Source: an uncultured Rubrobacteraceae bacterium (lineage in GTDB: Bacteria > Actinomycetota > Rubrobacteria > Rubrobacterales > Rubrobacteraceae). From it: 64,000 nucleotides of DNA. Under the pieces are notes generated by a model. The model had not been told where the DNA came from, made no database searches, and was given only the letters and a program-made list of their open reading frames with translations. Shown here one piece after another: positions 1 through 64,000 of the stretch (the first letter of the stretch is position 1; each line of letters begins with the position of its first letter). The stretch spans positions 1 to 64,000 of the forward strand of contig CADCVH010000055.1 of the NCBI GenBank assembly GCA_902806085.1, given 5' to 3'. The translations under genes were made by a program, and so were the position numbers.

Positions 1-131
1 TCCTTTCCTGGATCGGCCAGGGCAACCTCGACGTCCGCATCGGCGGCTCCTACGCCCTCGAAGACGCCGCCCAGGCCCACCAGGACCTCGAAGGGCGAAA
101 GACGACCGGCAAGCTCATCCTGATCCCGTAA
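1..131 (+). CDS. Zinc-type alcohol dehydrogenase / quinone oxidoreductase, C-terminal end (partial)
   Basis: Only the last 42 codons lie in the window, in the frame that begins at base 3 and ends at TAA 129-131. The residues show the usual tail of medium-chain NADPH:quinone oxidoreductases: a segment like IGGSYALEDAAQAHQDLE followed by a KTTGKLIL ending. The family reduces quinones or enones with NADPH. The next gene starts one base after this stop, so the two are very probably co-transcribed. Catalytic and cofactor-binding regions are outside the window, so substrate cannot be judged. Confidence 0.75.
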   Translation, partial: LSWIGQGNLDVRIGGSYALEDAAQAHQDLEGRKTTGKLILIP

Positions 132-132
132 C

Positions 133-1158
133 ATGACCCTGAAACTGGACGCCGGCCTCGGCACGGAGGGCGACTACCTCGGGCGCATGGACACGACCGC
201 CCGCGCCGCCGAAGACCTCGGCTTCGCGGGCCTCTGGACCAGCGAGACCAAGCACGACGGCTTCCTCCCCCTTGCCATCGCCGCCAACGCGACCGAGGAG
301 ATCGACCTCGGCACCTCCGTCGCCATAGCCTTCTCCCGCTCCCCGATGGCGACCGCCCAGACCGCCTGGGACCTCCAGAGCCTCTCCGGAGGCCGCTTCC
401 TCCTCGGCCTCGGCACCCAGGTGAAGGCCCACGTCGAGCGCCGCTTCTCCATGCCCTTCGATAGACCGGCCGCCCGTCTGCGCGAGTACATCCTCGCGGT
501 GCGCGCCATCTGGGAGTCCTTTCAGAACGAAGGCCGGCTAAGGTTCGAGGGCGAGTTCTACCGGCACACCCTGATGACGCCCTTCTTCAACCCGGGCCCG
601 ATCGAGCACCCGGAGATCCCCATCTACATTGCGGGTGTCAACACGAAGCTGGCGTACCTCGCCGGCGAGCTCTGCGACGGCTTCCACGTCCACCCGTTCC
701 ACTCCCCCGAGTACCTCCGCCAGACCGTGAAGCCCGCCATAGCGGAGGGCGCGCGGTCAGCCGGCCGCGACCCCAACGGCGTCGAACTGGCGACAAGCGT
801 CTTTGTCGTCTCCGGCGGGGACGAGAGGGAGACGACGGAGCAGCGCGAGTCCGCGCGGACCCAGATAAGCTTCTACGCCTCCACCCCGACCTACCGCACC
901 GTCCTCGAAGCCCACGGCTGGGAAGAGGTCGGCGAGAGGCTCGGCCTCCTGGCGCGGGACAAGAAGTGGCGCGAGATGCCGTCCCTCATCACCGACGAGA
1001 TGCTTCGCGCCTTCGTCGTCGAGGCTTCGCCCGAAGAGCTCGGCCCGGCGCTGCGCGAACGGTACGAGGGCCTCATCGACCGGGTCGGGCTGTATCTCCC
1101 GTTCAGGCCAGGTGAGAAAGACGATTTCTGGCGGGCCGTGCTGGGATCCAAGGTTTAA
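133..1158 (+). CDS. LLM-class F420-dependent oxidoreductase (TIGR03617-like)
   Basis: A 341-residue luciferase-like TIM-barrel oxidoreductase. Visible family features are the N-terminal strand with aspartate and glycine, a GLWTSETKHDGFLPL segment near residues 34-48, a DLGTSVAIAFSRSPM segment near 57-72 that resembles the F420-pocket region of this subfamily, and SGGRFLLGLGTQ near 85-96. Such enzymes move hydride between F420H2 (or FMNH2) and organic substrates. The exact substrate cannot be read from sequence. It starts one base after the stop of a quinone oxidoreductase gene, suggesting a small redox operon. Length is normal. Confidence 0.85.
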   Translation: MTLKLDAGLGTEGDYLGRMDTTARAAEDLGFAGLWTSETKHDGFLPLAIAANATEEIDLGTSVAIAFSRSPMATAQTAWDLQSLSGGRFLLGLGTQVKAHVERRFSMPFDRPAARLREYILAVRAIWESFQNEGRLRFEGEFYRHTLMTPFFNPGPIEHPEIPIYIAGVNTKLAYLAGELCDGFHVHPFHSPEYLRQTVKPAIAEGARSAGRDPNGVELATSVFVVSGGDERETTEQRESARTQISFYASTPTYRTVLEAHGWEEVGERLGLLARDKKWREMPSLITDEMLRAFVVEASPEELGPALRERYEGLIDRVGLYLPFRPGEKDDFWRAVLGSKV

Positions 1159-1290
1159 CTTTCCTTCCCCGCTTTCGCCCCGTGTCGAGCCTCGTCCGGG
1201 CCCCGTTGGCCGCGCGGTCCTGGAGAGCCCGCCGGCCGCGCGACCCGGGGAGTTCCGCGCGAACGCGGCCTTCTCTGGCGGCCGGGTTAC

Positions 1291-2277
1291 TCAGCGGTTC
1301 GGGCCGGGGACGCCGGCCACGACCGGCCGCCCATCCTCATGGGTACGGGACACGGCCCGGATCTCATCCCGCGACACGACGCGGTACCGACCGGGAGGCT
1401 GGGAGCGGGCGCGGCTGAACGCGCGGCTGAAGGCGTAGACGGAGGTGTACCCGACGGAGCGGGCGACGGTCTCGAGGGCGTCGTCGGTGTCCCTGAGCCG
1501 CAGCGCCGCGAGATCCATGCGCCAGCGTGTAAGGTAGGCCCCGGGTGCCTCGCCGACCACGGCGGGGAACCGCCTTGAGAGGGTCGAGCGCGAGACGCCG
1601 ATCTCCGCCGCGAGGGTCGCGGTTGTCCAGGCCCGGGCGGGATCCGCGTGGAGCTTCGTGAGCGCCTCCACCATCATGGGATCGCGTAGCACCCCCAGCC
1701 AGGACGCCTCGGACGTGGCTGGTCTTTCCGCGAGCCACGCCCGCAGGAGCTGGACGAGGAGGATGTCGACCAGGCTGTCGAGCACGACCGCCGTGGCGAT
1801 CTGGGGGTGCGCCAGCTCCCGGGCGAGGAGCCGAACGGTGTCGCCGAGGCAACCGCCCCCGTTGTCCGCGCGGATGTGGACGACCTCGGGCAGCAACGCC
1901 AGAACCTGGGTCGAGACCGCGGGGTCGTGCTCGTAGTGCGCGCACAATATGTTGGTCCGGGTCGGACCGGATCCGACGCGATAGAGCCCGCCGTCGGAGC
2001 GCACCACCTCGGCCGCGTAGTCGCTCGGGCCCGCGCCGCCAGGGTCGCTGGAGAGGCCGTGCTCTACCCCGTTCGGCAGGAGAACGACGTCGCCCGGCAT
2101 GAGCTTTCTCGGAGGCTGGCCGGATAGCCCGAGCCACGCGACACCCGCGGTAACCACGTGAAATGCCGCCCCGTGGATGCCGGGCCGCCAGAATCCCCAA
2201 GACTCCCCGGCCGCGACCCGCGCCCCCACCGTGCCACGCACCCCAGAGACCGCGAGCATATCGGCGAGCAAATCCAT
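1291..2277 (-). CDS. AraC-family transcriptional regulator with N-terminal cupin domain
   Basis: A 328-residue regulator. Residues 1 to about 110 look like a cupin_6 sensor domain (hydrophobic strands, then a PGDVVLLPNGVEH stretch). The C-terminal part carries two helix-turn-helix motifs: TLAAEIGVSRSTLSRRF, and VARSVGYTSVYAFSRAF followed by PGRYR, the standard AraC signature. It is divergent from the SDR gene at 2463, and an inverted repeat lies between the two, so it probably controls that SDR and perhaps itself. A tail of about 28 residues follows the HTH domain and is not typical. Confidence 0.88.
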   Translation of the reverse strand: MDLLADMLAVSGVRGTVGARVAAGESWGFWRPGIHGAAFHVVTAGVAWLGLSGQPPRKLMPGDVVLLPNGVEHGLSSDPGGAGPSDYAAEVVRSDGGLYRVGSGPTRTNILCAHYEHDPAVSTQVLALLPEVVHIRADNGGGCLGDTVRLLARELAHPQIATAVVLDSLVDILLVQLLRAWLAERPATSEASWLGVLRDPMMVEALTKLHADPARAWTTATLAAEIGVSRSTLSRRFPAVVGEAPGAYLTRWRMDLAALRLRDTDDALETVARSVGYTSVYAFSRAFSRARSQPPGRYRVVSRDEIRAVSRTHEDGRPVVAGVPGPNR

Positions 2278-2322
2278 ACGCGTAACATACCGAGCAAGGG
2301 CCGAAAGTTCAAGCGCCCGATG

Positions 2323-2357
2323 GACTCATAGCATTACGATTGTGTTTTTTGTGAGTC
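2323..2357. promoter_or_regulatory. Inverted repeat in AraC/SDR divergent region
   Basis: GACTCA (2323-2328) and TGAGTC (2352-2357) form an exact inverted repeat with a 23-base spacer that contains a T-tract. It sits between the divergent AraC-type regulator and SDR genes in a locally AT-rich stretch. It is a candidate operator, though six-base arms can occur by chance. Confidence 0.3.
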
Positions 2358-2462
2358 AAAGAGATATTTTTGTGGAGTTCCTGAGCATTGAATAAACCTC
2401 TCGGCGCTACATACACTTACTCGCACCGGGAAGATCCGGTCCGCTACAGCAAGGAGGCCATT

Positions 2463-3173
2463 GTGGAGCTATCAGGAAGCACCGTGCTCGTCACAGGGGC
2501 AAACCGCGGCATGGGCCGCCACTTCGCCGAGCAGGCGCTGGACCGCGGGGCGGCGAAAGTCTACGCGACGGCGCGCGACCCCGAGCGCATCGACATCCCA
2601 GGCGTGGAGGTCTTGCGGCTGGACATCACCGACCCCGGGTCGGTCGCCGCCGCCGCGGCCGTGGCCACCGACGTCAGCGTTCTCATCAACAACGCGGGTA
2701 TCTCGACTTTCACGAACCTGATCGACGGGGATCTGGGGAAGGTTCGCCTGGAGATGGAGACGCACTACTTCGGCACCCTGTCCGTGGTGCGGGGTTTCGC
2801 CGGCATTCTGGCCGCCAACGGCGGCGGCGCCATCCTCAACGTCCTGTCGGCGCTGTCGTGGTTCTCCTACGACGGGGCCAACTCCTACGCCGGGGCCAAG
2901 GCGGCCGAGTGGAGTCTGACCAATGGGATCCGGCTCGAGCTCGCAGGCCAGGGGACCCTGGTCACGGGCCTGCACGTCGGCGGCGTCGATACCGACATGA
3001 TGGCCGGCCTCGACGTTGAGAAGATGGACCCCGCCGACGTCGTGCGCGCCGCGCTCGACGGTCTAGAGGCCGGCAAGCTAGAGGTTCTCGCCGACGACGC
3101 CAGCGCCGGGGTCAAGGCCGCGCTCGCAGGAGATCCCGCCCACTTCTACGCGGGGTCCCTCCCAACGCCCTAG
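2463..3173 (+). CDS. Short-chain dehydrogenase/reductase
   Basis: A 236-residue classical SDR. The glycine-rich NAD(P) motif TGANRGMG is at residues 11-18, LINNAG near 78, and the catalytic YAGAK (YxxxK) near 146. I chose GTG 2463 because AAGGAGG lies at 2451-2457 and the protein then begins directly before the first beta strand; an upstream in-frame ATG at 2388 would add an unstructured leader. The gene is divergent from an AraC regulator that probably controls it. It converges with the alcohol dehydrogenase at 3266, with a strong hairpin between them. Substrate is unknown. Confidence 0.88.
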   Translation: MELSGSTVLVTGANRGMGRHFAEQALDRGAAKVYATARDPERIDIPGVEVLRLDITDPGSVAAAAAVATDVSVLINNAGISTFTNLIDGDLGKVRLEMETHYFGTLSVVRGFAGILAANGGGAILNVLSALSWFSYDGANSYAGAKAAEWSLTNGIRLELAGQGTLVTGLHVGGVDTDMMAGLDVEKMDPADVVRAALDGLEAGKLEVLADDASAGVKAALAGDPAHFYAGSLPTP

Positions 3174-3195
3174 CCATCCCGCCCTCCCGAGGCGT

Positions 3196-3232
3196 ACCCG
3201 GGTCGCCCGTTCTATCTCCCGGCGACCCGGGT
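3196..3232. terminator. Bidirectional hairpin terminator between convergent genes
   Basis: ACCCGGGTCGCC (3196-3207) pairs perfectly with GGCGACCCGGGT (3221-3232), a 12-bp stem with a 13-base loop. It lies between the convergent SDR and alcohol dehydrogenase genes. There is no long T-tract, which is common in high-GC actinobacteria. Confidence 0.7.
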
Positions 3233-3265
3233 CCTGCGACGGTCGCGTCCGAGGCCGGCGTTCCC

Positions 3266-4435
3266 CTATGGTTTGAGGACGCACTTGATGGCGCCGTCTT
3301 GCTTTTTCTGGAAGATCTCGTACCCGTGCGGCGCGTCGTCGAGCGGCATCGTGTGCGTTTTCAGGTCCTCGACCTTCAGGACGTCGTCCTCGGTGAGGAG
3401 CGGGATGATCTCGTCCGTCCATTGGCGGACGTTCGCCTGGCCCATGCGGACCTGGATCTGCATGTCGAACAGGTCGCCCAAGGGGAAGGCCTGGATAGGC
3501 CCCGCGTAGACGCCCGAGAGGGACAACGTGCCGCCCCGCCGGATGGAGGACATGGCCGAACGAAGAGCGGTGGCCCGGTCTAGCTGGACCTTCGAGGCCT
3601 GGAGGATGGAGCCGACGACGGACCCGCTCGCCTCCATGCCGACGGCGTCTATGGCGGCGTCGAGACCGCGGCCGTCTGTCAGGTCCAGGATCACGTCGCG
3701 CTCGGTCTCGACCGCCGAGAAGTCTATTGTCTGGACCCCGTGCCTGGAGGCCATCGCGAGGCGCTCTGGCACGTTGTCTATGCCGATGACGCGCCCGGCG
3801 CCCTGGTGCAGCGCGATCCTGGCGCATATCTGGCCTATAGGGCCGAGGCCCCAGATGCCGACGGTCCCACCCTCCGGGACGTCCGCGTACGCGACGGCCT
3901 GCCAGCTCGTCGGCAGGACGTCCGAGAGGTACAAAAAACGCTCGTCGGGTGGTCCTTCCGGGACCTTTATGGGGCCGAAGTGGGCCTGCGGGACGCGCAG
4001 GTACTCGGCCTGACCGCCGGGGACGGCGCCGTAGACGTGGGTGTAGCCGAAGAGGCTCGCGCCCCTGCCGCGCCCGAGCAGGTTCACGCCCTGGGCGAGC
4101 TTGCCGGTATCGCGCGTCGTCTCGCACTGGGAGTAGAGGTCCTGGTCGCAGAAAAAGCAGTTGCCGCAGCTTATGTTGAAGGGGATCACGACGCGGTCCC
4201 CGGGACGGATGTGCTCGACGTCCCGGCCGACCTCCTCGACTATCCCCATCGGCTCGTGCCCGATAATGTCCCCCTCGCGCATGAGCGGGGAGAGCTTGGA
4301 GTAAAGGTGCAGATCCGAGCCGCAGATGGCGGTCGAGGTGATGCGGACTATGGCGTCGGTCGGCTCCTGGATGATCGGGTCCGGGACGTTGTCCACCCGG
4401 ACGTCTTCCTTGCCGTGCCACACTACGGCCTTCAG
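3266..4435 (-). CDS. Zinc-dependent alcohol dehydrogenase (formaldehyde dehydrogenase-like)
   Basis: A medium-chain zinc dehydrogenase of 389 residues. Catalytic-zinc ligands are visible in ICGSDLHLY and GHEPMG. The structural-zinc lobe has four cysteines in the pattern C-x2-C-x2-C-x7-C. The Rossmann motif is GIWGLGPIG. Family members usually begin MKAVVWHG, and here that reads from CTG 4435, which overlaps the TGA of the upstream SDR gene as CTGA and has a perfect AGGAGGT about nine bases ahead. The alternative GTG at 4423 would delete the first beta strand. It is therefore probably translated from CTG and coupled to the upstream gene. The long mid-domain resembles glutathione-independent formaldehyde dehydrogenases. 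Confidence 0.88.
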   Translation of the reverse strand: MKAVVWHGKEDVRVDNVPDPIIQEPTDAIVRITSTAICGSDLHLYSKLSPLMREGDIIGHEPMGIVEEVGRDVEHIRPGDRVVIPFNISCGNCFFCDQDLYSQCETTRDTGKLAQGVNLLGRGRGASLFGYTHVYGAVPGGQAEYLRVPQAHFGPIKVPEGPPDERFLYLSDVLPTSWQAVAYADVPEGGTVGIWGLGPIGQICARIALHQGAGRVIGIDNVPERLAMASRHGVQTIDFSAVETERDVILDLTDGRGLDAAIDAVGMEASGSVVGSILQASKVQLDRATALRSAMSSIRRGGTLSLSGVYAGPIQAFPLGDLFDMQIQVRMGQANVRQWTDEIIPLLTEDDVLKVEDLKTHTMPLDDAPHGYEIFQKKQDGAIKCVLKP

Positions 4436-5487
4436 GGCTCCCTACCTCCTACTCCCGTGAGGAACTCGCGGATGCGGAACGGCCCGCTGGTCTTGGGCGA
4501 GAGCGGCGGCGTGTCCAGCCCCGCCCCGCTCCGCAGGCCTTCGAGGATGTCCAGCAGCGCCTCGTCCGCCGAGAAGCCTGGCGTCCATCCGAGTTCGCGG
4601 CGGACCTTCTGGGTGTCCATGATCGGGACCTGCCGCGAGAGGTCCAGCCACCCCGGCGGCACCGGCTGCAGTCTGAACCGCCACGAGAGGTCGGCCCCGG
4701 CCCGCGCCAGCCGCGCCGGAAGTGGCACGGGACGGGCGTTGAGTATGCGCCCGATCTCCTTCGCGTCGAGCACCGGCTCGGTCGCGAGGTTGTAAGCTCC
4801 CCGCGCATCCTCGTTCAAGATGGCGAGCTTGAAAGCCTCCCCGACGTCGTACGAATGGATCACCTGCGAACGCAGGTTCTCTATCTCGGGAACGAAGTTT
4901 ATGAGGCTCGGGTTGGCGAGCAAACTCGGGAAAAACGGCCCCGCGAAGAGGCGCCTGACGCCCTCGGCGGCCTCCCGCTTGAACACGAGCCCGGGGCGCA
5001 TCCTGACGACCCGGACGTCGGGCGAATCTTCCTCGAAGCGGTCCAGCCTGCGCTCGACCTCGGCCTTGTGCCGGCCGTAGTACGAGGTTGGGATGCCGCC
5101 CGTAGGCCAGCTCTCGTCCACCGCGCGGTCCTTCGGCCCCGGCGAGTACGCGCCGATCGACGAGGCGTAGAGAAAGGCCGGAACGCCGGCCTCGGCGGTT
5201 GCCTTCGCGACCCGCGTGGTTCCCTCGACGTTCGTCATCCACTGTTGATTCAGGTTCCTTGAAGGCTGGATGATCCAGGCCAGGCACACGACCGCGTCCG
5301 CCCCCCGAAGGTGCGGCACGAGGTCGTCGTTAACGACGTCGGCCGCCGCCCACTCGACCTTGGGTATCGTCAGGTTCGGCAGCCTTCGGGCGACCCCGAG
5401 CACGGACTCGACCCGCGGCTCCATCGAGAGCGAGCGCAGCACGCTCGTTCCCAGATTGCCCGTTGCGCCTACGACCACGACCCTCAT
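4432..5487 (-). CDS. NAD-dependent epimerase/dehydratase (extended SDR)
   Basis: A 351-residue extended SDR beginning MRVVVVGATGNLGTSV, with the GxxGxxG nucleotide motif at residues 7-13. A serine-containing YASSIGAYS strand is followed by the catalytic YYGRHK (YxxxK). The start at ATG 5487 puts the Rossmann strand at the very N-terminus; the frame stays open upstream but that part is not protein-like. It overlaps the downstream alcohol dehydrogenase start by four bases, so both are one operon. It is divergent from a second epimerase-like gene at 5579. Specific sugar or carbonyl substrate unknown. Confidence 0.87.
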   Translation of the reverse strand: MRVVVVGATGNLGTSVLRSLSMEPRVESVLGVARRLPNLTIPKVEWAAADVVNDDLVPHLRGADAVVCLAWIIQPSRNLNQQWMTNVEGTTRVAKATAEAGVPAFLYASSIGAYSPGPKDRAVDESWPTGGIPTSYYGRHKAEVERRLDRFEEDSPDVRVVRMRPGLVFKREAAEGVRRLFAGPFFPSLLANPSLINFVPEIENLRSQVIHSYDVGEAFKLAILNEDARGAYNLATEPVLDAKEIGRILNARPVPLPARLARAGADLSWRFRLQPVPPGWLDLSRQVPIMDTQKVRRELGWTPGFSADEALLDILEGLRSGAGLDTPPLSPKTSGPFRIREFLTGVGGREP

Positions 5488-5578
5488 GCTCCGGGCTTTA
5501 CCCCGGCCCGCCTTCGGCGAAACGCCGCCGGGCGGCATGTTGTACCATCGCCCGGATCGGACACGAAGAGGGAGAGAG

Positions 5579-6487
5579 ATGCGAGTACTGGTAACGGGTG
5601 CTAGGGGCAAGGTCGGACGGGCGACGGTGGCGGCGCTCATGGAGGCTGGCCACGACGTGCGGGCAACGGACATCACGCCGCCGGTCTTCGAGCGTCCGGC
5701 GCCCGGCGAGGCGGACTACTTTCAGGCGGATCTGACCGATGCCGGCGACGCCTTCGCGGTCGTGCGGGGGGCCGAGGCGGTGGTCCACGCGGCGGCGATA
5801 CCGGAGCCTACCCGTAACCCGGCGCACGTGGTCTTCCAGAACAATCTGATGGCGACGTTCAACACGCTTGAGGCGGCGATCCGGTTCGGCGCGGGTCGGT
5901 TCGTCAACCTCTCGAGCGAGACCGTTCCGGGGTTCTTCTTCCCGGAGCGCCCTGTACTCCCCGAGTACGTGCCGGTCGACGAGGAGCACCCGATCCGGCC
6001 CCAGGACCCCTACGCCACGGCCAAGCACTTCGGCGAGCAGCTCATGGACGCCGCCTTGCGCCGCTCGGACATCCGGTGCATCTCGATCAGGCCCTCCTGG
6101 GTCCAGCATGAGGGCAACTACGAGCGGAACCTCGGGCCCATGATCCGGGACCGCTCAGAACTCAGCCCCGGCTTCTGGAGCTACATAGACGTCTACGACC
6201 TCGCCGACGCCATCGTCCTCGCCACGGAGAGCGACCTCCCCGGCCACGAGGTCTTCTACATAGCATCCCCCGATAACGTTGGCTCCCGCCCCTTCGAGGA
6301 GGCCGTCCGCGAACACTACGGTGATGAGGTCGAGGTCAAGACCCCCCTCCCCCGCGAAGACGCCTCCGGCATCTCCGTAGAGAAGGCCCGGCGCATGCTC
6401 GGCTACGACCCGAAGCGCTCCTGGAGCGACTACCTCGACGACGAGGGACGCCTGAAGCCTGGCGTGACCGGATTGTTTGGCGGGTAG
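5579..6487 (+). CDS. NAD-dependent epimerase/dehydratase (extended SDR)
   Basis: A 302-residue extended SDR. MRVLVTGARGKVGRATV opens the protein with the nucleotide-binding glycines. VVHAAAIPEPTRNP and NLSSETVPGFF follow, and YATAKHFGE gives the catalytic Y/K pair. ATG 5579 has a purine-rich GGGAGAGAG directly upstream. It is divergent from the SDR at 4432-5487, only 91 bases apart, so one short region must hold both promoters. The family acts on nucleotide sugars or uronates (the sequence resembles uronate-dehydrogenase-like members), but I cannot fix the substrate. Confidence 0.86.
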   Translation: MRVLVTGARGKVGRATVAALMEAGHDVRATDITPPVFERPAPGEADYFQADLTDAGDAFAVVRGAEAVVHAAAIPEPTRNPAHVVFQNNLMATFNTLEAAIRFGAGRFVNLSSETVPGFFFPERPVLPEYVPVDEEHPIRPQDPYATAKHFGEQLMDAALRRSDIRCISIRPSWVQHEGNYERNLGPMIRDRSELSPGFWSYIDVYDLADAIVLATESDLPGHEVFYIASPDNVGSRPFEEAVREHYGDEVEVKTPLPREDASGISVEKARRMLGYDPKRSWSDYLDDEGRLKPGVTGLFGG

Positions 6488-6499
6488 GCCTCATGCCTT

Positions 6500-6527
6500 G
6501 GGGCCCGCCGAAGTAAGTTCGGGCCCC
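6500..6527 (+). terminator. Hairpin terminator after the epimerase gene
   Basis: GGGGCCCG (6500-6507) pairs perfectly with CGGGCCCC (6520-6527), an 8-bp GC stem 12 bases after the stop of the 5579 gene. No T-tract follows. Confidence 0.6.
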
Positions 6528-6606
6528 ATAGTCTAGACGCGCAGATCCGCAGGGTTGGGACACCCACCGGGAGCTCGCCACGGGGCACCGCTTCCGAAGG
6601 CTGGTC

Positions 6607-6885
6607 CTACGACTGAATAACCACCGCGCACAGCAGCAGCCCCACGAGCGTGAAAAGCGCAACGAGCGCACCCATATCCGCGAACATTGCGGCGATCTGC
6701 GCGGCGACGGAGGCCACCAGCACGAAAAAGAGCAACGATCGTCTGCTTCTCCGTCCGGCCGAGTTCGCCGTTCGCCCGCGGACAACCCGTCTGGGTCGCG
6801 GTCTCCTGTGGGCCGTCCGGCGCGCCGATGCCCTCCTAACGGCCGATCGGCTGGCGCCACGCTGCTGTACCTGGTGCTGCCGCAT
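6607..6885 (-). CDS. Possible small basic membrane protein
   Basis: A 92-residue reading frame with a very arginine-rich N-terminal half and a C-terminal half containing two hydrophobic stretches (LLFFVLVASVAAQIAAMFA and ALVALFTLVGLLLCAVVI), consistent with a two-span membrane hairpin. No ribosome-binding site stands out, and several other start codons upstream are possible. The basic half could simply reflect GC-rich non-coding DNA. I do not recognise a family. Confidence 0.3.
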   Translation of the reverse strand: MRQHQVQQRGASRSAVRRASARRTAHRRPRPRRVVRGRTANSAGRRSRRSLLFFVLVASVAAQIAAMFADMGALVALFTLVGLLLCAVVIQS

Positions 6886-7224
6886 ACAGGTACCCAGACT
6901 AACGCTTCGCGCTCGTGACGCAAAGAGCGAATCTGGCAAACACCAACATGTTGCGTAGGCGCCCGTCTCCCACAACCAAGGCATGCCAAAAGGGAGCAGG
7001 TGTTCCGACCAGCGCCGGGTCTCGGCCGGTTCTCTGCCCTGGAGGGGCGTCTGTTGACGCACCCTCTATCTGACCTCTTCCTTTACCGGGGTCGCTCCGG
7101 GCAGGTGTTCCGTGCCGTCGATACGTCCAGGTGGGTCGATAGGGCGCCACGAACCCGGTCTAGGACAGGCGCACCGTTACGGCCATGCTACGCCGCCCGC
7201 CGGCCCGAACCCGATACCCGGTGG
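6886..7224. other. Gap with no recognisable gene
   Basis: Between the possible small membrane protein and the CBS-ACT gene I see no convincing coding sequence, tRNA or strong promoter. Open frames here have arginine-rich, low-quality composition. Confidence 0.5.
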
Positions 7225-7887
7225 TTACGCCTCTTCCAGCGTCGGTTCGGGGTTCGAGGCTGCCTCTACCGTCGTGACCTTGTAGCCGGCGGCTTCGAAG
7301 GCCTTCACGATGCCGGAGGGGTTCGTGGTCTCGAGGCGGAAGACGATGAGGCGGTTGCTGGCGCGGTGGGCCGGGGAGAGGAAGACGCCGCCTATGTTGA
7401 CCTTTTTCTCCCGGATCACGTCCGTCACGTTGGCGAGCTGGCCGGGCTCGTTCGGGACCTCGACCTCGACCCAGCTGCCGCGGTCGCGCGCGCCGACGAG
7501 CTCTATAAGGGTCCGCATCATGTCAGAGGAGGTGATAATGCCGACGAGGCCGCCGTCGGCGACGACGGGGAGGCAGCCGATCTTGCGGTCGTGGATCTCC
7601 CTGGCGGCGTGGTCTATGGTGTCGAGCGGGTGGATGGTGGCGAGCCCGGTGGTCATGATGTCACCGAGCCTGCTCCAGTTGAGCGCGTCCCGCTCCCCAG
7701 TCGAGCCGCGCGGCGGGCTCGTGTCCCTGAGGTCCCGGTCGGAGACGAGGCCAACGAGACGTTCCCCCTCGACCACCGGAAGGTGCCGGATGTTCTTCTC
7801 CCGGCACAGCCTCCAAGCCTCTGCCGCGCTCGCGTCCGGCCCCAACGTAACGACGTCCCGCGTCATGGCATCCCTTACCCGCAGCAT
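7225..7887 (-). CDS. CBS-pair and ACT domain protein (AcuB-like)
   Basis: A 220-residue protein with two CBS motifs (about residues 1-60 and 75-135; DAMTRDVVTLGPDASAAEA and IMTTGLATIHPLDTIDHAA are the typical openings), then a C-terminal ACT domain beginning near VEVEVPNEPGQLANV. CBS pairs bind adenosyl ligands and ACT domains bind amino acids, so this is a small cytosolic sensor. AcuB-like proteins with this layout exist near acetoin genes, but no such genes are here. ATG 7887 places the first CBS strand at the N-terminus, with AAGGA upstream. Confidence 0.85.
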   Translation of the reverse strand: MLRVRDAMTRDVVTLGPDASAAEAWRLCREKNIRHLPVVEGERLVGLVSDRDLRDTSPPRGSTGERDALNWSRLGDIMTTGLATIHPLDTIDHAAREIHDRKIGCLPVVADGGLVGIITSSDMMRTLIELVGARDRGSWVEVEVPNEPGQLANVTDVIREKKVNIGGVFLSPAHRASNRLIVFRLETTNPSGIVKAFEAAGYKVTTVEAASNPEPTLEEA

Positions 7888-7960
7888 AAGCACGGTCCTT
7901 TCCCTCGCAACCCACACGTCTCATCGGCAGCTTACCAGAAGCCGCGCGCCGCACCCGGGG

Positions 7961-9079
7961 TCACCCCCAGACGTTCTCCGCCGTCTGAACGATGGCCCCG
8001 AGCTTGCGCTCCTCGTCCTCGATGCTCAAAGAGTTGCCCACGATAGAGGTCGCGAAGCCGCACTGGGGGCTGAGGGCGAGACGCTCCAGGGGTACGTACC
8101 GCGAGGCTTCCCTGATGCGCTCCTCTAGCTCCTCGGGCGTCTCGGGTCTCCCGGACTTGGTCGTGACGAGACCGAGGACCGCCGTCTTGTCTTCAGGGAC
8201 GTGGACGAGGGGCTCGAAAGTGCCGCTGCGCCCGTCATCGTACTCGAGCATGAGCCGCTGGGCGTTGACGTTGGTGAAGAGGGCGCTGGCGAGCGGTTCG
8301 TAGGAGCCCGAGACGAGCCAGCGGCTCCCCTGGTTGCCCCGGCACAGGTGGAAGGCGAAGGTGACGCCGGGATGGTTCCCTATGACGTGGTTGTCAAGCT
8401 CGACGCCGCGGGACATCCAGCGCTCGAAGGGCCAGCCGCGCTCCTCGTAGAAGCCGCGGGTTTTGGGATCTAGCAGGAGCGGGTAGTGCGGGGCGTCCAG
8501 CTGGATGTATTCGGCGCCGAGGCGGACCAGCTCGTCCACCTCCTCGCGCAGGATCTCCGCCACGTCCTCCAGGAACCCATCGAGCGTCGGGTACGCCTCC
8601 CTGGACAGCTCCGGCGACCACAGGTTCGCGTACATGCTCGGGCTCGGGAGCGTCACCTTCACGACCCTGTCCGTCCGCGCCCTGGCGTAGACGAACTCCT
8701 CGACCGAGAGGTGGCGGCGCCTGCGGAGCTTACCCACGACGCCGAGCTCCCGCGGGCGCTCCGTGTTCTTGTCCCCCACCGCCTCGTCGCCGTGCCAGTC
8801 GCCCCACAGCCAGGCGTCGATGGTGTGGCCGGAGAAGCCCTCCACCGCCTCGACCAGCTGGCTCTGGAACGACTCGCGGCGCATCTCGCCGTCCGTTACG
8901 ACGGGGAGGCCGGCCCGCTCTTGCAGCGAGATCGCCCAGTCCACTGCCCGGTCTTCGATCCGCTTGAACTCGGGAGCCGGGATCTCACTAGCCGCGTAGC
9001 GTTCGCGGGCTTCGAGCAACTCGGGTGGCCTGAGCAGGCTCCCGACGACGTCGGCGCGGATGGTCTCTCTCCCGATCAC
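7961..9079 (-). CDS. Cobalamin-independent methionine synthase-family protein (MetE C-terminal domain-like)
   Basis: A 372-residue protein equal to the zinc-binding catalytic half of MetE, without the N-terminal duplicate domain. It opens with IRADVVGSLLRPPELL and contains YIQLDAPHY, FHLCRGNQGSRW and a C-terminal LSPQCGFAT. The histidine and cysteines in the last two are the usual thiol-activating zinc ligands. Stand-alone proteins of this kind are often annotated as 5-methyltetrahydropteroyltriglutamate-homocysteine methyltransferase family, but their methyl donor is often not methylfolate. Substrate is therefore open. No metabolic partner gene is adjacent. Confidence 0.85.
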   Translation of the reverse strand: MIGRETIRADVVGSLLRPPELLEARERYAASEIPAPEFKRIEDRAVDWAISLQERAGLPVVTDGEMRRESFQSQLVEAVEGFSGHTIDAWLWGDWHGDEAVGDKNTERPRELGVVGKLRRRRHLSVEEFVYARARTDRVVKVTLPSPSMYANLWSPELSREAYPTLDGFLEDVAEILREEVDELVRLGAEYIQLDAPHYPLLLDPKTRGFYEERGWPFERWMSRGVELDNHVIGNHPGVTFAFHLCRGNQGSRWLVSGSYEPLASALFTNVNAQRLMLEYDDGRSGTFEPLVHVPEDKTAVLGLVTTKSGRPETPEELEERIREASRYVPLERLALSPQCGFATSIVGNSLSIEDEERKLGAIVQTAENVWG

Positions 9080-9163
9080 GGGACCAGTCTAGCACTGGGC
9101 CATACGGTCGACCCGGACGGTTCGCGAACCGCCCCTACGGTGTCCGTTGGGATACCGGTCCCG

Positions 9164-9682
9164 TCAGATACGACGTACCTCTTCGCAGTCCCCGGCGACG
9201 TCGTCCGCCTCGTGGGCGACGACCCTGTCGTCTCCTGGCCCGCAGGAGATGGAGTCGGACTCGAAGGGCAGGCTTGGCGGTCCCGGACCGAAGCCCGGGA
9301 CATCGATGACGTCGTCCCCCGCGCCGCCGGAGAAGTGGTCCACGCCCGAGTCGTCCAGGATGGTATCGTTCCCCGTTCCCCCGAATACCTCGTCGTTTCC
9401 GGGGTTGCCGCCGAAGGTATCGTCCCCGAGGCCGCCGCGAAGGACGTCGTCCCCCGCGAGGTCTATCAGCGTGTCGTCGCCCTCCTCGCCCCGGAGCAGG
9501 TCCTCGCCGCCCCTGCCGTCGAGCGAGTCCTTGCCGGGTCCGCCAAGCAGCGTGTCAGGCGCGTTGCCCCCCACGAGGTCATCGGTGCCCGGCGTGCCTT
9601 CGACGAGCGCCGCGGACGCGGTCCCGCCACCGAGGGCGAGAAAGCCCGCCGTCAGCGCGGCAAAAAAGATCATACGCCCCAT
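9164..9682 (-). CDS. Secreted calcium-binding RTX (hemolysin-type) repeat protein
   Basis: A 172-residue protein with a signal peptide (residues 1 to about 24, hydrophobic FFAALTAGFLALGGG, then TASA as cleavage region). It carries tandem nonapeptide repeats of the GGxGxDxLx type, for example GGPGKDSLDG, GEEGDDTLID and GGLGDDTFGG, running to about residue 120. These form a parallel beta-roll that binds calcium in the outer milieu. A short C-terminal part has two cysteines (ISCGPGDD, GDCEEV) that may form a disulfide. No secretion ABC genes are near, and the signal peptide suggests Sec export. Confidence 0.85.
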   Translation of the reverse strand: MGRMIFFAALTAGFLALGGGTASAALVEGTPGTDDLVGGNAPDTLLGGPGKDSLDGRGGEDLLRGEEGDDTLIDLAGDDVLRGGLGDDTFGGNPGNDEVFGGTGNDTILDDSGVDHFSGGAGDDVIDVPGFGPGPPSLPFESDSISCGPGDDRVVAHEADDVAGDCEEVRRI

Positions 9683-9753
9683 CTCGCTCCTCCCGGAAGG
9701 CGGACTGCGTTCTCCCCCGGGATTCTACGCAGCGCGGGGCGCAAGCGCCAGGG

Positions 9754-10086
9754 CTACCCGTAGGTCTGCTCGGACTGGACGGTCCCGTCCTTCTTGTAGA
9801 CGAGGAGCTGGCTCGGCCTGCGGTCCCCCGCCAGCTTCTTCGCCCTGGAGACCGCCTCGTCCTTGGAGTCGTTGACGCTCGTCGCCCGGCTGGCACCCTC
9901 GACCTGCACGCTCCAGCCCTTTCCGTCGCGGGGCGTCACCGTGTAGGTCGTCCTGTCCGCGCTGCGCGCCGTCGTCCGGCCCTCGGCCTCGAGGTTAGCG
10001 TCCCCGGACATCATCCCTGCCGTCTCCTTCACCCGGCCGGCGACCCTGTCCCCCACCTTCTCGCCGCCGCTCTTCTTTCTGCCCAT
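9754..10086 (-). CDS. CsbD-like plus DUF2188 small protein
   Basis: A 110-residue protein that appears to join two small stress-associated modules. Residues 1-35 resemble CsbD (a KVGDRVAGRVKETAG core). Residues about 45-110 resemble DUF2188 (YTVTPRDGKGWSVQVEGASR, then a KDEAVSRAKKLA helix and QLLVYKKDGTVQSE). Both are common as separate small cytosolic proteins in bacteria with general stress responses. A role in stress is likely but not shown. A GAAAGGTGGG-type ribosome site lies just before the ATG. Confidence 0.7.
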   Translation of the reverse strand: MGRKKSGGEKVGDRVAGRVKETAGMMSGDANLEAEGRTTARSADRTTYTVTPRDGKGWSVQVEGASRATSVNDSKDEAVSRAKKLAGDRRPSQLLVYKKDGTVQSEQTYG

Positions 10087-10193
10087 CGCCGTGCCCCACC
10101 TTTCTCGTGCCGACCTTGCCCGTTGGACGGCAGATAATGGCGCAACGGTTACACCCGATGGCCTGGGAACGCCGCAGTTGGTAGCATCCCCTT

Positions 10194-10775
10194 ATGGCAT
10201 CCCTTACACCGAAGGCGTTCGCGAAGCGTTGGGCCGACGCCGCGCTCTCCGAACGGTCCTCCTACCAACAGCACTTCCTCGACCTGTGCGACGTGATCGG
10301 GGCCCCAAAGCCGGCCGAGATGGACCCGAAGGGCGAGTTCTACACGTTCGAGAAGGGCGTGGAGAAGACGGGCGGCGGCAAGGGCTTCGCCGACGTGTGG
10401 TTCAAAGACCACTTCGCCATCGAGTACAAAGGCCGCCACAAGGACCTCCGCGCCGCCTACGGCCAGCTCCTCCAGTACCGTGAGTCCCTCGAGAACCCGC
10501 CCGTCCTCGTCGTGACCGACACGGACCGCTTCGAGATCCACACGAACTTCACCGGCACCGTCACCGAAGTCCACGCCTTCACCAACGAGGAGCTGCCGGA
10601 TCCGGAGAACATGAAGGTCTTGCGGGCAATGTTCGAGGACCCGTACTCGCTCAAGCCCGACCGGACCGTCGAGGGTGTTACGGAGGAGGTCGCCGGCAAG
10701 TTTGCCATCCTGGCCGATGGGATGCGCGACCGCGGCGTCGAGCCGGAGGCGGCGGCCCACTTCCTCAACATGTAA
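10194..10775 (+). pseudogene. N-terminal fragment of a MmeI-type (type IIL) restriction-modification enzyme
   Basis: 193 residues matching the N-terminal nuclease region of large combined endonuclease/methyltransferases such as MmeI. A PD-(D/E)xK core is visible, with D67 in FADVWF and E77/K79 in IEYKG. The protein stops at AAHFLNM, exactly where intact family members continue into a conserved FLMR...FAEDI region and then the methylase domain, so roughly 700 residues are missing. Sequence after the breakpoint is AT-rich and leads straight into a recombinase gene. Without its methyltransferase the fragment is probably not functional as a restriction system. Confidence 0.75.
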
Positions 10776-10806
10776 GTTATGTGGAATATTAAGCATACTT
10801 AACTTA
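10773..10806. repeat. AT-rich nested inverted repeats at the R-M/recombinase junction
   Basis: TAAGTTA (10773-10779) and TAACTTA (10800-10806) form an inverted repeat. Inside it TTAAG-CATA-CTTAA (10789-10802) is a second exact palindrome. The stretch is far more AT-rich than its surroundings and lies precisely at the point where the restriction gene loses homology, just upstream of the recombinase start. It could be the recombinase promoter/operator, its crossover site, or both. Confidence 0.45.
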
Positions 10807-10820
10807 TTCTTGTTGCAATC

Positions 10821-12203
10821 ATGTCTTTTGCCGTGCAACCTACTCGTATGGGTAGGATAAATTGGGAACGGGTTCCGTCCGTGGCGCAGACCCCACACGC
10901 GCGCTCATGGTTGAGAATCCAGTCGGACATGGGACTGGCCCAGAACACCATAGACGCGTACGGTCCTGGCCTTGAAGAGTATTTGATCTTCTGCGACAGC
11001 AACGGTGTCGAGGCCCCGGCAGCCACTCGCGCTCAGGTCGCGTCGTACGTTCGCCATCTGCGCGAGCGTCCGACACATCGAGGTAACCCGAGCCTCAATT
11101 CTGAGACGCAGAATGGGCGCCTGTCGAACGCGACTATCCAGCAACGGCTAACCGTGGCCCGTCTGTTCTACGACTACCTCATTGAGGAGAGGTGTCGCGA
11201 CGACAATCCGGTCGGACGCGGACGGTACACTCCTGGCAACGGTTTCGGCGGACGCCGCGGCATGGTGCGTCGCTATGTGAAGCTGCCCTGGATACCCTCG
11301 GACCTCCAGTGGATGGAGTTGCTTGACGCCATGCGGAGGGAATCACTTCGCAACCGCTTGATGCTGGCGTTAGCGTACGACGCGGCCCTCAGGAGAGAAG
11401 AGCTTTGCTCGCTCACCATAGAAGACATAGACCCCGCGCCGCGGTTGCTTCGCATAAGGGCGGAGACCACGAAGGGCGGTCAAGAACGGGTCGTTCCCTT
11501 CTGGGAAGCCTCCGACCAACTGTACAGGGCATACCTGGCCGAGAGGCGCAGCGTCAGTCGGCGCCCCGGTCCGCTCTTTCTCTCGGAGTCTAGGCGCAAC
11601 CTGGGACAGCCAATCGGGCTTTGGACGTGGTCGAAGGCGCTCAGGTCCGTGGCCAAGCGCACGGGTGTCGACCGATTCTCAACCCACACCCTGCGACACC
11701 TTCGTCTCACGGACCTGGCGCACGCCGGTTGGGAGATACACGAGATCGCCACGTTTGCGGGCCACAGACACACGGACACGACCAACGACTTCTACGCTAC
11801 TTGTCCGCACCGTATGGCCTGCCCCGGGTGCTCTTGGTACGTCCCCAAAGAATCGATGAAGGCTCAACTGCTTGAGGGCAAGGCCAACCTGCTCAGGTGT
11901 CAGGAAGAATTGACCCTCTCGGAGGACGAGGCCGCAGCCGTCGATGAGGGCATACGGTTGCACAAGAAGCTTCTCGATCGCCTCTCCGACGTGCCCACCC
12001 CGGCGGGCCCCACGCCGCGCGAACTGCTGGACCCCGCCACCGAAGACGTTTCGGGCGCCGCGGCGCGTAAGCCGCTGCCCGCGTCGGCGAGCCGTTCGCC
12101 CTCTCCCCTACTTCAGATCGGGCGCAAGCCCTCTGATAGATCGGTGCCTTCCGTCTGCGGTACCCGGAGAGAAGGCGTTCCTCAGCTCTTCGCAGGCTTC
12201 TAA
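10821..12203 (+). CDS. Tyrosine recombinase (site-specific integrase, Tn554/TnpA-like)
   Basis: A 460-residue phage-integrase-family recombinase. The SAM-like core-binding domain covers about residues 25-120. Catalytic residues are visible: R191 in LRREEL, K218 in TKGGQ, H289 and R292 in HTLRH, H315 in AGHRH and Y325 in NDFYATC. After the tyrosine comes a CPGCSWYVP zinc-like motif and a coiled C-terminal tail, a layout seen in transposon-encoded recombinases of the Tn554 type rather than XerC/D. The last 90 or so residues are low-complexity and overlap an antisense reading frame, so the native C-terminus may have been replaced on insertion. It probably moved the element that truncated the upstream restriction gene. 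Confidence 0.85.
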   Translation: MSFAVQPTRMGRINWERVPSVAQTPHARSWLRIQSDMGLAQNTIDAYGPGLEEYLIFCDSNGVEAPAATRAQVASYVRHLRERPTHRGNPSLNSETQNGRLSNATIQQRLTVARLFYDYLIEERCRDDNPVGRGRYTPGNGFGGRRGMVRRYVKLPWIPSDLQWMELLDAMRRESLRNRLMLALAYDAALRREELCSLTIEDIDPAPRLLRIRAETTKGGQERVVPFWEASDQLYRAYLAERRSVSRRPGPLFLSESRRNLGQPIGLWTWSKALRSVAKRTGVDRFSTHTLRHLRLTDLAHAGWEIHEIATFAGHRHTDTTNDFYATCPHRMACPGCSWYVPKESMKAQLLEGKANLLRCQEELTLSEDEAAAVDEGIRLHKKLLDRLSDVPTPAGPTPRELLDPATEDVSGAAARKPLPASASRSPSPLLQIGRKPSDRSVPSVCGTRREGVPQLFAGF

Positions 12204-12362
12204 GATGATCGCGTCGCCGGGGCGCTTCTTGAGCTAGCGGGTCGCAACCACCAAGAGGTGGTGGGCGCGGCGCCGGTCTCCGGTGTGGGCAGCGACTTCC
12301 CTCCACCATACTAACGCAAGTCTCCTCTCGGCCTCGGACAACCCCAACCGTTCACCCTCCAC
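12108..12362 (-). pseudogene. Interrupted small ORF, antisense to the recombinase tail
   Basis: Reading from GTG 12362 gives an 84-codon frame with protein-like composition (SEAERRLALVWWREVAA, then KKRPGDAIILEACEELR) broken by a single in-frame TAG at 12234-12236 and ending at TAG 12108. It overlaps about 95 bases of the recombinase 3' end on the opposite strand. One stop codon in otherwise coherent coding sequence suggests a decayed host or element gene. I do not recognise the family. Confidence 0.45.
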
Positions 12363-12607
12363 TGTCCGTTCTCACCGTCCCGCTCAACCCGTCGGGTTTA
12401 CACGCTACAGTCGTTGTCATCCTTCTTTGTCTTTACTAGCCGCGTTCGTCCGTTTTGGCTCCCCGTCGTTGAGCCAAGACGCCGGGTCTGCGAACGCTTC
12501 ACTCGGTAGTTCGGCTTGTGAGGGCACACTTCTCCGACGGCACTCCTGACCGTTGCGTCGGTCGCTCCCGCGTGCGGAGCGCGGCCATCGCTTGCCGTCG
12601 TCGCCGT
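12363..12607. other. Gap between decayed ORFs
   Basis: No intact gene. A short minus-strand frame ending near 12417 has a plausible hydrophilic C-terminus (FADPASWLNDGEPKRTN) but no clear start or family, and may be another fragment. Confidence 0.35.
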
Positions 12608-12780
12608 TCACGCGCTCACCGTCCTTGCCGTCCCCGCGGGTCCCGCCTCCTTGACCTCCCTGCCCACCTGCGGCTCGAACTTCCGGAAGTTCTCTCGGAA
12701 CAGGCCGGCGAGCTTTTTGGCCTGCTCGTCGTAGGCCTCCCCGTCCTCCCAGGTCCCGCGCGGCTCGCCGGGTTGCGCGT
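12608..12780 (-). pseudogene. C-terminal fossil of ATP-type phosphoenolpyruvate carboxykinase
   Basis: The minus-strand frame ending at TGA 12608-12610 reads [20 protein letters not shown], followed by [10 protein letters not shown] and a short tail with KEAGP. This matches the end of ATP-dependent PEP carboxykinases (PR-TW-D-E-YD-A-LA-LF-NF-KF then AAGP). Upstream in this frame similarity stops near 12780, so only about 55 residues survive of a 530-residue enzyme. It abuts a permease fossil on the other strand, so both mark a rearrangement junction. Confidence 0.6.
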
Positions 12781-12793
12781 GGACCTCGTGCGC

Positions 12794-13117
12794 ATGACGA
12801 CGTTCACGATAGTCGGGGAGTTGGCCGCGTTGGGGGGCATGATCATCGCTTCCCGGCTGCAGGTCGGCCAGGCCGACATCGGAGCCACGGTACCCCTCGA
12901 CGCTATCGCTATCGTGGTCATCGGGGGCACCTCCTTGTTCGGGGGCGAGGGCGCGATGTGGCGTACCCTCGTGGGCTTGCTCATCTTGGGAACGCTTACC
13001 AACCTCTTCAACTCCCTCCCGCTCGACACCAACATCCAGTCCATCGCCAAAGGCGCGATCGTACTCGGTGCCGTCGGGCTGGACGCCTACCTCCGGAACC
13101 GGAGGACGGGGGTATAA
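12794..13117 (+). pseudogene. C-terminal fossil of an RbsC-type sugar ABC transporter permease
   Basis: 107 residues from ATG 12794 match the end of ribose/xylose-type ABC permeases: [14 protein letters not shown], then [19 protein letters not shown] (the cytoplasmic EAA-like loop of the family) and a final [11 protein letters not shown] helix. Intact members have about 320 residues, so the N-terminal two thirds are gone. The fragment begins where the antisense PEP carboxykinase fossil also begins. No ABC ATPase or binding protein gene is nearby. Confidence 0.7.
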
Positions 13118-13205
13118 GCAAAAAGATTCACGACCCCTCCGCGGCGTCTACAAGATCCCCACCAGTAACGAAAGCGGACCAAATGCTTGCTGCTCGGCCG
13201 AGCCC

Positions 13206-14150
13206 TCAAGCCGTAACCGAGGCGCCGCGCGCGAGGGCCACGAACGCGCGCAGGGCGGGAGACGGGTCATCCGTGCGCCAGAGCAGGCAGAGCTCCACCG
13301 ACATCCCCGCGTCGGCTAGGGGCCGGAAGACGACACCGGGGTTGCCCATCTTGCCCATGCACTCGAACCCCAACGCCACCCCGACCCCGGAGGCCACCAG
13401 CCCCACGACGGTGTGCTCCTGGGCGGCCTCCTGCGCCACGTTCGGGCTGAAGCCCGCCTCCCGGCAGAAGCCCACGATCTGATCGTAGAGGCCAGGCCCC
13501 CTGCGCCGCGGGCAGAAGACGAAAGGCTCCCCGGCCAACTCTCGCAGGGCCACCGCGTCACGCCCCGCCAGGGGGTGTCCTTCGGGAAGCACCGCCACCA
13601 TCGGCTCGTCGCGCAGCACGAGGCTCTCCACCCCCGTCCCGCCTACGGGACCGTACAAGACCGCCGCCTGCAGCCCACCGGCGAGGATGGCCTCCTCGAT
13701 CTCCGCCGAGCCCATCTCCGCCAGCTCGAGCCTGACCCCAGGAAAGCGCCCCCGGAAGGAGCGCACCACCTCGGGCAGCGCGCCGTAGAGCGCCGTCGTC
13801 GTGTAGCCCACCCGCAAGGTCCCGACCTCGCCCCGCTCCGCGCGCCTGGCCTCCTCGACGGCCCGGTCGAGGGCGTCTAGCGTCTTGCGGGTCTCCTCCA
13901 GGAAGACCCCGCCCGCCGGCGTCAGCGCGACGCGGCGCGTAGTGCGCTCGAACAGCTTCACGCCCACCTCTTCCTCCAGGCGCCGGATCTGGCGACTCAA
14001 AGGCTGCTGGGCCATGGACAGACGCGCGGCCGCTCGTCCGAAATGCAGCTCCTCGGCCACCGCCACGAAGTAGCGCAGGTACTCCGTGTTCAGACGCGCC
14101 CGGCCGGTGCGGGGTTCCGTCTGGTGGGGTTTGCGCGGCAGCGTCTCCAA
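13206..14150 (-). CDS. LysR-family transcriptional regulator
   Basis: A 314-residue LysR regulator. The N-terminal winged HTH reads LRYFVAVAEELHFGRAAARLSMAQQPLSRQIRRLEEEVG (residues about 25-63), then a linker helix and a periplasmic-binding-like effector domain with GTLRVGYTTTALYG. It is divergent from the oxidoreductase operon starting at 14281. An ATTG-N15-CAAT repeat at 14152-14174 lies between them and fits a LysR-type binding site. It most likely activates that operon in response to a small-molecule inducer, which is unknown. Confidence 0.9.
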   Translation of the reverse strand: METLPRKPHQTEPRTGRARLNTEYLRYFVAVAEELHFGRAAARLSMAQQPLSRQIRRLEEEVGVKLFERTTRRVALTPAGGVFLEETRKTLDALDRAVEEARRAERGEVGTLRVGYTTTALYGALPEVVRSFRGRFPGVRLELAEMGSAEIEEAILAGGLQAAVLYGPVGGTGVESLVLRDEPMVAVLPEGHPLAGRDAVALRELAGEPFVFCPRRRGPGLYDQIVGFCREAGFSPNVAQEAAQEHTVVGLVASGVGVALGFECMGKMGNPGVVFRPLADAGMSVELCLLWRTDDPSPALRAFVALARGASVTA

Positions 14151-14151
14151 G

Positions 14152-14221
14152 ATTGCTGCATTCTAGGTGTCAATCTCGCCCAAAACAAGTGTTGGACTTC
14201 CACAATCGCGGCTCCTATAAC
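14152..14221 (+). promoter_or_regulatory. LysR-type site and promoter for the 14281 operon
   Basis: ATTG (14152-14155) and CAAT (14171-14174) form a dyad of LysR type just outside the regulator gene. Downstream, TTGGAC (14192-14197) and TATAAC (14216-14221) are separated by 18 bases and form a plausible sigma-70 promoter pointing to the 14281 gene. Confidence 0.5.
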
Positions 14222-14280
14222 TGGTCACAGATGCTCCGTCTAACGGACCATCACCGAACCTACGAGGGAAAGAGGGTCGT

Positions 14281-15240
14281 ATGATCATCGTTACGGGAGC
14301 GACGAGCAGGACGGGCGGCGTCGTCGCCCGGCGGTTGTTGGCCGCGGGCGAGACCGTGCGGGTAGTCGGGCGGAGTCGGGACCGCCTGCAGGAGTTGGTG
14401 GATCTCGGCGCGGAGGCGTTAGTGGGGGATCCCTCCGACCCGGACCAGATGCGCCGGGCGTTCGCCGGCGGCTGGGCCGCCTGGGTGATGCTCCAGCCGA
14501 ACTACGTCCCCGACAGCCCCGACTTCCGCGGCTTCCAGGACGCGATCATCGACGCCGTCGTCCCCGCGATCGCCGAGGCGGGGCTCACCCACGTGGTCTC
14601 ATTGAGCGGCACGGAGGCGGATCTGCCTTCGGGCACCGGGCCGGTACTCGGGCTGCGCCGTCTGGAGCAGCGGCTCGACGGCGTCGAGGGCCTCAACGTC
14701 CTGCACCTGCGGGCCGGGTTCTTCATGGAGAACCTCTTGCCGCTCGCGGATCAGATAGCCGCGGGGGACGTGATCTCGAGCCCCTACAGCCCGGCGGTGC
14801 CGCTGCCGCTCGTCGCCACGCGCGACGTGGGCGAGGTCGGGGCCGAGGCGCTGCTGGCACTCGACTTTGAGGGAAAGGTCGTGCGGGAGCTGCACGGGGA
14901 GCGCGACCTTTCCCTCGAGGAAGCGGTGGCCGTCATCGGCCGCGTCCTGGACCGTCCCGGTCTTCGTTACGTCCAGATCCCGATGGAGCAGGCCAGGCAC
15001 GAGTGGTGGGCGTCCGGAATGTCGGAAAACGTCGTCGGTCTCCTGACCGAGGTGACGGAGGGGATCAACTCCAGGGGCTACCACGTGACCCAACCACGCG
15101 ACGCGCAAACCACGACGCCGACGTCCCTGGAGGAGTTCACAGAGGAACACATCCTCCCCGAGTTGCAGACCGGGGAGGCGTCCGCGGGAGCTCAAACGGG
15201 CGCGGCGCTTCGGCCCTCTTCGACGAGCAGAGGACAGTAG
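14281..15240 (+). CDS. NmrA-like NAD(P)-binding oxidoreductase
   Basis: A 319-residue atypical SDR of the NmrA/quinone-oxidoreductase-2 type. MIIVTGATSRTGGVVARRLL gives the GxxGxxG motif at residues 6-12. HVVSLSGTEADLP and an FFMENLL segment are usual for the family, and a YxxxK dyad is absent as expected for NmrA-like members. It is the first gene after the LysR-type promoter and stops immediately before the next ATG (TAG-ATG, no gap), so it is translationally coupled to the SnoaL-like gene. The last about 45 residues are low-complexity. Could be a reductase or a redox sensor. Confidence 0.85.
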   Translation: MIIVTGATSRTGGVVARRLLAAGETVRVVGRSRDRLQELVDLGAEALVGDPSDPDQMRRAFAGGWAAWVMLQPNYVPDSPDFRGFQDAIIDAVVPAIAEAGLTHVVSLSGTEADLPSGTGPVLGLRRLEQRLDGVEGLNVLHLRAGFFMENLLPLADQIAAGDVISSPYSPAVPLPLVATRDVGEVGAEALLALDFEGKVVRELHGERDLSLEEAVAVIGRVLDRPGLRYVQIPMEQARHEWWASGMSENVVGLLTEVTEGINSRGYHVTQPRDAQTTTPTSLEEFTEEHILPELQTGEASAGAQTGAALRPSSTSRGQ

Positions 15241-15717
15241 ATGCCTTCCTACGACATGGAGCGCCTCGTGGCCGAGGCCGAGATCGCCCGCCTCATGTAC
15301 GCCCACTGCGAGGGCGTCGACTTGGGCCGCTTCGAGGAGACCGCGCGGCTCTACGCCGACGGCACCTGGTACGCCTCCCCGGACAACCCCTTGACAGGCG
15401 CGGACGCGGTGGCCCGGTTCCTGCGCGAGAACGTCCTCCTCTACGGTGGCGTCCCCGGCACGCGCCACGTGGTCTCCAACATCCGCATCGACCTCGCCGA
15501 CGACCGGACGACGGCCCGCGGGTACTCCAACGTGGTCGTCTTCCAGGCCTTCCCCGGATCCGCCCCGGAGATCATCTTCCAGGGCACCTACGAGGACGTC
15601 TTCGCCAGGGACGCGCGCGGCTGGCGCTTCACCGAGCGCCGCATCAACGCCGACGGCGCGGGCGACATGTCCCGCCACCTGCGCGGGGCCGGGCCCGCCG
15701 TCGCGAAGACGGGCTGA
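15241..15717 (+). CDS. SnoaL-like / NTF2-fold protein
   Basis: A 158-residue protein of the nuclear transport factor 2-like fold. The N-terminal helix ERLVAEAEIARLMYAHCEGVD is followed by FEETARLYADGTWYA and FTERRINADGAGDM, which is the layout of SnoaL_4 / bile-acid dehydratase-like members. These are small cytosolic enzymes (isomerases, dehydratases) or ligand-binding proteins. It starts with no gap after the NmrA-like gene and is followed by a strong hairpin, so these two form a transcription unit under the LysR regulator. Confidence 0.8.
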   Translation: MPSYDMERLVAEAEIARLMYAHCEGVDLGRFEETARLYADGTWYASPDNPLTGADAVARFLRENVLLYGGVPGTRHVVSNIRIDLADDRTTARGYSNVVVFQAFPGSAPEIIFQGTYEDVFARDARGWRFTERRINADGAGDMSRHLRGAGPAVAKTG

Positions 15718-15721
15718 GGAC

Positions 15722-15767
15722 GTCGGGCGCGCGGGGTCGGCGCCTTAAACAGCCCCGCGCGCCCGAC
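15722..15767 (+). terminator. Strong hairpin terminator
   Basis: A perfect 15-bp inverted repeat: arms GTCGGGCGCGCGGGG (15722-15736) and CCCCGCGCGCCCGAC (15753-15767) around a 16-base loop, four bases after the SnoaL-like stop codon. Confidence 0.8.
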
Positions 15768-15807
15768 ACGAGCTGTCATCTTACGAACGAACACGGGAGG
15801 ACACGCG

Positions 15808-16488
15808 GTGAGGGTCTTGGTAGCGGGGGCGCACGGCAAGGTGGCGCGGCGGCTCGCGGATGCTGGTGGCGGAGGGGCACGAGGTCAGGGGCCTGGTCCG
15901 CAAGCAGGATCAGCTTGCCGACGTGGGGGCCGACGGACCGAGCCGGTGCTGGTGGACCTGGAGAAGGAGGGGGTCGAGGGGGCCTTAGGCGACGTGGTCG
16001 CTGGGTGCGACGCGGTGGTCTTCGCGGCCGGTGCGGGCGCGGGCAGCGGGGACGCGCGCAAGGCGTCGATGGACCACGGCGGGGCCGTCAAGCTGGTGGA
16101 GGCCGCGGAGGAGAGGGGCGTCCGTCGGTACCTGATGCTTTCGGGTATGGGCGTCGACGACCCCGCGGCCGTGCCCGAGACGCTGCGGCCCTACGCGCGG
16201 GCCAAGGCGCGGGCCGACGAGCGGCTGCGCCGGGGCGGGCTCGACTGGACCGTCGTCCGGCCCGGACCGCTCACGGAGGACGAAGGCACCGGCAGGATAA
16301 CGGCGGCGCCCCTGCTCGGGCGTTGGGGGGAATGGAGCGAGATCCCGCGCGAGGATGTGGCCGCCGTCCTCGCCGCCGTCCTGGAGACGGAGGGCACCGT
16401 CGGCAAGACCTTCGACGTCCTCTCGGGGGATGTCCTTATCGGGGAGGCGCTACGCCGGCTCCCGGCGGCGCGTCCCGGCGAGCGGTGA
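15808..16488 (+). CDS. NAD(P)-binding SDR with two compensating frameshifts
   Basis: A 226-residue atypical SDR (NAD(P)H-binding, SnoaL-neighbour type). GTG 15808 follows GGGAGGA. MRVLVAGAHGKVARRL is a normal opening and from VLVDLEKEGVEG to the end the protein is normal. Between about residues 18 and 43 the frame is wrong: the missing sequence (MLVAEGHEVRGLVRKQDQLA) reads cleanly in the next frame over 15863-15938, and then the original frame resumes. The product would carry about 26 scrambled residues in the second Rossmann strand, which normally contacts NADP ribose. Either a sequencing indel pair or a real double mutation. Confidence 0.75.
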   Translation: MRVLVAGAHGKVARRLADAGGGGARGQGPGPQAGSACRRGGRRTEPVLVDLEKEGVEGALGDVVAGCDAVVFAAGAGAGSGDARKASMDHGGAVKLVEAAEERGVRRYLMLSGMGVDDPAAVPETLRPYARAKARADERLRRGGLDWTVVRPGPLTEDEGTGRITAAPLLGRWGEWSEIPREDVAAVLAAVLETEGTVGKTFDVLSGDVLIGEALRRLPAARPGER

Positions 16489-16505
16489 GAGGTAGGTAGG
16501 AGAAG

Positions 16506-17390
16506 ATGAAGGTGGGCTTGCAGATACCGCAGTTCACGTGGCCAGGGGCGCCCGAGAGCATCGGCCCGAAGCTCGCGGAGATCGGACGCGCGGCGGACGG
16601 GGCGGGCTTCGCGAGCGTCTGGACGATGGACCACTTCTTCCAGATCGGGCGCGGCTACGGGGAGGCCGAGGAGCCGATGCTGGAGGGCTACACCGCTCTG
16701 GGCTTCCTGGCCGCGGCGACCCGGAACGCGAAGCTGGGCGCCCTGGTGACGGGCGTCAACTACCGCCACCCGGGTATCCTGGCCAAGACGGTCACGACGC
16801 TCGACGTCCTCTCGGGCGGGCGGGCCTACCTCGGGATCGGGGCCGGCTGGTACGAGCGCGAGGCCCGCGCCTTGGGAACGCCGTTCCCGCCGACGGCCGC
16901 GCGGTTCGAGTGGCTGGAGGAGACGCTCCGGATCGTGCGCCGGATGTGGTCGGAAAACAACGGTCCTTTTGAAGGCGAGCACTTCCGGCTGGAGGAGACA
17001 CTTAACAGCCCGCAGCCCATCAGCAGGCCGCACCCGCCGGTCATGATCGGGGGCACGGGCGAGAAGAAGACCCTGCGGCTGGTGGCCGAGTACGGGGATG
17101 CCTGCAACCTGTTCACCTTCGGGGCCGATCCGGCTATCGCGCGCAAGCTGGAGGTACTCCGGCGCCACTGCGACGAGGTGGGACGCGACTACGAGGAGAT
17201 CGAGAAGACCACCCTCGGGGTGGCCTACCCGGGGCGCGGGGGGATGGACGCGGAGAAGGTCGTGGAGACATGCGCCGGCCTCGCCGCCCTCGGCGTCGAG
17301 CACGCCATCTTCAGTTTGCCGGACGTCGAAGAGATCGAGCCGCTGGAGCGGTTCGGGGAGGAGGTGATCCCGGCCGTGGCAGACCTGTAG
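16506..17390 (+). CDS. LLM-class F420-dependent oxidoreductase (TIGR03560-like)
   Basis: A 294-residue luciferase-like oxidoreductase beginning MKVGLQIPQFTW. ASVWTMDHFFQIG, GALVTGVNYRHPGILAK, LSGGRAYLGIGAGWYEREA and PPVMIGGTGEKKTLRLVAEY are the consecutive signature strands of the F420-dependent TIGR03560 group. It lies 17 bases after the damaged SDR gene, in the same direction, with AGGTAGGAG before the ATG, and ahead of another SDR. The three probably form an operon for oxidation or reduction of an unknown alcohol or ketone. Confidence 0.88.
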   Translation: MKVGLQIPQFTWPGAPESIGPKLAEIGRAADGAGFASVWTMDHFFQIGRGYGEAEEPMLEGYTALGFLAAATRNAKLGALVTGVNYRHPGILAKTVTTLDVLSGGRAYLGIGAGWYEREARALGTPFPPTAARFEWLEETLRIVRRMWSENNGPFEGEHFRLEETLNSPQPISRPHPPVMIGGTGEKKTLRLVAEYGDACNLFTFGADPAIARKLEVLRRHCDEVGRDYEEIEKTTLGVAYPGRGGMDAEKVVETCAGLAALGVEHAIFSLPDVEEIEPLERFGEEVIPAVADL

Positions 17391-17470
17391 CCGAGGATCG
17401 CCCCGGACTTTTGCCGCCTGGCAAGCAGAGCGGTCGCAGCAAACGCAAGACAAGAACAAGGAGAAAGACT

Positions 17471-18280
17471 ATGAGCACGGGTACTTTCGAGAAGGCCGCC
17501 AGCACGAGCCCCTTCGATTTTCGGGGCAAGGTGGCGGTGGTGACGGGGGCGACGCAAGGGATAGGCGCCGCCATAGCAGAGGAGCTCGCCCGCGGCGGCG
17601 CCACGGTGGTGATCGGCGCCCGGCGGGAGCCCGTCGGCAGCGCCCTGGCCGAGAGGCTGACCGAGGAGACAAACGGGAAGGCCGAGTTCCGGCGCCTAGA
17701 CGTCGCGGACAGCGCATCGATCTCCGAGGCGGCGGAGGCCGTCTTCGGGGCGCACGGTCGGGTGGACGTGCTCGTCAACAACGCCGCGATCGCCGAGAAC
17801 TCCCCCGCCCTGGAGCTAGACAACGCCGCGTGGGACCGGACCATCGCCACGAACCTCACCGGCTCGTTCCTGTGCGCCAGGGAGTTCGGCCGGCGGATGG
17901 TCGAGGGCGACGGCTCGGGCGGCGCCGTCGTGAACGTCTCCTCCATCAGGGGCTTCCAGGTCGCCAGGCCCGAGAAGAACGTGGCCTACGACGCGGCGAA
18001 AGGCGGCATGAACCAGATGACCCGCACCCTCGCCGCCGAGTGGGCGCCCCTCGGGGTCCGCGTAAACGCCGTGGCGCCGGGCTACATCGACACCCCCGCC
18101 CTCCAGGACGTAGCCAGGGTGGATCCCGGCGCAATCAAGGAGTGGCTCTCCCAGATCCCCCAGGGGCGGCTCATCCAGCCCGCGGAGGTCGCCCGCGCCG
18201 TGGCGTTTCTCGCTTCCGACCATGCGAGCGCGATCACCGGCCAAGTGCTTCTTGCCGACGGGGGCTACGCGCTGTGGTAG
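17471..18280 (+). CDS. SDR family oxidoreductase (3-ketoacyl reductase-like)
   Basis: A 269-residue classical SDR. TGATQGIG near residues 26-33 binds NAD(P), VLVNNAA near 101, the serine strand VNVSSIRGFQ, YDAAKGG with catalytic Y/K, and NAVAPGYIDTPAL are all present. ATG 17471 is preceded by AAGGAGAAAG; an upstream frame is open but overlaps the LLM gene and is not protein-like. The C-terminal ASAITGQVLLADGGYAL is typical. Last gene of the oxidoreductase cluster that begins at 15808. Substrate unknown. Confidence 0.9.
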   Translation: MSTGTFEKAASTSPFDFRGKVAVVTGATQGIGAAIAEELARGGATVVIGARREPVGSALAERLTEETNGKAEFRRLDVADSASISEAAEAVFGAHGRVDVLVNNAAIAENSPALELDNAAWDRTIATNLTGSFLCAREFGRRMVEGDGSGGAVVNVSSIRGFQVARPEKNVAYDAAKGGMNQMTRTLAAEWAPLGVRVNAVAPGYIDTPALQDVARVDPGAIKEWLSQIPQGRLIQPAEVARAVAFLASDHASAITGQVLLADGGYALW

Positions 18281-18589
18281 CCGCGGGCGAAACGCTGTCT
18301 CACGAACCATAGCGGGGACGAGGATTTTGGACGACCCCAACAACGGGCCGCCCTTCTTCGACCTCCTAAGAGATCGAGTACCACAGTCGCTCCCGTACTC
18401 GGAACAGACGGTCGGGAGGGGCACGGTGGCCAAGGTCGGGGTGCTTGACGAAGCCCAGGGCTGCGGTCGCCAGCCGAGTCTGAGGGCGATCGGGAGAACC
18501 GCGTCGAGGGTACCTCGCGTCGTTGGACGGCAGGATGGTACGCTCACCGGCGGGGTCGACTGCACAGAGGCCGCGCGGATCTGCCAGGT
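18281..18589. other. Gap with no recognisable gene
   Basis: Start of a 1.1-kb gene graveyard. Minus-strand frames here end in residues such as FRVRERLWYSIS that look faintly transposase-like, but I cannot assign a family or a start. Confidence 0.35.
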
Positions 18590-18748
18590 CTAGGCCGCCT
18601 GCGTAATGCGACAGAGATGGTCGAGCGTCCACACCATGAATTCGTCGTACCACCAGCGATTGTCCGCAGCCGCCCTCGTACCACGGCCCGTATCACTGCC
18701 GGGCGGCTCTCCACGACGGTCGAGGACGCTCAGATCGAAATCCTGCAT
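18590..18748 (-). CDS. Possible 52-residue ORF or gene fragment
   Basis: ATG 18748 to TAG 18590. The C-terminal half (NRWWYDEFMVWTLDHLCRI) has strongly protein-like composition for this GC-rich background. No clear ribosome-binding site is present and the preceding codons remain open, so it may be the end of a decayed larger gene. Family not recognised. Confidence 0.25.
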   Translation of the reverse strand: MQDFDLSVLDRRGEPPGSDTGRGTRAAADNRWWYDEFMVWTLDHLCRITQAA

Positions 18749-18779
18749 CCGGGAAGTCCCGCGAAGGCGGGCCGTGACA

Positions 18780-18857
18780 GCGCACGTCGGTCAACGACGG
18801 ACCGCCCAGGCTGGCCACGAATCAGAAGACCGCAGGTTCGAGTCCTGCCGGCGCGCC
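18780..18857 (+). pseudogene. Degenerate tRNA-Arg (ACG) remnant
   Basis: The 3' half is tRNA-like: anticodon loop CCACGAA (18815-18821) with anticodon ACG, 3' stem TCAGA, variable loop, and a perfect T arm GCAGG-TTCGAGT-CCTGC (18832-18848), then an acceptor strand ending GGCGCGCC. Defects: C replaces the invariant U33, the anticodon stem has a G-A mismatch, the acceptor strand lacks one base, and the D arm is about four bases too long. It is therefore a pseudogene or a copy left by integration. tRNA-Arg 3' ends are common attachment sites for tyrosine integrases. Confidence 0.6.
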
Positions 18858-18968
18858 CTCGGAGGCCTGGCATAAGACGGAAAAGACGAAGTTCCCGGCC
18901 ACACCGCGACGCCGCCAAGCGAGAATCAGACCTCCGACCCCGCCCAAATTGGGCCCACTATCAGCCGC

Positions 18969-19127
18969 ATGCCGAAGAAACTGAGGATACCCGAGGGGAT
19001 CGCCGGCCCCGCGGCGATCCCGTGCTCCCCGGCGGCATCTTTCGTCGCTGGCGTTCTCTTGCCCATCGACGACGACTACCTAACTGGGGGTGAGTCTCGG
19101 GCGTTCGCTCGCGGCGAAGTCCCATAA
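18969..19127 (+). pseudogene. C-terminal fossil of an SDR gene
   Basis: The frame from ATG 18969 to TAA 19125-19127 reads IPEGIAGPAAIPCSPAAS, then FVAGVLLPIDDDYLTGG. This matches the end of classical SDRs (PEEIA...LASPAASFVTG...LPVDGGYLAGG) with several substitutions, including loss of the usual GG before Y. The N-terminal 200 residues with the cofactor and catalytic motifs are absent, so it is a dead fragment. Confidence 0.5.
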
Positions 19128-19400
19128 GCGACGCCCGGGCGAGCCAGGTCGCTGAGCACTGGTGTTTTCACTCTCGTTCCGGTGCCGCGCGGGAAACCCA
19201 GACCGTAAAAAGGTTGTGCCGGCTCATTGGAGGCACGGAAGTATCTCCTTCGGGGTCGGGCCAACTGACGCGCGAGGGACTGCTACCGTAGTGATAGGCC
19301 TCGACCGGGGACTGACGACCGGGACGGGCGACCTCCCCGTAGACGTGCGACGACCCCGCGCAGTTCACGTCGGGCACCTCCGCGAGCCGTCGGAACCGCG

Positions 19401-19770
19401 TCACATGTGCGAGCCGCCCTCCTCCCGCGGCCTCGGCGTGCCGTCGGGACGCAGGTAACGGTACAGCGTCGCCCGCGAGACGCCCACCACCTCGCACACC
19501 TCCGAGATCGGCGTCTCTCGGTCGCGCATGAGCTTGGAGGCCAGGGCGACCTTCCTCTCGTCCATAGCGGGCTTCCTGCCGCCCTTCCTGCCCCGCACCC
19601 GCGCCGCCTCAAGCCCCGCCATCGTCCTCTCGAGGATCAGGTCCCTCTCGAACTCCGCCACCGCCCCGAATACGTGGAAGACGAGCTTGCCGCCGGGCGT
19701 GGTCGTGTCGATGCTCTCGCGCAGGCTCACGAACTCCACCCCACGGGCATTGCTTAGGTCCGCTAACCGC
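19401..19770 (-). pseudogene. Serine resolvase/invertase lacking its catalytic N-terminus
   Basis: The frame reads [19 protein letters not shown], then IDTTTPGGKLVFHVFGAVAEFERDLI, the end of the catalytic domain of Tn3/Hin-type resolvases, followed by the RTMAGLEAARVRGRKGG arm and an HTH (ISEVCEVVGVSRATLYRYL). The first about 80 residues, including the nucleophilic serine and the arginine cluster, are missing. Similarity begins at about 19770, immediately beside the stop codon of the LPXTG protein gene at 19763, which suggests a deletion or insertion junction. Any in-frame ATG would give only a non-catalytic DNA-binding fragment. Confidence 0.75.
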
Positions 19771-20407
19771 GCCTGAAGATGGACGCGGAGGCGATGCCGC
19801 CGCCGACCAGGAGCACGGCCGCCGCCACGGACAGCAAGGCCGGCGAAGCGGCGCCGCCCGTCTCAGGGAGCGCGGACACCTCGTCTTCGGCCTCGGCCGT
19901 GGCGCTGGCCGACGCGGAACCCTCGTCGTCGGATTCCGCAGAGGCGGTCGGGGATGCGTCGTCGTCGGCCTCGGGGCTTGCGCTGATGGACGAGTCGTCC
20001 ACGCCCGCCAGCTCCTCGCAGGCCACGCCGTCCGAGTCGGCGTCCAGGCCGTTCGGGTCGCTCGGGTCGGCGTCGTACTCGGCCTGCGCTTCGGCCTGGG
20101 TCGCGAAGTCCACGCAGTCGAGGTCGGCCCCGTCCGCCGGCGGGCTCGCAGGCGGGCTAGCGGGCGGGCTGGAGGGTTCTTCCGCGGTCGGCGTGGCCGT
20201 CGAACCGCCACCGCTCGGCAGCTCCTCGCACGCGACCCCGTCGCTGTCGGCGTCCAAGCCGTACGGGTCGCCCGCCAGCAGGAAGCCCTGGGCCTCTTCC
20301 TGGGTGGCGAAGTCCGCGCAGTCGTAGTCCGCCTGCGCGAGGGCGGCGGGCGCGAACGCCAGGGTCGCCGCCATACATAAGGCGGCCAGCAACAACAATC
20401 TCCTCAC
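19763..20407 (-). CDS. Cell-wall-anchored Excalibur-domain protein with LPXTG sorting signal
   Basis: A 214-residue surface protein. Signal peptide at residues 1-25 ([21 protein letters not shown]). Two Excalibur calcium-binding domains follow (about 28-63 and 94-131), each with the DxDxDGxxCE core and a paired N-terminal cysteine. A Ser/Asp/Glu-rich linker leads to LPETG at residues 180-184, a hydrophobic helix and a basic FRRG tail, i.e. a sortase substrate. No sortase gene is in this window. Exported, then covalently attached to peptidoglycan; binds calcium by homology. The stop codon lies at the junction with a truncated resolvase. Confidence 0.85.
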
Positions 20408-20620
20408 GGTGCCTCCTTCGAGTTTGGGTTTACCCTGGGAAGTGCCTGCACCTACCTCTCCCCAGCAGAAGACATGTTAGGCACGGCACAAAATCCCGCG
20501 CAACCCCAAAGTGGGCGCTCCTCCGTCTCGTCTCGATCCGGCGGAGCAGCGCGTGCGTGGCACCCGTATAATATCTTCTACGCATCGGCAAACGGTTGCA
20601 CCTGTGAAACCTGGAGAGAG

Positions 20621-21019
20621 ATGAGCGGAGTCCAACAGGGGCACGTCTCAGAGAGGTTCGAGCGATTGCTCGCGCTCTACCGCAAACCCGACGGCTCGGA
20701 GTGGGGCGGCCAGGACCTCGAGAGGGCCACGGGCGGGGCAGTGACGCGCTCCTACGTCTCGAACCTGAAGAAAGGTCGTATAGAGAACCCCGGCCTCGCC
20801 AAGCTGGAGGCAATAGCCGAGGCTATGGGGTTCCCGCCTGAGCTCTGGTTCGGCGCGGTCGGGGGCACAGAGCGCGAGCTGGACGAGGCGCTCGTCGCCG
20901 CGCTGAAGGACGACACCGTCGTGGCCATACTGGAGAAGGTCATGACGATGAGCGTCAGGGACAGGCGGCTCTTGCTCGGCATAGCGCGAGAGATCTCGGG
21001 GCCCGGAACGGGCCGTTAG
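20621..21019 (+). CDS. XRE-type helix-turn-helix regulator
   Basis: A 132-residue cytosolic DNA-binding protein. A Cro/CI-like HTH spans about residues 12-70 (QDLERATGGAVTRSYVSNLKKGRIENPGLAKLEA in outline). The C-terminal third is helical (ILEKVMTMSVRDRRLLLGIAREI). ATG 20621 has GGAGAGAG upstream. A perfect TATAAT at 20567-20572 lies 49 bases before the start, but no good -35 is visible. Similar proteins sit beside toxin or phage genes. Neighbouring genes here do not reveal its target. Confidence 0.8.
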   Translation: MSGVQQGHVSERFERLLALYRKPDGSEWGGQDLERATGGAVTRSYVSNLKKGRIENPGLAKLEAIAEAMGFPPELWFGAVGGTERELDEALVAALKDDTVVAILEKVMTMSVRDRRLLLGIAREISGPGTGR

Positions 21020-21259
21020 GGAACGTCCGTTTTCTGCTCGGGATCTTGAGGGGGAGCGGCATGCAGGACGGCGCATCTTTATCCGGGACCGCAACATCTT
21101 GTGTCGACCACCTTGCTTATTACGGGATCGCGCTCGGCATCCGGCCGCCACCGGCTTAGTTCTATGCGGGATCTTGGATCCGGACTTCGGGGAATGGCCC
21201 TCTTCTACGAGGTTGGGTGCATAGAGTTTGAGGGGGCCGCGCGGCGGAGACCGAACCCC

Positions 21260-22420
21260 TCAGGGGGGGCCGTCGCCTTCCCATAGGGAGTAGAGCAGCC
21301 TGCCGCGCGCGACGCTGACCTCCAGGTGGCCCTTCGCCGCCAACGCCGAGAGCATCCGGTCGGCCTCCTCCACCGTCAGTGACGTCTCCAGCGCCGCCCC
21401 CGCCGCCGTCAGCCCCCCGCGGCGCCCGAGCGCCCCCAGCAACTCCTTCTCCTTCGCGCCCTCCGTGGCGGACGCTCCGTCGAGCCTCTCCCACGAACCG
21501 ATAGCGGTCTGGCTTGCTACCGCCCTTGTTGCCTGGCGGGCGGCCCGCCCCACGCCCGAGGCGGCGACCCTCGGCAGGGCGAATGCCAGCCCCACGAAGA
21601 GCAGCAGCCCCGATACCAGCGCAAGGAGCCCGTCGCGCAGGGGGTTCGGGCTCGCGGGCTCCTTGGGGACCGGAGCCGGCTCCACGATCGTGGCGGTCAC
21701 GGCGTAGACGTCGTCGTTCAGCCCGGAGACCAGGCCGGAGAACTCTTCCCCGACGGCGTTGGCCACCCGCTGGGCCCCCTCGGGGCTCGCCCCCTCGTAG
21801 GAGACCTCGATGATCTGGGTGCTGGGGAGCTGCTCGACGCGCAGGTTCTGCAGCAAGTCGTTCGGCGCCACCGACAGGTCCAGCCGCCGTATGACGGCCT
21901 CGGCGACCGGGCGGGTCTCCACGGTCTCGGCCATGGTCACCGTGAGGTCCTGCAGGCCCTGGACGTCGCCGAGGCTGGAACCCTGGTCGTCCCCCTGGCT
22001 CTGGCCGACGAGCACCTTCGCGGACGCCTCGTACCGCGGCGTCTCGGCCAAAGAAGCCGCGGTCACCGTCACCGCCACGAGCACGACCGCCGCCATGGCC
22101 CTCGCGGCTATCCTCGGGTCCACGGGCAGGATCGCGTTCCTCGACAGCACGGTGCCCCTTTCCTCGAACGCTGTGAGGGCCAAATCCGAGAACGCAGCTC
22201 CCCACGCCTTGGCCAACTCCGCCCCGCCCCCCTCTTCTAGCGCTTCGCGCGACAGGTCCCGGAAGTCCCGCCGCATCTCGGAGGCGTAGCGGCGCCGGAA
22301 GGCCCTCGGGTAGAGCGAGAGCAACGCGCCGTAGAGCCGCTCGGAGGCCGCCAGGAGGAGGCCCCCCCCACGCCGGCGGTCCCCCCGGTCCCCGCCACGG
22401 TACCCACCACCGCGGGCCAT
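21260..22420 (-). CDS. Wzz-like membrane protein with PadR-linked N-terminal prefix domain
   Basis: A 386-residue protein with an unusual layout. Residues about 20-90 (ERLYGALLSLYPRAFRRRYASEMRRDFRDLSREA) match the prefix domain found on PadR-associated permeases. Then a membrane helix (AMAAVVLVAVTVTAASL), an extracytoplasmic Wzz/chain-length-determinant-like region (YEASAKVLVGQSQG, then IIEVSYEGASPEGAQRVANAV), a second helix (LLALVSGLLLFVGLAFALP), and a cytoplasmic tail resembling a winged helix. ATG 22420 overlaps the PadR stop (TGATG), so the two are translationally coupled. Possible role in polysaccharide export or envelope stress; not established. Confidence 0.7.
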   Translation of the reverse strand: MARGGGYRGGDRGDRRRGGGLLLAASERLYGALLSLYPRAFRRRYASEMRRDFRDLSREALEEGGGAELAKAWGAAFSDLALTAFEERGTVLSRNAILPVDPRIAARAMAAVVLVAVTVTAASLAETPRYEASAKVLVGQSQGDDQGSSLGDVQGLQDLTVTMAETVETRPVAEAVIRRLDLSVAPNDLLQNLRVEQLPSTQIIEVSYEGASPEGAQRVANAVGEEFSGLVSGLNDDVYAVTATIVEPAPVPKEPASPNPLRDGLLALVSGLLLFVGLAFALPRVAASGVGRAARQATRAVASQTAIGSWERLDGASATEGAKEKELLGALGRRGGLTAAGAALETSLTVEEADRMLSALAAKGHLEVSVARGRLLYSLWEGDGPP

Positions 22421-22812
22421 CAGGCGCCCCCGGGGGCCCCGGAGGGACGCACCCTCGGGGCCAGGCCCTTGGAACGCGCCGCGCGCACCATCCCCTCCAG
22501 CCGCTCCACCTCGGCCAGGGCGACCCTCCGGCCGAGGTCCGTCAGCCGGTAGTAGCGGCGCCGCTCGTCGTCGAGGCCGGGGTCGGGGCGTTCTTCCGAC
22601 TCCTCCACGAGCCCCTTCTCCTGCATCTGCCTCAGCGAGCGGTAGAGCGTGCCGGGGGCAAGCCGCCTCCCGCCGTCGGTGCGCCGCCTCACCTCCCGCA
22701 TGATCCCGTAGCCGTGCAGCTCCCCGTCTCCCAAGGCCACCACTATGTCCAGCACGGCCGGGGTCAGGGGCAGGTACCCGTCGGGTTCGGGTGCCCGCGC
22801 TTCGTCGTCCAT
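22420..22812 (-). CDS. PadR-family transcriptional regulator
   Basis: A 130-residue winged-helix regulator. LTPAVLDIVVALGDGELHGYGIMREV and LAPGTLYRSLRQMQEKGLVEE are the standard PadR opening and recognition helix, and RRRYYRLTDLGRRVALAE is the wing. ATG 22812 is chosen because GAGGAGGT lies seven bases upstream. Its stop overlaps the start of the Wzz-like gene by one base; PadR regulators of this class typically repress their own operon with the adjacent membrane protein. Confidence 0.88.
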   Translation of the reverse strand: MDDEARAPEPDGYLPLTPAVLDIVVALGDGELHGYGIMREVRRRTDGGRRLAPGTLYRSLRQMQEKGLVEESEERPDPGLDDERRRYYRLTDLGRRVALAEVERLEGMVRAARSKGLAPRVRPSGAPGGA

Positions 22813-22930
22813 GCGCGACCTCCTCGGCGGCCACTCCCGCCTTTCTGGGTTCGATGTGGGTATAACCACTTCGGTACTATACGGGAGGGTAGGTGTTGGC
22901 GCAACGCGTCGGCGCGATGGGGAGGACCGA

Positions 22931-22990
22931 GTAGGGGGCTAACTTCCTAGAACCCCCTACGACCGAAGTTCGTAGAACCCTTCTTCTACG
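22931..22990. terminator. Two adjacent hairpins after the 23008 gene
   Basis: GTAGGGGG/CCCCCTAC (22931-22938 with 22953-22960) and CGTAGAA/TTCTACG (22971-22977 with 22984-22990) are both exact inverted repeats. They lie between the stop of the minus-strand 23008 gene and the promoter side of the PadR gene. Confidence 0.55.
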
Positions 22991-23007
22991 CCGTTGGTTG
23001 AATAGTT

Positions 23008-23889
23008 TTAGGAGGGCCCGCTTTCCAATTCTTTCATCACATCCTCATACTCTCTCCTCTGGCGGCGCTGCCGCCTCTCGTCCCTGATTCGGGTGAAGAT
23101 GAGCTCCAGCTGCCTCTTGGCCTTCTCCGCGATTTCCGCACACTCTTGGTCGTCCTTCCTGTGCAGCGACACGCTGAGACGACCGTAGACTATCGATAGC
23201 GGGTTGCGTCCGGGGATCTTCACGGAGTCTGGTAGGGCCTCGTTGGCGAGCCTGATAGTGGTCTCCATGTCCCTCTCTTCCGGGACCGTACCGAGCTCCC
23301 CCCCTTCCCCGGATTCTTTCGCGAGTCTCACCGTCAGGTTTTCCAGGATCCGGCGAAGGTACGCGCACGCCGCTACCCCGTAGGACTGGCTCAGGCAGGC
23401 CAGCGCCTTCTTGTACAGATCCGCGTCGTCGCCTAAAGCATCCAGCAGGTCCTCGCTAGGGGAGATCTCGTAAGGGGGCACCTGGCCGATCTTCCGGACG
23501 CGCTGCCTGCCGGTATGCCGGTTCTGCGGGTGCGCCTCGATCCAACACTGGAACACGCTCGAGTTGCATCCTGTGCACAAGAAGGTTAGAGAGTGGACCG
23601 GACCGGCCGCGAGCCAGGCGGCGTCGTGCATTTGCTCAGAAGAGAGACCCGGCTCCTGGTGGAAAGCGGTCCCATACATACCTTCCCCAGGCATGCGGTT
23701 GAAGGGGCGCCCGGTTTTGCACCTGGGATGCTCGCAGCGACGGTACAGCTTGTCCGTGCTGAGGTAGGACCCCAAGTTGCCACTGACGTTGCCCTCTCCC
23801 CACAGATCCTGGAGATCTAGCCACTTGTAGATGGGGTCGTCGGCTATGAAAGCGTTGAGGCGCTCGTGAGGCTGAACTCCCTCCGTCAT
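23008..23889 (-). CDS. Hypothetical protein, DUF4145-like
   Basis: A 293-residue soluble protein. The N-terminal third has a zinc-ribbon-like set of cysteines (RRCEHPRCKTGRPF and FLCTGCNSSVFQCW). The middle carries the helical DLYKKALACLSQSYGVAACAYLRRILENL segment characteristic of DUF4145-like proteins, which often occur with restriction or defence genes. The C-terminal tail is highly basic (RDERRQRRQRREYEDV). Function unknown. It stands alone on the minus strand in accessory DNA. Confidence 0.7.
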   Translation of the reverse strand: MTEGVQPHERLNAFIADDPIYKWLDLQDLWGEGNVSGNLGSYLSTDKLYRRCEHPRCKTGRPFNRMPGEGMYGTAFHQEPGLSSEQMHDAAWLAAGPVHSLTFLCTGCNSSVFQCWIEAHPQNRHTGRQRVRKIGQVPPYEISPSEDLLDALGDDADLYKKALACLSQSYGVAACAYLRRILENLTVRLAKESGEGGELGTVPEERDMETTIRLANEALPDSVKIPGRNPLSIVYGRLSVSLHRKDDQECAEIAEKAKRQLELIFTRIRDERRQRRQRREYEDVMKELESGPS

Positions 23890-24011
23890 ACGCCGCCTAC
23901 CACGTTAGAAGTGAGGCTGACAACGTCGCCCTGCCCATACCCCTTCAAGCCCTGCCCCCTATCCGCCGATCGACCTTCTCCGTGCCCCCGCGGCGCCGTC
24001 TTCACCCGCCC

Positions 24012-24221
24012 TCACCGTGGCGCTCGATGGACCGGCGCCGCATCCTTGAGCATCTCGCGCGCTATTGCCACGTCCGCGGCCAGGACCCCCTTCGGGTCGG
24101 ACGAGATCCCGGCCTCGAAGCGGTCCACCATCATCTCCATCTCATCGACGTCTTCGAGGGTTCGGACTTGCCTCCATCCGTCGTAGACGGCCGTCCGCTC
24201 CCTCTGCTCTTCGTCGCTCAT
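24012..24221 (-). CDS. Small hypothetical acidic protein
   Basis: A 69-residue frame starting MSDEEQRERTAVYDGWRQV, entirely helical and charged (EDVDEMEMMVDRFEAG), with GGGGAGGTTCC-like purines before ATG 24221. No family recognised. It lies next to a PIN toxin gene in an accessory region, in the same orientation. Confidence 0.5.
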   Translation of the reverse strand: MSDEEQRERTAVYDGWRQVRTLEDVDEMEMMVDRFEAGISSDPKGVLAADVAIAREMLKDAAPVHRAPR

Positions 24222-24273
24222 CGGAACCTCCCCTTCGGCCGGACCCATGGTACCCGTTCCCGGCTAGATCGCC

Positions 24274-24705
24274 TCAGACCCGGCGCCCCAGCTCTTCCAC
24301 GAACACGCGGGGGTGCGAGACGCGGAGGGGCTTGACGCCGTCCCCGGCGGTCAGCACGGGGGCCAGGGTCAGCAGGTGCTTCTGGTCCTGGGAGACCAGG
24401 AAGTCGGCCCCGTTTGCGAGGGCCAGGGAGACCAGGTAGTCGTCGTCCGGGTCGGGGCTGAACCGCCCCCAGTCCGGCGCGTCCGGCACGAACTCCGCCC
24501 GCTCCCTGATCCACGCCACGTAGGCCAGGACGTCGAAGTAGACGAGCCGGCCAAGGAAGTACGGCCTCAAGAGCACGGACTCCAGCTCGTAGAGCAGGTC
24601 GTAGGAGACGACCATCAGGAACCTCCCCGAGAGCCAGGCCGCCAGCAGCTCGCGCGGCGCGCCCCTCGAGGAGATGGCGGCGGAGACTAGCACGTTGGGG
24701 TCCAC
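24274..24705 (-). CDS. PIN-domain ribonuclease (VapC-type toxin)
   Basis: A 143-residue PIN protein. The catalytic acidic residues are visible in DPNVLVSA (first Asp), YELESVL (Glu) and DPDDDYLVSLALANGADFLVSQD (paired Asp). It would cleave RNA when free of its antitoxin. The start is uncertain: GTG 24705 leaves only one residue before the first catalytic Asp, while the conserved strand RAVVDPN continues upstream without an ATG, GTG or TTG. It follows the antitoxin gene by 32 bases. Confidence 0.8.
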   Translation of the reverse strand: MDPNVLVSAAISSRGAPRELLAAWLSGRFLMVVSYDLLYELESVLLRPYFLGRLVYFDVLAYVAWIRERAEFVPDAPDWGRFSPDPDDDYLVSLALANGADFLVSQDQKHLLTLAPVLTAGDGVKPLRVSHPRVFVEELGRRV

Positions 24706-24737
24706 GACCGCCCTGACGGGGCCGGGTTCTCCGGGTT

Positions 24738-25121
24738 CTATCCCTCGGCCCTCTCGCGCTCGGCCTGCTCGCGGCGCTCGCGCCTCCAGGCGTGCTGCTC
24801 CTCGACGGCGATCCTCTCCGCCTCGTCCTCGTCCAGGTCGAAGCGGCTTCCCGTGTGGTCCAGGAGGGCGAGGAACGGGTCGCGCGGGGGCGGCTGTTCC
24901 CCGGCGCCGCGATCCGTGACCAGATCGAAAGCGCGCTGCACCTCGGCCATGTACGTGGGCGTCGGCCCCCCGAGCAGCGAGGCCCCTTCCTTCCGGAAGG
25001 CCAGGTACTCCCTGACGGCCTCCTCCAGCACCTCCTCTACCGGGACGCCGCGACGCTCGGCCAGCAGACGCGCGCCGTCCATGAGCTCGGCGCTGATCTC
25101 GGTCCTCTGCCTCTCTGCCAT
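24738..25121 (-). CDS. Antitoxin of the PIN toxin pair (RHH/CopG-like)
   Basis: A 127-residue protein. Residues 1-45 (RTEISAELMDGARLLAERRGVPVEEVLEEAVREYL) resemble a ribbon-helix-helix DNA-binding domain. The longer C-terminal part is acidic and disordered-looking and would wrap the toxin (FDLDEDEAERIAVEEQHAWRRERREQ). It is directly upstream of the PIN gene in the same operon, which is the usual antitoxin-first order. GGAGGTAGAGAG precedes the ATG. It would neutralise the nuclease and repress the operon, by analogy with VapBC. Confidence 0.75.
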   Translation of the reverse strand: MAERQRTEISAELMDGARLLAERRGVPVEEVLEEAVREYLAFRKEGASLLGGPTPTYMAEVQRAFDLVTDRGAGEQPPPRDPFLALLDHTGSRFDLDEDEAERIAVEEQHAWRRERREQAERERAEG

Positions 25122-25210
25122 CTCTCTACCTCCTTCAGCCCGATTGTCGCACGCCCCGCGGGATTCGGGGAAGGCTTCTTATCCGACGTTGGGCGAATAT
25201 ACCGGAGCGG

Positions 25211-25636
25211 TTAGAAACCTCCTCGGTACTCGTATGTAGGCAGAGCGGGTTTACCCAGGTCCTCGCGAACGGCCTTGAAGAACCCGGTCTTTGCGGCGCC
25301 GTACTCGGCGTTGCTGACCCCTCTTGCCGAACCGCTCGCTGAGCCACGCGCCACGTACCCCACCTTGTCTGCGGCACGCTCTACCGCTTCGGGAGCAATG
25401 ATGCGCACTATGCCGTCGCACCTCCGGTACTCTTGCCACGCGGCGGAGCTCCGGTCCTCCCCCGAAAACAGGAGATCGGTGCTCGCTACGAACTCCGCGT
25501 AAGCCTGACGGCGCTCGTGGTAGTCGCGGTATTCGTCCTCCCTCTTGAACCCGCGCAGGTCCTGCGACCTCTGGAGCAAGTAGTTCAGCAAGCTACCGAT
25601 CACCACGCCGACGAGGCCGAAGATCGCTACGGTCAA
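25211..25636 (-). CDS. Hypothetical membrane-anchored protein
   Basis: A 141-residue protein with one N-terminal membrane helix (VAIFGLVGVVIGSLLNYLLQ, residues 3-22) and a cytoplasmic helical remainder (YHERRQAYAEFVASTDLLF and later helices). The layout GxxGxxxG-LLQ then a charged coiled helix is a common small orphan family in actinobacteria, often in accessory DNA. No function is known. Start GTG or ATG at 25636 places the helix directly at the N-terminus. Confidence 0.6.
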   Translation of the reverse strand: MTVAIFGLVGVVIGSLLNYLLQRSQDLRGFKREDEYRDYHERRQAYAEFVASTDLLFSGEDRSSAAWQEYRRCDGIVRIIAPEAVERAADKVGYVARGSASGSARGVSNAEYGAAKTGFFKAVREDLGKPALPTYEYRGGF

Positions 25637-25712
25637 GGCGACCAGCCCCCGAACACCCTACACCCCCACGGACGGGACAGAGGCCCCTGTGAAGCCGATA
25701 CGGTACGCGGCC

Positions 25713-26066
25713 CTAGCCACCGAGATCGTTCTCCCTCCGGGCCGTGCGTTCGATCAGCGCGACCATCTCATCAGCGGCCCAAGGTTGGGCCCACGAACCC
25801 GGCTCGGGGGGCGGGTTGATGAGAAAGTCGTCGCACCGATCGTCGTCGTGGGCCCGGCGCACCAGGCCGATGACCTCGTCGGTCAGATCGCTGTGACGCA
25901 GGAAGACGTCCAGGGGGGCATCTTGCCCCTCCCTGAAGGCCCTCGCCTTCTCCTCGGAGCTGAAGAACGGGAAGTACCGGGTCCCGGCCAGGTTCATAAG
26001 GAGCGGCCCGGCACCCGCGACTTCCCACCAGTAGATGGTCGGGACCGTAGGGCTTAGATCCTCCAC
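25713..26066 (-). CDS. Hypothetical small protein
   Basis: A 117-residue soluble protein with compact alpha/beta composition (TIYWWEVAG, RYFPFFSSEEKARAFREG, DLTDEVIGLVRRA). The segment FFSSEEKARAF resembles SseB or DUF-type small globular proteins that read as 'value-in-field then helix'. No family can be fixed. It lies on the minus strand between accessory genes. Confidence 0.5.
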   Translation of the reverse strand: MEDLSPTVPTIYWWEVAGAGPLLMNLAGTRYFPFFSSEEKARAFREGQDAPLDVFLRHSDLTDEVIGLVRRAHDDDRCDDFLINPPPEPGSWAQPWAADEMVALIERTARRENDLGG

Positions 26067-26135
26067 TTATGGACTCCTCCGCTCGCCGTTTCTCTTCATC
26101 GTACCCCGGCGTCCCCCGCCGCGGGCACCGAAGCC

Positions 26136-26213
26136 TCAAGGGTTCCCGATCGGGCCGGCCAAGAGCGGCAACAACGCCACCAAGGCCACTACCCCCCAAA
26201 GAGCCTCCGCCAC
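26136..26213 (-). CDS. Possible 25-residue hydrophobic peptide
   Basis: GTG 26213 to TGA 26136 encodes MAEALWGVVALVALLPLL plus seven residues, a single membrane helix. Its start lies inside the end of the preceding small ORF. Very short, so support rests only on composition and tight overlap. Confidence 0.25.
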   Translation of the reverse strand: MAEALWGVVALVALLPLLAGPIGNP

Positions 26214-26317
26214 CAGGGCCGCGTCTCCGGACCCTGCGCGGGCTCCTGCCGTCCTGCTCGCATCCCAGACGCGTCCTGCCCCTCAGGCGCCCGCTCCTGG
26301 CGTTCCTCTCGCTCCAT
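26189..26317 (-). CDS. Possible 42-residue basic/acidic small protein
   Basis: ATG 26317 to TAG 26189. The product is charged, rich in Glu, Arg and Gln, and ends RPWWRRLFGG, an aromatic-basic amphipathic tail that looks membrane-associating. It overlaps a hydrophobic mini-ORF. No family recognised. Confidence 0.35.
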   Translation of the reverse strand: MEREERQERAPEGQDASGMRAGRQEPAQGPETRPWWRRLFGG

Positions 26318-26480
26318 ACGGGGAAGCGTACACGCTAGGCGTAGTCCCCGCCCCCTGGGAGCTCGTCTTGGCCGATCTCTTGCATCCGGAGCGCCGCTGC
26401 CTTTGTTGGCGGGTTGGTCTAGGCGCCTTCCTGCCGAAGCCATAACTTGTAACATTCCCGTGTGCCGTTATGTCAGAAAC
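26318..26480. other. Intergenic stretch before the recombinase operon
   Basis: No gene seen. It becomes AT-rich from about 26440, which introduces the promoter region of the operon at 26628. Confidence 0.4.
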
Positions 26481-26545
26481 CGCATACCTATGCGGCAAAC
26501 ACTGGACAACGACCCGCCGATCTGATACAATGTTGCATAGTAGAC
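26481..26545 (+). promoter_or_regulatory. Promoter and palindromic operator of the recombinase operon
   Basis: TGGACA (26503-26508) and TACAAT (26526-26531) are separated by exactly 17 bases, a near-consensus sigma-70 promoter and the best in the window. Eight bases upstream of the -35 box CGCATA-CC-TATGCG (26481-26494) is a perfect palindrome. A second dyad GTTG...CAAC surrounds the likely +1. Together they suggest a tightly regulated promoter for the four-gene operon beginning at 26628. Confidence 0.6.
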
Positions 26546-26627
26546 AACCCAACGGTGCCATGATAGCGGCCCCGGCGAGAGCGACCACTCCCCCGGAGCC
26601 CGGCCCACAGCCAACAAGGAGGCGACT

Positions 26628-26978
26628 GTGGACAGGACCAGTTTACCCCCGCCCACGACGACGGAACAGGAGGCCGCGAAGGCCGCGCTGCTGGACGCCG
26701 CCAGGGACGCGCTAGAGTGGCTCAGGCGCTTCCAGAGGCACGCCCCCGCCGAGGCCCGGTTCGGCGGAGAGGAGGGGCTGACGAGGAGGCTGTCGTCGGC
26801 GGTGAGGATGTGCTCGTTCGAGGTGCGGGACTGCCCGGAGTGCGACGACGGGTTGGCCTATGCGCCGACGGAGCACCCGATGGAGCGGCCGAGGTCCGTT
26901 CCTTGCCCCTCGTGCGGCGGGACCGGCAGGACGCGGGTCTTCGCCTACGCCAGGCCGAAGGCGAGGCGGGGCCGTTGA
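26628..26978 (+). CDS. Small zinc-ribbon protein, first gene of recombinase operon
   Basis: A 116-residue protein. The N-terminal half is a helix (AAKAALLDAARDALEWLRRFQ). The C-terminal half has CPEC (C69, C72) and CPSCGGTG (C93, C96), a DnaJ-like zinc-ribbon pair separated by 20 residues. GTG start 26628 has AAGGAGG seven bases upstream. Its TGA overlaps the TTG start of the next gene. It probably binds DNA or a protein partner. Not a known recombination directionality factor, although its position before a large serine recombinase makes that worth testing. Confidence 0.75.
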   Translation: MDRTSLPPPTTTEQEAAKAALLDAARDALEWLRRFQRHAPAEARFGGEEGLTRRLSSAVRMCSFEVRDCPECDDGLAYAPTEHPMERPRSVPCPSCGGTGRTRVFAYARPKARRGR

Positions 26979-28174
26979 GGACAGCCGAGGCTTTGCCGAC
27001 GCTACGGATGGGCAGCTACCTCGCCTACGAGGCGCTGCCGGCGGAGGCACGGGACGGCCTGGTGCCGGTGCGCGTGGACCCGATCGAGCCCGTCGTGCCG
27101 CTGACCTACGAGCCGGAAGTCTGCGGGCTCTTGACGCCGGAGCAGTGGATGGTCGGCGAGTGGCCGGAGTACTCGGCGAGTTATTGGCAGATGCTCGACC
27201 GCCTCGGCGCGGGTCGGATAGCCGACGAGCTGGCCGCCATCTCGGAGCGTCACGGCGGCAAGACGATCTGCCTGCTGGACCACGACAGCCCGTGGCGAAG
27301 CCCGTACGGGCATGGCCGGGGCCACGGCGACAGCACCCCGCGCACCGCCTTCGCCGCCTGGTGGGAGCGGTCGGTCGGGGAGCCGGTTCTCGAGCTCCTG
27401 CCCGACGGCACGACCGTCCACCCCGCGGACTTCCCGAAGCGGGTGCAGCCCGTGGTGCCGAAGGACCCGAAGGAGGACCGCCGCTGGCGCGACGCGCCCG
27501 AGTTGCCCTGGCCGCCCACCGAGGAGGACGTTGCGCGCTGGATGGATGCGGTCTACTGGCAGACGGCGCGGACCCCGAACAATCCTCATCAGTACAATCA
27601 CCGCGCATGGGGGCCGGAGCTGCCGTTCTGGCGGGTGGTGATGTGGATCAGGGAGACGGGCGAGACGGAGGTGTGGGGCAACCGCCGGACGTTCAGGTAC
27701 AAGCGGGTCGGGGACTACAAGCTGTGGACAATGGGCCACGCGTTGGCAAGCACGATAATCCTGAACAGGAAAGAATGGGGCGCCGATCCGCAGGACCACG
27801 AGAAGGACGGCCGGGAGAGTACGGACCGGAAGCCAGCCTGGGCGGAGCGGCCAGTCGAGGCGCCGCTGTTCGACCGAGACGGGAGGCCGCTGAGCTTGGT
27901 CGAGAGGATCAACCACGAGCACCGTGCCTGCGCCCTGGCGACCGGCGCCGCCGTCCGGCACGCCGTCCGCTGCGGGGAGCTGCTCGCCGAGGCGAAGGCC
28001 GGCGTGAGGCACGGCGAGTGGCTGGGCTGGCTGCGCGAGAACTTCGCTGGCAGCGCGAGGACCGCGCAGAAGTACATGCGGCTGCACCAGGAGAGGACAA
28101 CCCCACGGACGGCAAATACGCACGCTCAGACGCATTTAGAGACAGGGCAGGAGATCGAAAGAAGATCCGCGTGA
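26975..28174 (+). CDS. Composite protein: DUF488-like N-terminus and DUF3102 C-terminus
   Basis: About 399 residues with three parts. First (about 12-110) is a DUF488-like alpha/beta domain (MGSYLAYEALP, later ELAAISERHGGKTICLLDHD). The middle (about 185-275) has NPHQYNHRAWG, FWRVVMWIRETG and YKLWTMGHALASTIILNR, an orphan family seen with phage-like genes. The end (about 310-370) is DUF3102 (VERINHEHRACALATG, then LLAEAKAGVRHGEWLGWL), a helical domain linked to mobile DNA. TTG 26975 overlaps the previous stop (TTGA); ATG 27008 is the alternative start. The function of the combination is unknown. Confidence 0.65.
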   Translation: MRTAEALPTLRMGSYLAYEALPAEARDGLVPVRVDPIEPVVPLTYEPEVCGLLTPEQWMVGEWPEYSASYWQMLDRLGAGRIADELAAISERHGGKTICLLDHDSPWRSPYGHGRGHGDSTPRTAFAAWWERSVGEPVLELLPDGTTVHPADFPKRVQPVVPKDPKEDRRWRDAPELPWPPTEEDVARWMDAVYWQTARTPNNPHQYNHRAWGPELPFWRVVMWIRETGETEVWGNRRTFRYKRVGDYKLWTMGHALASTIILNRKEWGADPQDHEKDGRESTDRKPAWAERPVEAPLFDRDGRPLSLVERINHEHRACALATGAAVRHAVRCGELLAEAKAGVRHGEWLGWLRENFAGSARTAQKYMRLHQERTTPRTANTHAQTHLETGQEIERRSA

Positions 28175-28665
28175 CGGAGAAGAGGGACGAGGCGGATCAG
28201 GACCGGGCCACCTGCTTCCACGAGGCGGCGCACGCCGTCTTCGCCCTGCGGGTGTGCGGGGGGTGGGTCCGCTACGTGGACGCCGACGAGTACTTCTGCG
28301 CCTCCGGCGTGCCAAACTACGGTGGCGAGGCCGACCGCTTGCGCGAGGCGATGTACACGCTGGCCGGCCCCTTCGCCGAGAGGCTGGACGCCTGGGGCGA
28401 GACGAGGTCCGAGCCCTGGGACGAGCTGGCCTTGCTCCACGAGACCGAGAGCCTCGAACTGGGGAGCGACGTGCACGGCCTGATGACGAGCCTCGAAAGG
28501 GCGGACGATCCCGAGACAGAGTACCGGGCCGCGGTGGAGGAGACCGAGGAGCAGGTGCGCGAGCTGTGGCCGGAGATTACGGCCGTGGCGGAGGCCCTGG
28601 CGAAGCGCCGGAGGCTGGACGGCGAGGAGGTCGAGAGCATCATCAACAGGGAGGAAACGCCGTGA
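28171..28665 (+). CDS. Small HEAAH metalloprotease-like protein
   Basis: A 164-residue protein starting at GTG 28171, which overlaps the previous TGA (GTGA). CFHEAAHAVFAL gives HExxH at residues 17-21. YTLAGPFAERLDA and GSDVHGLM resemble the LGGRAAEE and SND segments that supply the third zinc ligand in the FtsH (M41) peptidase domain. It has no AAA domain and no membrane helix, so it is a free-standing M41-like domain. Could be a protease that cleaves a repressor, as ImmA does, or a non-catalytic fold. Its GTGA stop/start link to the recombinase suggests a role in element mobility. Confidence 0.65.
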   Translation: MTEKRDEADQDRATCFHEAAHAVFALRVCGGWVRYVDADEYFCASGVPNYGGEADRLREAMYTLAGPFAERLDAWGETRSEPWDELALLHETESLELGSDVHGLMTSLERADDPETEYRAAVEETEEQVRELWPEITAVAEALAKRRRLDGEEVESIINREETP

Positions 28666-30368
28666 CCAAGAGGGCCGTGCTGTACGCCAGGGTTAGCAAC
28701 CGCAGCCAGGACGAGCGCGGGCTGTCCATACCGGCACAGTTCGCGGAGCTTGGGGCGTGGTGCGAGGCCAACGGCTACGAGGTGGTCGGCCAGGTTGCCG
28801 ACACGGGCGGCAAGGGCTCCAAGCGCGACGACCTTGAGCGGGCCGGTCTGGACGAGCTCTACGACACCGCCGAGCGCCTGCGGCTCGTCGAGGGCGACGT
28901 GGTCCTCGCGCAGAGCTGGGACCGCTTCGGGGAGAACAACGTGCCAGAGTGGATCGGGCGGCGGTTGGCCTCAGTGTGCGGGGGAAGGCTACGGACGCCG
29001 GACGACCCCAACGAGGGGGACGACGACGGCGCGGACCTACTGAGGCTGGTCGGGCGGTGGAACGCCGGGCGCGAGCGCAGGCTGATGGCCCGCAGGACCC
29101 GCAGCAGAAAGCTGGAGCTGGCGAGGACCGGGCACATAGTCGCCAGCCACACCCCGACCTACGGGTACGCCTACGCCGGGACACACAAGGCCAGGCTCTA
29201 CGAGGTCCACGAGGAGCGCGCCGCCGTCGTGAGGAGGATCTTCGCCGAAGTGGCGGACGGGACCGGAATCCGCACGATCGTTCGGGCGCTCGACGCCGAG
29301 GGCGTCCCCCTGCCGCCGGGCAAGAAGAGGCCAGGGTGGCACGGTTGGAACAGGGAGTTCGTCCGCCACCTGATCCGCAACGACGTCCACCTGCCCCACA
29401 CGGACGACGAGCTCGACGCCCTGGTCGCGTCGGGCGACTTGCGCCCCGAGGTACGGAGCCGCGCCGCTGCCGGCTCCGGGATCTGGTGGTACCGCGGCAA
29501 GGACTACGAGGGCGACGCACACAGGGTCGCGGTGCCGGTCCCCAGCGTCGGCGTGCCGAGGACGACCGTTGAGAGGGCCCGCGGGCGGCTCGCCTCCAAC
29601 CGGCCGGCGTCGTCGGCGGCGGGCCGGTTCTGGCCGCTCTCCCGCGGCATCATGATCTGCGGCGGCTGCGGCCGGAACATGGCGACCCACACCGTCGGCA
29701 AGAAGGACAACGGGAAGGTCCACCGCTACTACCGCTGCCAGAGCACCGGCGACACCGTGAAGGGCACGTGCCCCACCCCCGTGCACGTACCCGCTGAGAA
29801 GGCAGAGGCGGCGGTGTGGGAGTGGATCGTGGACCTCGAGTGCGAGCCGCGGCGGATAGTGTCCCTGCTCGACCGGAGGATCGAGGCCGAACGCCGGCGG
29901 CTGCGGGCGGACCCGGAGAAGGAGGCGCGGGAGCTGCGGCGCCGGATCGACGCCACGGCCGCCCGGCGGGCCAACTACCAGGACCAGCAGGCCGCAGGCC
30001 TGATGACCATAGACGAGCTGCGCGCGCGGCTCGAGGCGCTCGCCGAGGAGCGGGCGGGCCTGGAGCGCCAGGTCGAGGAGTGCGACAGGCTGGGCGAGGG
30101 CCTGCTGGAACTGGAAGAACTGAGAGAGTACTATGCGGCGGCGGCCGGGCCAGAGGGGTGGATGATGAGGAACGCGGTCTCCGACGCCACCGAGGTCCGG
30201 CGCATGAGGATGCTCAAGGAGACCGGCGGGCCGGACCAGAGGCGCCGCTACGAGGCGCTGGGGCTGACGGCGACGGCCGTGGCCCACGACACACTGGAGA
30301 TCACAGGGATCTTCGGGGTGGGCGGTGTTGACATCTTGACAACGTCGCGAGGACCAGGTGCCCGGTGA
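28662..30368 (+). CDS. Large serine recombinase (integrase)
   Basis: A 568-residue recombinase starting at GTG 28662 (GTGA overlap). The resolvase domain opens AVLYARVSNRSQ with catalytic S12, then SIPAQ and QSWDRFGENN. The Recombinase domain has GYAYAGTHKARLYEV and IRTIVRALDAEGVP. A zinc ribbon (CGGCGRNMATH... C...C) and a coiled coil (about residues 415-490, REL..RIDATAARRANY) follow. These are the parts of phiC31/Bxb1-like integrases. The last codons (after DILTT) read into the broken pilB gene on the opposite strand, so the target gene supplies the present C-terminus and stop codon. Confidence 0.88.
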   Translation: MTKRAVLYARVSNRSQDERGLSIPAQFAELGAWCEANGYEVVGQVADTGGKGSKRDDLERAGLDELYDTAERLRLVEGDVVLAQSWDRFGENNVPEWIGRRLASVCGGRLRTPDDPNEGDDDGADLLRLVGRWNAGRERRLMARRTRSRKLELARTGHIVASHTPTYGYAYAGTHKARLYEVHEERAAVVRRIFAEVADGTGIRTIVRALDAEGVPLPPGKKRPGWHGWNREFVRHLIRNDVHLPHTDDELDALVASGDLRPEVRSRAAAGSGIWWYRGKDYEGDAHRVAVPVPSVGVPRTTVERARGRLASNRPASSAAGRFWPLSRGIMICGGCGRNMATHTVGKKDNGKVHRYYRCQSTGDTVKGTCPTPVHVPAEKAEAAVWEWIVDLECEPRRIVSLLDRRIEAERRRLRADPEKEARELRRRIDATAARRANYQDQQAAGLMTIDELRARLEALAEERAGLERQVEECDRLGEGLLELEELREYYAAAAGPEGWMMRNAVSDATEVRRMRMLKETGGPDQRRRYEALGLTATAVAHDTLEITGIFGVGGVDILTTSRGPGAR

Positions 30369-31608
30369 GGGCGGCCTCAACGCTTGTCTTGGCGGTCTCC
30401 CGGTCGCGGATCTCGCCTATCATCACGACGTCGGGGTCGGCCCTGAGGATGCTTCTGAGGCCCGAGGCGAACGTCAGGCCGACCTTGGGGTTTACCTGCA
30501 CCTGGTTGACGCCGGGCATCCGGTACTCCACCGGGTCCTCGACGGTGATGATGTTCTTCTGCGGGGAGTTGAGCTCTTCGAGGGTCGCGTACAGCGTCGT
30601 GGACTTGCCCGAGCCCGTGGGCCCGGTAACGAGCACGGTGCCGTAGGGGCGCGTGTAGACCTCCTCGTATTCTTGGAGTGTCTGGGGGTCGAACCCTAAA
30701 GCGCCGAGGTCGGCCTGCACGTTCGCGGTGTCGAGGAGGCGCAGCACCACCTTCTCGCCAAAGACGGTCGGCAAAATAGCGGCGCGCAGGTCGAGCTTCT
30801 GGGTGCCGAGCCGGACGGAGAACCGTCCGTCCTGGGGCAGGCGCCGCTCCGCTATGTCGAGGTCGGCGAGGATCTTTAGCCGCGCGAGCATGCCGCTCTG
30901 GAGCTTGGGCGGCACGCGCATTATCTTGCGCAGCACGCCGTCGACGCGCATGCGCACCGTGAGCCCGTCGGCGCGGGGCTCGAAGTGGATGTCGGAGGCG
31001 CCCTCGCCGACCGCCCGCTGCAGGATCGAGCCCACGAGCCGGATGACGGGCGCGTTCTCGGCGTTCGTGTGCTCCCCGAGCTCCACCACCCCAAAGTCGC
31101 CTTCGGGGGATTCGCCCGCCGCGTCTTCGAGCATCTTGGTCACGTCCCCGCCGAGGGCGTAGACCCTGTTGAAGACCCGCTGTATCTCGTCTTCGACCGC
31201 GACCACAGGCGTGATGGGGTACCCCGAGATCATCCCGAGATCCTCGATGGCGTAGAAGTTGGTGGGGTCGCTCATCGCGACGACGAGCCGCCCGTTCTCG
31301 AGGCGCAGGGGCAGCATGTTGTGCTTGCGCAGCAGCTTGCTCTCCGCGACCGCCGTTACGCTTCGGTCCACGTCTCTTTCGGTGACCTCCACGTACTCCA
31401 GGCGAAGCTTCTTCGCGAGGGCCATGGCAAGGTCGGCCGGCGACACGTAGCCCGCGGAGAGCAGGATCCGGCCGAGCTGGCGCCCGTCGTGGCGCTGCAC
31501 GGAGAGCGCCTCGTCGAGCTGGGAGCGGGTGATCTTGCCCTGGGCGAGCAGGGTCTCCCCGACCTTGTCCCCCCCAAACCCAGCCTTTTTTTCGCCGACA
31601 CCGCCCAC
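30301..31608 (-). pseudogene. pilB: Type IV pilus assembly ATPase PilB/GspE, 3' end lost
   Basis: A GspE/PilB ATPase whose N-terminal MshE-like domain (VGETLLAQGKITRSQLDEAL) and most of the ATPase are intact. Walker A (GPTGSGKSTT), Asp box (ITVEDPVEY) and Walker B (LRADPDVVMIGEIRD) are present. After TGHLVLATL the reading becomes SRCQHRPPRRSL and stops, so the second half of the His box, the C-terminal 130 or so residues and the tetracysteine zinc site are missing. GTG 31608 is my preferred start; the frame is open further upstream. It should be unable to power pilus assembly. It follows the prepilin peptidase gene in the same direction. Confidence 0.85.
30328..30345. other. Probable attachment/insertion junction in pilB
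   Basis: TTGACA occurs twice eight bases apart (30328-30333 and 30336-30341). At 30340 the conserved pilB reading (LVLATL, then normally HTN) stops and unrelated sequence begins. This is the predicted crossover position of the serine recombinase. The partner junction was not found in the window. Confidence 0.55.
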
Positions 31609-31897
31609 CCTGGTGTTTTCGGCCCCTTTCCCGATTTTGTTTATCGTCCCTACTCCTCGCCGGGGCGCCCGCAAAAGGCGCAAGCAACGGTCCACGATTT
31701 CGCCGTAAGCCGAGTATGCTGCGGGCCGGGCAGCCCATATGCCACGCGGCCATTCCCGCCGGGCCACCCGGCCCTTCACGCCTCAGAAGGCGGCATCGTG
31801 CGTTGAAACCCCGCCACCGCTGACGTAATCCGGTGTGTTTGCCCCGCGGTCAACCGGCGCGCCCTACTTTGGGAGCCTCCGCGCGCCGCCGAGGGTC

Positions 31898-32647
31898 TTA
31901 GGCGATGCCGGTCAGGTTCAGGTAGAGGCCCCAGAGCTGGGGACCGGCGAACAGCGCGACGAGCCCCCCGAACGCCATGAACGTCCCGAAGGGAAGGGCG
32001 CTTCCGCGCTCGAGCCTGCCCACGGCCACCAGCGCCGCGTAGGCGACGGTCCCGGAGAGCGCCCCGACAAAGACCGCCATCGCGGCGTACGGGCCGAGGA
32101 ACAGGCCGAGCATCCCGCCCATCTTGACGTCCCCCATGCCCATACCGCCGGGGTAGACCGCGGCCAACCCGAAGAGGAAGCCCGCAACCGCCAACGCGGC
32201 CAGGGGATACGTCCACCACGCCGCCGGCCCGCCCCAAAAGGAGAGCACGAGCCCGGCGAGGGAGGCAGGACCCACTATCGCGTTGGGCAGAAGCCGGTGC
32301 TCGAGGTCCGTGACGGCCAGCGCGGCCAACGCCGAGATCAGCGCCAGCGAGAGCGCGAGCTGGCCCGCGCCTTCGAACCGGAAGGCCGCGGCCCCGAAAA
32401 GGAGCCCCGTGAGCCCCTCCACGAGCGGGTAGCGCACCGGGATAGCCTCCGCGCAGTGACGGCAACGTCCCCTTAGCAGCGCGTAGGAGACCAGGGGCAC
32501 GTTGTCCCTGCGGAGGATGGGCTTCCCGCAGCCGGGGCAACGCGAGGCCGGCCGAACCGCCGACAGGCCGGCCGGGACCCGGTGCACGACCACGTTCAAG
32601 AAGCTACCCACGACGAGGCCAAGCAAGATCGTCCAGACAACTATCAC
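31898..32647 (-). CDS. pilD: Prepilin peptidase (A24 family)
   Basis: A 249-residue integral membrane aspartic protease. The N-terminal methylase-like region has two CxxC pairs (CPGCGKPI and CRHC), and the peptidase domain has the two catalytic aspartates in AVTDLEHRLLPN and GMGMGDVKMGG. About seven membrane helices are visible. It removes the leader from type IV prepilins and methylates the new N-terminus. The neighbouring pilB is broken, so its substrates here may be unused or encoded elsewhere. Confidence 0.92.
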   Translation of the reverse strand: MIVVWTILLGLVVGSFLNVVVHRVPAGLSAVRPASRCPGCGKPILRRDNVPLVSYALLRGRCRHCAEAIPVRYPLVEGLTGLLFGAAAFRFEGAGQLALSLALISALAALAVTDLEHRLLPNAIVGPASLAGLVLSFWGGPAAWWTYPLAALAVAGFLFGLAAVYPGGMGMGDVKMGGMLGLFLGPYAAMAVFVGALSGTVAYAALVAVGRLERGSALPFGTFMAFGGLVALFAGPQLWGLYLNLTGIA

Positions 32648-32776
32648 GCCCTATCCTCCTCTGTGGTCCGAGCCGCCGCCCCCAACGGTTTCGACGCGGA
32701 CGCACCGGCGCTTTAAGCGGGAAGGGTAGGCGCGACCATCCCAACCGGCCGCGCGTTGAGACCTGCGGGGCCGATC

Positions 32777-33889
32777 CTAGAGTCCCGCCTCCTCTTTCGC
32801 CTGCAGGAACTCGTCGTAGTCGTTGGTGAAGAAGTGCTTTTCGCCGCCGGCATCGAGCACGTAGTACAGGTGGTTCGTCTGCGCCGGGTCGATGGCGGCC
32901 TGCAGGGACTGGAGGCTCGGGCTGCAGATGGGACCGGGGGGGAGGCCCTTGTTCTCGTAAGTATTATAGGGGGATTGGATCTCGAGGTCGGCGTATGAGA
33001 GGTTCTCCTTGGGCCGCTTGAGGGCGTACTGGATGGTGGCGTCTATCTGGAGGGGCATGTCCTCGCGGATCCTGTTGTAGATGACCGAGGCGATCACGGG
33101 CCGCTCCTCCGCGTTGGCCGACTCCTTCTCGATAAGCGAGGCCACGGTCACGAGCTCGTGCTCGGTGAGGCCGAGGCGCTCTTTGGCGCCCTTGATGTCT
33201 AGTCCCTCCGTCTCCAGGAGGTACTGTTCAAGCAGCCGGTCCACGACCTGCGGCGCCGTGACGCCCTTCTCGAAGTCGTAGCGCCGCGGGAAGAGGTAGC
33301 CTTCGGTGGTCTCTACCTGGTCGCTCTGGAGAAAGGCGTAGCCGTAGTCGGAGCTGCGGGCGGCGGACTCGAAGTTCGCCGCGGGTATGCCGGTGCCGTC
33401 GGCGACCGTCCGGGCCGTCTCCGAGAGGGTCAGGCCCTCGGGGACGGTGACGGCGATGGTCGGTACGGCCTCCCCGGCTGTGAGCTTCGCGAGGATGTCG
33501 TCGGTGTCCGCGCCTGGCTGGAAGGTGTAACGGCCGGTCTTGACGGTCGTGTCCCGCCCGTCCACCCGGGCCTCGACCTTGAAGACGAACGCGCTGCCGA
33601 TGACCCCGGCCTTCTCCAGCTTGGTGGCTACCGTCGAGAGCGTGTCCCCCTTGGCGACCTCTACTTTTACCGGGCCGTCGGGCTCGGCCGGGCCGCCCGC
33701 GAAGGCCGAGGCGTAGATCAGGTACACCGCCCCCAGCACCCCGGCGAGTAGCAGGACGCCGAGGACGGCCGGCCCCAAGCTGGAGCGCCGTTTCCTTCGG
33801 CGTCCCCCGTCCTTGGCCGAACGCAACGCGTCGAGCCGGGCTTCGAGGTCGGCCCGGTCTTCGCGCTCGCTCTTGTCGTGGCGCCTCAG
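32777..33889 (-). CDS. mltG: Endolytic transglycosylase MltG (YceG-like)
   Basis: A 370-residue membrane-anchored enzyme that cuts nascent peptidoglycan glycan strands. Basic N-terminus, one membrane helix (LGPAVLGVLLLAGVLGAVYLIYA), a LysM-like segment (VKVEVAKGDTLSTVATKLEKAGV), then the YceG domain with ASLIEKESANAEERPVIASV (catalytic Glu), DATIQYAL, and SPYNTYENKGLPPGPICSPS. The start is CTG 33889: it overlaps the ruvX TGA as CTGA and has a perfect AGGAGG eight bases ahead; no ATG, GTG or TTG precedes the helix except a weaker TTG about 25 codons in. Operon with alaS and ruvX. Confidence 0.9.
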   Translation of the reverse strand: MRRHDKSEREDRADLEARLDALRSAKDGGRRRKRRSSLGPAVLGVLLLAGVLGAVYLIYASAFAGGPAEPDGPVKVEVAKGDTLSTVATKLEKAGVIGSAFVFKVEARVDGRDTTVKTGRYTFQPGADTDDILAKLTAGEAVPTIAVTVPEGLTLSETARTVADGTGIPAANFESAARSSDYGYAFLQSDQVETTEGYLFPRRYDFEKGVTAPQVVDRLLEQYLLETEGLDIKGAKERLGLTEHELVTVASLIEKESANAEERPVIASVIYNRIREDMPLQIDATIQYALKRPKENLSYADLEIQSPYNTYENKGLPPGPICSPSLQSLQAAIDPAQTNHLYYVLDAGGEKHFFTNDYDEFLQAKEEAGL

Positions 33890-34314
33890 AGGTCCCCCCT
33901 CCTCGCCAGGTACTCTTGCAGTATGCGGGCCGCCGCCAGGTGGTCCACCGGCGCGCGTCGTCCCTTCCTTTTCCCCGGCTTCCTGCCGGCGCCCGCGACG
34001 GCCATGCGGGTCGTCAGGCGCTCGTCCCACTCCACGAACCGCACCAGGGGAAACTCGCGTCTTAGCCCGGCAATTGTATCCAAAACCCCGCGCGCCTGGA
34101 AACCGACCTCCCCGGACATCGTCTTTGGCACCCCGACAACGACCTCGCGGACGGCCTGCTCGGCGAAGAGCGTGTGGAGGTAGTCGGTGAGGTTCTCGCT
34201 GGGTACGACGTCGAGGGGGGTGGCTATTAGGCGGTCGGGGTCGGAGATGGCGACGCCGGTGCGGACGGTCCCGAGGTCCAGCGCCGCTACGCGTCCCGGG
34301 CCGGTTACGGGCAG
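33886..34314 (-). CDS. ruvX: Putative pre-16S rRNA nuclease RuvX/YqgF
   Basis: A 142-residue RNase H-like protein. ALDLGTVRTGVAISD near the N-terminus carries the first catalytic Asp, VVVGVPKTMSGEVG the second strand, and FVEWDERLTTRMA the third acidic site; it ends with a basic RRAPVDHLAAARILQEYL helix. It probably processes the 5' end of 16S rRNA. It follows the alaS stop in the same frame with no ATG, GTG or TTG before the first strand; CTG 34314 is the only near-cognate candidate. Its stop overlaps the mltG start. Confidence 0.85.
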   Translation of the reverse strand: MPVTGPGRVAALDLGTVRTGVAISDPDRLIATPLDVVPSENLTDYLHTLFAEQAVREVVVGVPKTMSGEVGFQARGVLDTIAGLRREFPLVRFVEWDERLTTRMAVAGAGRKPGKRKGRRAPVDHLAAARILQEYLARRGDL

Positions 34315-34317
34315 GGC

Positions 34318-36960
34318 CTAACCCGCGCCGGAGAGGCTGCGGGTCAGGATCTCGCGCGCCCGCGCCAGGGCGTCGGGGATGGCCTCGAGGTTGCCCCCGC
34401 CCGCCTGGGCCATCGTCGCCCCGCCGCCCCCCCCGCCCCCGAGGACGCCGGAGACCTCCCTGACGATGTCGCCGGCCCGGACTTTTCCGGAGACCTCGGG
34501 GTGAAGGTTCGCGACGAGCACGGCCTTGCCGTCGAGATCGGCGGCGAGGACCACGGCCGACGGTCCGCCCAGGCGGTTCTTGACGTCGTCGGAGATCTGG
34601 CGCAGCCCCTTCACGTCGGCGGCGACGACCCGCCCCGTGACGACCCTGGCGCCGTCCATCTTCTCCGCGCCCTCGACGAGCGCCCCCACCTCGCCGAGGC
34701 CCTGCTGGAGGGCCTCCTGGCGCGCGGCCTCGCGGCCCTGCCTGGCCTCGTTGCGCAGGCTGTCCACGGCGGCCGGAAGCTCCTCCACCGGCACCCGGAG
34801 CGCGCCGGAGATCCCCTCCGCCGTCTCCGCCGTCTCGGTGAGGTAGAAGAGCGCCTCGCGGCCCGTGATGACCTCGATGCGGTAGAGGTCCGCGCCGTGC
34901 TTCCGGTTCGAGACGACCTTGAACGCCCCGACCTCCGCGGTGCCGCGCACGTGGGTACCGCCGCACAGCTCGCGGGAGAACCCGTCCACCTCGACCACGC
35001 GCACGAGGTCCCCGTACTTCTCGCCGAAGAGCATCATCGCGCCGAGGTTCCGGGCCTCCTCAAGGGTGGTCGTGTAGTAGCGGACGGGCTGGTTCTCCGT
35101 GATCTTGTACAGGCACTGCTCCTGAATACGCCGGACCTGCTCCTCCGTGACCTTCCCGCCGTAGCGGTAGTCGAAGCGCAGCCTGTCGGGCCCGACGTAG
35201 CTGCCGGCCTGCACGACTTCTTGCCCGAGCTCGGCCCGAAGCGCCCAGTGCAGGATGTGCGTGGCGGTGTGGTTCGCCTCGACCTGCTGGCGCCGGACCC
35301 GGTTTATGGAGGCGGTAACCGCGTCGCCCACGGCGAATCCGTCCCGCTCCACCCTGGCCCTCAGCACCTGGTAGCCGCCCGCCGGCACGACGTCGAAGAC
35401 CTCCAACTGGCCGTCCTCGGAGGTCACCCACCCCTCGTCAGCGACCTGCCCGCCGCCCGTCGCGTAGAACGGGTTCTCCGCCAGCACCACCGAGACCTCC
35501 CCCGGGGCGTCGGGCGAGTCCTCAAAGGCGACGATCCTGGTCTCTATCTGCTCCCGCTCGTACCCGACGAAGCGGCTCCTGATCTCCTGCTCCCCGAAAG
35601 CTGCTACCACGCGGTCGTAGCCGCGGGCGGCCTCCCTGGCGCGCCTTCTTTGCGCGTCCATCGCGGCCTCGTACCCCGCCTCGTCCAGGGAGACGCCGCG
35701 TTCGACGAGAACCTCGCGCGTGACCTCGACCGGGAAGCCGTAGGTGTCGTGCAGGGTGAAGGCGACCTCGCCGGGGAAGTTGCCCCCCTCCAGGCGCGAG
35801 AGCTCGGACTCCAGAAGCTCCTTGCCTGACTCGAAGATCTCGACGAACCTCGCCGCCTCGTCGGTCACGATACGGCGGATGTCCTCCCTGGCCTCTCCAA
35901 GCTCCCCGTAAAAGCCGTCCATGTAGTCCACGACGCCCCCGGCGACCGCGGCGAGCTGCCCCGGGCTCATGCCGAGGCGCGAGTAGGCCTGCAGGGCGGA
36001 GCGCCGGATCATGCGCCGCAGCACGTATTCCCGGCGCTGGTTGCCCGGCCTGACGCCGTCCGCGATCAGGAACGCCACGCCGCGGGTATGGTCGGCGACG
36101 ATTCGCAAGGCCCGGTCTGTTGCCCCCGAGTCGCCGACGGAGATGCCGGTGAATTCCTTTATCTTCTCGAAGGCCGGGGCGTAGAGGTCGGTCTGGTAAA
36201 CGGACTTGACGCCCTGGACGACGGCGGTGGTGCGCTCGAGACCGAGCCCGGTGTCTATCCCGGTCTTGGCGAGGGGGACGAGGGTACCGTCCTTGCGTTG
36301 CTCGTACTGGTTGAAGACGAGGTTCCAGATCTCCAGGAAGCGCGGGTCGCCCTCGTCGCCGCCTGGCCCGTACTTCGGGTCGGCGAGGGGGTCGCCGAGG
36401 CCGTACTCCTCGCCGTAGTCGTAGTAGATCTCCGAGCTCGGGCCGCACGGGCCCGAATCGCCCGGGGGGCCCCACCAGTTCTCGCTTTTCGGGAGGCCGA
36501 AGATCTTCTCCTCGGGGACGCCTACGGACTTCCAGAACTCCTTGGCCTCCACGTCCTCCGGGGCGTCCTCGTCGCCCTCGAAGATCGTGACCCAGAGCCG
36601 CTCGGGCGCCAGCCCGAGCTCGGCCGTCAGGAACTCATAGGCGTACTCGACTGCCTCCCTCTTGAAGTAGTCCCCGAACGAGAAGTTGCCCATCATCTCG
36701 AAGAAGGTCAGGTGGCTCGGATCGCCCACTTCTTCGATATCCTGCGTACGGAAGCACTTCTGGGCGCTCACGGCGCGCAGGGTGGGCGGCTTCTCCTCCC
36801 CGGTAAAGAAGGTGATGAACTGCTGCATCCCGGCCGTGGTCAGGAGGACCGTAGGGTCGTTGTACGGGATCAGGGAGGAGCTCGGGTAGAACCTGTGGCC
36901 CCGCTCCCCGAAGAAGTCCAGAAACCGCTGTCTGATCTCGTAGCTTTGCATGGGCTCCAT
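34318..36960 (-). CDS. alaS: Alanyl-tRNA synthetase
   Basis: 880 residues, normal length. The class II aminoacylation domain starts SYEIRQRFLDFFGERGH, with FEMMGNFSFGDYFK and the GLGLERTTAV motif 3. The editing domain has NHTATHILHWALR and ELCGGTHVRGTAEVG, which give the zinc/editing histidines and cysteine. The C-Ala/DHHA1 tail has a GGGGGGGATMAQAGG glycine run typical of AlaS. It charges tRNA-Ala in the cytosol. First gene of the alaS-ruvX-mltG operon, just after the sigma factor gene. Confidence 0.97.
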   Translation of the reverse strand: MEPMQSYEIRQRFLDFFGERGHRFYPSSSLIPYNDPTVLLTTAGMQQFITFFTGEEKPPTLRAVSAQKCFRTQDIEEVGDPSHLTFFEMMGNFSFGDYFKREAVEYAYEFLTAELGLAPERLWVTIFEGDEDAPEDVEAKEFWKSVGVPEEKIFGLPKSENWWGPPGDSGPCGPSSEIYYDYGEEYGLGDPLADPKYGPGGDEGDPRFLEIWNLVFNQYEQRKDGTLVPLAKTGIDTGLGLERTTAVVQGVKSVYQTDLYAPAFEKIKEFTGISVGDSGATDRALRIVADHTRGVAFLIADGVRPGNQRREYVLRRMIRRSALQAYSRLGMSPGQLAAVAGGVVDYMDGFYGELGEAREDIRRIVTDEAARFVEIFESGKELLESELSRLEGGNFPGEVAFTLHDTYGFPVEVTREVLVERGVSLDEAGYEAAMDAQRRRAREAARGYDRVVAAFGEQEIRSRFVGYEREQIETRIVAFEDSPDAPGEVSVVLAENPFYATGGGQVADEGWVTSEDGQLEVFDVVPAGGYQVLRARVERDGFAVGDAVTASINRVRRQQVEANHTATHILHWALRAELGQEVVQAGSYVGPDRLRFDYRYGGKVTEEQVRRIQEQCLYKITENQPVRYYTTTLEEARNLGAMMLFGEKYGDLVRVVEVDGFSRELCGGTHVRGTAEVGAFKVVSNRKHGADLYRIEVITGREALFYLTETAETAEGISGALRVPVEELPAAVDSLRNEARQGREAARQEALQQGLGEVGALVEGAEKMDGARVVTGRVVAADVKGLRQISDDVKNRLGGPSAVVLAADLDGKAVLVANLHPEVSGKVRAGDIVREVSGVLGGGGGGGATMAQAGGGNLEAIPDALARAREILTRSLSGAG

Positions 36961-36976
36961 CCCGCTCTGTGGCGTC

Positions 36977-37750
36977 CTAGTTCTCGTTTTCCATCTCGTC
37001 GAGCTCCTCGCGCAGGTCCTGTAGAGCGCGCCTGAGTAGCCGCGAGACGTGCATCTGGCTCACCCCGATGCGGTCCGCTATCTCGGTCTGCGTCTTGCCC
37101 TCGTTGAAGCGCAGCTTGAGGATCTGCTGCTGCTGGTCTCTCAGACCGTCGATGGCCCGCTGCAGGAGTATCCTGTCCTCAAGGCCGTCTATCGGGGAGT
37201 TGTCGTCGGCCTGCAGGTCCATGATGGTGTCGCCCTCCCGCTCGTCCGGGCTCACCGGCGCGTCGAGGCTCGCGGTGTTGTAGGCCCGCCCGAGGGTGAG
37301 GGCCTCTGCGACGCTCTCGACGTCGGCGTCGAGCACGTCCGCAAGCTCGCGGATCGTGGGTGAGCGGCCGGTCTTTACGGTCTGGTCCCGGACGGCCTCC
37401 TTGGCCGACTGGCGCAGCTCCTGCAGGCCGCGCGGCACCCGCATCGCCCACCCCTTGTCGCGGAAGTAGCGCTTGATCTCGCCCAGGATGTTCGGCGTGG
37501 CGTAGGTGGAGAACTCTATCCTCCTGTCCACGTCGAACCTGTCGACCGCCTTGATGAGCCCCACGGAGGCGACCTGCACGAGGTCGTCCACCGGCTCCCC
37601 CCGCCCCGCGAACTTGCGCGCCAGAAACTCGGCGAGGGGCAACTGCTCCTGGATCACCTTCTCCCGCGCGGCCCGGTCGCCGAGCTTATGATACCGCGTC
37701 AGGAGCCGCCTCGTGCGCGCCTTGTCCGGCCGCCGGTAGCGGCGGCTCAC
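36977..37750 (-). CDS. RNA polymerase sigma factor, SigB/SigF type
   Basis: 257 residues from GTG 37750. Regions 2 to 4 are complete: DDLVQVASVGLIKAVDRFD and IEFSTYATPNILGEIKRYFRD (region 2, core and -10 recognition), VPRGLQELR and a region 3 helix, then LKLRFNEGKTQTEIADRIGVSQMHVSRLLRRAL (region 4 HTH). This is the group 3 stress/sporulation type, normally held by an anti-sigma kinase. GTG 37750 overlaps the stop of the upstream RsbW-like gene (GTGA), which I prefer over GTG 37777. The pair is probably a partner-switching module. Confidence 0.9.
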   Translation of the reverse strand: MSRRYRRPDKARTRRLLTRYHKLGDRAAREKVIQEQLPLAEFLARKFAGRGEPVDDLVQVASVGLIKAVDRFDVDRRIEFSTYATPNILGEIKRYFRDKGWAMRVPRGLQELRQSAKEAVRDQTVKTGRSPTIRELADVLDADVESVAEALTLGRAYNTASLDAPVSPDEREGDTIMDLQADDNSPIDGLEDRILLQRAIDGLRDQQQQILKLRFNEGKTQTEIADRIGVSQMHVSRLLRRALQDLREELDEMENEN

Positions 37751-38034
37751 GACACCAGCTCGACCACTGTCCGCCAACGCGACCCGTCCGCACCGCTCTC
37801 GTCCGGCTCCTCCACCTGGGCGACCACCCCGTCGTCCGCGAGCGCGAACCTGAAGCGCGTCGGCGCGTCCACGGCGTGGAAGTCCTCCAGCAGCGCGACC
37901 GCCTCGTCGAGGCCGCCCACGCCAACTTTGGCCCGCGCCGCCATGCCGGCCAGCACCAACCCCACGCAGGAGCGAAGCCGCACGTCGGGGGGAAGGGTGA
38001 GGTAAGCGTATTCGGCGGCGCGGTCTGCGGTCAA
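37747..38034 (-). CDS. RsbW-like protein lacking ATP-binding motifs
   Basis: A 95-residue protein starting at TTG 38034, with AGGAGGAGA upstream. The LPPDVRLRSCVGLVLAGMAARAKVGVGGLDEAVALLEDF stretch aligns with the first two helices of the GHKL anti-sigma kinases RsbW/SpoIIAB, but the N box (ENAVxH) and glycine-rich G1/G2 motifs are absent and the remainder is short. It ends in the GTGA overlap with the sigma factor gene. It may be a degenerate anti-sigma factor that binds without phosphorylating, or an unrelated small partner. The position makes a sigma-binding role likely. Confidence 0.6.
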   Translation of the reverse strand: MTADRAAEYAYLTLPPDVRLRSCVGLVLAGMAARAKVGVGGLDEAVALLEDFHAVDAPTRFRFALADDGVVAQVEEPDESGADGSRWRTVVELVS

Positions 38035-38062
38035 ACTCTCTCCTCCTGGGTCATGGTCCTCC

Positions 38063-38395
38063 CTAACCGTTCCGCGACGCGGACGGCCCCGTGGACGGCC
38101 CCGTCGTCGGCTGCTCCGGGATCGGCTGCGGCGCGGGCGGTGTTTCGGGAGGGGCGGTGGCGGCACGCCCGGCGTGCGCCCTGTCGTGCTGCTCCAGGTC
38201 GCGCAGGATCTCCTCCCGCCGCGTCACGGAGGCCTCGCGGGCCGCGGAGACGGCGTTCTGGTACCGGCGACGGACGTTTACGGGCAGGTCCCTGGCGGCC
38301 TTCGGCAGGTTCTTGCGGGCCTCCTCGCTCGTGGCGTAGATCGTGCCGGCCACCCCGAGGACCACGCCCGCCGCCACCTTGCCCCAGTTGTTCAT
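38063..38395 (-). CDS. YtxH-domain small membrane protein
   Basis: A 110-residue protein: one membrane helix (KVAAGVVLGVAGTIYAT, residues 5-21) and then a soluble, helical, charged part (RKNLPKAARDLPVNVRRRYQNAVSAAREAS) with a proline-rich C-terminus. YtxH proteins are stress-related in Firmicutes. ATG 38395 overlaps the DUF948 stop by four bases (ATGA), so the pair is co-translated, as is usual for YtxH and DUF948 proteins. Confidence 0.75.
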   Translation of the reverse strand: MNNWGKVAAGVVLGVAGTIYATSEEARKNLPKAARDLPVNVRRRYQNAVSAAREASVTRREEILRDLEQHDRAHAGRAATAPPETPPAPQPIPEQPTTGPSTGPSASRNG

Positions 38396-38775
38396 TCGCC
38401 CTCGCCTTCCGGCCGCTTCTCCCCGCCGAGGAACGTGCTTATGCCACGGGAGAGGCCGGCGGTCGCCGAGGAGACCCGGATCACGCCGCCCCGCACGCCA
38501 CGGGTTATGACGGTCGTCGTCTGGTCTAGCTCGTCGGTCATGCCGGCCACGTCGCCCACGGCCTCGTCGAGTTGGGAGAGCTGGCTGTTGATGTTGTCCA
38601 CGGTCACGTGGGTCTTGCCTATCAGGGGCACCACCTGCTCGGAGACGTCCTTTATGCTCTTCTCCGTCGTCGCGAAGATGCGGGCGAGCCGCAAGAACGC
38701 CCACGCCAGCAGGAAGAAGGCGACCGCGACGCCCGCAAAGAGCAGCCCCTTCATCAGTTCCACGAAAAGGTCCAA
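38392..38775 (-). CDS. DUF948-domain membrane protein
   Basis: A 127-residue protein with an N-terminal membrane helix (LLFAGVAVAFFLLAWAFLRL) followed by a long helical segment (IGKTHVTVDNINSQLSQLDEAVGDVAGMTDELDQTTTVI) characteristic of DUF948. Heptad-like repeats suggest a coiled coil. These proteins sit at the membrane, often beside YtxH proteins and general-stress genes. It overlaps the YtxH gene start by four bases and is upstream of the sigma factor module. Confidence 0.8.
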   Translation of the reverse strand: MDLFVELMKGLLFAGVAVAFFLLAWAFLRLARIFATTEKSIKDVSEQVVPLIGKTHVTVDNINSQLSQLDEAVGDVAGMTDELDQTTTVITRGVRGGVIRVSSATAGLSRGISTFLGGEKRPEGEGE

Positions 38776-38848
38776 AACCTACCGCACCTCCGTCAAAGAG
38801 CCCCGAAAGTCCGCATTATAACCGCGATGGCACCGTTTTCGCACGTCC

Positions 38849-40315
38849 CTACTCGCCACCGGGCGCGACGACGCCGCCGCCGACGACCCGCCCGCCGTCC
38901 GCGCTGTAGAAGACGGCCGACTGGCCCGCCGCGACACCCATGACGGGCTCTTGGAGGCGCGCGATCCAGCCCCCCTCGCCGTCGCCCTCTACCTCGCAGG
39001 CCACCGGCCCGCCGTTGTACCGGACCTGCACCGAGCTCGCCTCCTCGGGCGGCAAGAACCAGTTGAGGTCGCGGACCCGCACCTCGCGAACCTCCAGGTC
39101 CCTTCGCCGCCCTACGACGACCTGCTTGCTTTTCGGGCGCACCTCGGTCACGTAGAGCGGGGTCGGCGCGGAGACGCCTATGCCGCGTCGCTGGCCGACG
39201 GTGAAGTCGACGACGCCGGCGTGCCGGCCGAGCACAACCCCCTCCCGGTCCACCACCTCCCCGGGCTCCGCGGAGACCGTCTTGCGGACGAAGCGCCGGT
39301 AGTCGCCGTCCGGGATAAAGCAGATGTCCTGGCTCTCCGGGGTGTAGGCGACGGCGAGGCCCCGGTCCTCGGCGATCCGGCGCACCTCGCTCTTGCGGTA
39401 GTCGCCGAGGGGAAAGACGGCCCGGGCGAGCAACTCCTTCGGGATCGGCCACAGCACGTAGGTCTGGTCCTTGCTCTCGTCCACCGGCCGCGCGAGGCTC
39501 GGGCCCTCGGCGACCCGCGCGTAGTGCCCGGTCGCCACGTGCCTGAAGCCGAGCTCGTCCGCGAGAAAGGCCGCAGCGTGGAACTTCACGTGCGCGTTGC
39601 ACGCCACGCAGGGGTTCGGGGTGCGCCCCTTCTCGTAGGACCCCACGAAGTCCTGCATGACCCGCTTGTTGAAGAGCTCCTTGAGGTTCAGCGTGAAGTG
39701 CGGCAGGCCCATCCTGTGGGCCGTGTCCCGCGCGAAGAGCACGGTGTCAGGCGAGCAGCAAGACCGGCTGCCCCTCTCGCCGTCGTGCAGCCGGAAGGTC
39801 ACGGCCGCGACGTCTTGGCCGGCCTCCTTGAGCAGCAGCGCCGTCACGGCGGAGTCAACCCCCCCGCTCATCGCCGCCACCACGCCTCCCTCTCCGGCCC
39901 CACCGCCGCCGACGTACCCGTCCACGAGCCCGGCGGCCGCGGTCCGGCTCCAGTGGTCCTCGAAGGCCTTGTGCAGGGCGTCGAGCACGAGCGTCAGCGC
40001 GTGCCCCTTGCCCTGCGGCAACGGCCCGCCGAGCGCCTCCTCGACGTCGGCCTTAGACACCCGCGCAGCTTCGAGCAGGGGTTTGCCGTGCACCAGCTCG
40101 GCCAGCGCTGAGCCCGCGGCCACGCAGGCCGCGCAGCCGAAGACCTCGTACCGTGCCTCCTCGACCTCGTTCTCCCGTATCTGAACGGAGAAGACGGCGA
40201 CGTCGCCGCAGGCGGCGTCCCCCGACTCGCCCCTCCCGGACGGTTCTTCCAGATGCCCCGCGTGGCGGGGGCGGACCAGATGGTCTATGACCTTCGGATT
40301 GTAGGCTTCGGCCAT
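38849..40315 (-). CDS. mnmA: Fusion of IscU/NifU-like scaffold and tRNA 2-thiouridylase MnmA
   Basis: 488 residues in two modules. Residues 1-125 are IscU/NifU_N (YNPKVIDHLVRPRHAGHLEEP), with C36 in ACGDV and C61/C64 in FGCAAC; the third IscU cysteine position is Ala106. From about 143 comes complete MnmA: SGGVDSA PP-loop (150-156), NPCVACN with C236 and DICFIP with C332 as the catalytic pair, and the C-terminal beta barrel. MnmA adds sulfur to U34 of tRNA(Glu, Gln, Lys). The adjacent cysteine desulfurase would supply sulfur, and the scaffold domain may receive it directly. Confidence 0.92.
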   Translation of the reverse strand: MAEAYNPKVIDHLVRPRHAGHLEEPSGRGESGDAACGDVAVFSVQIRENEVEEARYEVFGCAACVAAGSALAELVHGKPLLEAARVSKADVEEALGGPLPQGKGHALTLVLDALHKAFEDHWSRTAAAGLVDGYVGGGGAGEGGVVAAMSGGVDSAVTALLLKEAGQDVAAVTFRLHDGERGSRSCCSPDTVLFARDTAHRMGLPHFTLNLKELFNKRVMQDFVGSYEKGRTPNPCVACNAHVKFHAAAFLADELGFRHVATGHYARVAEGPSLARPVDESKDQTYVLWPIPKELLARAVFPLGDYRKSEVRRIAEDRGLAVAYTPESQDICFIPDGDYRRFVRKTVSAEPGEVVDREGVVLGRHAGVVDFTVGQRRGIGVSAPTPLYVTEVRPKSKQVVVGRRRDLEVREVRVRDLNWFLPPEEASSVQVRYNGGPVACEVEGDGEGGWIARLQEPVMGVAAGQSAVFYSADGGRVVGGGVVAPGGE

Positions 40316-40394
40316 CAGCTACGGGCCTTCGGCTTCGCTGTTTCGGTGGTGCGGCTGCGGTTCACGAAAAAACTCTTCTCCTTGTGGCTTATGG

Positions 40395-41555
40395 CTAACC
40401 GGCGTACACAGGCGAGAGTTCGCGCAGGCGCCCCACGGCCCCGGCGAAGGCTTCGAGAAAGCCGTCCACCTCCCCGGCGGTGTTGTCTTTGCCAACCGTG
40501 ATCCTGGCCGCCGAGAGCGCGTCCTGCTCGTCCCTGCCGAGCGCCAGCAGCACGCCGGAGGCCTGGTGCCCGCCGCCCGAGCACGCCGAGCCGCTCCCGA
40601 TGGCGTACCCGAGCGAGTCCAGGACCAGCACGAGGCTCTCTGCGCCGACCCCCCGAACGGTGAAGTGCGCGTTGTTGGAGAGCCTGAGCTCCGGGTGGCC
40701 GTTAAGCTCCACGTCGGGGAGCCCGCGCACGCCCGAGATCACGCGGTCGCGCAGAGCCGCCTCGTGCCGCACCCTCTCGCCCAATTCTTCCCTCGCAAGC
40801 CGGGCCGCCTCGCCGAGGCCCGCGATCCCCGCGACGTTCTCGGTCCCGCTTCTAAGACCCTGCTCCTGCCCACCCCCGAACACGACCGGCTCGATGTCCG
40901 TCCCCCCGCGCACGTAGAGGGCGCCCACGCCCTGCGGGCCGTAGATCTTGTGGCCCGAGATGGCGAGCGTCGAGACGGCCGCCTCCCGGACGTCAAGGGA
41001 GAGCCTGCCAGCCGCCTGGACGGCGTCCGTGTGGAAGGGTATCCCCCGCCGGGCGCACGCGTCGGCGAGCTCCCGGACGGGCTGGACGGTCCCGATCTCG
41101 TTGTTGGCCCACACCACGCTGGCGAGCGCCGTGTCGGGGCGCAGCGCCGCGGCGAACTCCGCGGGGTCCACGAGGCCGTATTCGTCAACGCCCACCCACG
41201 AGACCTCGAAGCCTTCGGCCTCAAGCCGCCTCGCGGCCTCGCGCACGGCGGCGTGCTCCACCCCGGAGACCACCGCGTGCCGCTTGCCGGGGTCCGCGGC
41301 GCGGGCGAGCCCGAAGACGGCTACGTTGTCCGCCTCGGTGCCGCCGGCGGTGAAGAAGATCTCCTCCGGGGAAGCGCCGAGGAGGGCCGCCACGTGCCCG
41401 CGAGCGGCCTCGACCGCCTCCCTGGCGGCGACGCCCCGCGCGTGGAGCGAGGAGGGGTTGCCGCGGGTCGCGCCGAGGTGCGGGAGCATGGCTTCGAGCA
41501 CCCGCGGATCCACGGGTGTTGTGGCGGCGTTGTCCAGGTAAACGGGGTCGGGCAT
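40395..41555 (-). CDS. iscS: Cysteine desulfurase (NifS/IscS)
   Basis: 386 residues from ATG 41555 (PVYLDNAATTPVDPRV start). PLP lysine is in SGHKIYGPQGVGALYVR, the substrate strand SGVEHAAV has the conserved His, and the mobile loop GSACSGGGHQASGV carries the catalytic cysteine in the long-loop IscS style. It extracts sulfur from cysteine as a persulfide. It is directly upstream of the IscU-MnmA fusion in the same direction (79-base gap), and so probably serves both Fe-S assembly and tRNA thiolation. Confidence 0.93.
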   Translation of the reverse strand: MPDPVYLDNAATTPVDPRVLEAMLPHLGATRGNPSSLHARGVAAREAVEAARGHVAALLGASPEEIFFTAGGTEADNVAVFGLARAADPGKRHAVVSGVEHAAVREAARRLEAEGFEVSWVGVDEYGLVDPAEFAAALRPDTALASVVWANNEIGTVQPVRELADACARRGIPFHTDAVQAAGRLSLDVREAAVSTLAISGHKIYGPQGVGALYVRGGTDIEPVVFGGGQEQGLRSGTENVAGIAGLGEAARLAREELGERVRHEAALRDRVISGVRGLPDVELNGHPELRLSNNAHFTVRGVGAESLVLVLDSLGYAIGSGSACSGGGHQASGVLLALGRDEQDALSAARITVGKDNTAGEVDGFLEAFAGAVGRLRELSPVYAG

Positions 41556-41614
41556 GGCCCGGCTAGTGTATCTCACGGGGGCGAAATTTCAGCCCGCAAG
41601 CGGGGCCGCGCGGC

Positions 41615-42574
41615 CTAGACGGTGACGGTGGAGGCGACCGCGCCGCCGGGGTCGAGGAGGGCGACCTGGTCCCCCGGCGCCAGGTCGAGCTCGGTCCCGC
41701 CCTCGAAGGTCCCGTCCACGGGCTCCCCGTCCGCGTCCACGACGTCCGGGACGCGCCCCACCGAGGCGCTGCCCCGCGGGGGAACCCGAACGTCGCTGTT
41801 GATCGTCACCTGCGGAGCGTCGGGGTCCACCTGGGCGTCCTCGGGGCTGAGCACCCGAAGCGTGAAGCCGCGGAGGTTGACGGGGCTCTCCGTGGGGTTC
41901 TGAACGCTAAAGAACTCGATGCCGCCCCCGTCGTCCGTCAGGTCGACGTTCTCTATGCGAACGTCCACGTCGCTCGTGTTGTCCTCGACCTCGACGGCGG
42001 CGAGGTCGAAGAGCGCCTGGCTCAACACGGGCTCGGGCGTGTAGCCCTGGAAGAGGTTCGTTATGACGTACCCTTCCCCGCTCGGCGCGAGCATCGCAAC
42101 GTACGGCGTCACCCCGACCCCGAGCTGGGCCGCCAAGGTGCCGTACTCCCCCTCCTCAAGCTCCACCGAATCGCCCGCGGGCCCGGGGTTTGAAATGTCG
42201 TACTGGAAGAACTCTATCGTCGGGTACTGGGTCCTCAAGCGCTCCATCGCGTCCCTGACCCCGCGGTCGACCGAGAGCCCCTGCGGATAGTCCAGCGAGT
42301 CCTCGTCAAGCTTGTAGAACTGGACCGCGATCCTCGCCCGCCGCCCGTAGGCCTCGCCGAAGTTCGGCGGGACGGGCTGCTCGGTGTTCAGCGCAAAAGG
42401 CACGTCCGAGAGCGTCTCCGCCTGGCCCTGCCCCACCGCCACCGCCGACCCCTCCTCGCCCGGGGGCTGCACGGCGGACGGCGCCACCGGGGCCTCGGCC
42501 TCGGGCACGGCCGCCTCCTCGTCGTCGCCCCCGCACCCTGTCAGCAGGACCGTGCAGGCCAGCACCACGGGCAC
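41615..42574 (-). CDS. Lipoprotein with thioredoxin-like region and lamin-tail-like domain
   Basis: A 319-residue lipoprotein: hydrophobic VVLACTVLLTGC with lipobox cysteine near residue 14, then a low-complexity Ala/Pro/Glu linker. Residues about 80-200 have a thioredoxin-like layout (RIAVQFYKLDEDS, helix, YPTIEFFQYDIS, VGVTPYVAMLAPSGEG) but no CxxC, so no redox activity is expected. About 215-319 looks like a lamin-tail (LTD) beta-sandwich (IEFFSVQNPTESPVNLRGFTLRV). GTG 42574 is usable, but the frame continues upstream as RGFFARLG, a better signal-peptide head, without an ATG, GTG or TTG. Role unknown. Confidence 0.65.
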   Translation of the reverse strand: MPVVLACTVLLTGCGGDDEEAAVPEAEAPVAPSAVQPPGEEGSAVAVGQGQAETLSDVPFALNTEQPVPPNFGEAYGRRARIAVQFYKLDEDSLDYPQGLSVDRGVRDAMERLRTQYPTIEFFQYDISNPGPAGDSVELEEGEYGTLAAQLGVGVTPYVAMLAPSGEGYVITNLFQGYTPEPVLSQALFDLAAVEVEDNTSDVDVRIENVDLTDDGGGIEFFSVQNPTESPVNLRGFTLRVLSPEDAQVDPDAPQVTINSDVRVPPRGSASVGRVPDVVDADGEPVDGTFEGGTELDLAPGDQVALLDPGGAVASTVTV

Positions 42575-42820
42575 GCCGAGCCGCGCGAAGAAGCCTCTTA
42601 CGCCGTTCTCCCGGATAAACCTCTCCCCCGCAGCCCACCGAAAATTTCCCTCCGGCGGCGGGTGCCCGGCCGGATGTGGGCTAACTTAGCACGGGCGCCA
42701 AACGCACGCAACGGCACCGCGGCGGGCCCCGGCGGGCTTCGGGAGCGGGCTTTTTCGGCTACCATTCGGGGACGTCGCGCCCGGGGAGTTCGGGCGCGCA
42801 AGCGAGACGTCGGGAGGCGC

Positions 42821-44656
42821 ATGATGGACCCACAAAACCCTTACAGGACCCGGGACGCGGGCGGCCTGCGCAAAGACGACGTCGGCGAGACGGTGAGGCT
42901 CGCCGGCTGGGTGCACCGCCGCCGCGACCACGGCGGCCTCATCTTTATAGACCTCAGGGACAGGTGGGGCCTCACCCAGGTCACCTTCCACCCGGAGAGG
43001 GGAGAGACCTTCGCCACGGCCGAGACGCTCAGGCCGGAGTGGTCGATCTCCATAGAGGGCGAGGTCACGCCCCGCCCCCCCGGCAACGAGAACCCCGAGC
43101 TTCCGACCGGGCAGGTAGAGGTCCAGGCGACGACCCTGAGCGTCCTCAACCCCTCAGAGACCCCGCCCTTCGAGATCGAGCGCGACCGCCCCGTGGACGA
43201 GACCCTGCGCCTGAAGTACCGCTACCTCGACCTCAGGCGCGAGAAGATGCGGGACAACATCCTCTTCCGGCACAGGGTCGTCAAGCACATGCGGGACTTT
43301 CTGGACGCCCGCGACTTCGTCGAGATAGAGACGCCGCTCTTGACCGCCTCCACCCCCGAAGGCGCCCGCGACTACCTCGTCCCGGCCAGGCTGTACCCGG
43401 GGCAGTTCTACGCGCTTCCCCAGTCGCCGCAGCAGTTCAAGCAGCTTTTGATGGTCGCCGGCTTCGAGCGGTACTTCCAAATCGCGCGGGCCCTGCGCGA
43501 CGAGGACCAGCGCGGCGACCGCCAGCCCGAACACACCCAACTCGACCTGGAGATGAGCTACACCACCCAGGACGAGGTGCTCGGCCTCATCGAGGAGCTG
43601 TTCACCGAGATCGTCGAGGGCCTGGCCGGGAAGAGGATCTACCAGAAGCCCTTCCCCCGCCTCACCTACGCCGAAGCGATGGACCGCTTCGGCTCGGACA
43701 AGCCCGACATCACGTTCGGGCTGGAGATAAAAGACGTCTCGCCCATCGCCGCGAAGAGCGGGTTCAAGGTCTTCAGCGGCGCGGTCGAGTCGGGCGGGTC
43801 CGTCAGGGGCATCGCGGTCGGCGGCCTCGCGGACCTCTCGCGGGGCAAGATAGAGGGTGAGATCACGGACGTCGCCAAAACCGGCGGCGCCCGCGGCCTC
43901 GCCTTCATGAAGGCGGAGGCCGACGTCCTCACCGGCCCCGTAGCCAAGTTCTTCTCGCCCGAGGAGCAAAACGCCCTCAGGGAGGTCCTCGGCGCCGCGG
44001 AGGGCGACTACCTGTTCTTCGTTGCGGACAAGGACCCGGTCGTCTTCGAGAGCCTCGGCAGGCTGCGGCTGCACTTCCGGGACCGCCTGGGGCTCGCGGA
44101 CGGGGGCACCTTGGGCCTCTGCTGGGTGACGGATTTCCCGCTCTTCGAGTGGAACGAGGACGAGGGACGCGTGGAGCCCATGCACCACATGTTCACGATG
44201 CCACGCGAGGAAGATCTGCCACTGCTCGAGGCGGAGCCCCTGAAGGTCATAGGGCAGCTCTACGACCTGGTCGCCAACGGCACCGAGCTCGCCTCCGGGA
44301 GCATCAGGATCCACCGTCCGGACATCCAGCAGCGCGTCTTCGACGTCATCGGGATCGGCGCCGAAGAGGCCGAGCGGCGCTTCGGCGCGATGCTCACGGC
44401 CTTCCGCTACGGCGCCCCGCCCCACGGCGGGATAGCGCCGGGGATAGACCGCCTCATCATGCTCCTGCGCGACCAGCCGAACATCCGCGAGGTCATGGCC
44501 TTCCCGAAGACCCAGGCCGCCCGCGACGAGATGATGGACGCCCCCGGCCCCGTCGCCGAGGACCAACTAAACGAACTCCACATCGCCCTCCGCCGCCGGC
44601 CAGAGGGCCCCGAGGGCTCAGATCCGGCCGCCCGACCCTCCGAAGGCAACAACTGA
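42821..44656 (+). CDS. aspS: Aspartyl-tRNA synthetase (probably Asp/Asn type)
   Basis: 611 residues. OB-fold anticodon domain (VRLAGWVHRRRDHGGLIFIDLRDRWGLTQV), class II motif 2 (FERYFQIARALRDEDQRGDRQPEHTQLDLEM) and motif 3 (YGAPPHGGIAPGIDRLIMLL), with the bacterial GAD insertion domain between. ATG 42821 follows GGGAGG at 42812-42817. It charges tRNA-Asp; in bacteria without AsnRS such enzymes also misacylate tRNA-Asn, which cannot be settled here. Confidence 0.96.
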   Translation: MMDPQNPYRTRDAGGLRKDDVGETVRLAGWVHRRRDHGGLIFIDLRDRWGLTQVTFHPERGETFATAETLRPEWSISIEGEVTPRPPGNENPELPTGQVEVQATTLSVLNPSETPPFEIERDRPVDETLRLKYRYLDLRREKMRDNILFRHRVVKHMRDFLDARDFVEIETPLLTASTPEGARDYLVPARLYPGQFYALPQSPQQFKQLLMVAGFERYFQIARALRDEDQRGDRQPEHTQLDLEMSYTTQDEVLGLIEELFTEIVEGLAGKRIYQKPFPRLTYAEAMDRFGSDKPDITFGLEIKDVSPIAAKSGFKVFSGAVESGGSVRGIAVGGLADLSRGKIEGEITDVAKTGGARGLAFMKAEADVLTGPVAKFFSPEEQNALREVLGAAEGDYLFFVADKDPVVFESLGRLRLHFRDRLGLADGGTLGLCWVTDFPLFEWNEDEGRVEPMHHMFTMPREEDLPLLEAEPLKVIGQLYDLVANGTELASGSIRIHRPDIQQRVFDVIGIGAEEAERRFGAMLTAFRYGAPPHGGIAPGIDRLIMLLRDQPNIREVMAFPKTQAARDEMMDAPGPVAEDQLNELHIALRRRPEGPEGSDPAARPSEGNN

Positions 44657-44757
44657 GGCGGTTCGCCGGACGAACCGTGCCGTCGACTTTCGGCACCGGT
44701 TCCCGTACAGGTCAGGAATCGTGGAAGGACGACCGAGGGCGACGTACGCGCGAACCG

Positions 44758-45417
44758 GTGGGTGGGCAAGCAGGCGACGGGCGGCTTGGGTTGCCGGGTA
44801 GCGTCGCGTTGACGTTCGATGACGGGCCCGATCCCACCTGGACGCCGCGCGTGCTGGACGTCCTGGAGAGGGCGGGCGCGCGGGCCACGTTCTTCGTGGT
44901 CGCACCGCTCGCGGAACGTCACCCCCTGCTTCTCCGCCGGGCGGTAGAGGAGGGACACGAAGTCTCGCTGCACTGCACCCGCCACCGGCGCCACGACAAG
45001 ATGACGGCCGCGGAGGTCTTCGCCGATGCGCAGGAGGGCAAACAAACCCTGCGAGATCTCGGGCACGAGGCCGCCGACTGGCGCGCCCCGTGGGGCGTCG
45101 TTGCGGGGGCCACGAAGGACGCGGCCGACGCCCTCGGGCTCCGGCTCGTCGGCTGGACCGCCGACAGCGAGGACTGGCGCGGCGACGGGGCCGGGGAGAT
45201 GCTCGCGTGTCTCGCGCCGGGTATCTGTCCGGGGGGGATCGTCCTGATGCACGACGGGGTCGGCCCGGGGGCTCTGCGGGACGGTTGCGGGGGGACCGTG
45301 GAGCTGCTCGCGCCGCTGATCTCCCTCTGCCGCTCGCGCGGCCTGGAACCCGTACCCCTTGGCGAGTTGGAGGGACCTTTGCCGGACCGCAACCCCCGGC
45401 CGGTGGCGGGTGTATGA
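44758..45417 (+). CDS. Polysaccharide deacetylase family protein
   Basis: A 219-residue NodB-homology domain. SVALTFDDGPDPTWTP holds the catalytic base and metal Asp, HEVSLHCTRHRRHD the histidine pair (in the usual H-S-x-x-H place it reads HCTRH), RAPWGVVAG the arginine motif, and IVLMHDGVG the final His. These enzymes remove acetyl groups from chitin, peptidoglycan or other N-acetyl sugars. No signal peptide is evident, unlike most cell-wall members. GTG 44758 is the only reasonable start and lacks a strong ribosome site. Confidence 0.83.
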   Translation: MGGQAGDGRLGLPGSVALTFDDGPDPTWTPRVLDVLERAGARATFFVVAPLAERHPLLLRRAVEEGHEVSLHCTRHRRHDKMTAAEVFADAQEGKQTLRDLGHEAADWRAPWGVVAGATKDAADALGLRLVGWTADSEDWRGDGAGEMLACLAPGICPGGIVLMHDGVGPGALRDGCGGTVELLAPLISLCRSRGLEPVPLGELEGPLPDRNPRPVAGV

Positions 45418-45462
45418 TCTTTCCCATTTCACCCGGGAGTCCTTGGGATAAAGTCAGTCCGC

Positions 45463-46587
45463 ATGAGATCCAGCACCCCCAACCGTAGCCCGGAGAAGCG
45501 GGCGCCAGCCCCGGATCTTTCGTCCACGCTCGAGGGCATCGCGGCGGGCGCCGCCGCCCGGGATGCCGCCCGGGACGCCGCCCCGGCCTTCCCTGAAGGG
45601 CCCTTCAGGGATCTGGCCGCCGCGGGCGTCCTGGGCATGACCGCCCCGGGCGAGGGCCGCGGGGTTTCCTTCGGCGAGGAGTGGCGCGCGCTGAGGGCGG
45701 TGGCGCGGGCGGACGGCTCCGTGGGCCGCATCCTCGACGGCCACTTCAACGCGGTCGAGCGCGTCTCCGTCCTGGCCCCCGAGCCGCTCCGCTCGGCGGA
45801 GCTTGGGGCCGTGTCCGCCGGGGAGCTGCGCCTCGGCGTGTGGGGCGCGGACCCCATCCCCGGCGAGGGGGAGCCGGCCCGGCTCTCGGACGACGGTGGC
45901 GGGATCTATGGCGTCAAGACGTTCTGCTCGGGCTCCACGGGCCTGGACCGGGCCCTGGTCCTCGTGCGCCGCGCGGTCGGCGCCCCCGGGCCACCGCTCG
46001 TCGCCTACGTGGACCTGTCGGAAGGCGTAGAGGTGGACACCGGCTGGTTCGGGGGGCACGGGATGCGCTCCTCGGAGAGCCACCGGGTCGTCTTCGACGG
46101 GGCGCCGGTGCTCGCGGTTCTTGGCGAGCCGGGCGAGCTGCTGCGCGAGCCGTACTTCTCGCGGGACGCCGTCCGGACCGCCGTCACCTGGGCCGGCATC
46201 GCCGACCTCGCGGTAGATTCGGCCCTCGACACGCTCGCCGCCAAGTCCGCGACCCGGGAGCCAGACGACCTCGTCTCCCTCGCGGCCGGCAGGCTGTTGA
46301 CCGCCAGGGACACCACCGGCCGCTGGCTGGAGTTCGCCGCCGCCCGGGCCGACGCCGACCCGGAAGCCTCGCTCTCCGGGTTCTCGACCCAGCTCCGCGA
46401 GGCCGTCGCGGCCGGATGCCGGACCATCCTCGACGAGGCCGCGCGGGCCGTAGGCTCGCACCCGTTCGCCACCGCCGGGCCGCTCGACCGGGCGAAGAGG
46501 GACCTGGAGCTCTTCCTCCTGCAGCACCGCCTGGAGCCGGCCCTCGCGCGCCGGGGCAGGCGGGCCATCGAGGAACGCCGCCCGTGA
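45463..46587 (+). CDS. Acyl-CoA dehydrogenase-like protein
   Basis: A 374-residue protein with the acyl-CoA dehydrogenase layout: N-terminal helical domain (FRDLAAAGVLGMTAP, SFGEEWRALRAVARADGSVGRIL), middle beta domain (GGIYGVKTFCSGSTGLDRALV), and C-terminal helices (YFSRDAVRTAVTWAGIADLAVD). Some FAD-contacting and catalytic Glu signatures of true dehydrogenases are weak, so it may be a variant. It is the first gene of a four-gene operon in which every stop overlaps the next start. Confidence 0.8.
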   Translation: MRSSTPNRSPEKRAPAPDLSSTLEGIAAGAAARDAARDAAPAFPEGPFRDLAAAGVLGMTAPGEGRGVSFGEEWRALRAVARADGSVGRILDGHFNAVERVSVLAPEPLRSAELGAVSAGELRLGVWGADPIPGEGEPARLSDDGGGIYGVKTFCSGSTGLDRALVLVRRAVGAPGPPLVAYVDLSEGVEVDTGWFGGHGMRSSESHRVVFDGAPVLAVLGEPGELLREPYFSRDAVRTAVTWAGIADLAVDSALDTLAAKSATREPDDLVSLAAGRLLTARDTTGRWLEFAAARADADPEASLSGFSTQLREAVAAGCRTILDEAARAVGSHPFATAGPLDRAKRDLELFLLQHRLEPALARRGRRAIEERRP

Positions 46588-47159
46588 GAGGGCGCCTGGA
46601 CCGCGAATACTTCGAGGGCCTCTACGCCGCGTCCACGGACCCCTGGAACTTCGAGACGAGCGAATACGAGCGCGAAAAGTACCGCCGCACCCTCGGCGCG
46701 CTCGGCGGAAGGCGTTTCGGGCGCGCGCTGGAAGCCGGCGCCTCCATCGGGGTCTTCACCGAGATGCTCGCGGGGCGCTGCGACGAGTTGCTCGCGGTGG
46801 ACGTCTCCGAGAGGGCGGTCGCGGTTGCGAGGGAGAGGCTACAAGGACGGGACCACGTCAGGGTAGAGCGCCGGACGCTACCGGAGGAGATGCCGGAGGG
46901 CCCGTTCGACCTGATCGTGGCCTCCGAAGTCCTGTACTACTTCACGCGGGAAGAGATGCTCGCGATGCTGGACGGGTTCGAGAAAATACTGGCACCGGGA
47001 GGCATCCTCCTCGCCGTGCACTGGCGCCGCGAGACACGGACATACCCCCTCCAGGGAGACGAGGTACACGAACTGCTCGCCGCCCACACCGGCCTGGCCT
47101 TGACGGAGACCGTGGCCGAACCGGACTACCGCCTGGACCTCTTCGAGGACCGCGGTTGA
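46584..47159 (+). CDS. NodS-like SAM-dependent methyltransferase
   Basis: A 191-residue class I methyltransferase beginning REYFEGLYAASTDPWNFETSEYEREKYRRTL, the NodS/SAM domain opening. SAM motif I reads ALEAGASIGVFTEML, acidic motif II is LLAVDVSE, and FDLIVASEVLYYF is motif IV. GTG 46584 overlaps the previous stop (GTGA). NodS-type enzymes N-methylate sugar or amine groups, which fits a glycoconjugate pathway with the adjacent glycosyltransferase. Confidence 0.85.
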   Translation: MRGRLDREYFEGLYAASTDPWNFETSEYEREKYRRTLGALGGRRFGRALEAGASIGVFTEMLAGRCDELLAVDVSERAVAVARERLQGRDHVRVERRTLPEEMPEGPFDLIVASEVLYYFTREEMLAMLDGFEKILAPGGILLAVHWRRETRTYPLQGDEVHELLAAHTGLALTETVAEPDYRLDLFEDRG

Positions 47160-48328
47160 ACCGGGGCGAGCGGCTGGTAATCGTCGGCGGCGGGCCCGCC
47201 GGCCTCGCCACCGCGAGGGCCTACCGCAACAACGGCGGCCTGGCGGGCGTCACGATCCTCTCCGCCGAACCCTACGCCCCGTACAACCGCCCGCCCCTCA
47301 CCAAAGACTTCCTGCGCGGAGAATCCGGTCGGGAAAGTCTCCCCATAGAGGCCGGGGCCTGGTACGCGGACAACGGCGTGGAGTTGCGGCTCTCCACCGC
47401 TGTCGAGTCCCTGGACCGCGAACGGGCCGTGGTCGAGACGGACGCGGGAGAGCAATTCTCTTTCGACGCGTGCGTCCTCGCTACGGGCTCCGAGCCGGTA
47501 CGCATCCCGGTGCCCGGCGCCGACGACCCGGAGATACTCGTCATGCGGACCTTGGAGAACTCGGCCCGGCTGCGGGGGCGGGTCGGCGAGGGGGACAGGG
47601 CCGTGGTCGTGGGGAGCGGGTTTATCGGGTGCGAGGCGGCGGCCTCCCTCTCGCTGCGGGGGGCGAGCGTGACGCTCGTGAGCCTCGAGGAAGTGCCGCA
47701 AGCGGAACGCCTCGGCGGGGAGGTGGGCGGTCGGATCAAGGGCTGGCTGGAGGGCTACGGCGTGGACCTGCGCCTGGGGACGGGCCTGGAGGGGATCGAG
47801 CGCCGGAACGGCGGGTACTCGGTGGCCGTGGAGGGCGGCGAGGCCATCCCCGCCGGCACGGTCCTCTTCGGGACTGGCGTGAAGCCGCGCCTCGAACTCG
47901 CGGAGGGGGCGGGGTTAGAGTTGGACGGGGGCGTGGTAGCGGACTCTTCGATGCGCACGAGCGCGCCCGGCGTGTTCGCGGTCGGGGACATCGTTAGCGC
48001 GTACAACGAGTCGGCGGGCCGGCACGTGAGCGTCGAGCACTGGGGGGACGCCCTGGAGCACGGGCGCGTCGCGGGGACCGTGATCGCCGGCGGCGAGGCC
48101 GCCTGGGGCATGGCCCCCGGCTTCTGGTCGACCATCGGGGAGCGGACCCTCAAGTACTGGGCCTGGGACGGCGGCTGGGACGAGCTCGCCTTCGAGGACC
48201 GGGGAGACTCGTTCGTCGTCCGGTACGGCAAGGACGGGGTCCTCGTGGGCGTACTCGCCCACGGTGCCGACGAGGACTACGAGAACGGGCGCGCACCCAT
48301 CGAGCGGGGGGACCCCTTCCCCGGGTGA
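47156..48328 (+). CDS. FAD-dependent pyridine nucleotide-disulfide oxidoreductase (ferredoxin reductase-like)
   Basis: A 390-residue two-dinucleotide-binding flavoprotein. GGGPAGLATARAY near residues 11-23 binds FAD, NRPPLTKDFLRGE is typical of rhodocoxin/putidaredoxin reductases, VVVGSGFIGCEAA binds NAD(P), and VFAVGDIVSA closes the FAD site. TTG 47156 overlaps the previous stop (TTGA). It would pass electrons from NAD(P)H to a ferredoxin or oxygenase; no such partner gene is in the operon. Confidence 0.88.
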   Translation: MNRGERLVIVGGGPAGLATARAYRNNGGLAGVTILSAEPYAPYNRPPLTKDFLRGESGRESLPIEAGAWYADNGVELRLSTAVESLDRERAVVETDAGEQFSFDACVLATGSEPVRIPVPGADDPEILVMRTLENSARLRGRVGEGDRAVVVGSGFIGCEAAASLSLRGASVTLVSLEEVPQAERLGGEVGGRIKGWLEGYGVDLRLGTGLEGIERRNGGYSVAVEGGEAIPAGTVLFGTGVKPRLELAEGAGLELDGGVVADSSMRTSAPGVFAVGDIVSAYNESAGRHVSVEHWGDALEHGRVAGTVIAGGEAAWGMAPGFWSTIGERTLKYWAWDGGWDELAFEDRGDSFVVRYGKDGVLVGVLAHGADEDYENGRAPIERGDPFPG

Positions 48329-49119
48329 TACCCGCGGCGCCAGACCCATCCCTTCGGGCCAGCGTCGTCGTGCCCGCGCGCGACGAAGAGGATCTCATCG
48401 GCGCGTGCCTGCGGGCCCTCGCCGCGCAAAAAGGCGTGGCCCCGGAGGAATACGAGGTGCTTCTGGTGCTGGACCGCTGCACCGACGACACCGGGGCGCG
48501 CGCCACGGAGTTCGCCGCCGCCCACCCGGGGCTGCGCCTCTACCCGCTGGAGGGCCCGGGGACGGGTTCCGGTTTGGCCCGGCGGGTCGGGATGGAGGCG
48601 GCCTGCGAGCGCCTGTTTGCCTCCCGGGGGCCCGACGGCCTGATCTGCTCCACGGACGCCGACACGGTCGTGGCGCCCGACTGGCTCGACGCCCAGTTGC
48701 GGGCCGTTCGGGAGGGGGCGAAGGCCATCGGCGGACGCATCGACCTGAACGACGCGGGAACGCTGCCGACCGACGTCCTGCACGGGCACGTCGAGAACAG
48801 CCGGCTGCGCTACGAAAAGCTCCTGCGCGATCCGGAGCGTGCCGGCAGGACGGAGCACTGGCAGTTCTCCGGCGCCTCCCTGGCCCTCACGGCCGAAACC
48901 TACAGGGGCGTGGGAGGCCTGCGGCCCATGGAGTCTCTGGAAGACGAGTACCTGGAAGGGGTGCTGCGCAAAAGTGGCGTCCCGATCGAACGCCTCCTCT
49001 CGGTGCGGGTCAAGACCTCACCCCGCCTGGAGGGGCGCGCCAGCCGCGGCCTCTCCCGCGACCTCTCGCGCATGTACGCCAGCCATCGGGTCGCGGCCGC
49101 GGCCGGACCCGATGGCTGA
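48325..49119 (+). CDS. Family 2 glycosyltransferase
   Basis: A 264-residue GT-A enzyme. RASVVVPARDEEDLIGACLRAL opens the fold, ICSTDADTVVAPDWL provides the DxD metal site, and QFSGASLALTAETYRGVGG with EDEYL is the acceptor/base region. No membrane helices. GTG 48325 overlaps the previous stop (GTGA). Last gene of the operon; with a methyltransferase and acyl-CoA dehydrogenase it suggests a modified glycolipid or secondary glycoconjugate. Confidence 0.86.
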   Translation: MIPAAPDPSLRASVVVPARDEEDLIGACLRALAAQKGVAPEEYEVLLVLDRCTDDTGARATEFAAAHPGLRLYPLEGPGTGSGLARRVGMEAACERLFASRGPDGLICSTDADTVVAPDWLDAQLRAVREGAKAIGGRIDLNDAGTLPTDVLHGHVENSRLRYEKLLRDPERAGRTEHWQFSGASLALTAETYRGVGGLRPMESLEDEYLEGVLRKSGVPIERLLSVRVKTSPRLEGRASRGLSRDLSRMYASHRVAAAAGPDG

Positions 49120-49204
49120 GATCTCTTGCTCTACGCCTTCTCTTCTCTGTACTCCTGCGCCTTCTGCCATGACGTAGGGTTTGATACATCCGGGGGCCGC
49201 CTCT

Positions 49205-49510
49205 TTACTCGCAAGTCGAATTTCCCCGTGCCTGCTCCCAATCCTCCATGCCCTCGCCGGCGGTCTCCGCCGCTCCGCTGCGCACGGCGGACACCGCGCC
49301 CTCGGTTACGCGCAAGGCCTCCTTGCTCTCCCAGAAGGCCGGGTTCATCAGCCTGCCGCGCGAACGATCAGTGAAGGCGACGAACCCTATCAACCCTCCC
49401 ATCTGCCGGAGTTGCGCCAAGGTATGCTCTTGGACGAGGCGGGCGGTCCAACACACGGCGTTTTTGAAGGTATCCTCGCTTCCCTCCAACGCCGCCAGCG
49501 GCGCGGTCAA
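49205..49510 (-). CDS. Antibiotic biosynthesis monooxygenase-like small protein
   Basis: About 101 residues. The segment TLAQLRQMGGLIGFVAFTDRSRGRLMNPAFWESKEAL matches the ABM ferredoxin-like fold (LRQM-G-GF-----DR--GR----FWES-EAL). The N-terminus before it is irregular and the start (TTG 49510) is poor, so the first strand may be damaged. ABM proteins bind or oxidise small aromatic ligands. Otherwise unassigned. Confidence 0.5.
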   Translation of the reverse strand: MTAPLAALEGSEDTFKNAVCWTARLVQEHTLAQLRQMGGLIGFVAFTDRSRGRLMNPAFWESKEALRVTEGAVSAVRSGAAETAGEGMEDWEQARGNSTCE

Positions 49511-49615
49511 GGTGTCAGCTACAAGACATGTTGCCTACCGACTTCTGAGGAAGCTCCCTATGGGACTTTGGATAATCAGAGGGTAAACGGATGCCACCCA
49601 AGCCGCGCTCTGTGC

Positions 49616-50398
49616 TTATCTGGGGTCGCCGAGAGGACTCGTCTCGAACCTCTTCAGCACCAGCTCGAAGGCCTCGGGGCCGACCCGGGTTCCGCCAGAG
49701 AACGGGTACTCCAGGCTGCCCACGGTGAAGAGCACCAGGGCTATCAGCCCCGCCACCGCCGCCACCATCAGCCTGTGCGACCAGGTGTTCTCCAGCCCGA
49801 ACAGGTAGGTGAACCCCACCGTTATCGCCCCCCCGAGCACCAGCACGGCCCACAGCACGGCCGGGATTCCCTCCTCTGCCTCCACCATGCGCGCCCTCCT
49901 CGCGTCGGCCAGCGCGTCGACGCGCTCGAGCCCCTGCTCGAAGAGCACCTGGTCGGACAGGGTGTCGACCTCCATGTCCTGCACGCCCAGGCGCATCTCG
50001 TCCATCAGCGCCCACGCCTCCGGGCTGGAGCCCTCCCCGCGGGCCATCGTTTCCCACTCCTCCTCGGCCACCACGGTAGCGTAGGAGCGGGCCAGCCCCT
50101 GGATGCGGGGGCCTTCGGGCTCGGGCAGGCGGCGGGCGAGCCAGAAGACATCCGCCAGCTCGTTTGCCTCCTCGCGCACGGTGGCCTTTGCCTCCTCGTG
50201 CTCCTCCCACACGGCTATCACCATAAGCGCCAGCAGCACGGCGTAGATAACGCCCACGACCGCGTAGATGAAGCCGGCCACCTCGTTGTGCTCCTGGCGG
50301 CGCTCCGCGGGCACGAGGCGCCGCACCGCCTCCAGGCCGGCGACGGCGACGAGCGCTACCGCGCAGACGGTCAGGATGCCGTAGACGGCGGTGGCCAC
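49616..50398 (-). CDS. DUF4239 membrane protein
   Basis: A 260-residue integral membrane protein from GTG 50398. Helices at the N-terminus (YGILTVCAVALVAVAGL and FIYAVVGVIYAVLLALMVIAV) and near the C-terminus (IPAVLWAVLVLGGAITVGFTYLF and LMVAAVAGLIALVLFTV). The loop EEANELADVFWLARRLP and the MVEAEEGIP segment are characteristic of DUF4239 (bestrophin-like) proteins. Possible ion channel; function not established. A longer frame is open upstream but is not protein-like. Confidence 0.82.
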   Translation of the reverse strand: MATAVYGILTVCAVALVAVAGLEAVRRLVPAERRQEHNEVAGFIYAVVGVIYAVLLALMVIAVWEEHEEAKATVREEANELADVFWLARRLPEPEGPRIQGLARSYATVVAEEEWETMARGEGSSPEAWALMDEMRLGVQDMEVDTLSDQVLFEQGLERVDALADARRARMVEAEEGIPAVLWAVLVLGGAITVGFTYLFGLENTWSHRLMVAAVAGLIALVLFTVGSLEYPFSGGTRVGPEAFELVLKRFETSPLGDPR

Positions 50399-50469
50399 GA
50401 TTACCCGACCATCCCCACGGAAGCCCGCAAGGCGCCCCCGAGGTACACCGCGGACGGCGCGGCCATGGC

Positions 50470-51360
50470 CTAGGCCGCCCGAGAGACGAGCGAGCGTACC
50501 CATGCCCCGATCATAGCGACCGCCGCGTCGGCCTCGGGCATCGCCCCGCAGTAGATCGGGAAGATGTGCTGCATGCCCGCCCCGACGTACAGCGTCACGT
50601 CCACGCCCGCCATGCCCGCCCGTCGCGCCAGGCGCACCGAGTCGTCGAGCAGCGCCTCGTCGCCCCCGACCATTACCAGGAGGGGCGGCCGCCCCGAGAG
50701 GTCGGCGTAGAGGGGCGAGGCCAGCGGCGTGCGCGGGTCCGCCCCATCGAGGTACTGCCCCGCCATACGCTGAAGGCTGGCTTTCGTGGCCGTGAGGTCC
50801 GCGGCGGCGTTCTCCTCGAGCGTCTCGCCGGTGCAGGCCAGGTCCACCCAAGGCGGGATAGCAACGCCGCCGGCGGGCAGGGGCGCCCCATCCCCGCGGA
50901 GCTTGAGCATCGTGACCTCCGCCAGCCCGCCCGCGCTCGAGTCTCCCGCCACCACCGTCCGCTCGGGCCTCCCCCCCTCCCCGAGCAGCCACCGGTAGGC
51001 GGCCGCGGCGTCCTCCACGGCGGCCGGGAAGGGGCTCTCGGGCGCGAGGCGGTAGCGCGGCACGAGGGCGCGGGCCGAGGAGGCCTTGGCCAGGTGACCG
51101 GCGAGCTTGCGCCTCGAGCGGGGCGACGAGATCACGTAGCCGCCGCCGTAGAGGTGCACGATCGCCGACTCCCCGTCCCAGTGGTTGGGGGTGGCCCACA
51201 AGCCGCTCACCCCCGGGGCGTCCTCGTAGCGCACGCCATCTGGCTCTGAGGTCATGTCCTCGGCGTGCTCGCCGGCCTCACGCTGGCGGGGCAGGTCCAT
51301 GTCCACCGCCTTGGGCGCGTCGCGAAGGATGTCGTTGAGCTTCAAGGCTTCCGGGCTCAC
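50470..51360 (-). CDS. Alpha/beta hydrolase of the hormone-sensitive lipase family
   Basis: 296 residues. The oxyanion-hole motif of this family is normally HGGG; here it reads YGGGYVIS. The nucleophile elbow is GDSSAGG, with catalytic Asp in the VGGDEALLDDS region and His in GAGMQHIF. Cytosolic esterase or lipase acting on short acyl esters. Otherwise a normal family member. It follows the DUF4239 gene's upstream side on the same strand with a 71-base gap. Confidence 0.85.
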   Translation of the reverse strand: MSPEALKLNDILRDAPKAVDMDLPRQREAGEHAEDMTSEPDGVRYEDAPGVSGLWATPNHWDGESAIVHLYGGGYVISSPRSRRKLAGHLAKASSARALVPRYRLAPESPFPAAVEDAAAAYRWLLGEGGRPERTVVAGDSSAGGLAEVTMLKLRGDGAPLPAGGVAIPPWVDLACTGETLEENAAADLTATKASLQRMAGQYLDGADPRTPLASPLYADLSGRPPLLVMVGGDEALLDDSVRLARRAGMAGVDVTLYVGAGMQHIFPIYCGAMPEADAAVAMIGAWVRSLVSRAA

Positions 51361-51556
51361 CGTACTGTTCGGCTCCTCCGTTCCGGCCCGGCAAGAGAAT
51401 CGGCGAGCCGACCCCTTCCATCAACGGGCATGTGGCCACCCACGGGGGCCCGTTGCCTACCGCGGAGAACGCCCCATCTAGGCAGTCCGCTGGACAGCTG
51501 CAGAACCGCCGGCCGGGTCACGGCCCTCATCGGTAACCCCACCCCAGCAGACTCGG

Positions 51557-52687
51557 CTAGCGGGGGCTCGCTTGCTCCTCGAAGGCCCCCGCATCGCACC
51601 TGTTGCCCTGCGGCCGTTCCACCCCCCGTTGGTCTACGTCGACGGCGGCGCCGCAGCCGTTCCTGCCCTTGGGGATGAAGTCGACGGCGGGGGAGCCGCC
51701 TTGCAAGGCTATGGTATCCGTGGGGCCGCCGTTGTCTTGCGGGCCGCCGGGTTCGAGCCTGGGGTCGACGTTGGTTCGGGAGGTCGGCGCGCCGAAGCGG
51801 AAGCTCTTGTCGTCCGAGATGTTGTAACCGCCGTCGGTTATCGTCCCCCTGCAGGTGCCGGCCGCGCAAGCGTTGTTGACGTTGTCGTTGGTGCCGTTGG
51901 CGAGGTTGTTGGCGAAGACCGTGTCGCCGATCTTTGCCCTCGCCGCCGCGGCGTTGGCGTTCTGGATGGCGCCGCCGACGAACTCGGCGCTGTTGCCCGA
52001 GAAGGTGGAGTAGGCGACGCTGAACCTTCCGGCGCTGAGGATGGCGCCGCCGGCCTCGGACCGGTTGCCCGAGAAGGTGGAGTTGACCACCCTAAGCGCG
52101 CCCGCGCCGCTGAGGCTCGCTATGCCGCCGCCGGGGCCGATGGCCTCGTTGCCCGAAAAGGTGCTACGAACGACCTTCAGGGCGCCGCGGTTGCTGACGC
52201 CGCCGCCGGAGCCGTTCGCGGCGGAGCCGCCGGCGACCGTGAGGTTGAGCAGCTTGATCCGCGCGCCCTTCTTCACGACGAACACCCGCACCTCGCCGCC
52301 GCCACTCACGACGATCCTCGCGTCGCGGCCGCCGTTGATGGTCAGCCCCGCCGCATCCGTGACGGCCGGCAGCGTGCCGCCCAGCGCGATGGTGGCCGCC
52401 CCTTGACCCAAGGAGAACCGGATCGCGTCGCGCTTCCTGGCGCTGCCCGCCGCGCATCCGCCGACCGCGGCGTTCGTGTCGGCGGCTTCTATGGCCTCCC
52501 GCAGGGAGCAGTCGCCGCCGGCGTTCGACTCGTCTTCGGTTGTGTCCACGGTGATGGTGGCGCCGGGGACGGCGGCGGCACCCTTGGCCGAGGCGGGGTC
52601 GTTGCGTGGCGCCAGCATCGCCACCAGCACCGCAAAAAGAGCAGCCGCCACCAACGTCGTGATCCTGAGCCTTGCGCTCCTCGGCAT
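51557..52687 (-). CDS. Secreted CSLREA / choice-of-anchor Q beta-helix protein
   Basis: 376 residues with an N-terminal signal peptide (ITTLVAAALFAVLVAMLAP). The CSLREAIEAAD motif near residue 57 names the CSLREA domain. It is followed by right-handed parallel beta-helix repeats (STFSGNEAIGPGGGI, STFSGNRSEAGGAIL, STFSGNSAEFVGGAI) and a closing DQRGVERPQGNRCDAGAFE segment typical of choice-of-anchor Q proteins. An exported surface protein, possibly carbohydrate-binding; no enzyme active site is visible. Confidence 0.85.
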   Translation of the reverse strand: MPRSARLRITTLVAAALFAVLVAMLAPRNDPASAKGAAAVPGATITVDTTEDESNAGGDCSLREAIEAADTNAAVGGCAAGSARKRDAIRFSLGQGAATIALGGTLPAVTDAAGLTINGGRDARIVVSGGGEVRVFVVKKGARIKLLNLTVAGGSAANGSGGGVSNRGALKVVRSTFSGNEAIGPGGGIASLSGAGALRVVNSTFSGNRSEAGGAILSAGRFSVAYSTFSGNSAEFVGGAIQNANAAAARAKIGDTVFANNLANGTNDNVNNACAAGTCRGTITDGGYNISDDKSFRFGAPTSRTNVDPRLEPGGPQDNGGPTDTIALQGGSPAVDFIPKGRNGCGAAVDVDQRGVERPQGNRCDAGAFEEQASPR

Positions 52688-52905
52688 CTGTCCACTCCTT
52701 GGTCAGTGGGGCGCAGGGAAACCGTCCCACCCCTGCTTGCCTGCTACCCAAGTATCGAGGGCTCGGGGCGCCCGCGTATCCCCCCGATGAGTGATGTTCG
52801 TAGCTCTTTCGGGAGAAATTGCGGGGAATCTCCTTCCACGCACTCGGGCGGATAGTTGACAGGATTCTCAGGCGCCTTTCCTTTTCCCGTGGCATGCCTC
52901 CGCCC

Positions 52906-53058
52906 TCAGAGCCAGCAACGCCTGCGCCGCGCAGCCCGCGGGGGGCCGCTGGCCCCGCACTCCAGACACCTGGCGCGCCTGCTGCCCCCCCCCACCTTCT
53001 CGACCACGATAGGGTAGCGGTGGTCGCACCCCCAGATGGTCGCCCTCTCTCGGGCCAT
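52906..53058 (-). CDS. Small zinc-finger-like protein
   Basis: ATG 53058 to TGA 52906, 50 residues, with AAGGAG eight bases upstream. MARERATIWGCDHRYPIVVE is followed by RARCLECGASGP, giving CxxH and CxxC pairs. A run of nine G (52984-52992 as C on the plus strand) codes VGGGS. After the CxxC the frame becomes arginine-rich, while the next frame reads ALLALRAEACHGKRKGA, which looks like the natural end; a downstream frameshift is likely. Function unknown, possibly nucleic-acid binding. Confidence 0.5.
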   Translation of the reverse strand: MARERATIWGCDHRYPIVVEKVGGGSRRARCLECGASGPPRAARRRRCWL

Positions 53059-53355
53059 CGCAACGCTCCTTCTTGGATGGGCCATGGCCTGCCAGGAACG
53101 CTAGCGGATCGGCGGTCAGCAAGTATCACCCAAACGGACTGGATGCGATAGTTTTTTCCGCGAACTCCCGACTGCCCCCGGCGAGGTTCCGCCCCGTGCG
53201 TAGCCAGTCAAGCAGGCTGGCACCCAGCCGCGTAGCGAGGGAAGGGGATCGAGAGGGACGGAACGCTCTCACGGACTTCTTGGAACCCTTTACAGGCGAC
53301 GTTCGCGAAACTCTCCATCGACGCTGGTCGGTAGAAGCCACTTCGGGCCCACCGC
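53059..53355. other. Gap with no recognisable gene
   Basis: No coding sequence, tRNA or repeat stands out in this stretch between the small zinc-finger ORF and the startless minus-strand frame. Confidence 0.4.
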
Positions 53356-53637
53356 CTAGCGGGGTCCGAGGTGTTCGGTGCGCTGCGAGCAGAGCTTGAA
53401 CTCCAGGCGGGCGAGGGCCTCTCCGGTGGGGTCGCCGCGGAGCCTCGCCCTCCTCTCTTCGGCGATCCAGGAAGCGGTCTCTATCCACGCCTCCCCTTGG
53501 GGCGTCCAACGGACGGGGTCTTGGGACTCCGGGAAGAAGCCCCTAGGTCCATGGCCCCATCTTGGCGTGGGACATGCCCCGGCCCGATGAAACCCTGTCC
53601 ACAGGGGCCGTAGTACCTTCAGCGGGTACCGTCCGCT
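53356..53637 (-). pseudogene. Startless coding-like remnant
   Basis: A minus-strand frame of 93 codons, open from the TGA at 53638 to TAG 53356, with no ATG, GTG or TTG. The second half is strongly protein-like: GFFPESQDPVRWTPQGEAW, then IETASWIAEERRARLRGDPT and ALARLEFKLCSQRTEHL. Probably the end of a gene whose start was lost by a frameshift near 53540. Family not recognised. Confidence 0.35.
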
Positions 53638-53760
53638 TCATATCTTCGGCCCCGCGCGATCGCCCCCGTCTTGTACGCTAGGAGACTCAATCGGGAGATG
53701 GGACTATCACGCAGACCGAAGACCGGGGGCGGTAGGACCGGGGCGACTAGGCAAAGCTCG

Positions 53761-53794
53761 AACCTGGAGCGCTCCAAGCAGGGCGCTCCAGGTT
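53761..53794 (-). terminator. Hairpin terminator after the 53857 gene
   Basis: AACCTGGAGCGC (53761-53772) and GCGCTCCAGGTT (53783-53794) form a perfect 12-bp stem with a 10-base loop, 63 bases downstream of the minus-strand gene stop. Confidence 0.75.
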
Positions 53795-53856
53795 GAACGC
53801 AAAGCGGTCTTCGGCGGCGGTCGCGCCGGCGGGCAGCGTGGCCCTGAAGCCTATCG

Positions 53857-54243
53857 TCAGGAGTTTTGTCTTTTTTCCTGGTACTCCTGGATGCTCTCGT
53901 ATACCTCGTCCGGGAACTGCAGTTCCTGGTACGGGTTGCAGGCGTCCGGGTCGTCGGGGTTCGGGCAGATGGGGAAGTCCTGCTGCTTCTGGTACTCCAT
54001 GATCTTGTCCCGCTTGGGCGGGCTGTAGCCCTTCTCCTCGACCTGCTGCACGAGCGCCTTTATCTCCTGCTCCCCGGCGTCGTGGTCCTGGGTGAGCAGC
54101 CCGACGAGCTCGTCGTTGTCCACGAAGTGGCGCCCGATCATGGCGAAGACCAGCCGCCCGTAGTGGCCGATGTCCTCCCCGTTCTCCAAAGCGTCGAGCA
54201 TGTGCCCCATCATCGGGCTCTGCCGTAGGTCCTCTACCGCCAT
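53857..54243 (-). CDS. Conserved hypothetical protein
   Basis: A 128-residue soluble protein beginning MAVEDLRQSPMMGHMLDAL. Helical core (GRLVFAMIGRHFVDNDELVGLLTQD, then AGEQEIKALVQQVEEKGYSP), and a C-terminus with a CPNPDDPDACNPYQELQF segment that could bind metal. Homologues in actinobacteria have sometimes been called DNA primase without evidence. GAGGAGAAC precedes the ATG. Single gene with its own hairpin terminator. Confidence 0.7.
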   Translation of the reverse strand: MAVEDLRQSPMMGHMLDALENGEDIGHYGRLVFAMIGRHFVDNDELVGLLTQDHDAGEQEIKALVQQVEEKGYSPPKRDKIMEYQKQQDFPICPNPDDPDACNPYQELQFPDEVYESIQEYQEKRQNS

Positions 54244-54349
54244 AACCGTTCTCCTCTCTTTGGGTTTCAGGGGTTAGGGTAAGCTCCGCCACCCGATTCA
54301 CGGTGAAAGGCGCCACACGCAGCAGCCCGACGGCCCCAGAGGCGCTCCG

Positions 54350-55084
54350 CTAACCGAAAGCGGCGCCGACGAGCGGCGGCAAAACCTCGCCCGCTTTTCC
54401 CCGCAGCGAGAAGCCCGCGTGCGCCGAGAGCGGCGTGCGCTCCGGGTTGATCTCGACGACCGTCGCGCCGTTCTCCAGGGCCTCGTAAGGCAAGGCCGCC
54501 GCCGGATAGACGAGCCCAGAGGTCCCGACGCTGAGAAAGAGGTCGCACGAACGCGCCGCCCCCGAGGCCGCTTCGATCTCTGCAGCCGGCAGTGCCTCCC
54601 CGAACCACACCACGTCCGGCCGGAGAGGCGAGCCGCAATTGGGGCAAGGGGGCGGGGCGTGGCCCGCCTCGTCCGGCTCCACCGTTAGGCCCTCCGCCGG
54701 GCAACGGCTGCGGCGGATGTTGCCGTGCAACTCGACGACGTTCTCGCTGCCGGCCTCCCGGTGCAGGCCGTCCACGTTCTGGGTGACGAGGGAGAAGACC
54801 GGCGCGGCGCGTTCGAGCTCCGCCAGGGCGGCGTGCCCGGCGTTGGGCCGCGCCCTTTCGACAAGCCCGCGCCGCCACGCGTACCACTTCCAGACGAGCT
54901 CGGGGTCGTGCTCGAAAGCCTCCGGTGTTGCGAGTTCCCGCGGGTCGTACCGCGCCCAGAGTCCTGCCTGCGCGTCCCGGAAAGTGGGGACGCCGCTTTC
55001 GGCCGAGATCCCGGCCCCGGTCAACGCCACCACGCGGCGGGCCTCGCGCAGGGCCCCGACCAGCCCCGGAGGAAAACCCGGCAC
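54350..55084 (-). CDS. cobB: Sirtuin NAD-dependent protein deacylase
   Basis: 244 residues from GTG 55084. GAGISAESGVPTFRD binds NAD, TQNVDGLH and ELHGN hold the catalytic Asn/Asp and His, VVWFGEALP and SVGTSGLVYPA complete the Rossmann part. The zinc module has only three of the usual four cysteines: the first pair reads CPAE instead of CxxC, while the second CPNC is intact. It deacylates lysines and could regulate, for example, acyl-CoA synthetases. It follows hisS by eight bases. Confidence 0.88.
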   Translation of the reverse strand: MPGFPPGLVGALREARRVVALTGAGISAESGVPTFRDAQAGLWARYDPRELATPEAFEHDPELVWKWYAWRRGLVERARPNAGHAALAELERAAPVFSLVTQNVDGLHREAGSENVVELHGNIRRSRCPAEGLTVEPDEAGHAPPPCPNCGSPLRPDVVWFGEALPAAEIEAASGAARSCDLFLSVGTSGLVYPAAALPYEALENGATVVEINPERTPLSAHAGFSLRGKAGEVLPPLVGAAFG

Positions 55085-55092
55085 GGGCGGGG

Positions 55093-56367
55093 TCAGGCCC
55101 CTATCGCCCGCAGGAGCTCCGTGGCCCCGTCGGAGGCGCCCACCTCTCGTTCCTCGCCCGAGGCCATGTCGCGCACCTTGACCGTGCCGCGGGAGATCTC
55201 GTCCTCGCCCACGATCGCGGCGAACGACGCCCCGGAACGGTCGGCCTGCTTGAACTGGCCCTTCGCCCCACGCCCGCCGTAGTCCAGGTCGCACGAGACG
55301 CCGTCCGCCCGCAGGGCGCCCGCCAGCCGCATCGCCGGGACTCGGGCCTCGGGGGCCAGCGTCACGAAAAACACGTCCAGCGAGGGCTCCTGCTCGTGGG
55401 AGGCCGCGGCCAGAAGCATCCGCTCGACGCCGGAGCCGAAGCCTATGCCGCCGAGGTCGGGGCCGCCGAGGTCCGGTATCAGGGCGTTGTACCGTCCCCC
55501 TGCCCCAACCGTGTCCTGGGCACCCAGCGCCCCGCTCTTCGCCTCGAAGACCGTCATCGTGTAGTAGTCGAGCCCGCGCACGAGCCGCTCGTCAAGCTCG
55601 TAGGGGACGCCGAGCGCGTCGAGCCCCTCGCGCACCGCGGCGAGGTGCTCCGAGGCGGCGCGGCTCAGGTAGGCCCCGATGTTCGGCGCTTCCGCAAGTA
55701 CGGCCTGGGTCCCCTCGTGCTTGGAGTCGAAGGTCCGAAGCGGGTTCGTCTCCATGCGCGCCACGGAGTCCGGGTCGAGGTCGGCGGCGTGACGCTGGAG
55801 GTAGGCGCGCAGCTCGGGGACGTAGGCGCGGCGGGTCTCCATGTCGCCGATATTGTTCAGGTAGACGACCTCCTCCTTCACGCCGACGGCCTGGTGGATG
55901 GAGTAAAGGAGCGAGATCGCCTCGACGTCCACCAGCGGGTCGGACGTTCCGAGCGCCTCCACCCCGATCTGGGTGTGCTGCCTGTAGCGACCCTTCTGCT
56001 GGCGCTCCTGCCGGAACATCGGTCCCACGTAGAACAGCTTCGTAGGCTGGGCTAGCTTGAACAGGTTGTGCTCGATGTAAGCCCGCACGGCGCCCGGCGT
56101 CCCCTCGGGTCTCAGCGCCATCTCCCGCCCGCCCTTGTCCCTGAAAGTGAACATCTCTTTTTGCACCACGATGTCCGAGGCCTCCCCCGCCGTGCGGGCG
56201 AAGAGCTCTATCTCCTCGAAGATGGGCGTCCTTATCTCCTGGTAATTGTGGAGTCCCAGGATTCCACGGGCCCGGTCCTCTACGAACGCCCACAGGCCCG
56301 CCCGCTCGTGGGGCTCGCGTCCCCCGGGGTAGACGTCGTAGGTGCCCCTCGGTCCCTTGTAGCTCAC
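55093..56367 (-). CDS. hisS: Histidyl-tRNA synthetase
   Basis: 424 residues. Starts YKGPRGTYDVYPG with the class II motif 1 region, ALRPEGTPGAVRAYIEHN (motif 2 area with GPMFRQERQQKGRYRQHTQIGVE), LVRGLDYYTMTVFE (His A motif) and GGIGFGSGVERML (motif 3), then the anticodon-binding domain. It starts at GTG 56367, which overlaps the stop of the upstream metallo-hydrolase gene (GTGA). Charges tRNA-His. Confidence 0.96.
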   Translation of the reverse strand: MSYKGPRGTYDVYPGGREPHERAGLWAFVEDRARGILGLHNYQEIRTPIFEEIELFARTAGEASDIVVQKEMFTFRDKGGREMALRPEGTPGAVRAYIEHNLFKLAQPTKLFYVGPMFRQERQQKGRYRQHTQIGVEALGTSDPLVDVEAISLLYSIHQAVGVKEEVVYLNNIGDMETRRAYVPELRAYLQRHAADLDPDSVARMETNPLRTFDSKHEGTQAVLAEAPNIGAYLSRAASEHLAAVREGLDALGVPYELDERLVRGLDYYTMTVFEAKSGALGAQDTVGAGGRYNALIPDLGGPDLGGIGFGSGVERMLLAAASHEQEPSLDVFFVTLAPEARVPAMRLAGALRADGVSCDLDYGGRGAKGQFKQADRSGASFAAIVGEDEISRGTVKVRDMASGEEREVGASDGATELLRAIGA

Positions 56368-56942
56368 GCAACTACCGGCGGCAGGTACGGGTTCGTCTCC
56401 AGTTGTTCCCTGGCGAGCAGGACGGGTCCGTGGCCCGCGTAGAGGCGGGTCTCTTCCTCCCAGAGCGGCATCACCTTGCGCAAGGAAACCTCGAGGTCCT
56501 CCCAGGAGGCGCCGTCTATGTCCGTCCGGCCGACGCTGCCGGGCAGGATCAAGTCGCCCACGATCTGGTCCCGCCCTACCACGAAGGTAACGGAACCCGC
56601 CGCGTGCCCCGGCGTGTTCAGCACCCGGAACCTCTCGCCCGCGAGCTCCAGCTCCTGACCCTCATCAAGCGGCTCGTAGACGCCGACGCCCGCGTCCTCA
56701 GCCGCGTCCGGATGCACGTAGAGCGGGGCGTTCGTCCCGCGCAGCACGGCGTCCAGGGCGCCGACGTGGTCGGCGTGGGCGTGCGTCAGGAGTACCGCCG
56801 CCACAGGGCCGCGGACGGCGCCCAGGATCCTGCCCGGCTCCGCCCCCGCGTCGACGATCACGTCCCCCTCGGGCGCGTGGACCACGTATGAGTTCACCTC
56901 GAAGCCGTCCATGGACACGGTTACCTGCTCGATCTCGGTCAA
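56364..56942 (-). CDS. Metallo-beta-lactamase-fold hydrolase (glyoxalase II-like)
   Basis: 192 residues from TTG 56942, which overlaps the MOSC gene stop (TTGA). LLTHAHADHVGAL is the metal-binding HxHxDH motif, NTPGHAAGSVTFV provides the next His, GDLILPGSVGRTD the bridging Asp, and YAGHGPV the last His. Short glyoxalase II-like thioester hydrolases with this length often accompany hisS and rel in actinobacteria. Exact substrate unknown. Confidence 0.87.
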   Translation of the reverse strand: MTEIEQVTVSMDGFEVNSYVVHAPEGDVIVDAGAEPGRILGAVRGPVAAVLLTHAHADHVGALDAVLRGTNAPLYVHPDAAEDAGVGVYEPLDEGQELELAGERFRVLNTPGHAAGSVTFVVGRDQIVGDLILPGSVGRTDIDGASWEDLEVSLRKVMPLWEEETRLYAGHGPVLLAREQLETNPYLPPVVA

Positions 56943-57607
56943 ACCACGCTCCCAACCTTCGCGCTTCTCTCCAACAGCCGATCCAGCCGCCGCTCGTTCA
57001 TCCCGCGGGCCCGCGCGGCTATCGGCGCCGCGAGATGACGCCGCAGGGCCGCCTCGCCCACGTCCGGCTCGAAAAACGCCCGAAACACCTCTATCGCGGG
57101 CACCCGCTCCCCGCCGTACGGCTCCCGCCCGACCGCGTCCCCGGCCCTCACTTCGCCTCCCCGGATCACGCGGCAGTAGAGCCCCGGCCGCTCCGCCCGC
57201 CTGAACCGCCTTGGAAAAGCGGGGTCCCCCATCCGGACCGCCAGCGTCACGCACGGTATGCGGGGCGCCGTCACCTCGAGCACCACCGAGCCTACCGAGA
57301 AGCGGTCCCCGATGCACGCCCCGGCGCTCTCCAAACCGGAAACGGTCAGGTTCTCCCCGAACGTGCCGGGCGCCAACCCGCGCCCCAGCTCCCCCGACCA
57401 CCACCCGTAGTCGGGCCCCCCGAAGAGGTAGACCGCCTGGTCCACGCCGCCGTGGTTCTCCTTGTCGCTTATGGCGTCGCCGGCGAGGCCGCTGGTCGTG
57501 ATCCCGACGGGCGCATCCACCGGGCGCTTGAAGGTGCCGGTCTTTCCGGGGCTTTTGGCGCCCTGGATTGGCTCTTCGCGGCCAACGTTCACGCTCAGTA
57601 GGCGCAA
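56939..57607 (-). CDS. MOSC-domain protein (YiiM-like)
   Basis: 222 residues beginning RLLSVNVGREEPI. GDAISDKENHGGVDQAVYLFGG and PGTFGENLTVSGL are the MOSC signature stretches; EVTAPRIPCVTLAVRMGD holds the conserved cysteine that ligates molybdenum or sulfur in MOSC sulfurases and N-hydroxylated-compound reductases. YiiM-like proteins reduce N-hydroxylated bases or drugs. TTG 57607 starts one base after the rel stop codon, so it is in the rel operon. Confidence 0.87.
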   Translation of the reverse strand: MRLLSVNVGREEPIQGAKSPGKTGTFKRPVDAPVGITTSGLAGDAISDKENHGGVDQAVYLFGGPDYGWWSGELGRGLAPGTFGENLTVSGLESAGACIGDRFSVGSVVLEVTAPRIPCVTLAVRMGDPAFPRRFRRAERPGLYCRVIRGGEVRAGDAVGREPYGGERVPAIEVFRAFFEPDVGEAALRRHLAAPIAARARGMNERRLDRLLERSAKVGSVV

Positions 57608-57608
57608 G

Positions 57609-59834
57609 TCAGCTTTCCAGGGGCGTGCCGTCGCGCGAGACGCGGCAGACGTCGTAGACGTCGGGGATGCCCCGGATCTTGCGTATGACCTCCTCGACGT
57701 GCTGCACGCTGCCGGCCTTAAAGGCGAAGCGGCTTAGGGCCGTCCGGTCCTCGATCGTGTCCACCCTCGCCGACACGATGTTGACCCCCGCGTCCGAGAT
57801 CCCGGCCGTGATGTCCTTCAGCAGGTGCATCCGGTCAAGCGCCTCGACGAGAAGCTCCACCGTGAAAAGCTTTCCCTGGCCTATCGCCCACTCGACCTCC
57901 ACGAACCGCTCCGGGTCGCGGGACTTCAGGGCGCGGGCGTTGACGCATCCGGCCGAATGGACGACGACCCCGCGACCGAGCGAGACGTAGCCCACGACGT
58001 CGTCTCCTGGCATCGGGGTGCAACACCGGGCCAGGCGCGTCAGGATGCCGCTTGACCCCACGACCCGCACGCCCGTCTCCTCCGCCGCGCCGGCGTCGCC
58101 TGGCAGCGGCAGCGGGGCCAGGGCCGGGCTCTTCTTGGGCTCCTCAGCCTCTTCCTTGGGCTGGACGAGGTCGACGATCCGGCCGGCCACGTTCTCCGCG
58201 GAGATGGAGCCCGCGCCGACGGCGGCGAGCATGTCGTCCGGGGAGGAGTTGTTCGTGGCGCGCGCCACGTCCTCGAGGATGCCGGAGGGGACCTTGCCGA
58301 TCCGGCGCTTCTTCAAGAGGCCGAGGATCTTCTCCCGGCCGAGGGAGAGGTTGTCCTCGCGGTCGGCCTTGTTGAAGAATTGCCGGATCTTGTTCCGGGC
58401 CCGCCCGCTCTGCACCACCGCGAGCCAGTCCCGGCTCGGCCCGGAGTTCTTGCCCGTTATGACCTGCACCCGGTCCCCGCTTACGAGCTCGGAATCCAGG
58501 GGAACTATCCTGTCGTTCACCTTGGCGCCGATGGTCCTGTGGCCGATCTCCGTGTGCACGTGGTACGCGAAGTCTATGGGTGTGGCCCCCGAAGGCAGGC
58601 TGACCACGTCCCCCTTGGGCGTAAAGACGAAGACCTCATCGGCGACGAGCTCGCCTTTCAGGGACTCCATAAACTCCGAGGAGTCCGTCGTCTCCTGCTG
58701 CCACTCCATCATGCTCTTCAGCCAGCCCAAACGGTCGACCTGCCGGTCGGTGAGGCCGTGCTTGTACATCCAGTGGGCGGCGATACCGAACTCGGCGGTC
58801 GTGTCCATCTCGTGGGTCCGGATCTGGATCTCCAGGAGCTTCCCCTCGTTGCTCATGACCGTCGTGTGGAGCGACTGGTACATGTTGAACTTGGGCATAG
58901 CGATGTAATCCTTGAACCGCCCCGGTATCGGCTTCCAGATGGAATGTATGACGCCCAGGGCGCCGTAACAGTCCCGCACGGAATCCACCACGACCCTGAG
59001 GCCCGTCAGGTCGTAGATCTCGTTGAACTCCTTGTTGCGCCGTACCATCTTGTTGTAGATCGAGTAGAAGTGCTTCACCCGCCCGTGAACCTCGGTCTCC
59101 GTCCCCGTCTCGCGCAGGTGCCGCAAGAGCTCCGCGGCCGTCCCGTTGATAAACGCCTCCCGGTCGCCCCTGCGGGCGGCCACCAGGCGCTTTATCTCCT
59201 CGTAGCGCCGGGGGTGGAGGGTGGCGAACGAGAGGTCTTCGAGCTCCCACTTCAGCGAGTAGATCCCGAGCCTGTGGGCCAGCGGCGCGTAGATCTCGAG
59301 CGTCTCCGTGGCCTTCTTCAGTTGCGTCTCGCGCTTGAGGTAGGCGAGCGTCCTCATGTTGTGCAGCCGGTCGGCGAGCTTGATGATGATGACCCGCACG
59401 TCCCGGCTCATCGCCACGATCATCTTGCGCAAGGATTCGGCCTGCGCCTCTTCGAGGTTCCCGGACGGCAGATTACCGAGCTTGGTGACCCCGTCCACGA
59501 TCTCCCCGACCTCGTCCCCAAACTGCCCGGCAAGCTCCGCCTTGGTGACCCCCGTGTCTTCCAGAACGTCGTGCAACAAAGCGGCCGCGATGGTCGTGGC
59601 GTCGAGCCGCAACTCCGCCAGGATCGCCGCGGTCGCCAGGGGATGGTAGACGAACGGCTCGCCGCTCTTGCGGACCTGCCCGCGGTGGGCGGCGTGGGCC
59701 ACGCGGTACGCACCCGCGATCAGCTCCTCTGCCCCCTCGGGCGCGTAAGAGGAGACCTTCTCCACCAAGGCAGAGATGGTCACCGGCGGGGCCGGTATCG
59801 CCCGCGGTCGCTCTTCTGTGCGTACTGGCTCCAT
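57609..59834 (-). CDS. rel: Bifunctional (p)ppGpp synthetase/hydrolase (Rel/SpoT type)
   Basis: 741 residues. The HD hydrolase domain shows HDVLED (H88/D89, E92/D93), the synthetase domain has GRVKHFYSIYNKM and GRFKDYIAMPKFNMYQSLHTTV with the RxKD form of the loop (bifunctional type). TGS (VFTPKGDVVSLPSGATPIDFAY), a helical part, a zinc-finger-like RCCTPMPGDDVVGY segment and a C-terminal ACT domain follow. It makes and degrades the stringent-response alarmone. ATG 59834 is preferred over upstream starts. Confidence 0.95.
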   Translation of the reverse strand: MEPVRTEERPRAIPAPPVTISALVEKVSSYAPEGAEELIAGAYRVAHAAHRGQVRKSGEPFVYHPLATAAILAELRLDATTIAAALLHDVLEDTGVTKAELAGQFGDEVGEIVDGVTKLGNLPSGNLEEAQAESLRKMIVAMSRDVRVIIIKLADRLHNMRTLAYLKRETQLKKATETLEIYAPLAHRLGIYSLKWELEDLSFATLHPRRYEEIKRLVAARRGDREAFINGTAAELLRHLRETGTETEVHGRVKHFYSIYNKMVRRNKEFNEIYDLTGLRVVVDSVRDCYGALGVIHSIWKPIPGRFKDYIAMPKFNMYQSLHTTVMSNEGKLLEIQIRTHEMDTTAEFGIAAHWMYKHGLTDRQVDRLGWLKSMMEWQQETTDSSEFMESLKGELVADEVFVFTPKGDVVSLPSGATPIDFAYHVHTEIGHRTIGAKVNDRIVPLDSELVSGDRVQVITGKNSGPSRDWLAVVQSGRARNKIRQFFNKADREDNLSLGREKILGLLKKRRIGKVPSGILEDVARATNNSSPDDMLAAVGAGSISAENVAGRIVDLVQPKEEAEEPKKSPALAPLPLPGDAGAAEETGVRVVGSSGILTRLARCCTPMPGDDVVGYVSLGRGVVVHSAGCVNARALKSRDPERFVEVEWAIGQGKLFTVELLVEALDRMHLLKDITAGISDAGVNIVSARVDTIEDRTALSRFAFKAGSVQHVEEVIRKIRGIPDVYDVCRVSRDGTPLES

Positions 59835-59852
59835 GCCGATATTATAACCCTT

Positions 59853-59915
59853 CGGCACGCCGCCTAAAGGCGGCTCCCGGCACGCCGCGCCCTTCGGGCT
59901 CCCTCTCGGCACGCC
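59853..59915. repeat. Three copies of CGGCACGCC upstream of rel
   Basis: CGGCACGCC occurs at 59853-59861, 59879-59887 and 59907-59915, spaced 26 and 28 bases. The interval between copies holds small hairpins (GCCGCC-TAAA-GGCGGC). The array lies in the intergenic region between rel and the AarF gene, so it could be regulatory or a short repeat family. Confidence 0.4.
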
Positions 59916-59929
59916 CCGGCTGTCGCCAG

Positions 59930-61600
59930 CTACAGGCGTCTGGACCGGAAGATTATGGTGAGCAGTATGGAGGCCAGGATCAGGGCCAGCGTAAACCCGG
60001 CGAAGGCCACGACGGGAACGCCGAGTAAGGGAACGCTCGGCCCCCCGACGTCGAAGGCCCCGAGCATGGAGGACCCGACGAGCAGCGCGGCGGTGACGAC
60101 GGCGAAGACGAGCCGGTTGGCGAGCACGTCCACGCTCCCGATCAGCTCGTCCAGACCCCCGTGCCTGAGCTGGACCTCGAGTTCGCCGTCGGCGAGCTCG
60201 CCCAGGAGCTGGCGGACCTGCTCGGGGTACTCCCCCAGGTAATGGACGTACTCCAGCGAACGCTCCCTGGCCGAGTGGGCGAGGACGTCCGGCCTGAACC
60301 GCTGGGCGAGGAGTCGCCTGGCGTACGGGCGCGCGACCTCGTAGACGTTTATGGTCGGGTCTATGGACCTGGCGAGGCCCTCGGCGGTGACGAGCGCCTT
60401 GGTCAACAGCGGGAAGACGGGCGGCACGCGCATCCGGTAGCGCCTGGCCAGCGCGATCAGCTCCGAAAGCGCCTGCCCGAGCGTGACCTCCCCCACCGAG
60501 AGCCCGGAGTACTTGTTCAAGAACTCCCTGAGCTCCCGCACGAGCTCCCCGCGGACCTCCGTCGCGTAGCGCACCCCGAGGCCCTCCAACGCCCGCAACG
60601 CCGCCGAGGCATCCCTCTGGATGACGGCGATAAACAACCGCGACAGCGCCTCTATGTCGCCCCTGCTCATGAACCCGACCATCCCGAAGTCAAGCAGGGC
60701 GAGGTCGCCCTCGGGCGTCAGCAGCAGGTTGCTCGGGTGCGGGTCGCCGTGGAAGAAACCGTCCTCGAAGGCCATCTTGAAGATCGCGTCCGCCCCCATC
60801 GACGCCACCCGCCTGCGCTCGGAAGGGGCCATGAGCAGGGGCCGTATGTCCCGAAACCGCGTCCCCACAACGAACTCCATGGTCAGCACTTTTGAGGTGG
60901 AGAATTCTTCGTAGATGGCTGGCACGACCACGGGGCCGCCGGCGAAGTTCGCGGCGAACCGCCTGGCGTTCTGGGCCTCGGAGGTGTAGTCCAGCTCGCG
61001 CCTGACTACCACCTCGAACTCGGCCACGAGCCCTCGAACGTCCACGAGTATCCGCCGGGCGAACCTGCGGTCCACGAAGGCCGCGAGCTCCCGCATGAGC
61101 TCCAGGTCCGCGGCCACCCTCCCCGGCGCCTCCGGCCGCTGCACCTTCACCGCCACGACCTCCCCGCCCCGCAAGACCGCCCGGTGCACCTGCCCGATGC
61201 TCGCCGAGCCGAGCGGGGCCGGGTCGAAGGAGGAGAAGATCTCGTCGACCGGCGCCCCGAGCTCGGCCTCGATCAAGGCCTGCGCCCTGCCCGCCGGCAT
61301 GGGCTTCGCCGTGTCCTGGAGCTTCTGCAACTCCTGGAGGACGCCGTCGGGGAAGATGTCCGAGCGCGTGGAGAGCACCTGCCCGAACTTGACGAAGGTC
61401 GGCCCGAGGTCGTCCAGGCTGCGACGGAGCCGGACCCCAAAGTTTGGGGCCAGAAACTCCTGCAACCCCTTCTTCTCGCGCCGGTCGTGCCTGACGTCGA
61501 ACACGAACCCGAAGCCGTGCCGCACCAGAACGCGGCTGATCTGCGAGAACCGCCGGAGGCTCCCCGCAGACCGCGCCGCAGGGAGGCCCGCGTTGCCCAC
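59930..61600 (-). CDS. AarF/UbiB (ABC1) kinase-like protein
   Basis: 556 residues. N-terminal KxGQ-like region FVKFGQVLSTRSDI, glycine/alanine loop GSASIGQVH, the lysine in VVAVKVQRPEA, catalytic HGDPHPSNLLL and DFGMVG (metal Asp). Two C-terminal membrane helices (FAVVTAALLVGSSMLGAF and VVAFAGFTLALILASILLTII). In other bacteria this family supports ubiquinone or menaquinone biosynthesis as an ATPase-like lipid factor. Stands beside rel; its role here is inferred from family. Confidence 0.9.
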   Translation of the reverse strand: MGNAGLPAARSAGSLRRFSQISRVLVRHGFGFVFDVRHDRREKKGLQEFLAPNFGVRLRRSLDDLGPTFVKFGQVLSTRSDIFPDGVLQELQKLQDTAKPMPAGRAQALIEAELGAPVDEIFSSFDPAPLGSASIGQVHRAVLRGGEVVAVKVQRPEAPGRVAADLELMRELAAFVDRRFARRILVDVRGLVAEFEVVVRRELDYTSEAQNARRFAANFAGGPVVVPAIYEEFSTSKVLTMEFVVGTRFRDIRPLLMAPSERRRVASMGADAIFKMAFEDGFFHGDPHPSNLLLTPEGDLALLDFGMVGFMSRGDIEALSRLFIAVIQRDASAALRALEGLGVRYATEVRGELVRELREFLNKYSGLSVGEVTLGQALSELIALARRYRMRVPPVFPLLTKALVTAEGLARSIDPTINVYEVARPYARRLLAQRFRPDVLAHSARERSLEYVHYLGEYPEQVRQLLGELADGELEVQLRHGGLDELIGSVDVLANRLVFAVVTAALLVGSSMLGAFDVGGPSVPLLGVPVVAFAGFTLALILASILLTIIFRSRRL

Positions 61601-61620
61601 CGGCGGTTGCGCCGCCCCGC

Positions 61621-62034
61621 CTAAAGGCCCGGCGGCGTCTCGGGCGCGTCCTTGGGAGTGTCGACCGCGGTGTTCGGCTGCCCGACCTCCGGCGGCGGAA
61701 CGGGGGCGGCCCTCGGCCTGTCCTCGAGCATCCGCACCCGATGCTCCAACTGCTCCACCCGGAACACGAGGTCCTCGTGATCCTCCCGCGTCGGCAGCCC
61801 GCCCCTCTTCAGACCCTGCTGGACCGAGGCGTCAACCAGCGACCTCGCCCCCGCCGAACGCTCGCGCGCCCGGCTCATCACGTCGTTGACCACCGTGCGG
61901 CCGTCCTCCCGCTCGATGCGGCCCTGCTCGATCAAACCCTCCACAACCTGCTGCACCCGGTCCCGCGTCGCGGCAGCCGCCCCGACCTGCAAGAGTACCA
62001 ACCGCTCCAGCGTCTCCCCTACCGTCCCGCGCAC
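61621..62034 (-). CDS. Coiled-coil protein, phasin-like
   Basis: A 137-residue protein from GTG 62034, with GGGAGG five bases upstream. Mostly helical (GETLERLVLLQVGAAAATRD, VEGLIEQGRIEREDGRTVVNDVMSRA) with a heptad segment near VFRVEQLEHRVRMLE, then a proline-rich tail. It resembles PhaF/PhaI-type phasins and poly(hydroxyalkanoate) granule-associated proteins. Directly upstream of the AarF-like gene (20-base gap). Granule function is not shown. Confidence 0.65.
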   Translation of the reverse strand: MRGTVGETLERLVLLQVGAAAATRDRVQQVVEGLIEQGRIEREDGRTVVNDVMSRARERSAGARSLVDASVQQGLKRGGLPTREDHEDLVFRVEQLEHRVRMLEDRPRAAPVPPPEVGQPNTAVDTPKDAPETPPGL

Positions 62035-62113
62035 CTCAACCTCCCGCTCTGGCCTGCACCTGCCCCATGATAACGCAACCAAACCAAACGCCCGGTGGAG
62101 GCGCGATGTTTAT

Positions 62114-62148
62114 GTAAATAACATTGTTTACTATTACAATTGTTTACT
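62114..62148. promoter_or_regulatory. AT-rich repeat cluster before the GNAT gene
   Basis: Between the divergent phasin-like and GNAT genes: GTAAA (62114-62118) with TTTAC (62127-62131) form an inverted repeat, and ATTGTTTACT is exactly repeated at 62123-62132 and 62139-62148. Very AT-rich against the background, so likely an operator/promoter region for one or both genes. Confidence 0.5.
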
Positions 62149-62185
62149 GTAAGATCCGGCGGTCTGGGCGGAGACCGGGAGGGGT

Positions 62186-62728
62186 TTGTGCCGGGGTTTA
62201 GAGATCGTGGCGGCAGACGTGGGGGACGTCGAAGGCCTGGTGCGCTTGAGCGCGCGGCTCTTTGTGGAGGACGCGGGCGGCAGGGACCCGGACACGGACA
62301 CGTCCTGGCCCGCGAGGCGCGGTCGGGAGCACTTTTTGGGCCTGCTGTCCCGCGAGGACGCCGTGTGCCTTCTGGCCCTGTCGGACGGTACGAAAGTCGG
62401 GTATCTGGCGGGCTACGTGAGGGAGAAGACGGCGGTCCGCCCGGTGACGGTCGCGGGGTTGCAGAGCATGTACGTGGAGGAGGGCGAGAGGGGTTCGGGC
62501 GTTGGGGCGCGGCTGGTCGGGAAGTTCTTTGCGTGGGCGGGTGGGCTGGGGGTAGAGCGCGTCTTTGTCACCGCCCACGCCGGAACGGGGACGCCATCCG
62601 CTTCTACCGGCGTCTGGGATCCTCGGACAGGGGCCTCTCGTTGGAGAGGGGGCTTCGAGGCGGTCCTCCCGGGGTTTCTCAGGCGGATCGGGGGGCGCGT
62701 TGGGCGCTGCCGGCGCGCCAGGCCTTAA
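62186..62728 (+). pseudogene. GNAT acetyltransferase with C-terminal frameshift
   Basis: TTG 62186 after GGGAGGGG. Residues 1-130 follow the GNAT fold (VRLSARLFVEDAG, YLAGYVREK, QSMYVEEGERGSGVGARLVGKFFAWA with the acetyl-CoA R/Q-x-x-G-x-G/A loop). At about 62587 one base is missing: the expected HAGNGDAIRFYRRLG reads in the next frame (to TAA 62769). As written the last strand and helix are wrong. It could be sequencing error or decay. Its 3' end overlaps secF on the other strand. Substrate unknown. Confidence 0.7.
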
Positions 62729-63569
62729 AGAGGGCGAGGATTTGGGGGGCGATAAAGATCGAGCTGTAGGCGCCGGCGAGTATGCCGACGAGCAGGGCGA
62801 AGGCGAAGTCGCTGAGGGTGGATTCGCCGAAGATCAGGAGGGCTGTCACCGGGATCAGGGTAAAGATGGAGGTGTAGATCGAACGCCTCACCACCTGCCG
62901 GATCGAGGCGTTGACCATCTCGTCGAAGCGCCTCCTGTTGTACCCGACGGTCGGGGAGTTCTCCCGGATCCTGTCGAAGATGATGATCGTGTCGTAGAGG
63001 GAATAGCCAAGCACCGTCAGGACCGCGACCACCGTCACGAGGCTAACCTCCCGGCCGAAGATGGCGTAAAAGCCGACGGTAAGGAGGACGTCGTGGACCA
63101 GGGCGACCATCGACGCGACGGCGAACGAGAACTCGAACCTGACGCTTATAAAAACCACGATGATGAGCAGCGCCGCCGCGACGGCTTGCAGGGCCTGGTT
63201 CCTGACCTGCTCCCCGAACGCCGGGCTCACGCTCGTGGCGCTCACCTCCGCCCCGAGCGCCTCGGCCAGCGCGTCCTCGACCTCCTGGCTCTCCCGCTCG
63301 CCCAGGACCGGCGTCCTGACCTCGTACCCGTTGCCACCGAGGGTTGTAACCACCGACTCCTCCGCGATGCCGGGCGGGAGGGCGTCCGTCACCTCCCCCT
63401 CGGTGAATTGGCGCTCGGCCCCCGTCGCGGTGAACTGGGCGCCGCCCTGAAAATCTATTCCGAACTCCAGGCGGCCGATGGCGACGGCCAGCAGACCCAG
63501 GGCGAGCAAGACGCCGGAGATGGCGAACCAGCGCCGCCACCGCCCCACGAAGTCCACGCTCGGGAACAC
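62679..63569 (-). CDS. secF: Protein translocase subunit SecF
   Basis: 296 residues, six membrane helices. The opening VDFVGRWRRWFAISGVLLALGLLAV, the FGIDFQGGAQFTATG motif after helix 1, the periplasmic P1-like domain, and the conserved YSLYDTIIIFDRIREN (DTIVxFDRxREN) with later FGESTLSDFAFALLVGILAGAYSSIFIA are all diagnostic. Works with SecD in the membrane to drive preprotein export with proton motive force. It starts three bases after secD. Confidence 0.96.
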   Translation of the reverse strand: MFPSVDFVGRWRRWFAISGVLLALGLLAVAIGRLEFGIDFQGGAQFTATGAERQFTEGEVTDALPPGIAEESVVTTLGGNGYEVRTPVLGERESQEVEDALAEALGAEVSATSVSPAFGEQVRNQALQAVAAALLIIVVFISVRFEFSFAVASMVALVHDVLLTVGFYAIFGREVSLVTVVAVLTVLGYSLYDTIIIFDRIRENSPTVGYNRRRFDEMVNASIRQVVRRSIYTSIFTLIPVTALLIFGESTLSDFAFALLVGILAGAYSSIFIAPQILALFKAWRAGSAQRAPRSA

Positions 63570-63572
63570 GGC

Positions 63573-64000
63573 CTACCTCACCCCGGCCGGCTGCTTCGGG
63601 GTGACGTTGTCCCTGGAGACGCCCATCATGCCGGGGGAGAGTTGCACCCCGCGTCCCGAGAGCAGGCCCAAGAGGGCGCGGGTGACGACGACGGCGGTGA
63701 ACATGCTCAGGATGACCCCGATCACCAGCAAGACCGCAAAACCCCGGACCGAGCCCGAGGAGAGGGCGAAGAGGATAAAGGCCGTGATGAGCGTCGTCAC
63801 GTTCCCGTCCAGGATGGCCCGAAAGCCCCTGTCGTAGCCGGCCTGGATCGCCGCGCGCGGCGTCCTCCCCCGCCGGATCTCCTCCTTGATCCTCTCGAAG
63901 ATGACCACGTTGGCGTCGGCCGCGACCCCGATGGAGAGCACGATCCCAGCGATACCCGGCAGCGTCATCGTCACCGGAACCGCCACGACTATCCCCCACA
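63573..64000 (-). CDS. secD: Protein translocase subunit SecD, C-terminal part (runs off window)
   Basis: The final about 140 residues of Sec[29 protein letters not shown] (the GMAVDANVxIFERIxEE motif), [21 protein letters not shown] and [25 protein letters not shown], i.e. the last transmembrane helices. The frame is open to the window edge. Same operon as secF. Confidence 0.93.

Follow-up and report, generated by a model that had tools for sequence, protein, structure and literature searches.

Mobile elements that disrupt competence are known to interrupt comYC, comM, comFA, comK, radC and cas3 (Croucher et al. 2016, PMC4774983; the A. baumannii comM islands, PMC11472951). In cluster K mycobacteriophages, a short conserved inverted-repeat sequence (SAS/ESAS) lies around the translation starts of non-structural genes (PMC3203893). 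The locus described here joins three matters: the wiring of an integrase into an early operon, a new structured leader, and repeated integration into DNA-uptake genes. It lies in a stretch of 64,000 nucleotides, hereafter the window, from an uncultured Rubrobacteraceae bacterium (assembly GCA_902806085.1, contig CADCVH010000055.1, positions 1-64,000, forward strand). Its four genes, here called ZN, A, B and LSR, are probably best explained, taking the whole together, as the recombinase operon of an integrative element from a Rubrobacteraceae-wide family, with a leader that would act as a switch and an insertion that cuts pilB.

Table 1. Features of the operon, its leader and the adjoining pilB gene (window coordinates).
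Feature	Position	Strand	Remarks
Inverted repeat	26480-26495		CCGCATA-cc-TATGCGG, perfect; directly 5' of promoter
Promoter	26503-26531	+	Sigma-70-type, TGGACA-17-TACAAT, TG before -10 box; 10/12 matches
Leader	26539-26636	+	Family-wide; spans 5' UTR and first codons of ZN; model R1
Hairpin P1	26568-26601	+	GGCCCCGGCGAG...CTCCCCCGGAGCC; covariation
Hairpin P2	26605-26631	+	CCACAG (26605-26610) with CTGTGG (26626-26631)
ZN	26628-26978	+	First gene after leader; start GTG; 116 aa; two CxxC pairs, zinc-ribbon-like
A	26975-28174	+	DUF488-like/PHxY/DUF3102 composite; start TTG; overlap with ZN TTGA
Domains of A (protein positions)	~1-160; ~163-290; 327-387		Diverged DUF488-like; PHxY; DUF3102
B	28171-28665	+	HEAAH metalloprotease-like; start GTG; overlap with A GTGA
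LSR	28662-30368	+	Large serine recombinase; start GTG; overlap with B GTGA; last codons and stop in pilB-derived DNA
Element-pilB junction (attR)	30340-30352		Split ~30346; identity to uninterrupted pilB from 30347 rightwards
pilB, N-terminal part	30347-31779	-	Type IV pilus assembly ATPase (T2SSE); cut by element

Gene layout and protein identity

The four overlapping reading frames that a sequence-only reading had reported at 26628-30368 are present as described. Its further claim, that every start overlaps the previous stop, holds for the two GTGA overlaps, A-B and B-LSR, but is doubtful for ZN-A: an alternative in-frame ATG of A at 27008 lines up with the N-terminal end of its DUF488 relatives, so that the TTGA overlap may not mark the real start. 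Stop/start overlaps are frequent in GC-rich operons and by themselves unremarkable. A strong ribosome site, GGGAGG, precedes the start of LSR.

Protein identities proposed by the same reading stood in part. The zinc-ribbon assignment of ZN agrees with its cysteine pairs, but no Pfam match exceeds the cut-off. In A, the DUF3102 domain was recovered by Pfam (E 3e-10, 40.9 bits against a cut-off of 24.4). The DUF488-like part is 28% identical in alignment to true DUF488 proteins of sister loci, yet Pfam finds no DUF488 match in it and the YTSRW and CHR motifs are gone. For B, only weak Pfam matches were obtained; its HEAAH (HExxH) motif and a downstream Asp both align with a HEAGH protein of the M41 family lying directly 5' of the LSR gene at locus L102, but the M41 profile is matched by that relative (8.7e-09) and not by B itself. 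An ImmA-like action of B, cleaving a repressor, found no support: Pfam detects no M78 domain in B, its relative at L102 matches M41, and this class of loci carries no XRE gene as substrate. B and the DUF3102 part are probably accessory modules, perhaps for the breakdown of some host or repressor protein and for DNA binding. Structure prediction, also proposed, was run on A and B, and the AlphaFold single-sequence models were too poor to use (pLDDT 35.6 and 46.2). No confirmed relative emerged when A, B and LSR were each scanned separately against public contigs. A genuine XRE-M78 protein occurs in a different element (L117, 13455-14618).

The fourth gene does encode a large serine recombinase, as the Resolvase (5.7e-14), Recombinase (2.6e-08) and Zn_ribbon_recom (8.9e-13) Pfam matches and the catalytic Ser in YARVS indicate; this Ser is kept in 44 of the 46 recombinases that have a residue aligned at that position. 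The second active-site Arg (DRxxR) is replaced, the window reading DRFGE. Among 44 recombinases with a residue at this position, 41 have Arg and 3 have Glu, and since the variant recurs at L059 and L072 it looks like a clade trait. A PDB search returned a single weak match, TP901-1, for LSR.

The RNA leader and two wirings of related loci

The operon promoter has an expected count of 0.0 in shuffled sequences, and the inverted repeat in front of it is a possible operator, a role suggested by its position only. The leader scores 65.7 bits with model R1 (E 1.1e-15 for one genome), the window being one of the 11 seed sequences of that model. Covariation among aligned leaders shows two hairpins, the second enclosing the first gene's ribosome site and start codon. 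Across 33 leaders, 88.7% of P1 cells are paired, against 39-55% when the pairing is slid, and both sides have changed in 36 cells, against at most 11. In P2, 184 of 224 cells pair, compared with a shuffled mean of 141.4 and maximum of 160. The 3' strand of P2 contains the ZN start codon GTG (26628-26630), and its loop contains AAGGAGG (26616-26622). The start codon covaries with its partner: GTG faces CAC in 15 leaders, TTG faces CAA in 8 and ATG faces CAT in 3 (of 32). The window leader taken alone folds just slightly above shuffles (z -1.0). We infer a regulatory function for this leader family, which is previously uncatalogued: no Rfam 15 model matches it (window positions 23000-32000 scanned). 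A scan of viral contigs with a DNA pattern of the leader gave no match. It was found in 29 of 60 genomes, 28 of these 29 being Rubrobacteraceae, and it also adjoins tyrosine integrases accompanied by the same kind of XRE gene as some related serine recombinases.

Comparison of their sequences shows two wirings among related elements. The common one has a small XRE gene at most 42 nt 5' of the recombinase (about 29 other loci), with the leader operon running in the opposite direction; in the other, zinc-ribbon and DUF488 genes take the place of XRE, and the leader operon ends with the recombinase. At six loci (the window, L059, L065, L072, L086 and L098) a DUF488 gene is found directly 5' of a related LSR, and a matching zinc-ribbon gene holds the position of ZN in four of the five outside the window (L086, L098, L065 and L072). 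None of these loci carries both a DUF488 and an XRE gene (Fisher p 0.0017), and leader and recombinase are co-directional in 4/4 cases of the DUF488 class and divergent in 16/16 of the XRE class (p 0.0002).

A gene-neighbourhood comparison had been named as the check on a chance assembly; the six DUF488 loci and L102 bear out the association with large serine recombinases, and the homologues are not scattered. The exact four-gene set was found at none of the related recombinase loci besides the window, and the DUF3102 fusion and the HEAAH gene are therefore taken as added modules. The set thus has no exact counterpart, as supposed, but is a variant of a recurring recombinase unit. SWIM, PHxY, DUF488, DUF3102 and M41-like proteins appear in varying combinations at such loci.

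Interruption of pilB and other insertion targets

The LSR coding sequence crosses the junction into pilB; integration thus splits the gene for the pilus ATPase and completes LSR with its final codons and stop. That LSR ends inside an interrupted gene on the opposite strand had escaped the sequence-only reading. Bases 1-127 of another contig, C40, which carries an uninterrupted pilB (attB), are identical to window positions 30473-30347, and this exact 127-bp overlap indicates indirectly that both the filled and the empty state were probably present in the sequenced DNA. The relative G006 has an intact pilB, with pilB-pilT-pilC contiguous.

The left boundary, attL, was not found in the assembly, nor was a left end found via contig-start overlap. 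A 12-bp repeat at 23918 and 30337, a candidate attL/attR pair, was rejected, as it fails to join the pilB halves. The first 26 kb of the window hold mostly ordinary metabolic genes, and the left flank holds an XRE/Excalibur pair whose homologues adjoin pilD in the genome G003. A rearrangement or mixed-strain assembly at the locus is possible, given the missing attL and the metabolic genes; contamination of the assembly is 4.55%.

The element family occurs in most examined relatives of Rubrobacter. Its recombinases end inside target genes, which are repeatedly DNA-uptake genes: pilB in the window, pilC for a second element of the DUF488 class (L086), comEA, and comEC, at its N-terminus. Insertion in a DNA-uptake gene, the mark of competence-disrupting elements, is thus found in both the window and its sister element. 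Other targets include radC, priA, cas1 and alkA, and genes outside uptake are also used (Mn catalase, YmdB, TenA and a short-chain dehydrogenase). The target on contig C83 was first read as comEC, and this was withdrawn: genome G000 has an intact, shorter ComEC on contig C90, and the gene hit at C83 and at L090 is therefore regarded as a distinct one, adjoining ssb, for a metallo-beta-lactamase of ComEC type.

Interpretation and comparison with known systems

In the proposed mechanism, the leader would hold translation of the first gene low until opened by some signal. Through the stop/start overlaps this state would be relayed along the operon as far as the recombinase, which would couple excision to the early programme of the element. 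Cutting of pilB would block pilus-dependent DNA uptake and so shield the element from removal by transformation, and excision would restore the gene. It is tempting to speculate further, though tentatively, that one undescribed riboregulator based on start-codon pairing is the master translational switch of early operons in Rubrobacteraceae elements, with the recombinase either outside (XRE, divergent) or inside (DUF488, co-directional), and that the recombinases diversified onto many components of DNA uptake and DNA processing.

The locus could instead be a decaying remnant of a prophage or integrative element, with an inactive recombinase, pilB lost by deletion or rearrangement, and regulation gone. 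The absence of attL, the metabolic genes and XRE/Excalibur pair of the left flank, and the replaced active-site Arg would all fit. We nevertheless regard decay as rather unlikely, since all four reading frames are undamaged, as are the promoter and the pairing of the leader, the Glu variant is shared with two other loci, and the same DNA also yielded an assembled pilB junction that is intact. Exchangeable modules in different combinations would suit a defence or anti-defence cassette of A and B, merely riding behind the leader promoter beside an integrase; the search with PADLOC gave no match, as also for the defence module suggested earlier, and this origin seems unlikely.

That ZN, A and B form a directionality factor or cofactor complex of LSR appears very unlikely, even though linkage is tight, reading frames overlap and the ZN-DUF488 order is conserved beside the recombinase. 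An XRE gene in the equivalent place also precedes tyrosine integrases, so the slot is not recombinase-specific. Relatives of the DUF488 protein occur in Streptomyces and Micromonospora phages and prophages, where the neighbours inspected are ParB and methylase genes and no serine recombinase of this family; a dedicated directionality factor, as had been proposed for this protein, is therefore unlikely. The best of these phage proteins are 35-40% identical to the DUF488 genes of the sister loci; the window copy, A, lacks the two motifs named above.

Repeated integration of one recombinase family into uptake genes would offer a test, in a further phylum, of the idea that elements disarm transformation to escape deletion. 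The leader adds a case of start codons that covary with their partner strand. New serine recombinases with attB in coding sequence and an att site in their own 3' end are also potential genome-engineering tools.

Like the competence-disrupting elements (PMC4774983, PMC11472951), those described here insert in DNA-uptake genes, radC and a cas gene; they differ in phylum, in the use of one serine recombinase family and in targets that are mostly different (pilB, pilC, comEA, comEC and cas1). In the 'active lysogeny' of the Listeria comK prophage (PMC8987985), a gene of the competence pathway is likewise split and could be restored by excision, whereas the target here is a structural gene of the pilus machine and regulated excision is a prediction. 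The leader resembles SAS/ESAS (PMC3203893) in being a conserved, start-associated inverted repeat of actinobacterial mobile DNA, but each operon has a single copy, frequently preceded by a -10-like box; the leader has two covarying hairpins with the start codon in a stem, and its consensus is unlike SAS/ESAS GGGATAGGAGCCC. LSR shares with the phiC31, TP901-1, A118 and Bxb1 integrases the Resolvase, Recombinase and zinc-ribbon domains, the YARVS catalytic Ser and a specific chromosomal site. It departs from phiC31-type integrases in belonging to a subgroup with Glu for the second active-site Arg and in an att site overlapping its own 3' end, so that its C-terminal tail and stop are supplied by the target gene.

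The operon and the interrupted pilB gene

Four reading frames with TTGA, GTGA and GTGA overlaps, as the sequence-only reading had described them, were confirmed at 26628-30368. They encode a zinc-ribbon-like protein with two CxxC pairs (ZN), a composite protein ending in a DUF3102 domain (A), a protein with a HEAAH motif (B) and a large serine recombinase with Resolvase, Recombinase and zinc ribbon domains (LSR). The frames and overlaps are present; the TTGA overlap between ZN and A is less secure than the others, because DUF488 proteins from sister loci begin at a residue that aligns with an in-frame ATG in A.

Features of the window considered in this section and the following ones
Feature	Position	Strand	Remarks
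Type IIG restriction enzyme, N-terminal piece (MmeI_N)	10194-12203		adjoins tyrosine integrase; probably left over from another insertion
Direct repeat, left copy	23918-23929		12 bp
PIN-domain and ribbon-helix-helix proteins	24274-25121	-	between left flank and operon; likely toxin-antitoxin pair
Inverted repeat	26480-26495		perfect, 7-bp, CCGCATA/TATGCGG, just upstream of promoter; possibly an operator
Promoter	26503-26531		sigma-70-type, one mismatch per hexamer, 17-nt spacer, extended -10 box
Leader	26539-26636		hairpins P1 (26568-26601) and P2 (26605-26631)
ZN	26628-26978	+
A	26975-28174	+	in-frame ATG at 27008
B	28171-28665	+
LSR	28662-30368	+
Direct repeat, right copy	30337-30348		overlaps element-pilB junction

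The N-terminal part of pilB, the type IV pilus ATPase gene, lies directly 3' of LSR on the opposite strand and breaks off within 'TGHLVLATL'; the last codons of LSR (RGPGAR and stop) are pilB DNA in reverse reading. The contiguity of pilB, pilT and pilC in a relative (G006) marks it as a gene that has been interrupted rather than a partial paralogue. Within the genome of the window itself (4.41 Mb, 133 contigs; the named members found in its family are Rubrobacteraceae), another contig, C40, starts with pilB in uninterrupted form, after which come pilT and pilC. Bases 1-127 of C40 are identical to window positions 30473-30347 and divergent beyond, the one representing the empty and the other the filled junction. 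A k-mer size of 127 bases is usual in short-read assemblers, and the assembly graph therefore probably included the empty as well as the filled site; the exact overlap suggests two states in the sequenced DNA. The left junction, attL, was not found on any contig of this genome. Disruption of pilB would be expected to block DNA uptake.

A 12-bp direct repeat, TGACAACGTCGC, was also noted, with its left copy 6.4 kb upstream of the right one. The first 26 kb of the window hold mostly ordinary genes and one unrelated tyrosine integrase.

A covarying leader RNA

The leader that overlaps the start of ZN is one of many copies. A covariance model detected the leader in 29 of 60 genomes, of which 28 belong to the family of the window's genome and one gives a weak match outside it, with one to seven copies per genome carrying it (sites noted besides the window: L063, L065, L070, L081, L115-L117 and L149-L167); it has no Rfam entry. 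By itself the window copy shows no unusual stability (z -1.0), and the argument for structure thus rests on covariation. For P1, 88.7% of cells are paired in a 33-sequence alignment versus 39-55% with the partner slid, and 36 cells are changed on both sides versus at most 11 in the slid control. In P2 the start codon is paired with the segment immediately preceding the ribosome site, and the first base of this codon covaries with its partner (G-C 15, T-A 8, A-T 3; n=32). In P2, 184 of 224 cells are paired against a shuffled mean of 141.4 and a maximum of 160 in 2000 shuffles, a significance overstated by shuffling since the leaders are related to one another and came from a search whose model was itself derived from such leaders; free of this weakness is the slid control, in which a shift of one base halves pairing from 196 to 95 or 99. 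The leader may hold translation of the first gene in check, a restraint which the overlapping frames could relay down to the recombinase.

Genes behind the leader vary widely (SWIM, CxxC, PHxY, DUF488), and many have a similar N-terminal peptide of the M(D/I)xxSVA type. The leader also precedes operons in tyrosine-integrase elements with the same kind of XRE gene, and is hence a feature of the elements rather than of the recombinase.

Upstream genes and two wirings

Of 99 genomes examined, 33 carry relatives of LSR, with as many as 13 matches in a single genome and predominantly within the family of the window's genome; more than 50 further loci were sorted by the gene directly upstream. About 29 loci encode a small XRE protein whose reading frame stops 14-42 nt upstream of the recombinase. 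A DUF488 protein takes its place in six (the window, L059, L065, L072, L086 and L098), usually preceded by a zinc-ribbon gene, and none of these six has the XRE gene, versus 29 of 41 others (p = 0.0017). The two classes are wired differently: the leader is directed towards the recombinase in all four DUF488 loci having one, and away from it in 16 of 16 XRE loci (p = 0.0002). Outside this counted set the rule is not absolute, since the leader is co-directional in L104 (neither gene directly upstream) and divergent in L074 (no XRE found), and the recombinase of L166 lies on the leader side despite an XRE gene. The same kind of small XRE gene was seen directly before the tyrosine integrase in L149, L150, L154, L155 and L163. 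A recombinase subgroup (window 28662-30365, L059, L072) has Glu (DR[FY]GE) in place of the second active-site Arg of the others.

The proposal that an upstream protein serves as directionality factor loses support, the upstream position not being specific to this recombinase. Three pieces that elsewhere stand separately (DUF488-like, PHxY and DUF3102) are fused in protein A, whose DUF488 part has lost the YTSRW and CHR motifs. Viral contigs carry relatives of the DUF488 genes, as do genomes of Streptomyces and Micromonospora, and ParB and DNA-methylase genes, but no LSR-like serine recombinase, were present at the loci inspected; by its relatives, the protein therefore appears to be a common actinobacterial phage component rather than a dedicated recombinase partner. 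The model of an ImmA-like protease removing a repressor likewise loses support, as the XRE gene, the potential repressor, is absent from the DUF488 class and B is nearer to M41 than to M78. B aligns at HEAxH and a downstream Asp with a protein of L079 and with the HEAGH protein (peptidase family M41) that stands between XRE gene and recombinase in L102. It might be an M41-type protease without ATPase domain, putatively degrading a small regulator.

Integration targets and comparison with known elements

Recombinase frames continue into target genes at several other loci as well. They do so in frame in L059, where the target encodes an ABC transporter ATPase, and in L083, where they enter the last codons of comEA, with comEC following; L072 (an alkA-like glycosylase gene) and L086 (pilC) are further cases. 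This indicates that the recombinase gene carries its attachment site at the 3' end, so that integration would rewrite the recombinase tail. Counting genes at the junction or within about 85 nt, the targets identified include pilB, pilC, comEA, comEC (N-terminal part) and, in L090 and L116 (the latter on contig C83 of the window's genome), a stand-alone ComEC-type metallo-beta-lactamase gene preceding ssb, a domain that the main ComEC of this genome does not have. The remaining ones are radC, priA, cas1, alkA, a DNA methylase, ybaB, ymdB, Mn catalase, kptA, tenA, pyrimidine nucleoside phosphorylase, short-chain dehydrogenase and ABC ATPase genes. The comEA, comEC, pilC, radC, cas1 and priA insertions are those of L083, L070, L086, L102, L068 and L089. 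With about 18 distinct sites, finding four sure DNA-uptake genes has a probability of 4e-06, and of 2e-04 over all 47 loci with downstream sequence, provided that such genes make up 0.6% of all genes. This share is an estimate, the test is post hoc, and the clades are not fully independent.

The operon is real. Integrase operons of integrative elements that sit in DNA-uptake genes are a known kind; this one is an unreported variant whose newest part is the family-wide leader. Prophages and other elements occupy comYC, comFA, comM, comK, radC and cas3, and it has been argued that such insertions shield elements from deletion by transformation (Croucher et al., PMC4774983). The theme of the targets found here matches that work, whereas the genes are mostly different.

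Follow-up and report, generated by a model that had tools for sequence, protein, structure and literature searches.

A large serine recombinase gene ends within the pilus ATPase gene pilB in a Rubrobacteraceae draft genome

The junction between pilB and a recombinase gene

The DNA analysed here (the window) comprises bases 1-64000 of contig C55 (89,891 bp), from a draft assembly of 4.41 Mb in 133 contigs. On its minus strand, the pilus extension ATPase gene pilB is broken at the point where a plus-strand gene for a large serine recombinase (LSR) comes to its end. The features below refer also to contig C40 (39,449 bp) of the same assembly, which starts with 127 bases identical to window positions 30473-30347.

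26717..28174, plus strand: open reading frame (ORF) with a C-terminal DUF3102 domain (Pfam, 4.1e-10), a probable gene of the element
28171..28665, plus strand: small open frame upstream of the LSR gene, with a HEAAHAVF motif, a probable gene of the element
28662..30368, plus strand: LSR gene (568 aa), the last 22 bases of which, stop codon included, are pilB DNA
30326..30346, minus strand: putative element-side arm (P') of attL, GACGTTGTCAAGATGTCAACA, whose first bases resemble the pilB arm CACCTTGCAC
30347..30360, minus strand: end of the putative pilB-side half of attL, CACCTGGTCCTCGC, the same in C40 up to 30347 and different beyond
30347..30473, minus strand: 127-bp stretch common to the window and the start of C40, an apparent fork of the assembly graph between the LSR and the intact 3' end of pilB
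30347..31779, minus strand: 5' part of pilB, encoding the MshEN domain, Walker A, Walker B and the start of the His box
31898..32647, minus strand: prepilin peptidase-like ORF, named from the character of its sequence without a family search; host locus context adjoining pilB, outside the element

The initial annotation had described pilB as intact through Walker B and broken within the His box, with the recombinase frame crossing the break. Both descriptions hold: the PilB match ends after TGHLVLATL, at window 30346/30347, and the LSR takes its final codons and stop from pilB DNA, 22 bases past the junction. The interval it had given, 30301-30368, is the overlap of the LSR and pilB ORFs, whereas the junction proper is 30346/30347. 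The pilB open frame (31779..30301, minus strand) runs beyond the junction to 30301 with foreign residues (SRCQHRPPRRSL), and the true start codon may lie inside this ORF. In ORF numbering, intact PilB has 627 residues. After the interruption 480 of these remain, and the missing 147 include the tetracysteine region, the C-terminal domain and the HTN of the His box. In the window, profile matches to pilB cover positions 2-417 of 564 in TIGR02538 (PilB) and 3-243 of 370 in Pfam T2SSE and then stop.

The gene at 28662..30368 is a large serine recombinase, with Resolvase catalytic (5.7e-14), Recombinase (2.6e-8) and zinc ribbon (Zn_ribbon_recom, 8.9e-13) domains, all above the Pfam cut-off, and it matches the PHROG 95 integrase (6.9e-58). 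Its full-length ORF retains Arg10, Ser12 and the DR motif, and it departs from several positions conserved in 20 relatives. Among these, position 91, which by our reading of the DRFxR motif would be the equivalent of the catalytic Arg71, is Glu, where 19 of the 20 aligned relatives have Arg. Since LSRs at G023:C42 and G004:C675 have the same DR[FY]GE motif as the window LSR, Glu91 may mark a subgroup rather than decay. The closest homologues within the class are 37-40% identical. None above about 28% identity was found in plasmids and phages, and no close homologue was confirmed in GTDB genome contigs or IMG/VR. In a tree, the window LSR grouped weakly (84/92) with the G023 LSR and with an LSR remnant from G022 that is described below.

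The LSR module occupies about 26.7-30.35 kb. Part of the product of 26717..28174 resembles DUF488-type proteins whose genes lie just upstream of LSRs in two relatives (33-34% identity, G003:C174 and G004:C201), and DUF488 was found in the G003 homologue; the ORF at 28171..28665 matched nothing in Pfam or PADLOC. To the left of the module lie 26 kb of mostly metabolic and regulatory genes, together with genes for a PIN-domain protein and a tyrosine recombinase and a fragment of a restriction enzyme, in an order not conserved in six relatives. Of the ORFs in 7-30 kb for which Pfam or PHROG scans were run, none was a structural, packaging or conjugation gene, and a search for the element arm in IMG/VR found none. 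At window 10194-12203, an N-terminal fragment of a type IIG restriction enzyme (MmeI_N) is followed by a tyrosine recombinase gene. A 115-bp stretch at 18725-18839 is 100% identical to the end of a contig from a different species (G003:C15), far above background similarity. On the other side of pilB, the product of 31898..32647 shares 65% identity with that of a gene close to the pil locus in the near-complete congener G006.

An intact pilB junction in the same assembly

The initial annotation had also suggested looking for the missing 3' end of pilB elsewhere in the genome. It is present, on C40, but as an intact empty site and not as attR. Past the shared bases, C40 continues as a normal pilB (TLHTNNAP, the tetracysteine region and a stop), followed by pilT and pilC, and this pilB-pilT-pilC order is that of G006. 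The C40 part matches TIGR02538 over 374-561, so that with the window part the full PilB profile is covered; taken singly, each part falls below the curated cut-off, as would be expected for half a protein.

Identity between window and C40 is complete over 30473-30347 (127/127 bases), after which the window reads GACGTTGTC and C40 reads CACCTTGCAC, with divergence from 30346. Read further, C40 continues as CACCTTGCACACCAACAACGCC and the window as GACGTTGTCAAGATGTCAACA into the LSR. Judged from this alignment, the crossover is at or just upstream of 30347. The exact 14-mer CACCTGGTCCTCGC occurs at only two places genome-wide, window 30347..30360 and C40.

In a control comparison, an overlap of exactly 127 bp recurred between contigs C115 and C98. 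Since the two overlaps are equally long, 127 is probably the k-mer of the assembly graph, in which case the pilB 5' region would have two outgoing paths, one to the LSR and one to the intact 3' end. That the fork is due to a second copy of pilB was rejected, as the pilB 5' region is shared by no other contig; this region has one copy in the genome, and C40 is the sole contig overlapping the insertion point. With an empty intact site present, the assembly holds both the interrupted and the intact state, and the empty site (attB, C40) is identical to the site beside the recombinase gene (attL, window) up to the crossover. The simplest reading is a mixed population, in which some chromosomes carry the LSR (attL) and some the empty site (attB).

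Neither attR (the element joined to the pilB 3' end) nor attP (the circle junction) was found in the deposited 133-contig draft assembly, though the intact pilB junction is present there. Whole-genome searches with window 25000-44900 and the start of C40 revealed no third contig at pilB. Since a simple insertion needs attR, either the deposited genome lacks the contig with attR or a rearrangement has altered that side. If the genome is a MAG, the missing contig could be an unbinned or unassembled piece.

Recombinase genes that end in pilus genes of other genomes

A search of 39 genomes of the class gave 63 further LSR loci, two of which end inside type IV pilus genes. In a Rubrobacter MAG, which belongs to another genus, a diverged 303-aa LSR remnant lacking the catalytic domain ends in pilB (G022:C234). 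The break falls at the same pilB codon as in the window: PilB ends TGHLVLTTFSQD, and the T2SSE match covers 4-243, against 3-243 in the window. The interrupted gene is a second paralogue (52% identical), with an intact pilB elsewhere in that genome; a separate 3' fragment of the broken copy was looked for there and not found. In a congener (G003:C174), a different, full LSR ends inside pilC, where it replaces the last ~12 residues (YLPMFKIFELVG in C40). Other LSRs of the survey terminate within or next to genes of other kinds, so pilus genes make up a part of the targets, not the whole. Since a related integrase remnant lies at the same spot in a relative, pilB looks like a recurrent landing site for LSRs.

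A pattern search of 84,980 genomes for junctions resembling the pilB attL returned three matches, one of which was the known G022:C234. The other two, in Neobacillus, had no PilB or LSR similarity and were rejected as chance. We do not claim that the element arms of the window and G022 are alike beyond their first bases, as 696 of 2000 shuffles did as well in a local alignment.

Several other loci were recorded in passing. At L114 (G023:C42, 249-2264), the LSR frame continues in the same sense into the apparent C-terminal half of an ABC transporter ATPase (THDMDEAEELCDRVGIIMDGKII), which suggests, from the residues of this tail, an insertion at another conserved ATPase motif; the short tail had no Pfam call. 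The window's own genome contains three more LSR genes (G000:C115:59170-60651, C101:49246-50691 and C83:25898-27379). A small gene lying 1.2 kb past the C115 LSR is found again, 95% identical, at a distance of 1.6 kb from the C101 LSR. In one further genome, two near-identical LSRs (L126 and L143, G039:C179 and C181) each end against a protein frame containing TGREGFTGELWRSIEDIYREVLDHPFLRGLTDGTLPEE, and apparently hit the same target gene twice.

Origin of the junction and comparison with known systems

A model that we consider likely is that an LSR element inserted into an attB site in pilB, and that the sequenced population is mixed. The LSR would have carried out site-specific recombination between the attP of the element and an attB in the pilB DNA that encodes the His-box motif TGHLVLATLHTN, and the attL around window 30326-30360 would be the result. 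Chromosomes bearing the insertion would encode a PilB truncated after residue 480 of 627 and would lose pilus extension, while part of the population would keep the empty site and an intact pilB-pilT-pilC operon. Since, PilT apart, the genome yielded no PilB-type ATPase other than the one at this locus, we infer that insertion-bearing cells have lost their pili.

LSR integrase genes end next to their att site, and the window LSR ends at the pilB break in just this way, which supports insertion. Chance also does not account for the junction: the LSR terminates within 22 bp of where a conserved motif is interrupted, the missing half is present on another contig of the assembly, and an independent locus, in another genus, is broken at the same point. 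Further support comes from the strong enrichment of DNA competence genes among LSR targets as a class, as reported by Durrant et al. 2022 (PMC10083194). The model is weakened by the absence of attR and attP from the assembly and by Glu91 and the other unusual residues at conserved positions. With the 3' end found and intact pilB genes in the relatives compared, the initial proposal of an LSR insertion that uses pilB as its attachment site is well supported.

The same LSR origin is compatible with a different later history, in which the insertion is fixed and decaying: the element is immobile, the pilB 3' side has been lost or rearranged, and the pilB on C40 comes from a near-identical strain in the sample. 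We regard this as possible but clearly less probable. It would account for the lack of both attR and attP and for the unusual catalytic-domain residues, and the G022 LSR, with its catalytic domain gone and no separate pilB 3' fragment found, fits such a course. However, the window LSR is full length and has Arg10 and Ser12, the 127 identical bp mean that the two strains would have to be very close, and a missing attR is weak evidence in a 133-contig draft.

It is improbable that no discrete element inserted and that the junction arose by a larger rearrangement, a deletion or inversion between the pilB attB and a resident attP. This would explain the missing attR and the 26 kb of mostly ordinary metabolic and regulatory genes on the left, where the scanned genes included none of phage or conjugation type. 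However, cells without the rearrangement would then retain a P-P' junction from the resident attP, and the search revealed no such junction; moreover, the gene order on the left is not conserved across six relatives, which is what an island would show. An assembly chimera is more improbable still. Only one side of the insertion is seen, in a draft assembly, but the LSR gene ends at the join, the G022 pilB breaks at the same codon, and the element and pilB arms are similar at the crossover.

Insertion into pilB in a mixed population thus remains our preferred explanation. Going beyond it, Rubrobacteraceae LSR elements might use pilus operon genes (the pilB His box, the end of pilC) as dedicated reversible sites, switching pili and perhaps DNA uptake. 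This is unlikely, and a reversible pilus switch is at present possible but unsupported. If true, integration and exact excision would turn type IV pili off and on within a population. Because the intact and interrupted forms occur in one assembly, excision is directly testable.

Gene-intervening elements excised during development are known, such as skin in sigK and gin in gerE (PMC5595907). They resemble the pilB case in that a coding gene is split by an element that carries a recombinase, and the joined gene is also seen intact; the pilB case differs in that no attP circle was found and there is no sign of programmed excision or a developmental link. The LSRs of Durrant et al. 2022 (PMC10083194) share the domain layout of the window LSR and an att site beside the recombinase gene, whereas the window LSR has no close homologue, the best being 37-40% identical within the class. 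Insertions of prophages and other elements into comYC, comFA, comK and comM are known from many species (PMC4774983). In those insertions, as in pilB, a site-specific recombinase targets a coding sequence for DNA uptake or pili, at the same site across species and with inactivation; here the target is the pilus extension ATPase, and a link to transformation would be by analogy. LSR insertion into pilus or competence genes is already known. A literature search for pilB with serine recombinases or attachment sites returned no pilB insertion, and within the literature searched the repeated use of pilB as a site appears to be new; it would extend a conflict of a known kind to a further site and lineage. 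The locus adds a pilus extension motor gene, hit at the same codon in two genera, to the attachment sites of LSRs, in a deep actinobacterial lineage where, within that literature, conflict between mobile elements and pili or DNA uptake had not been described.
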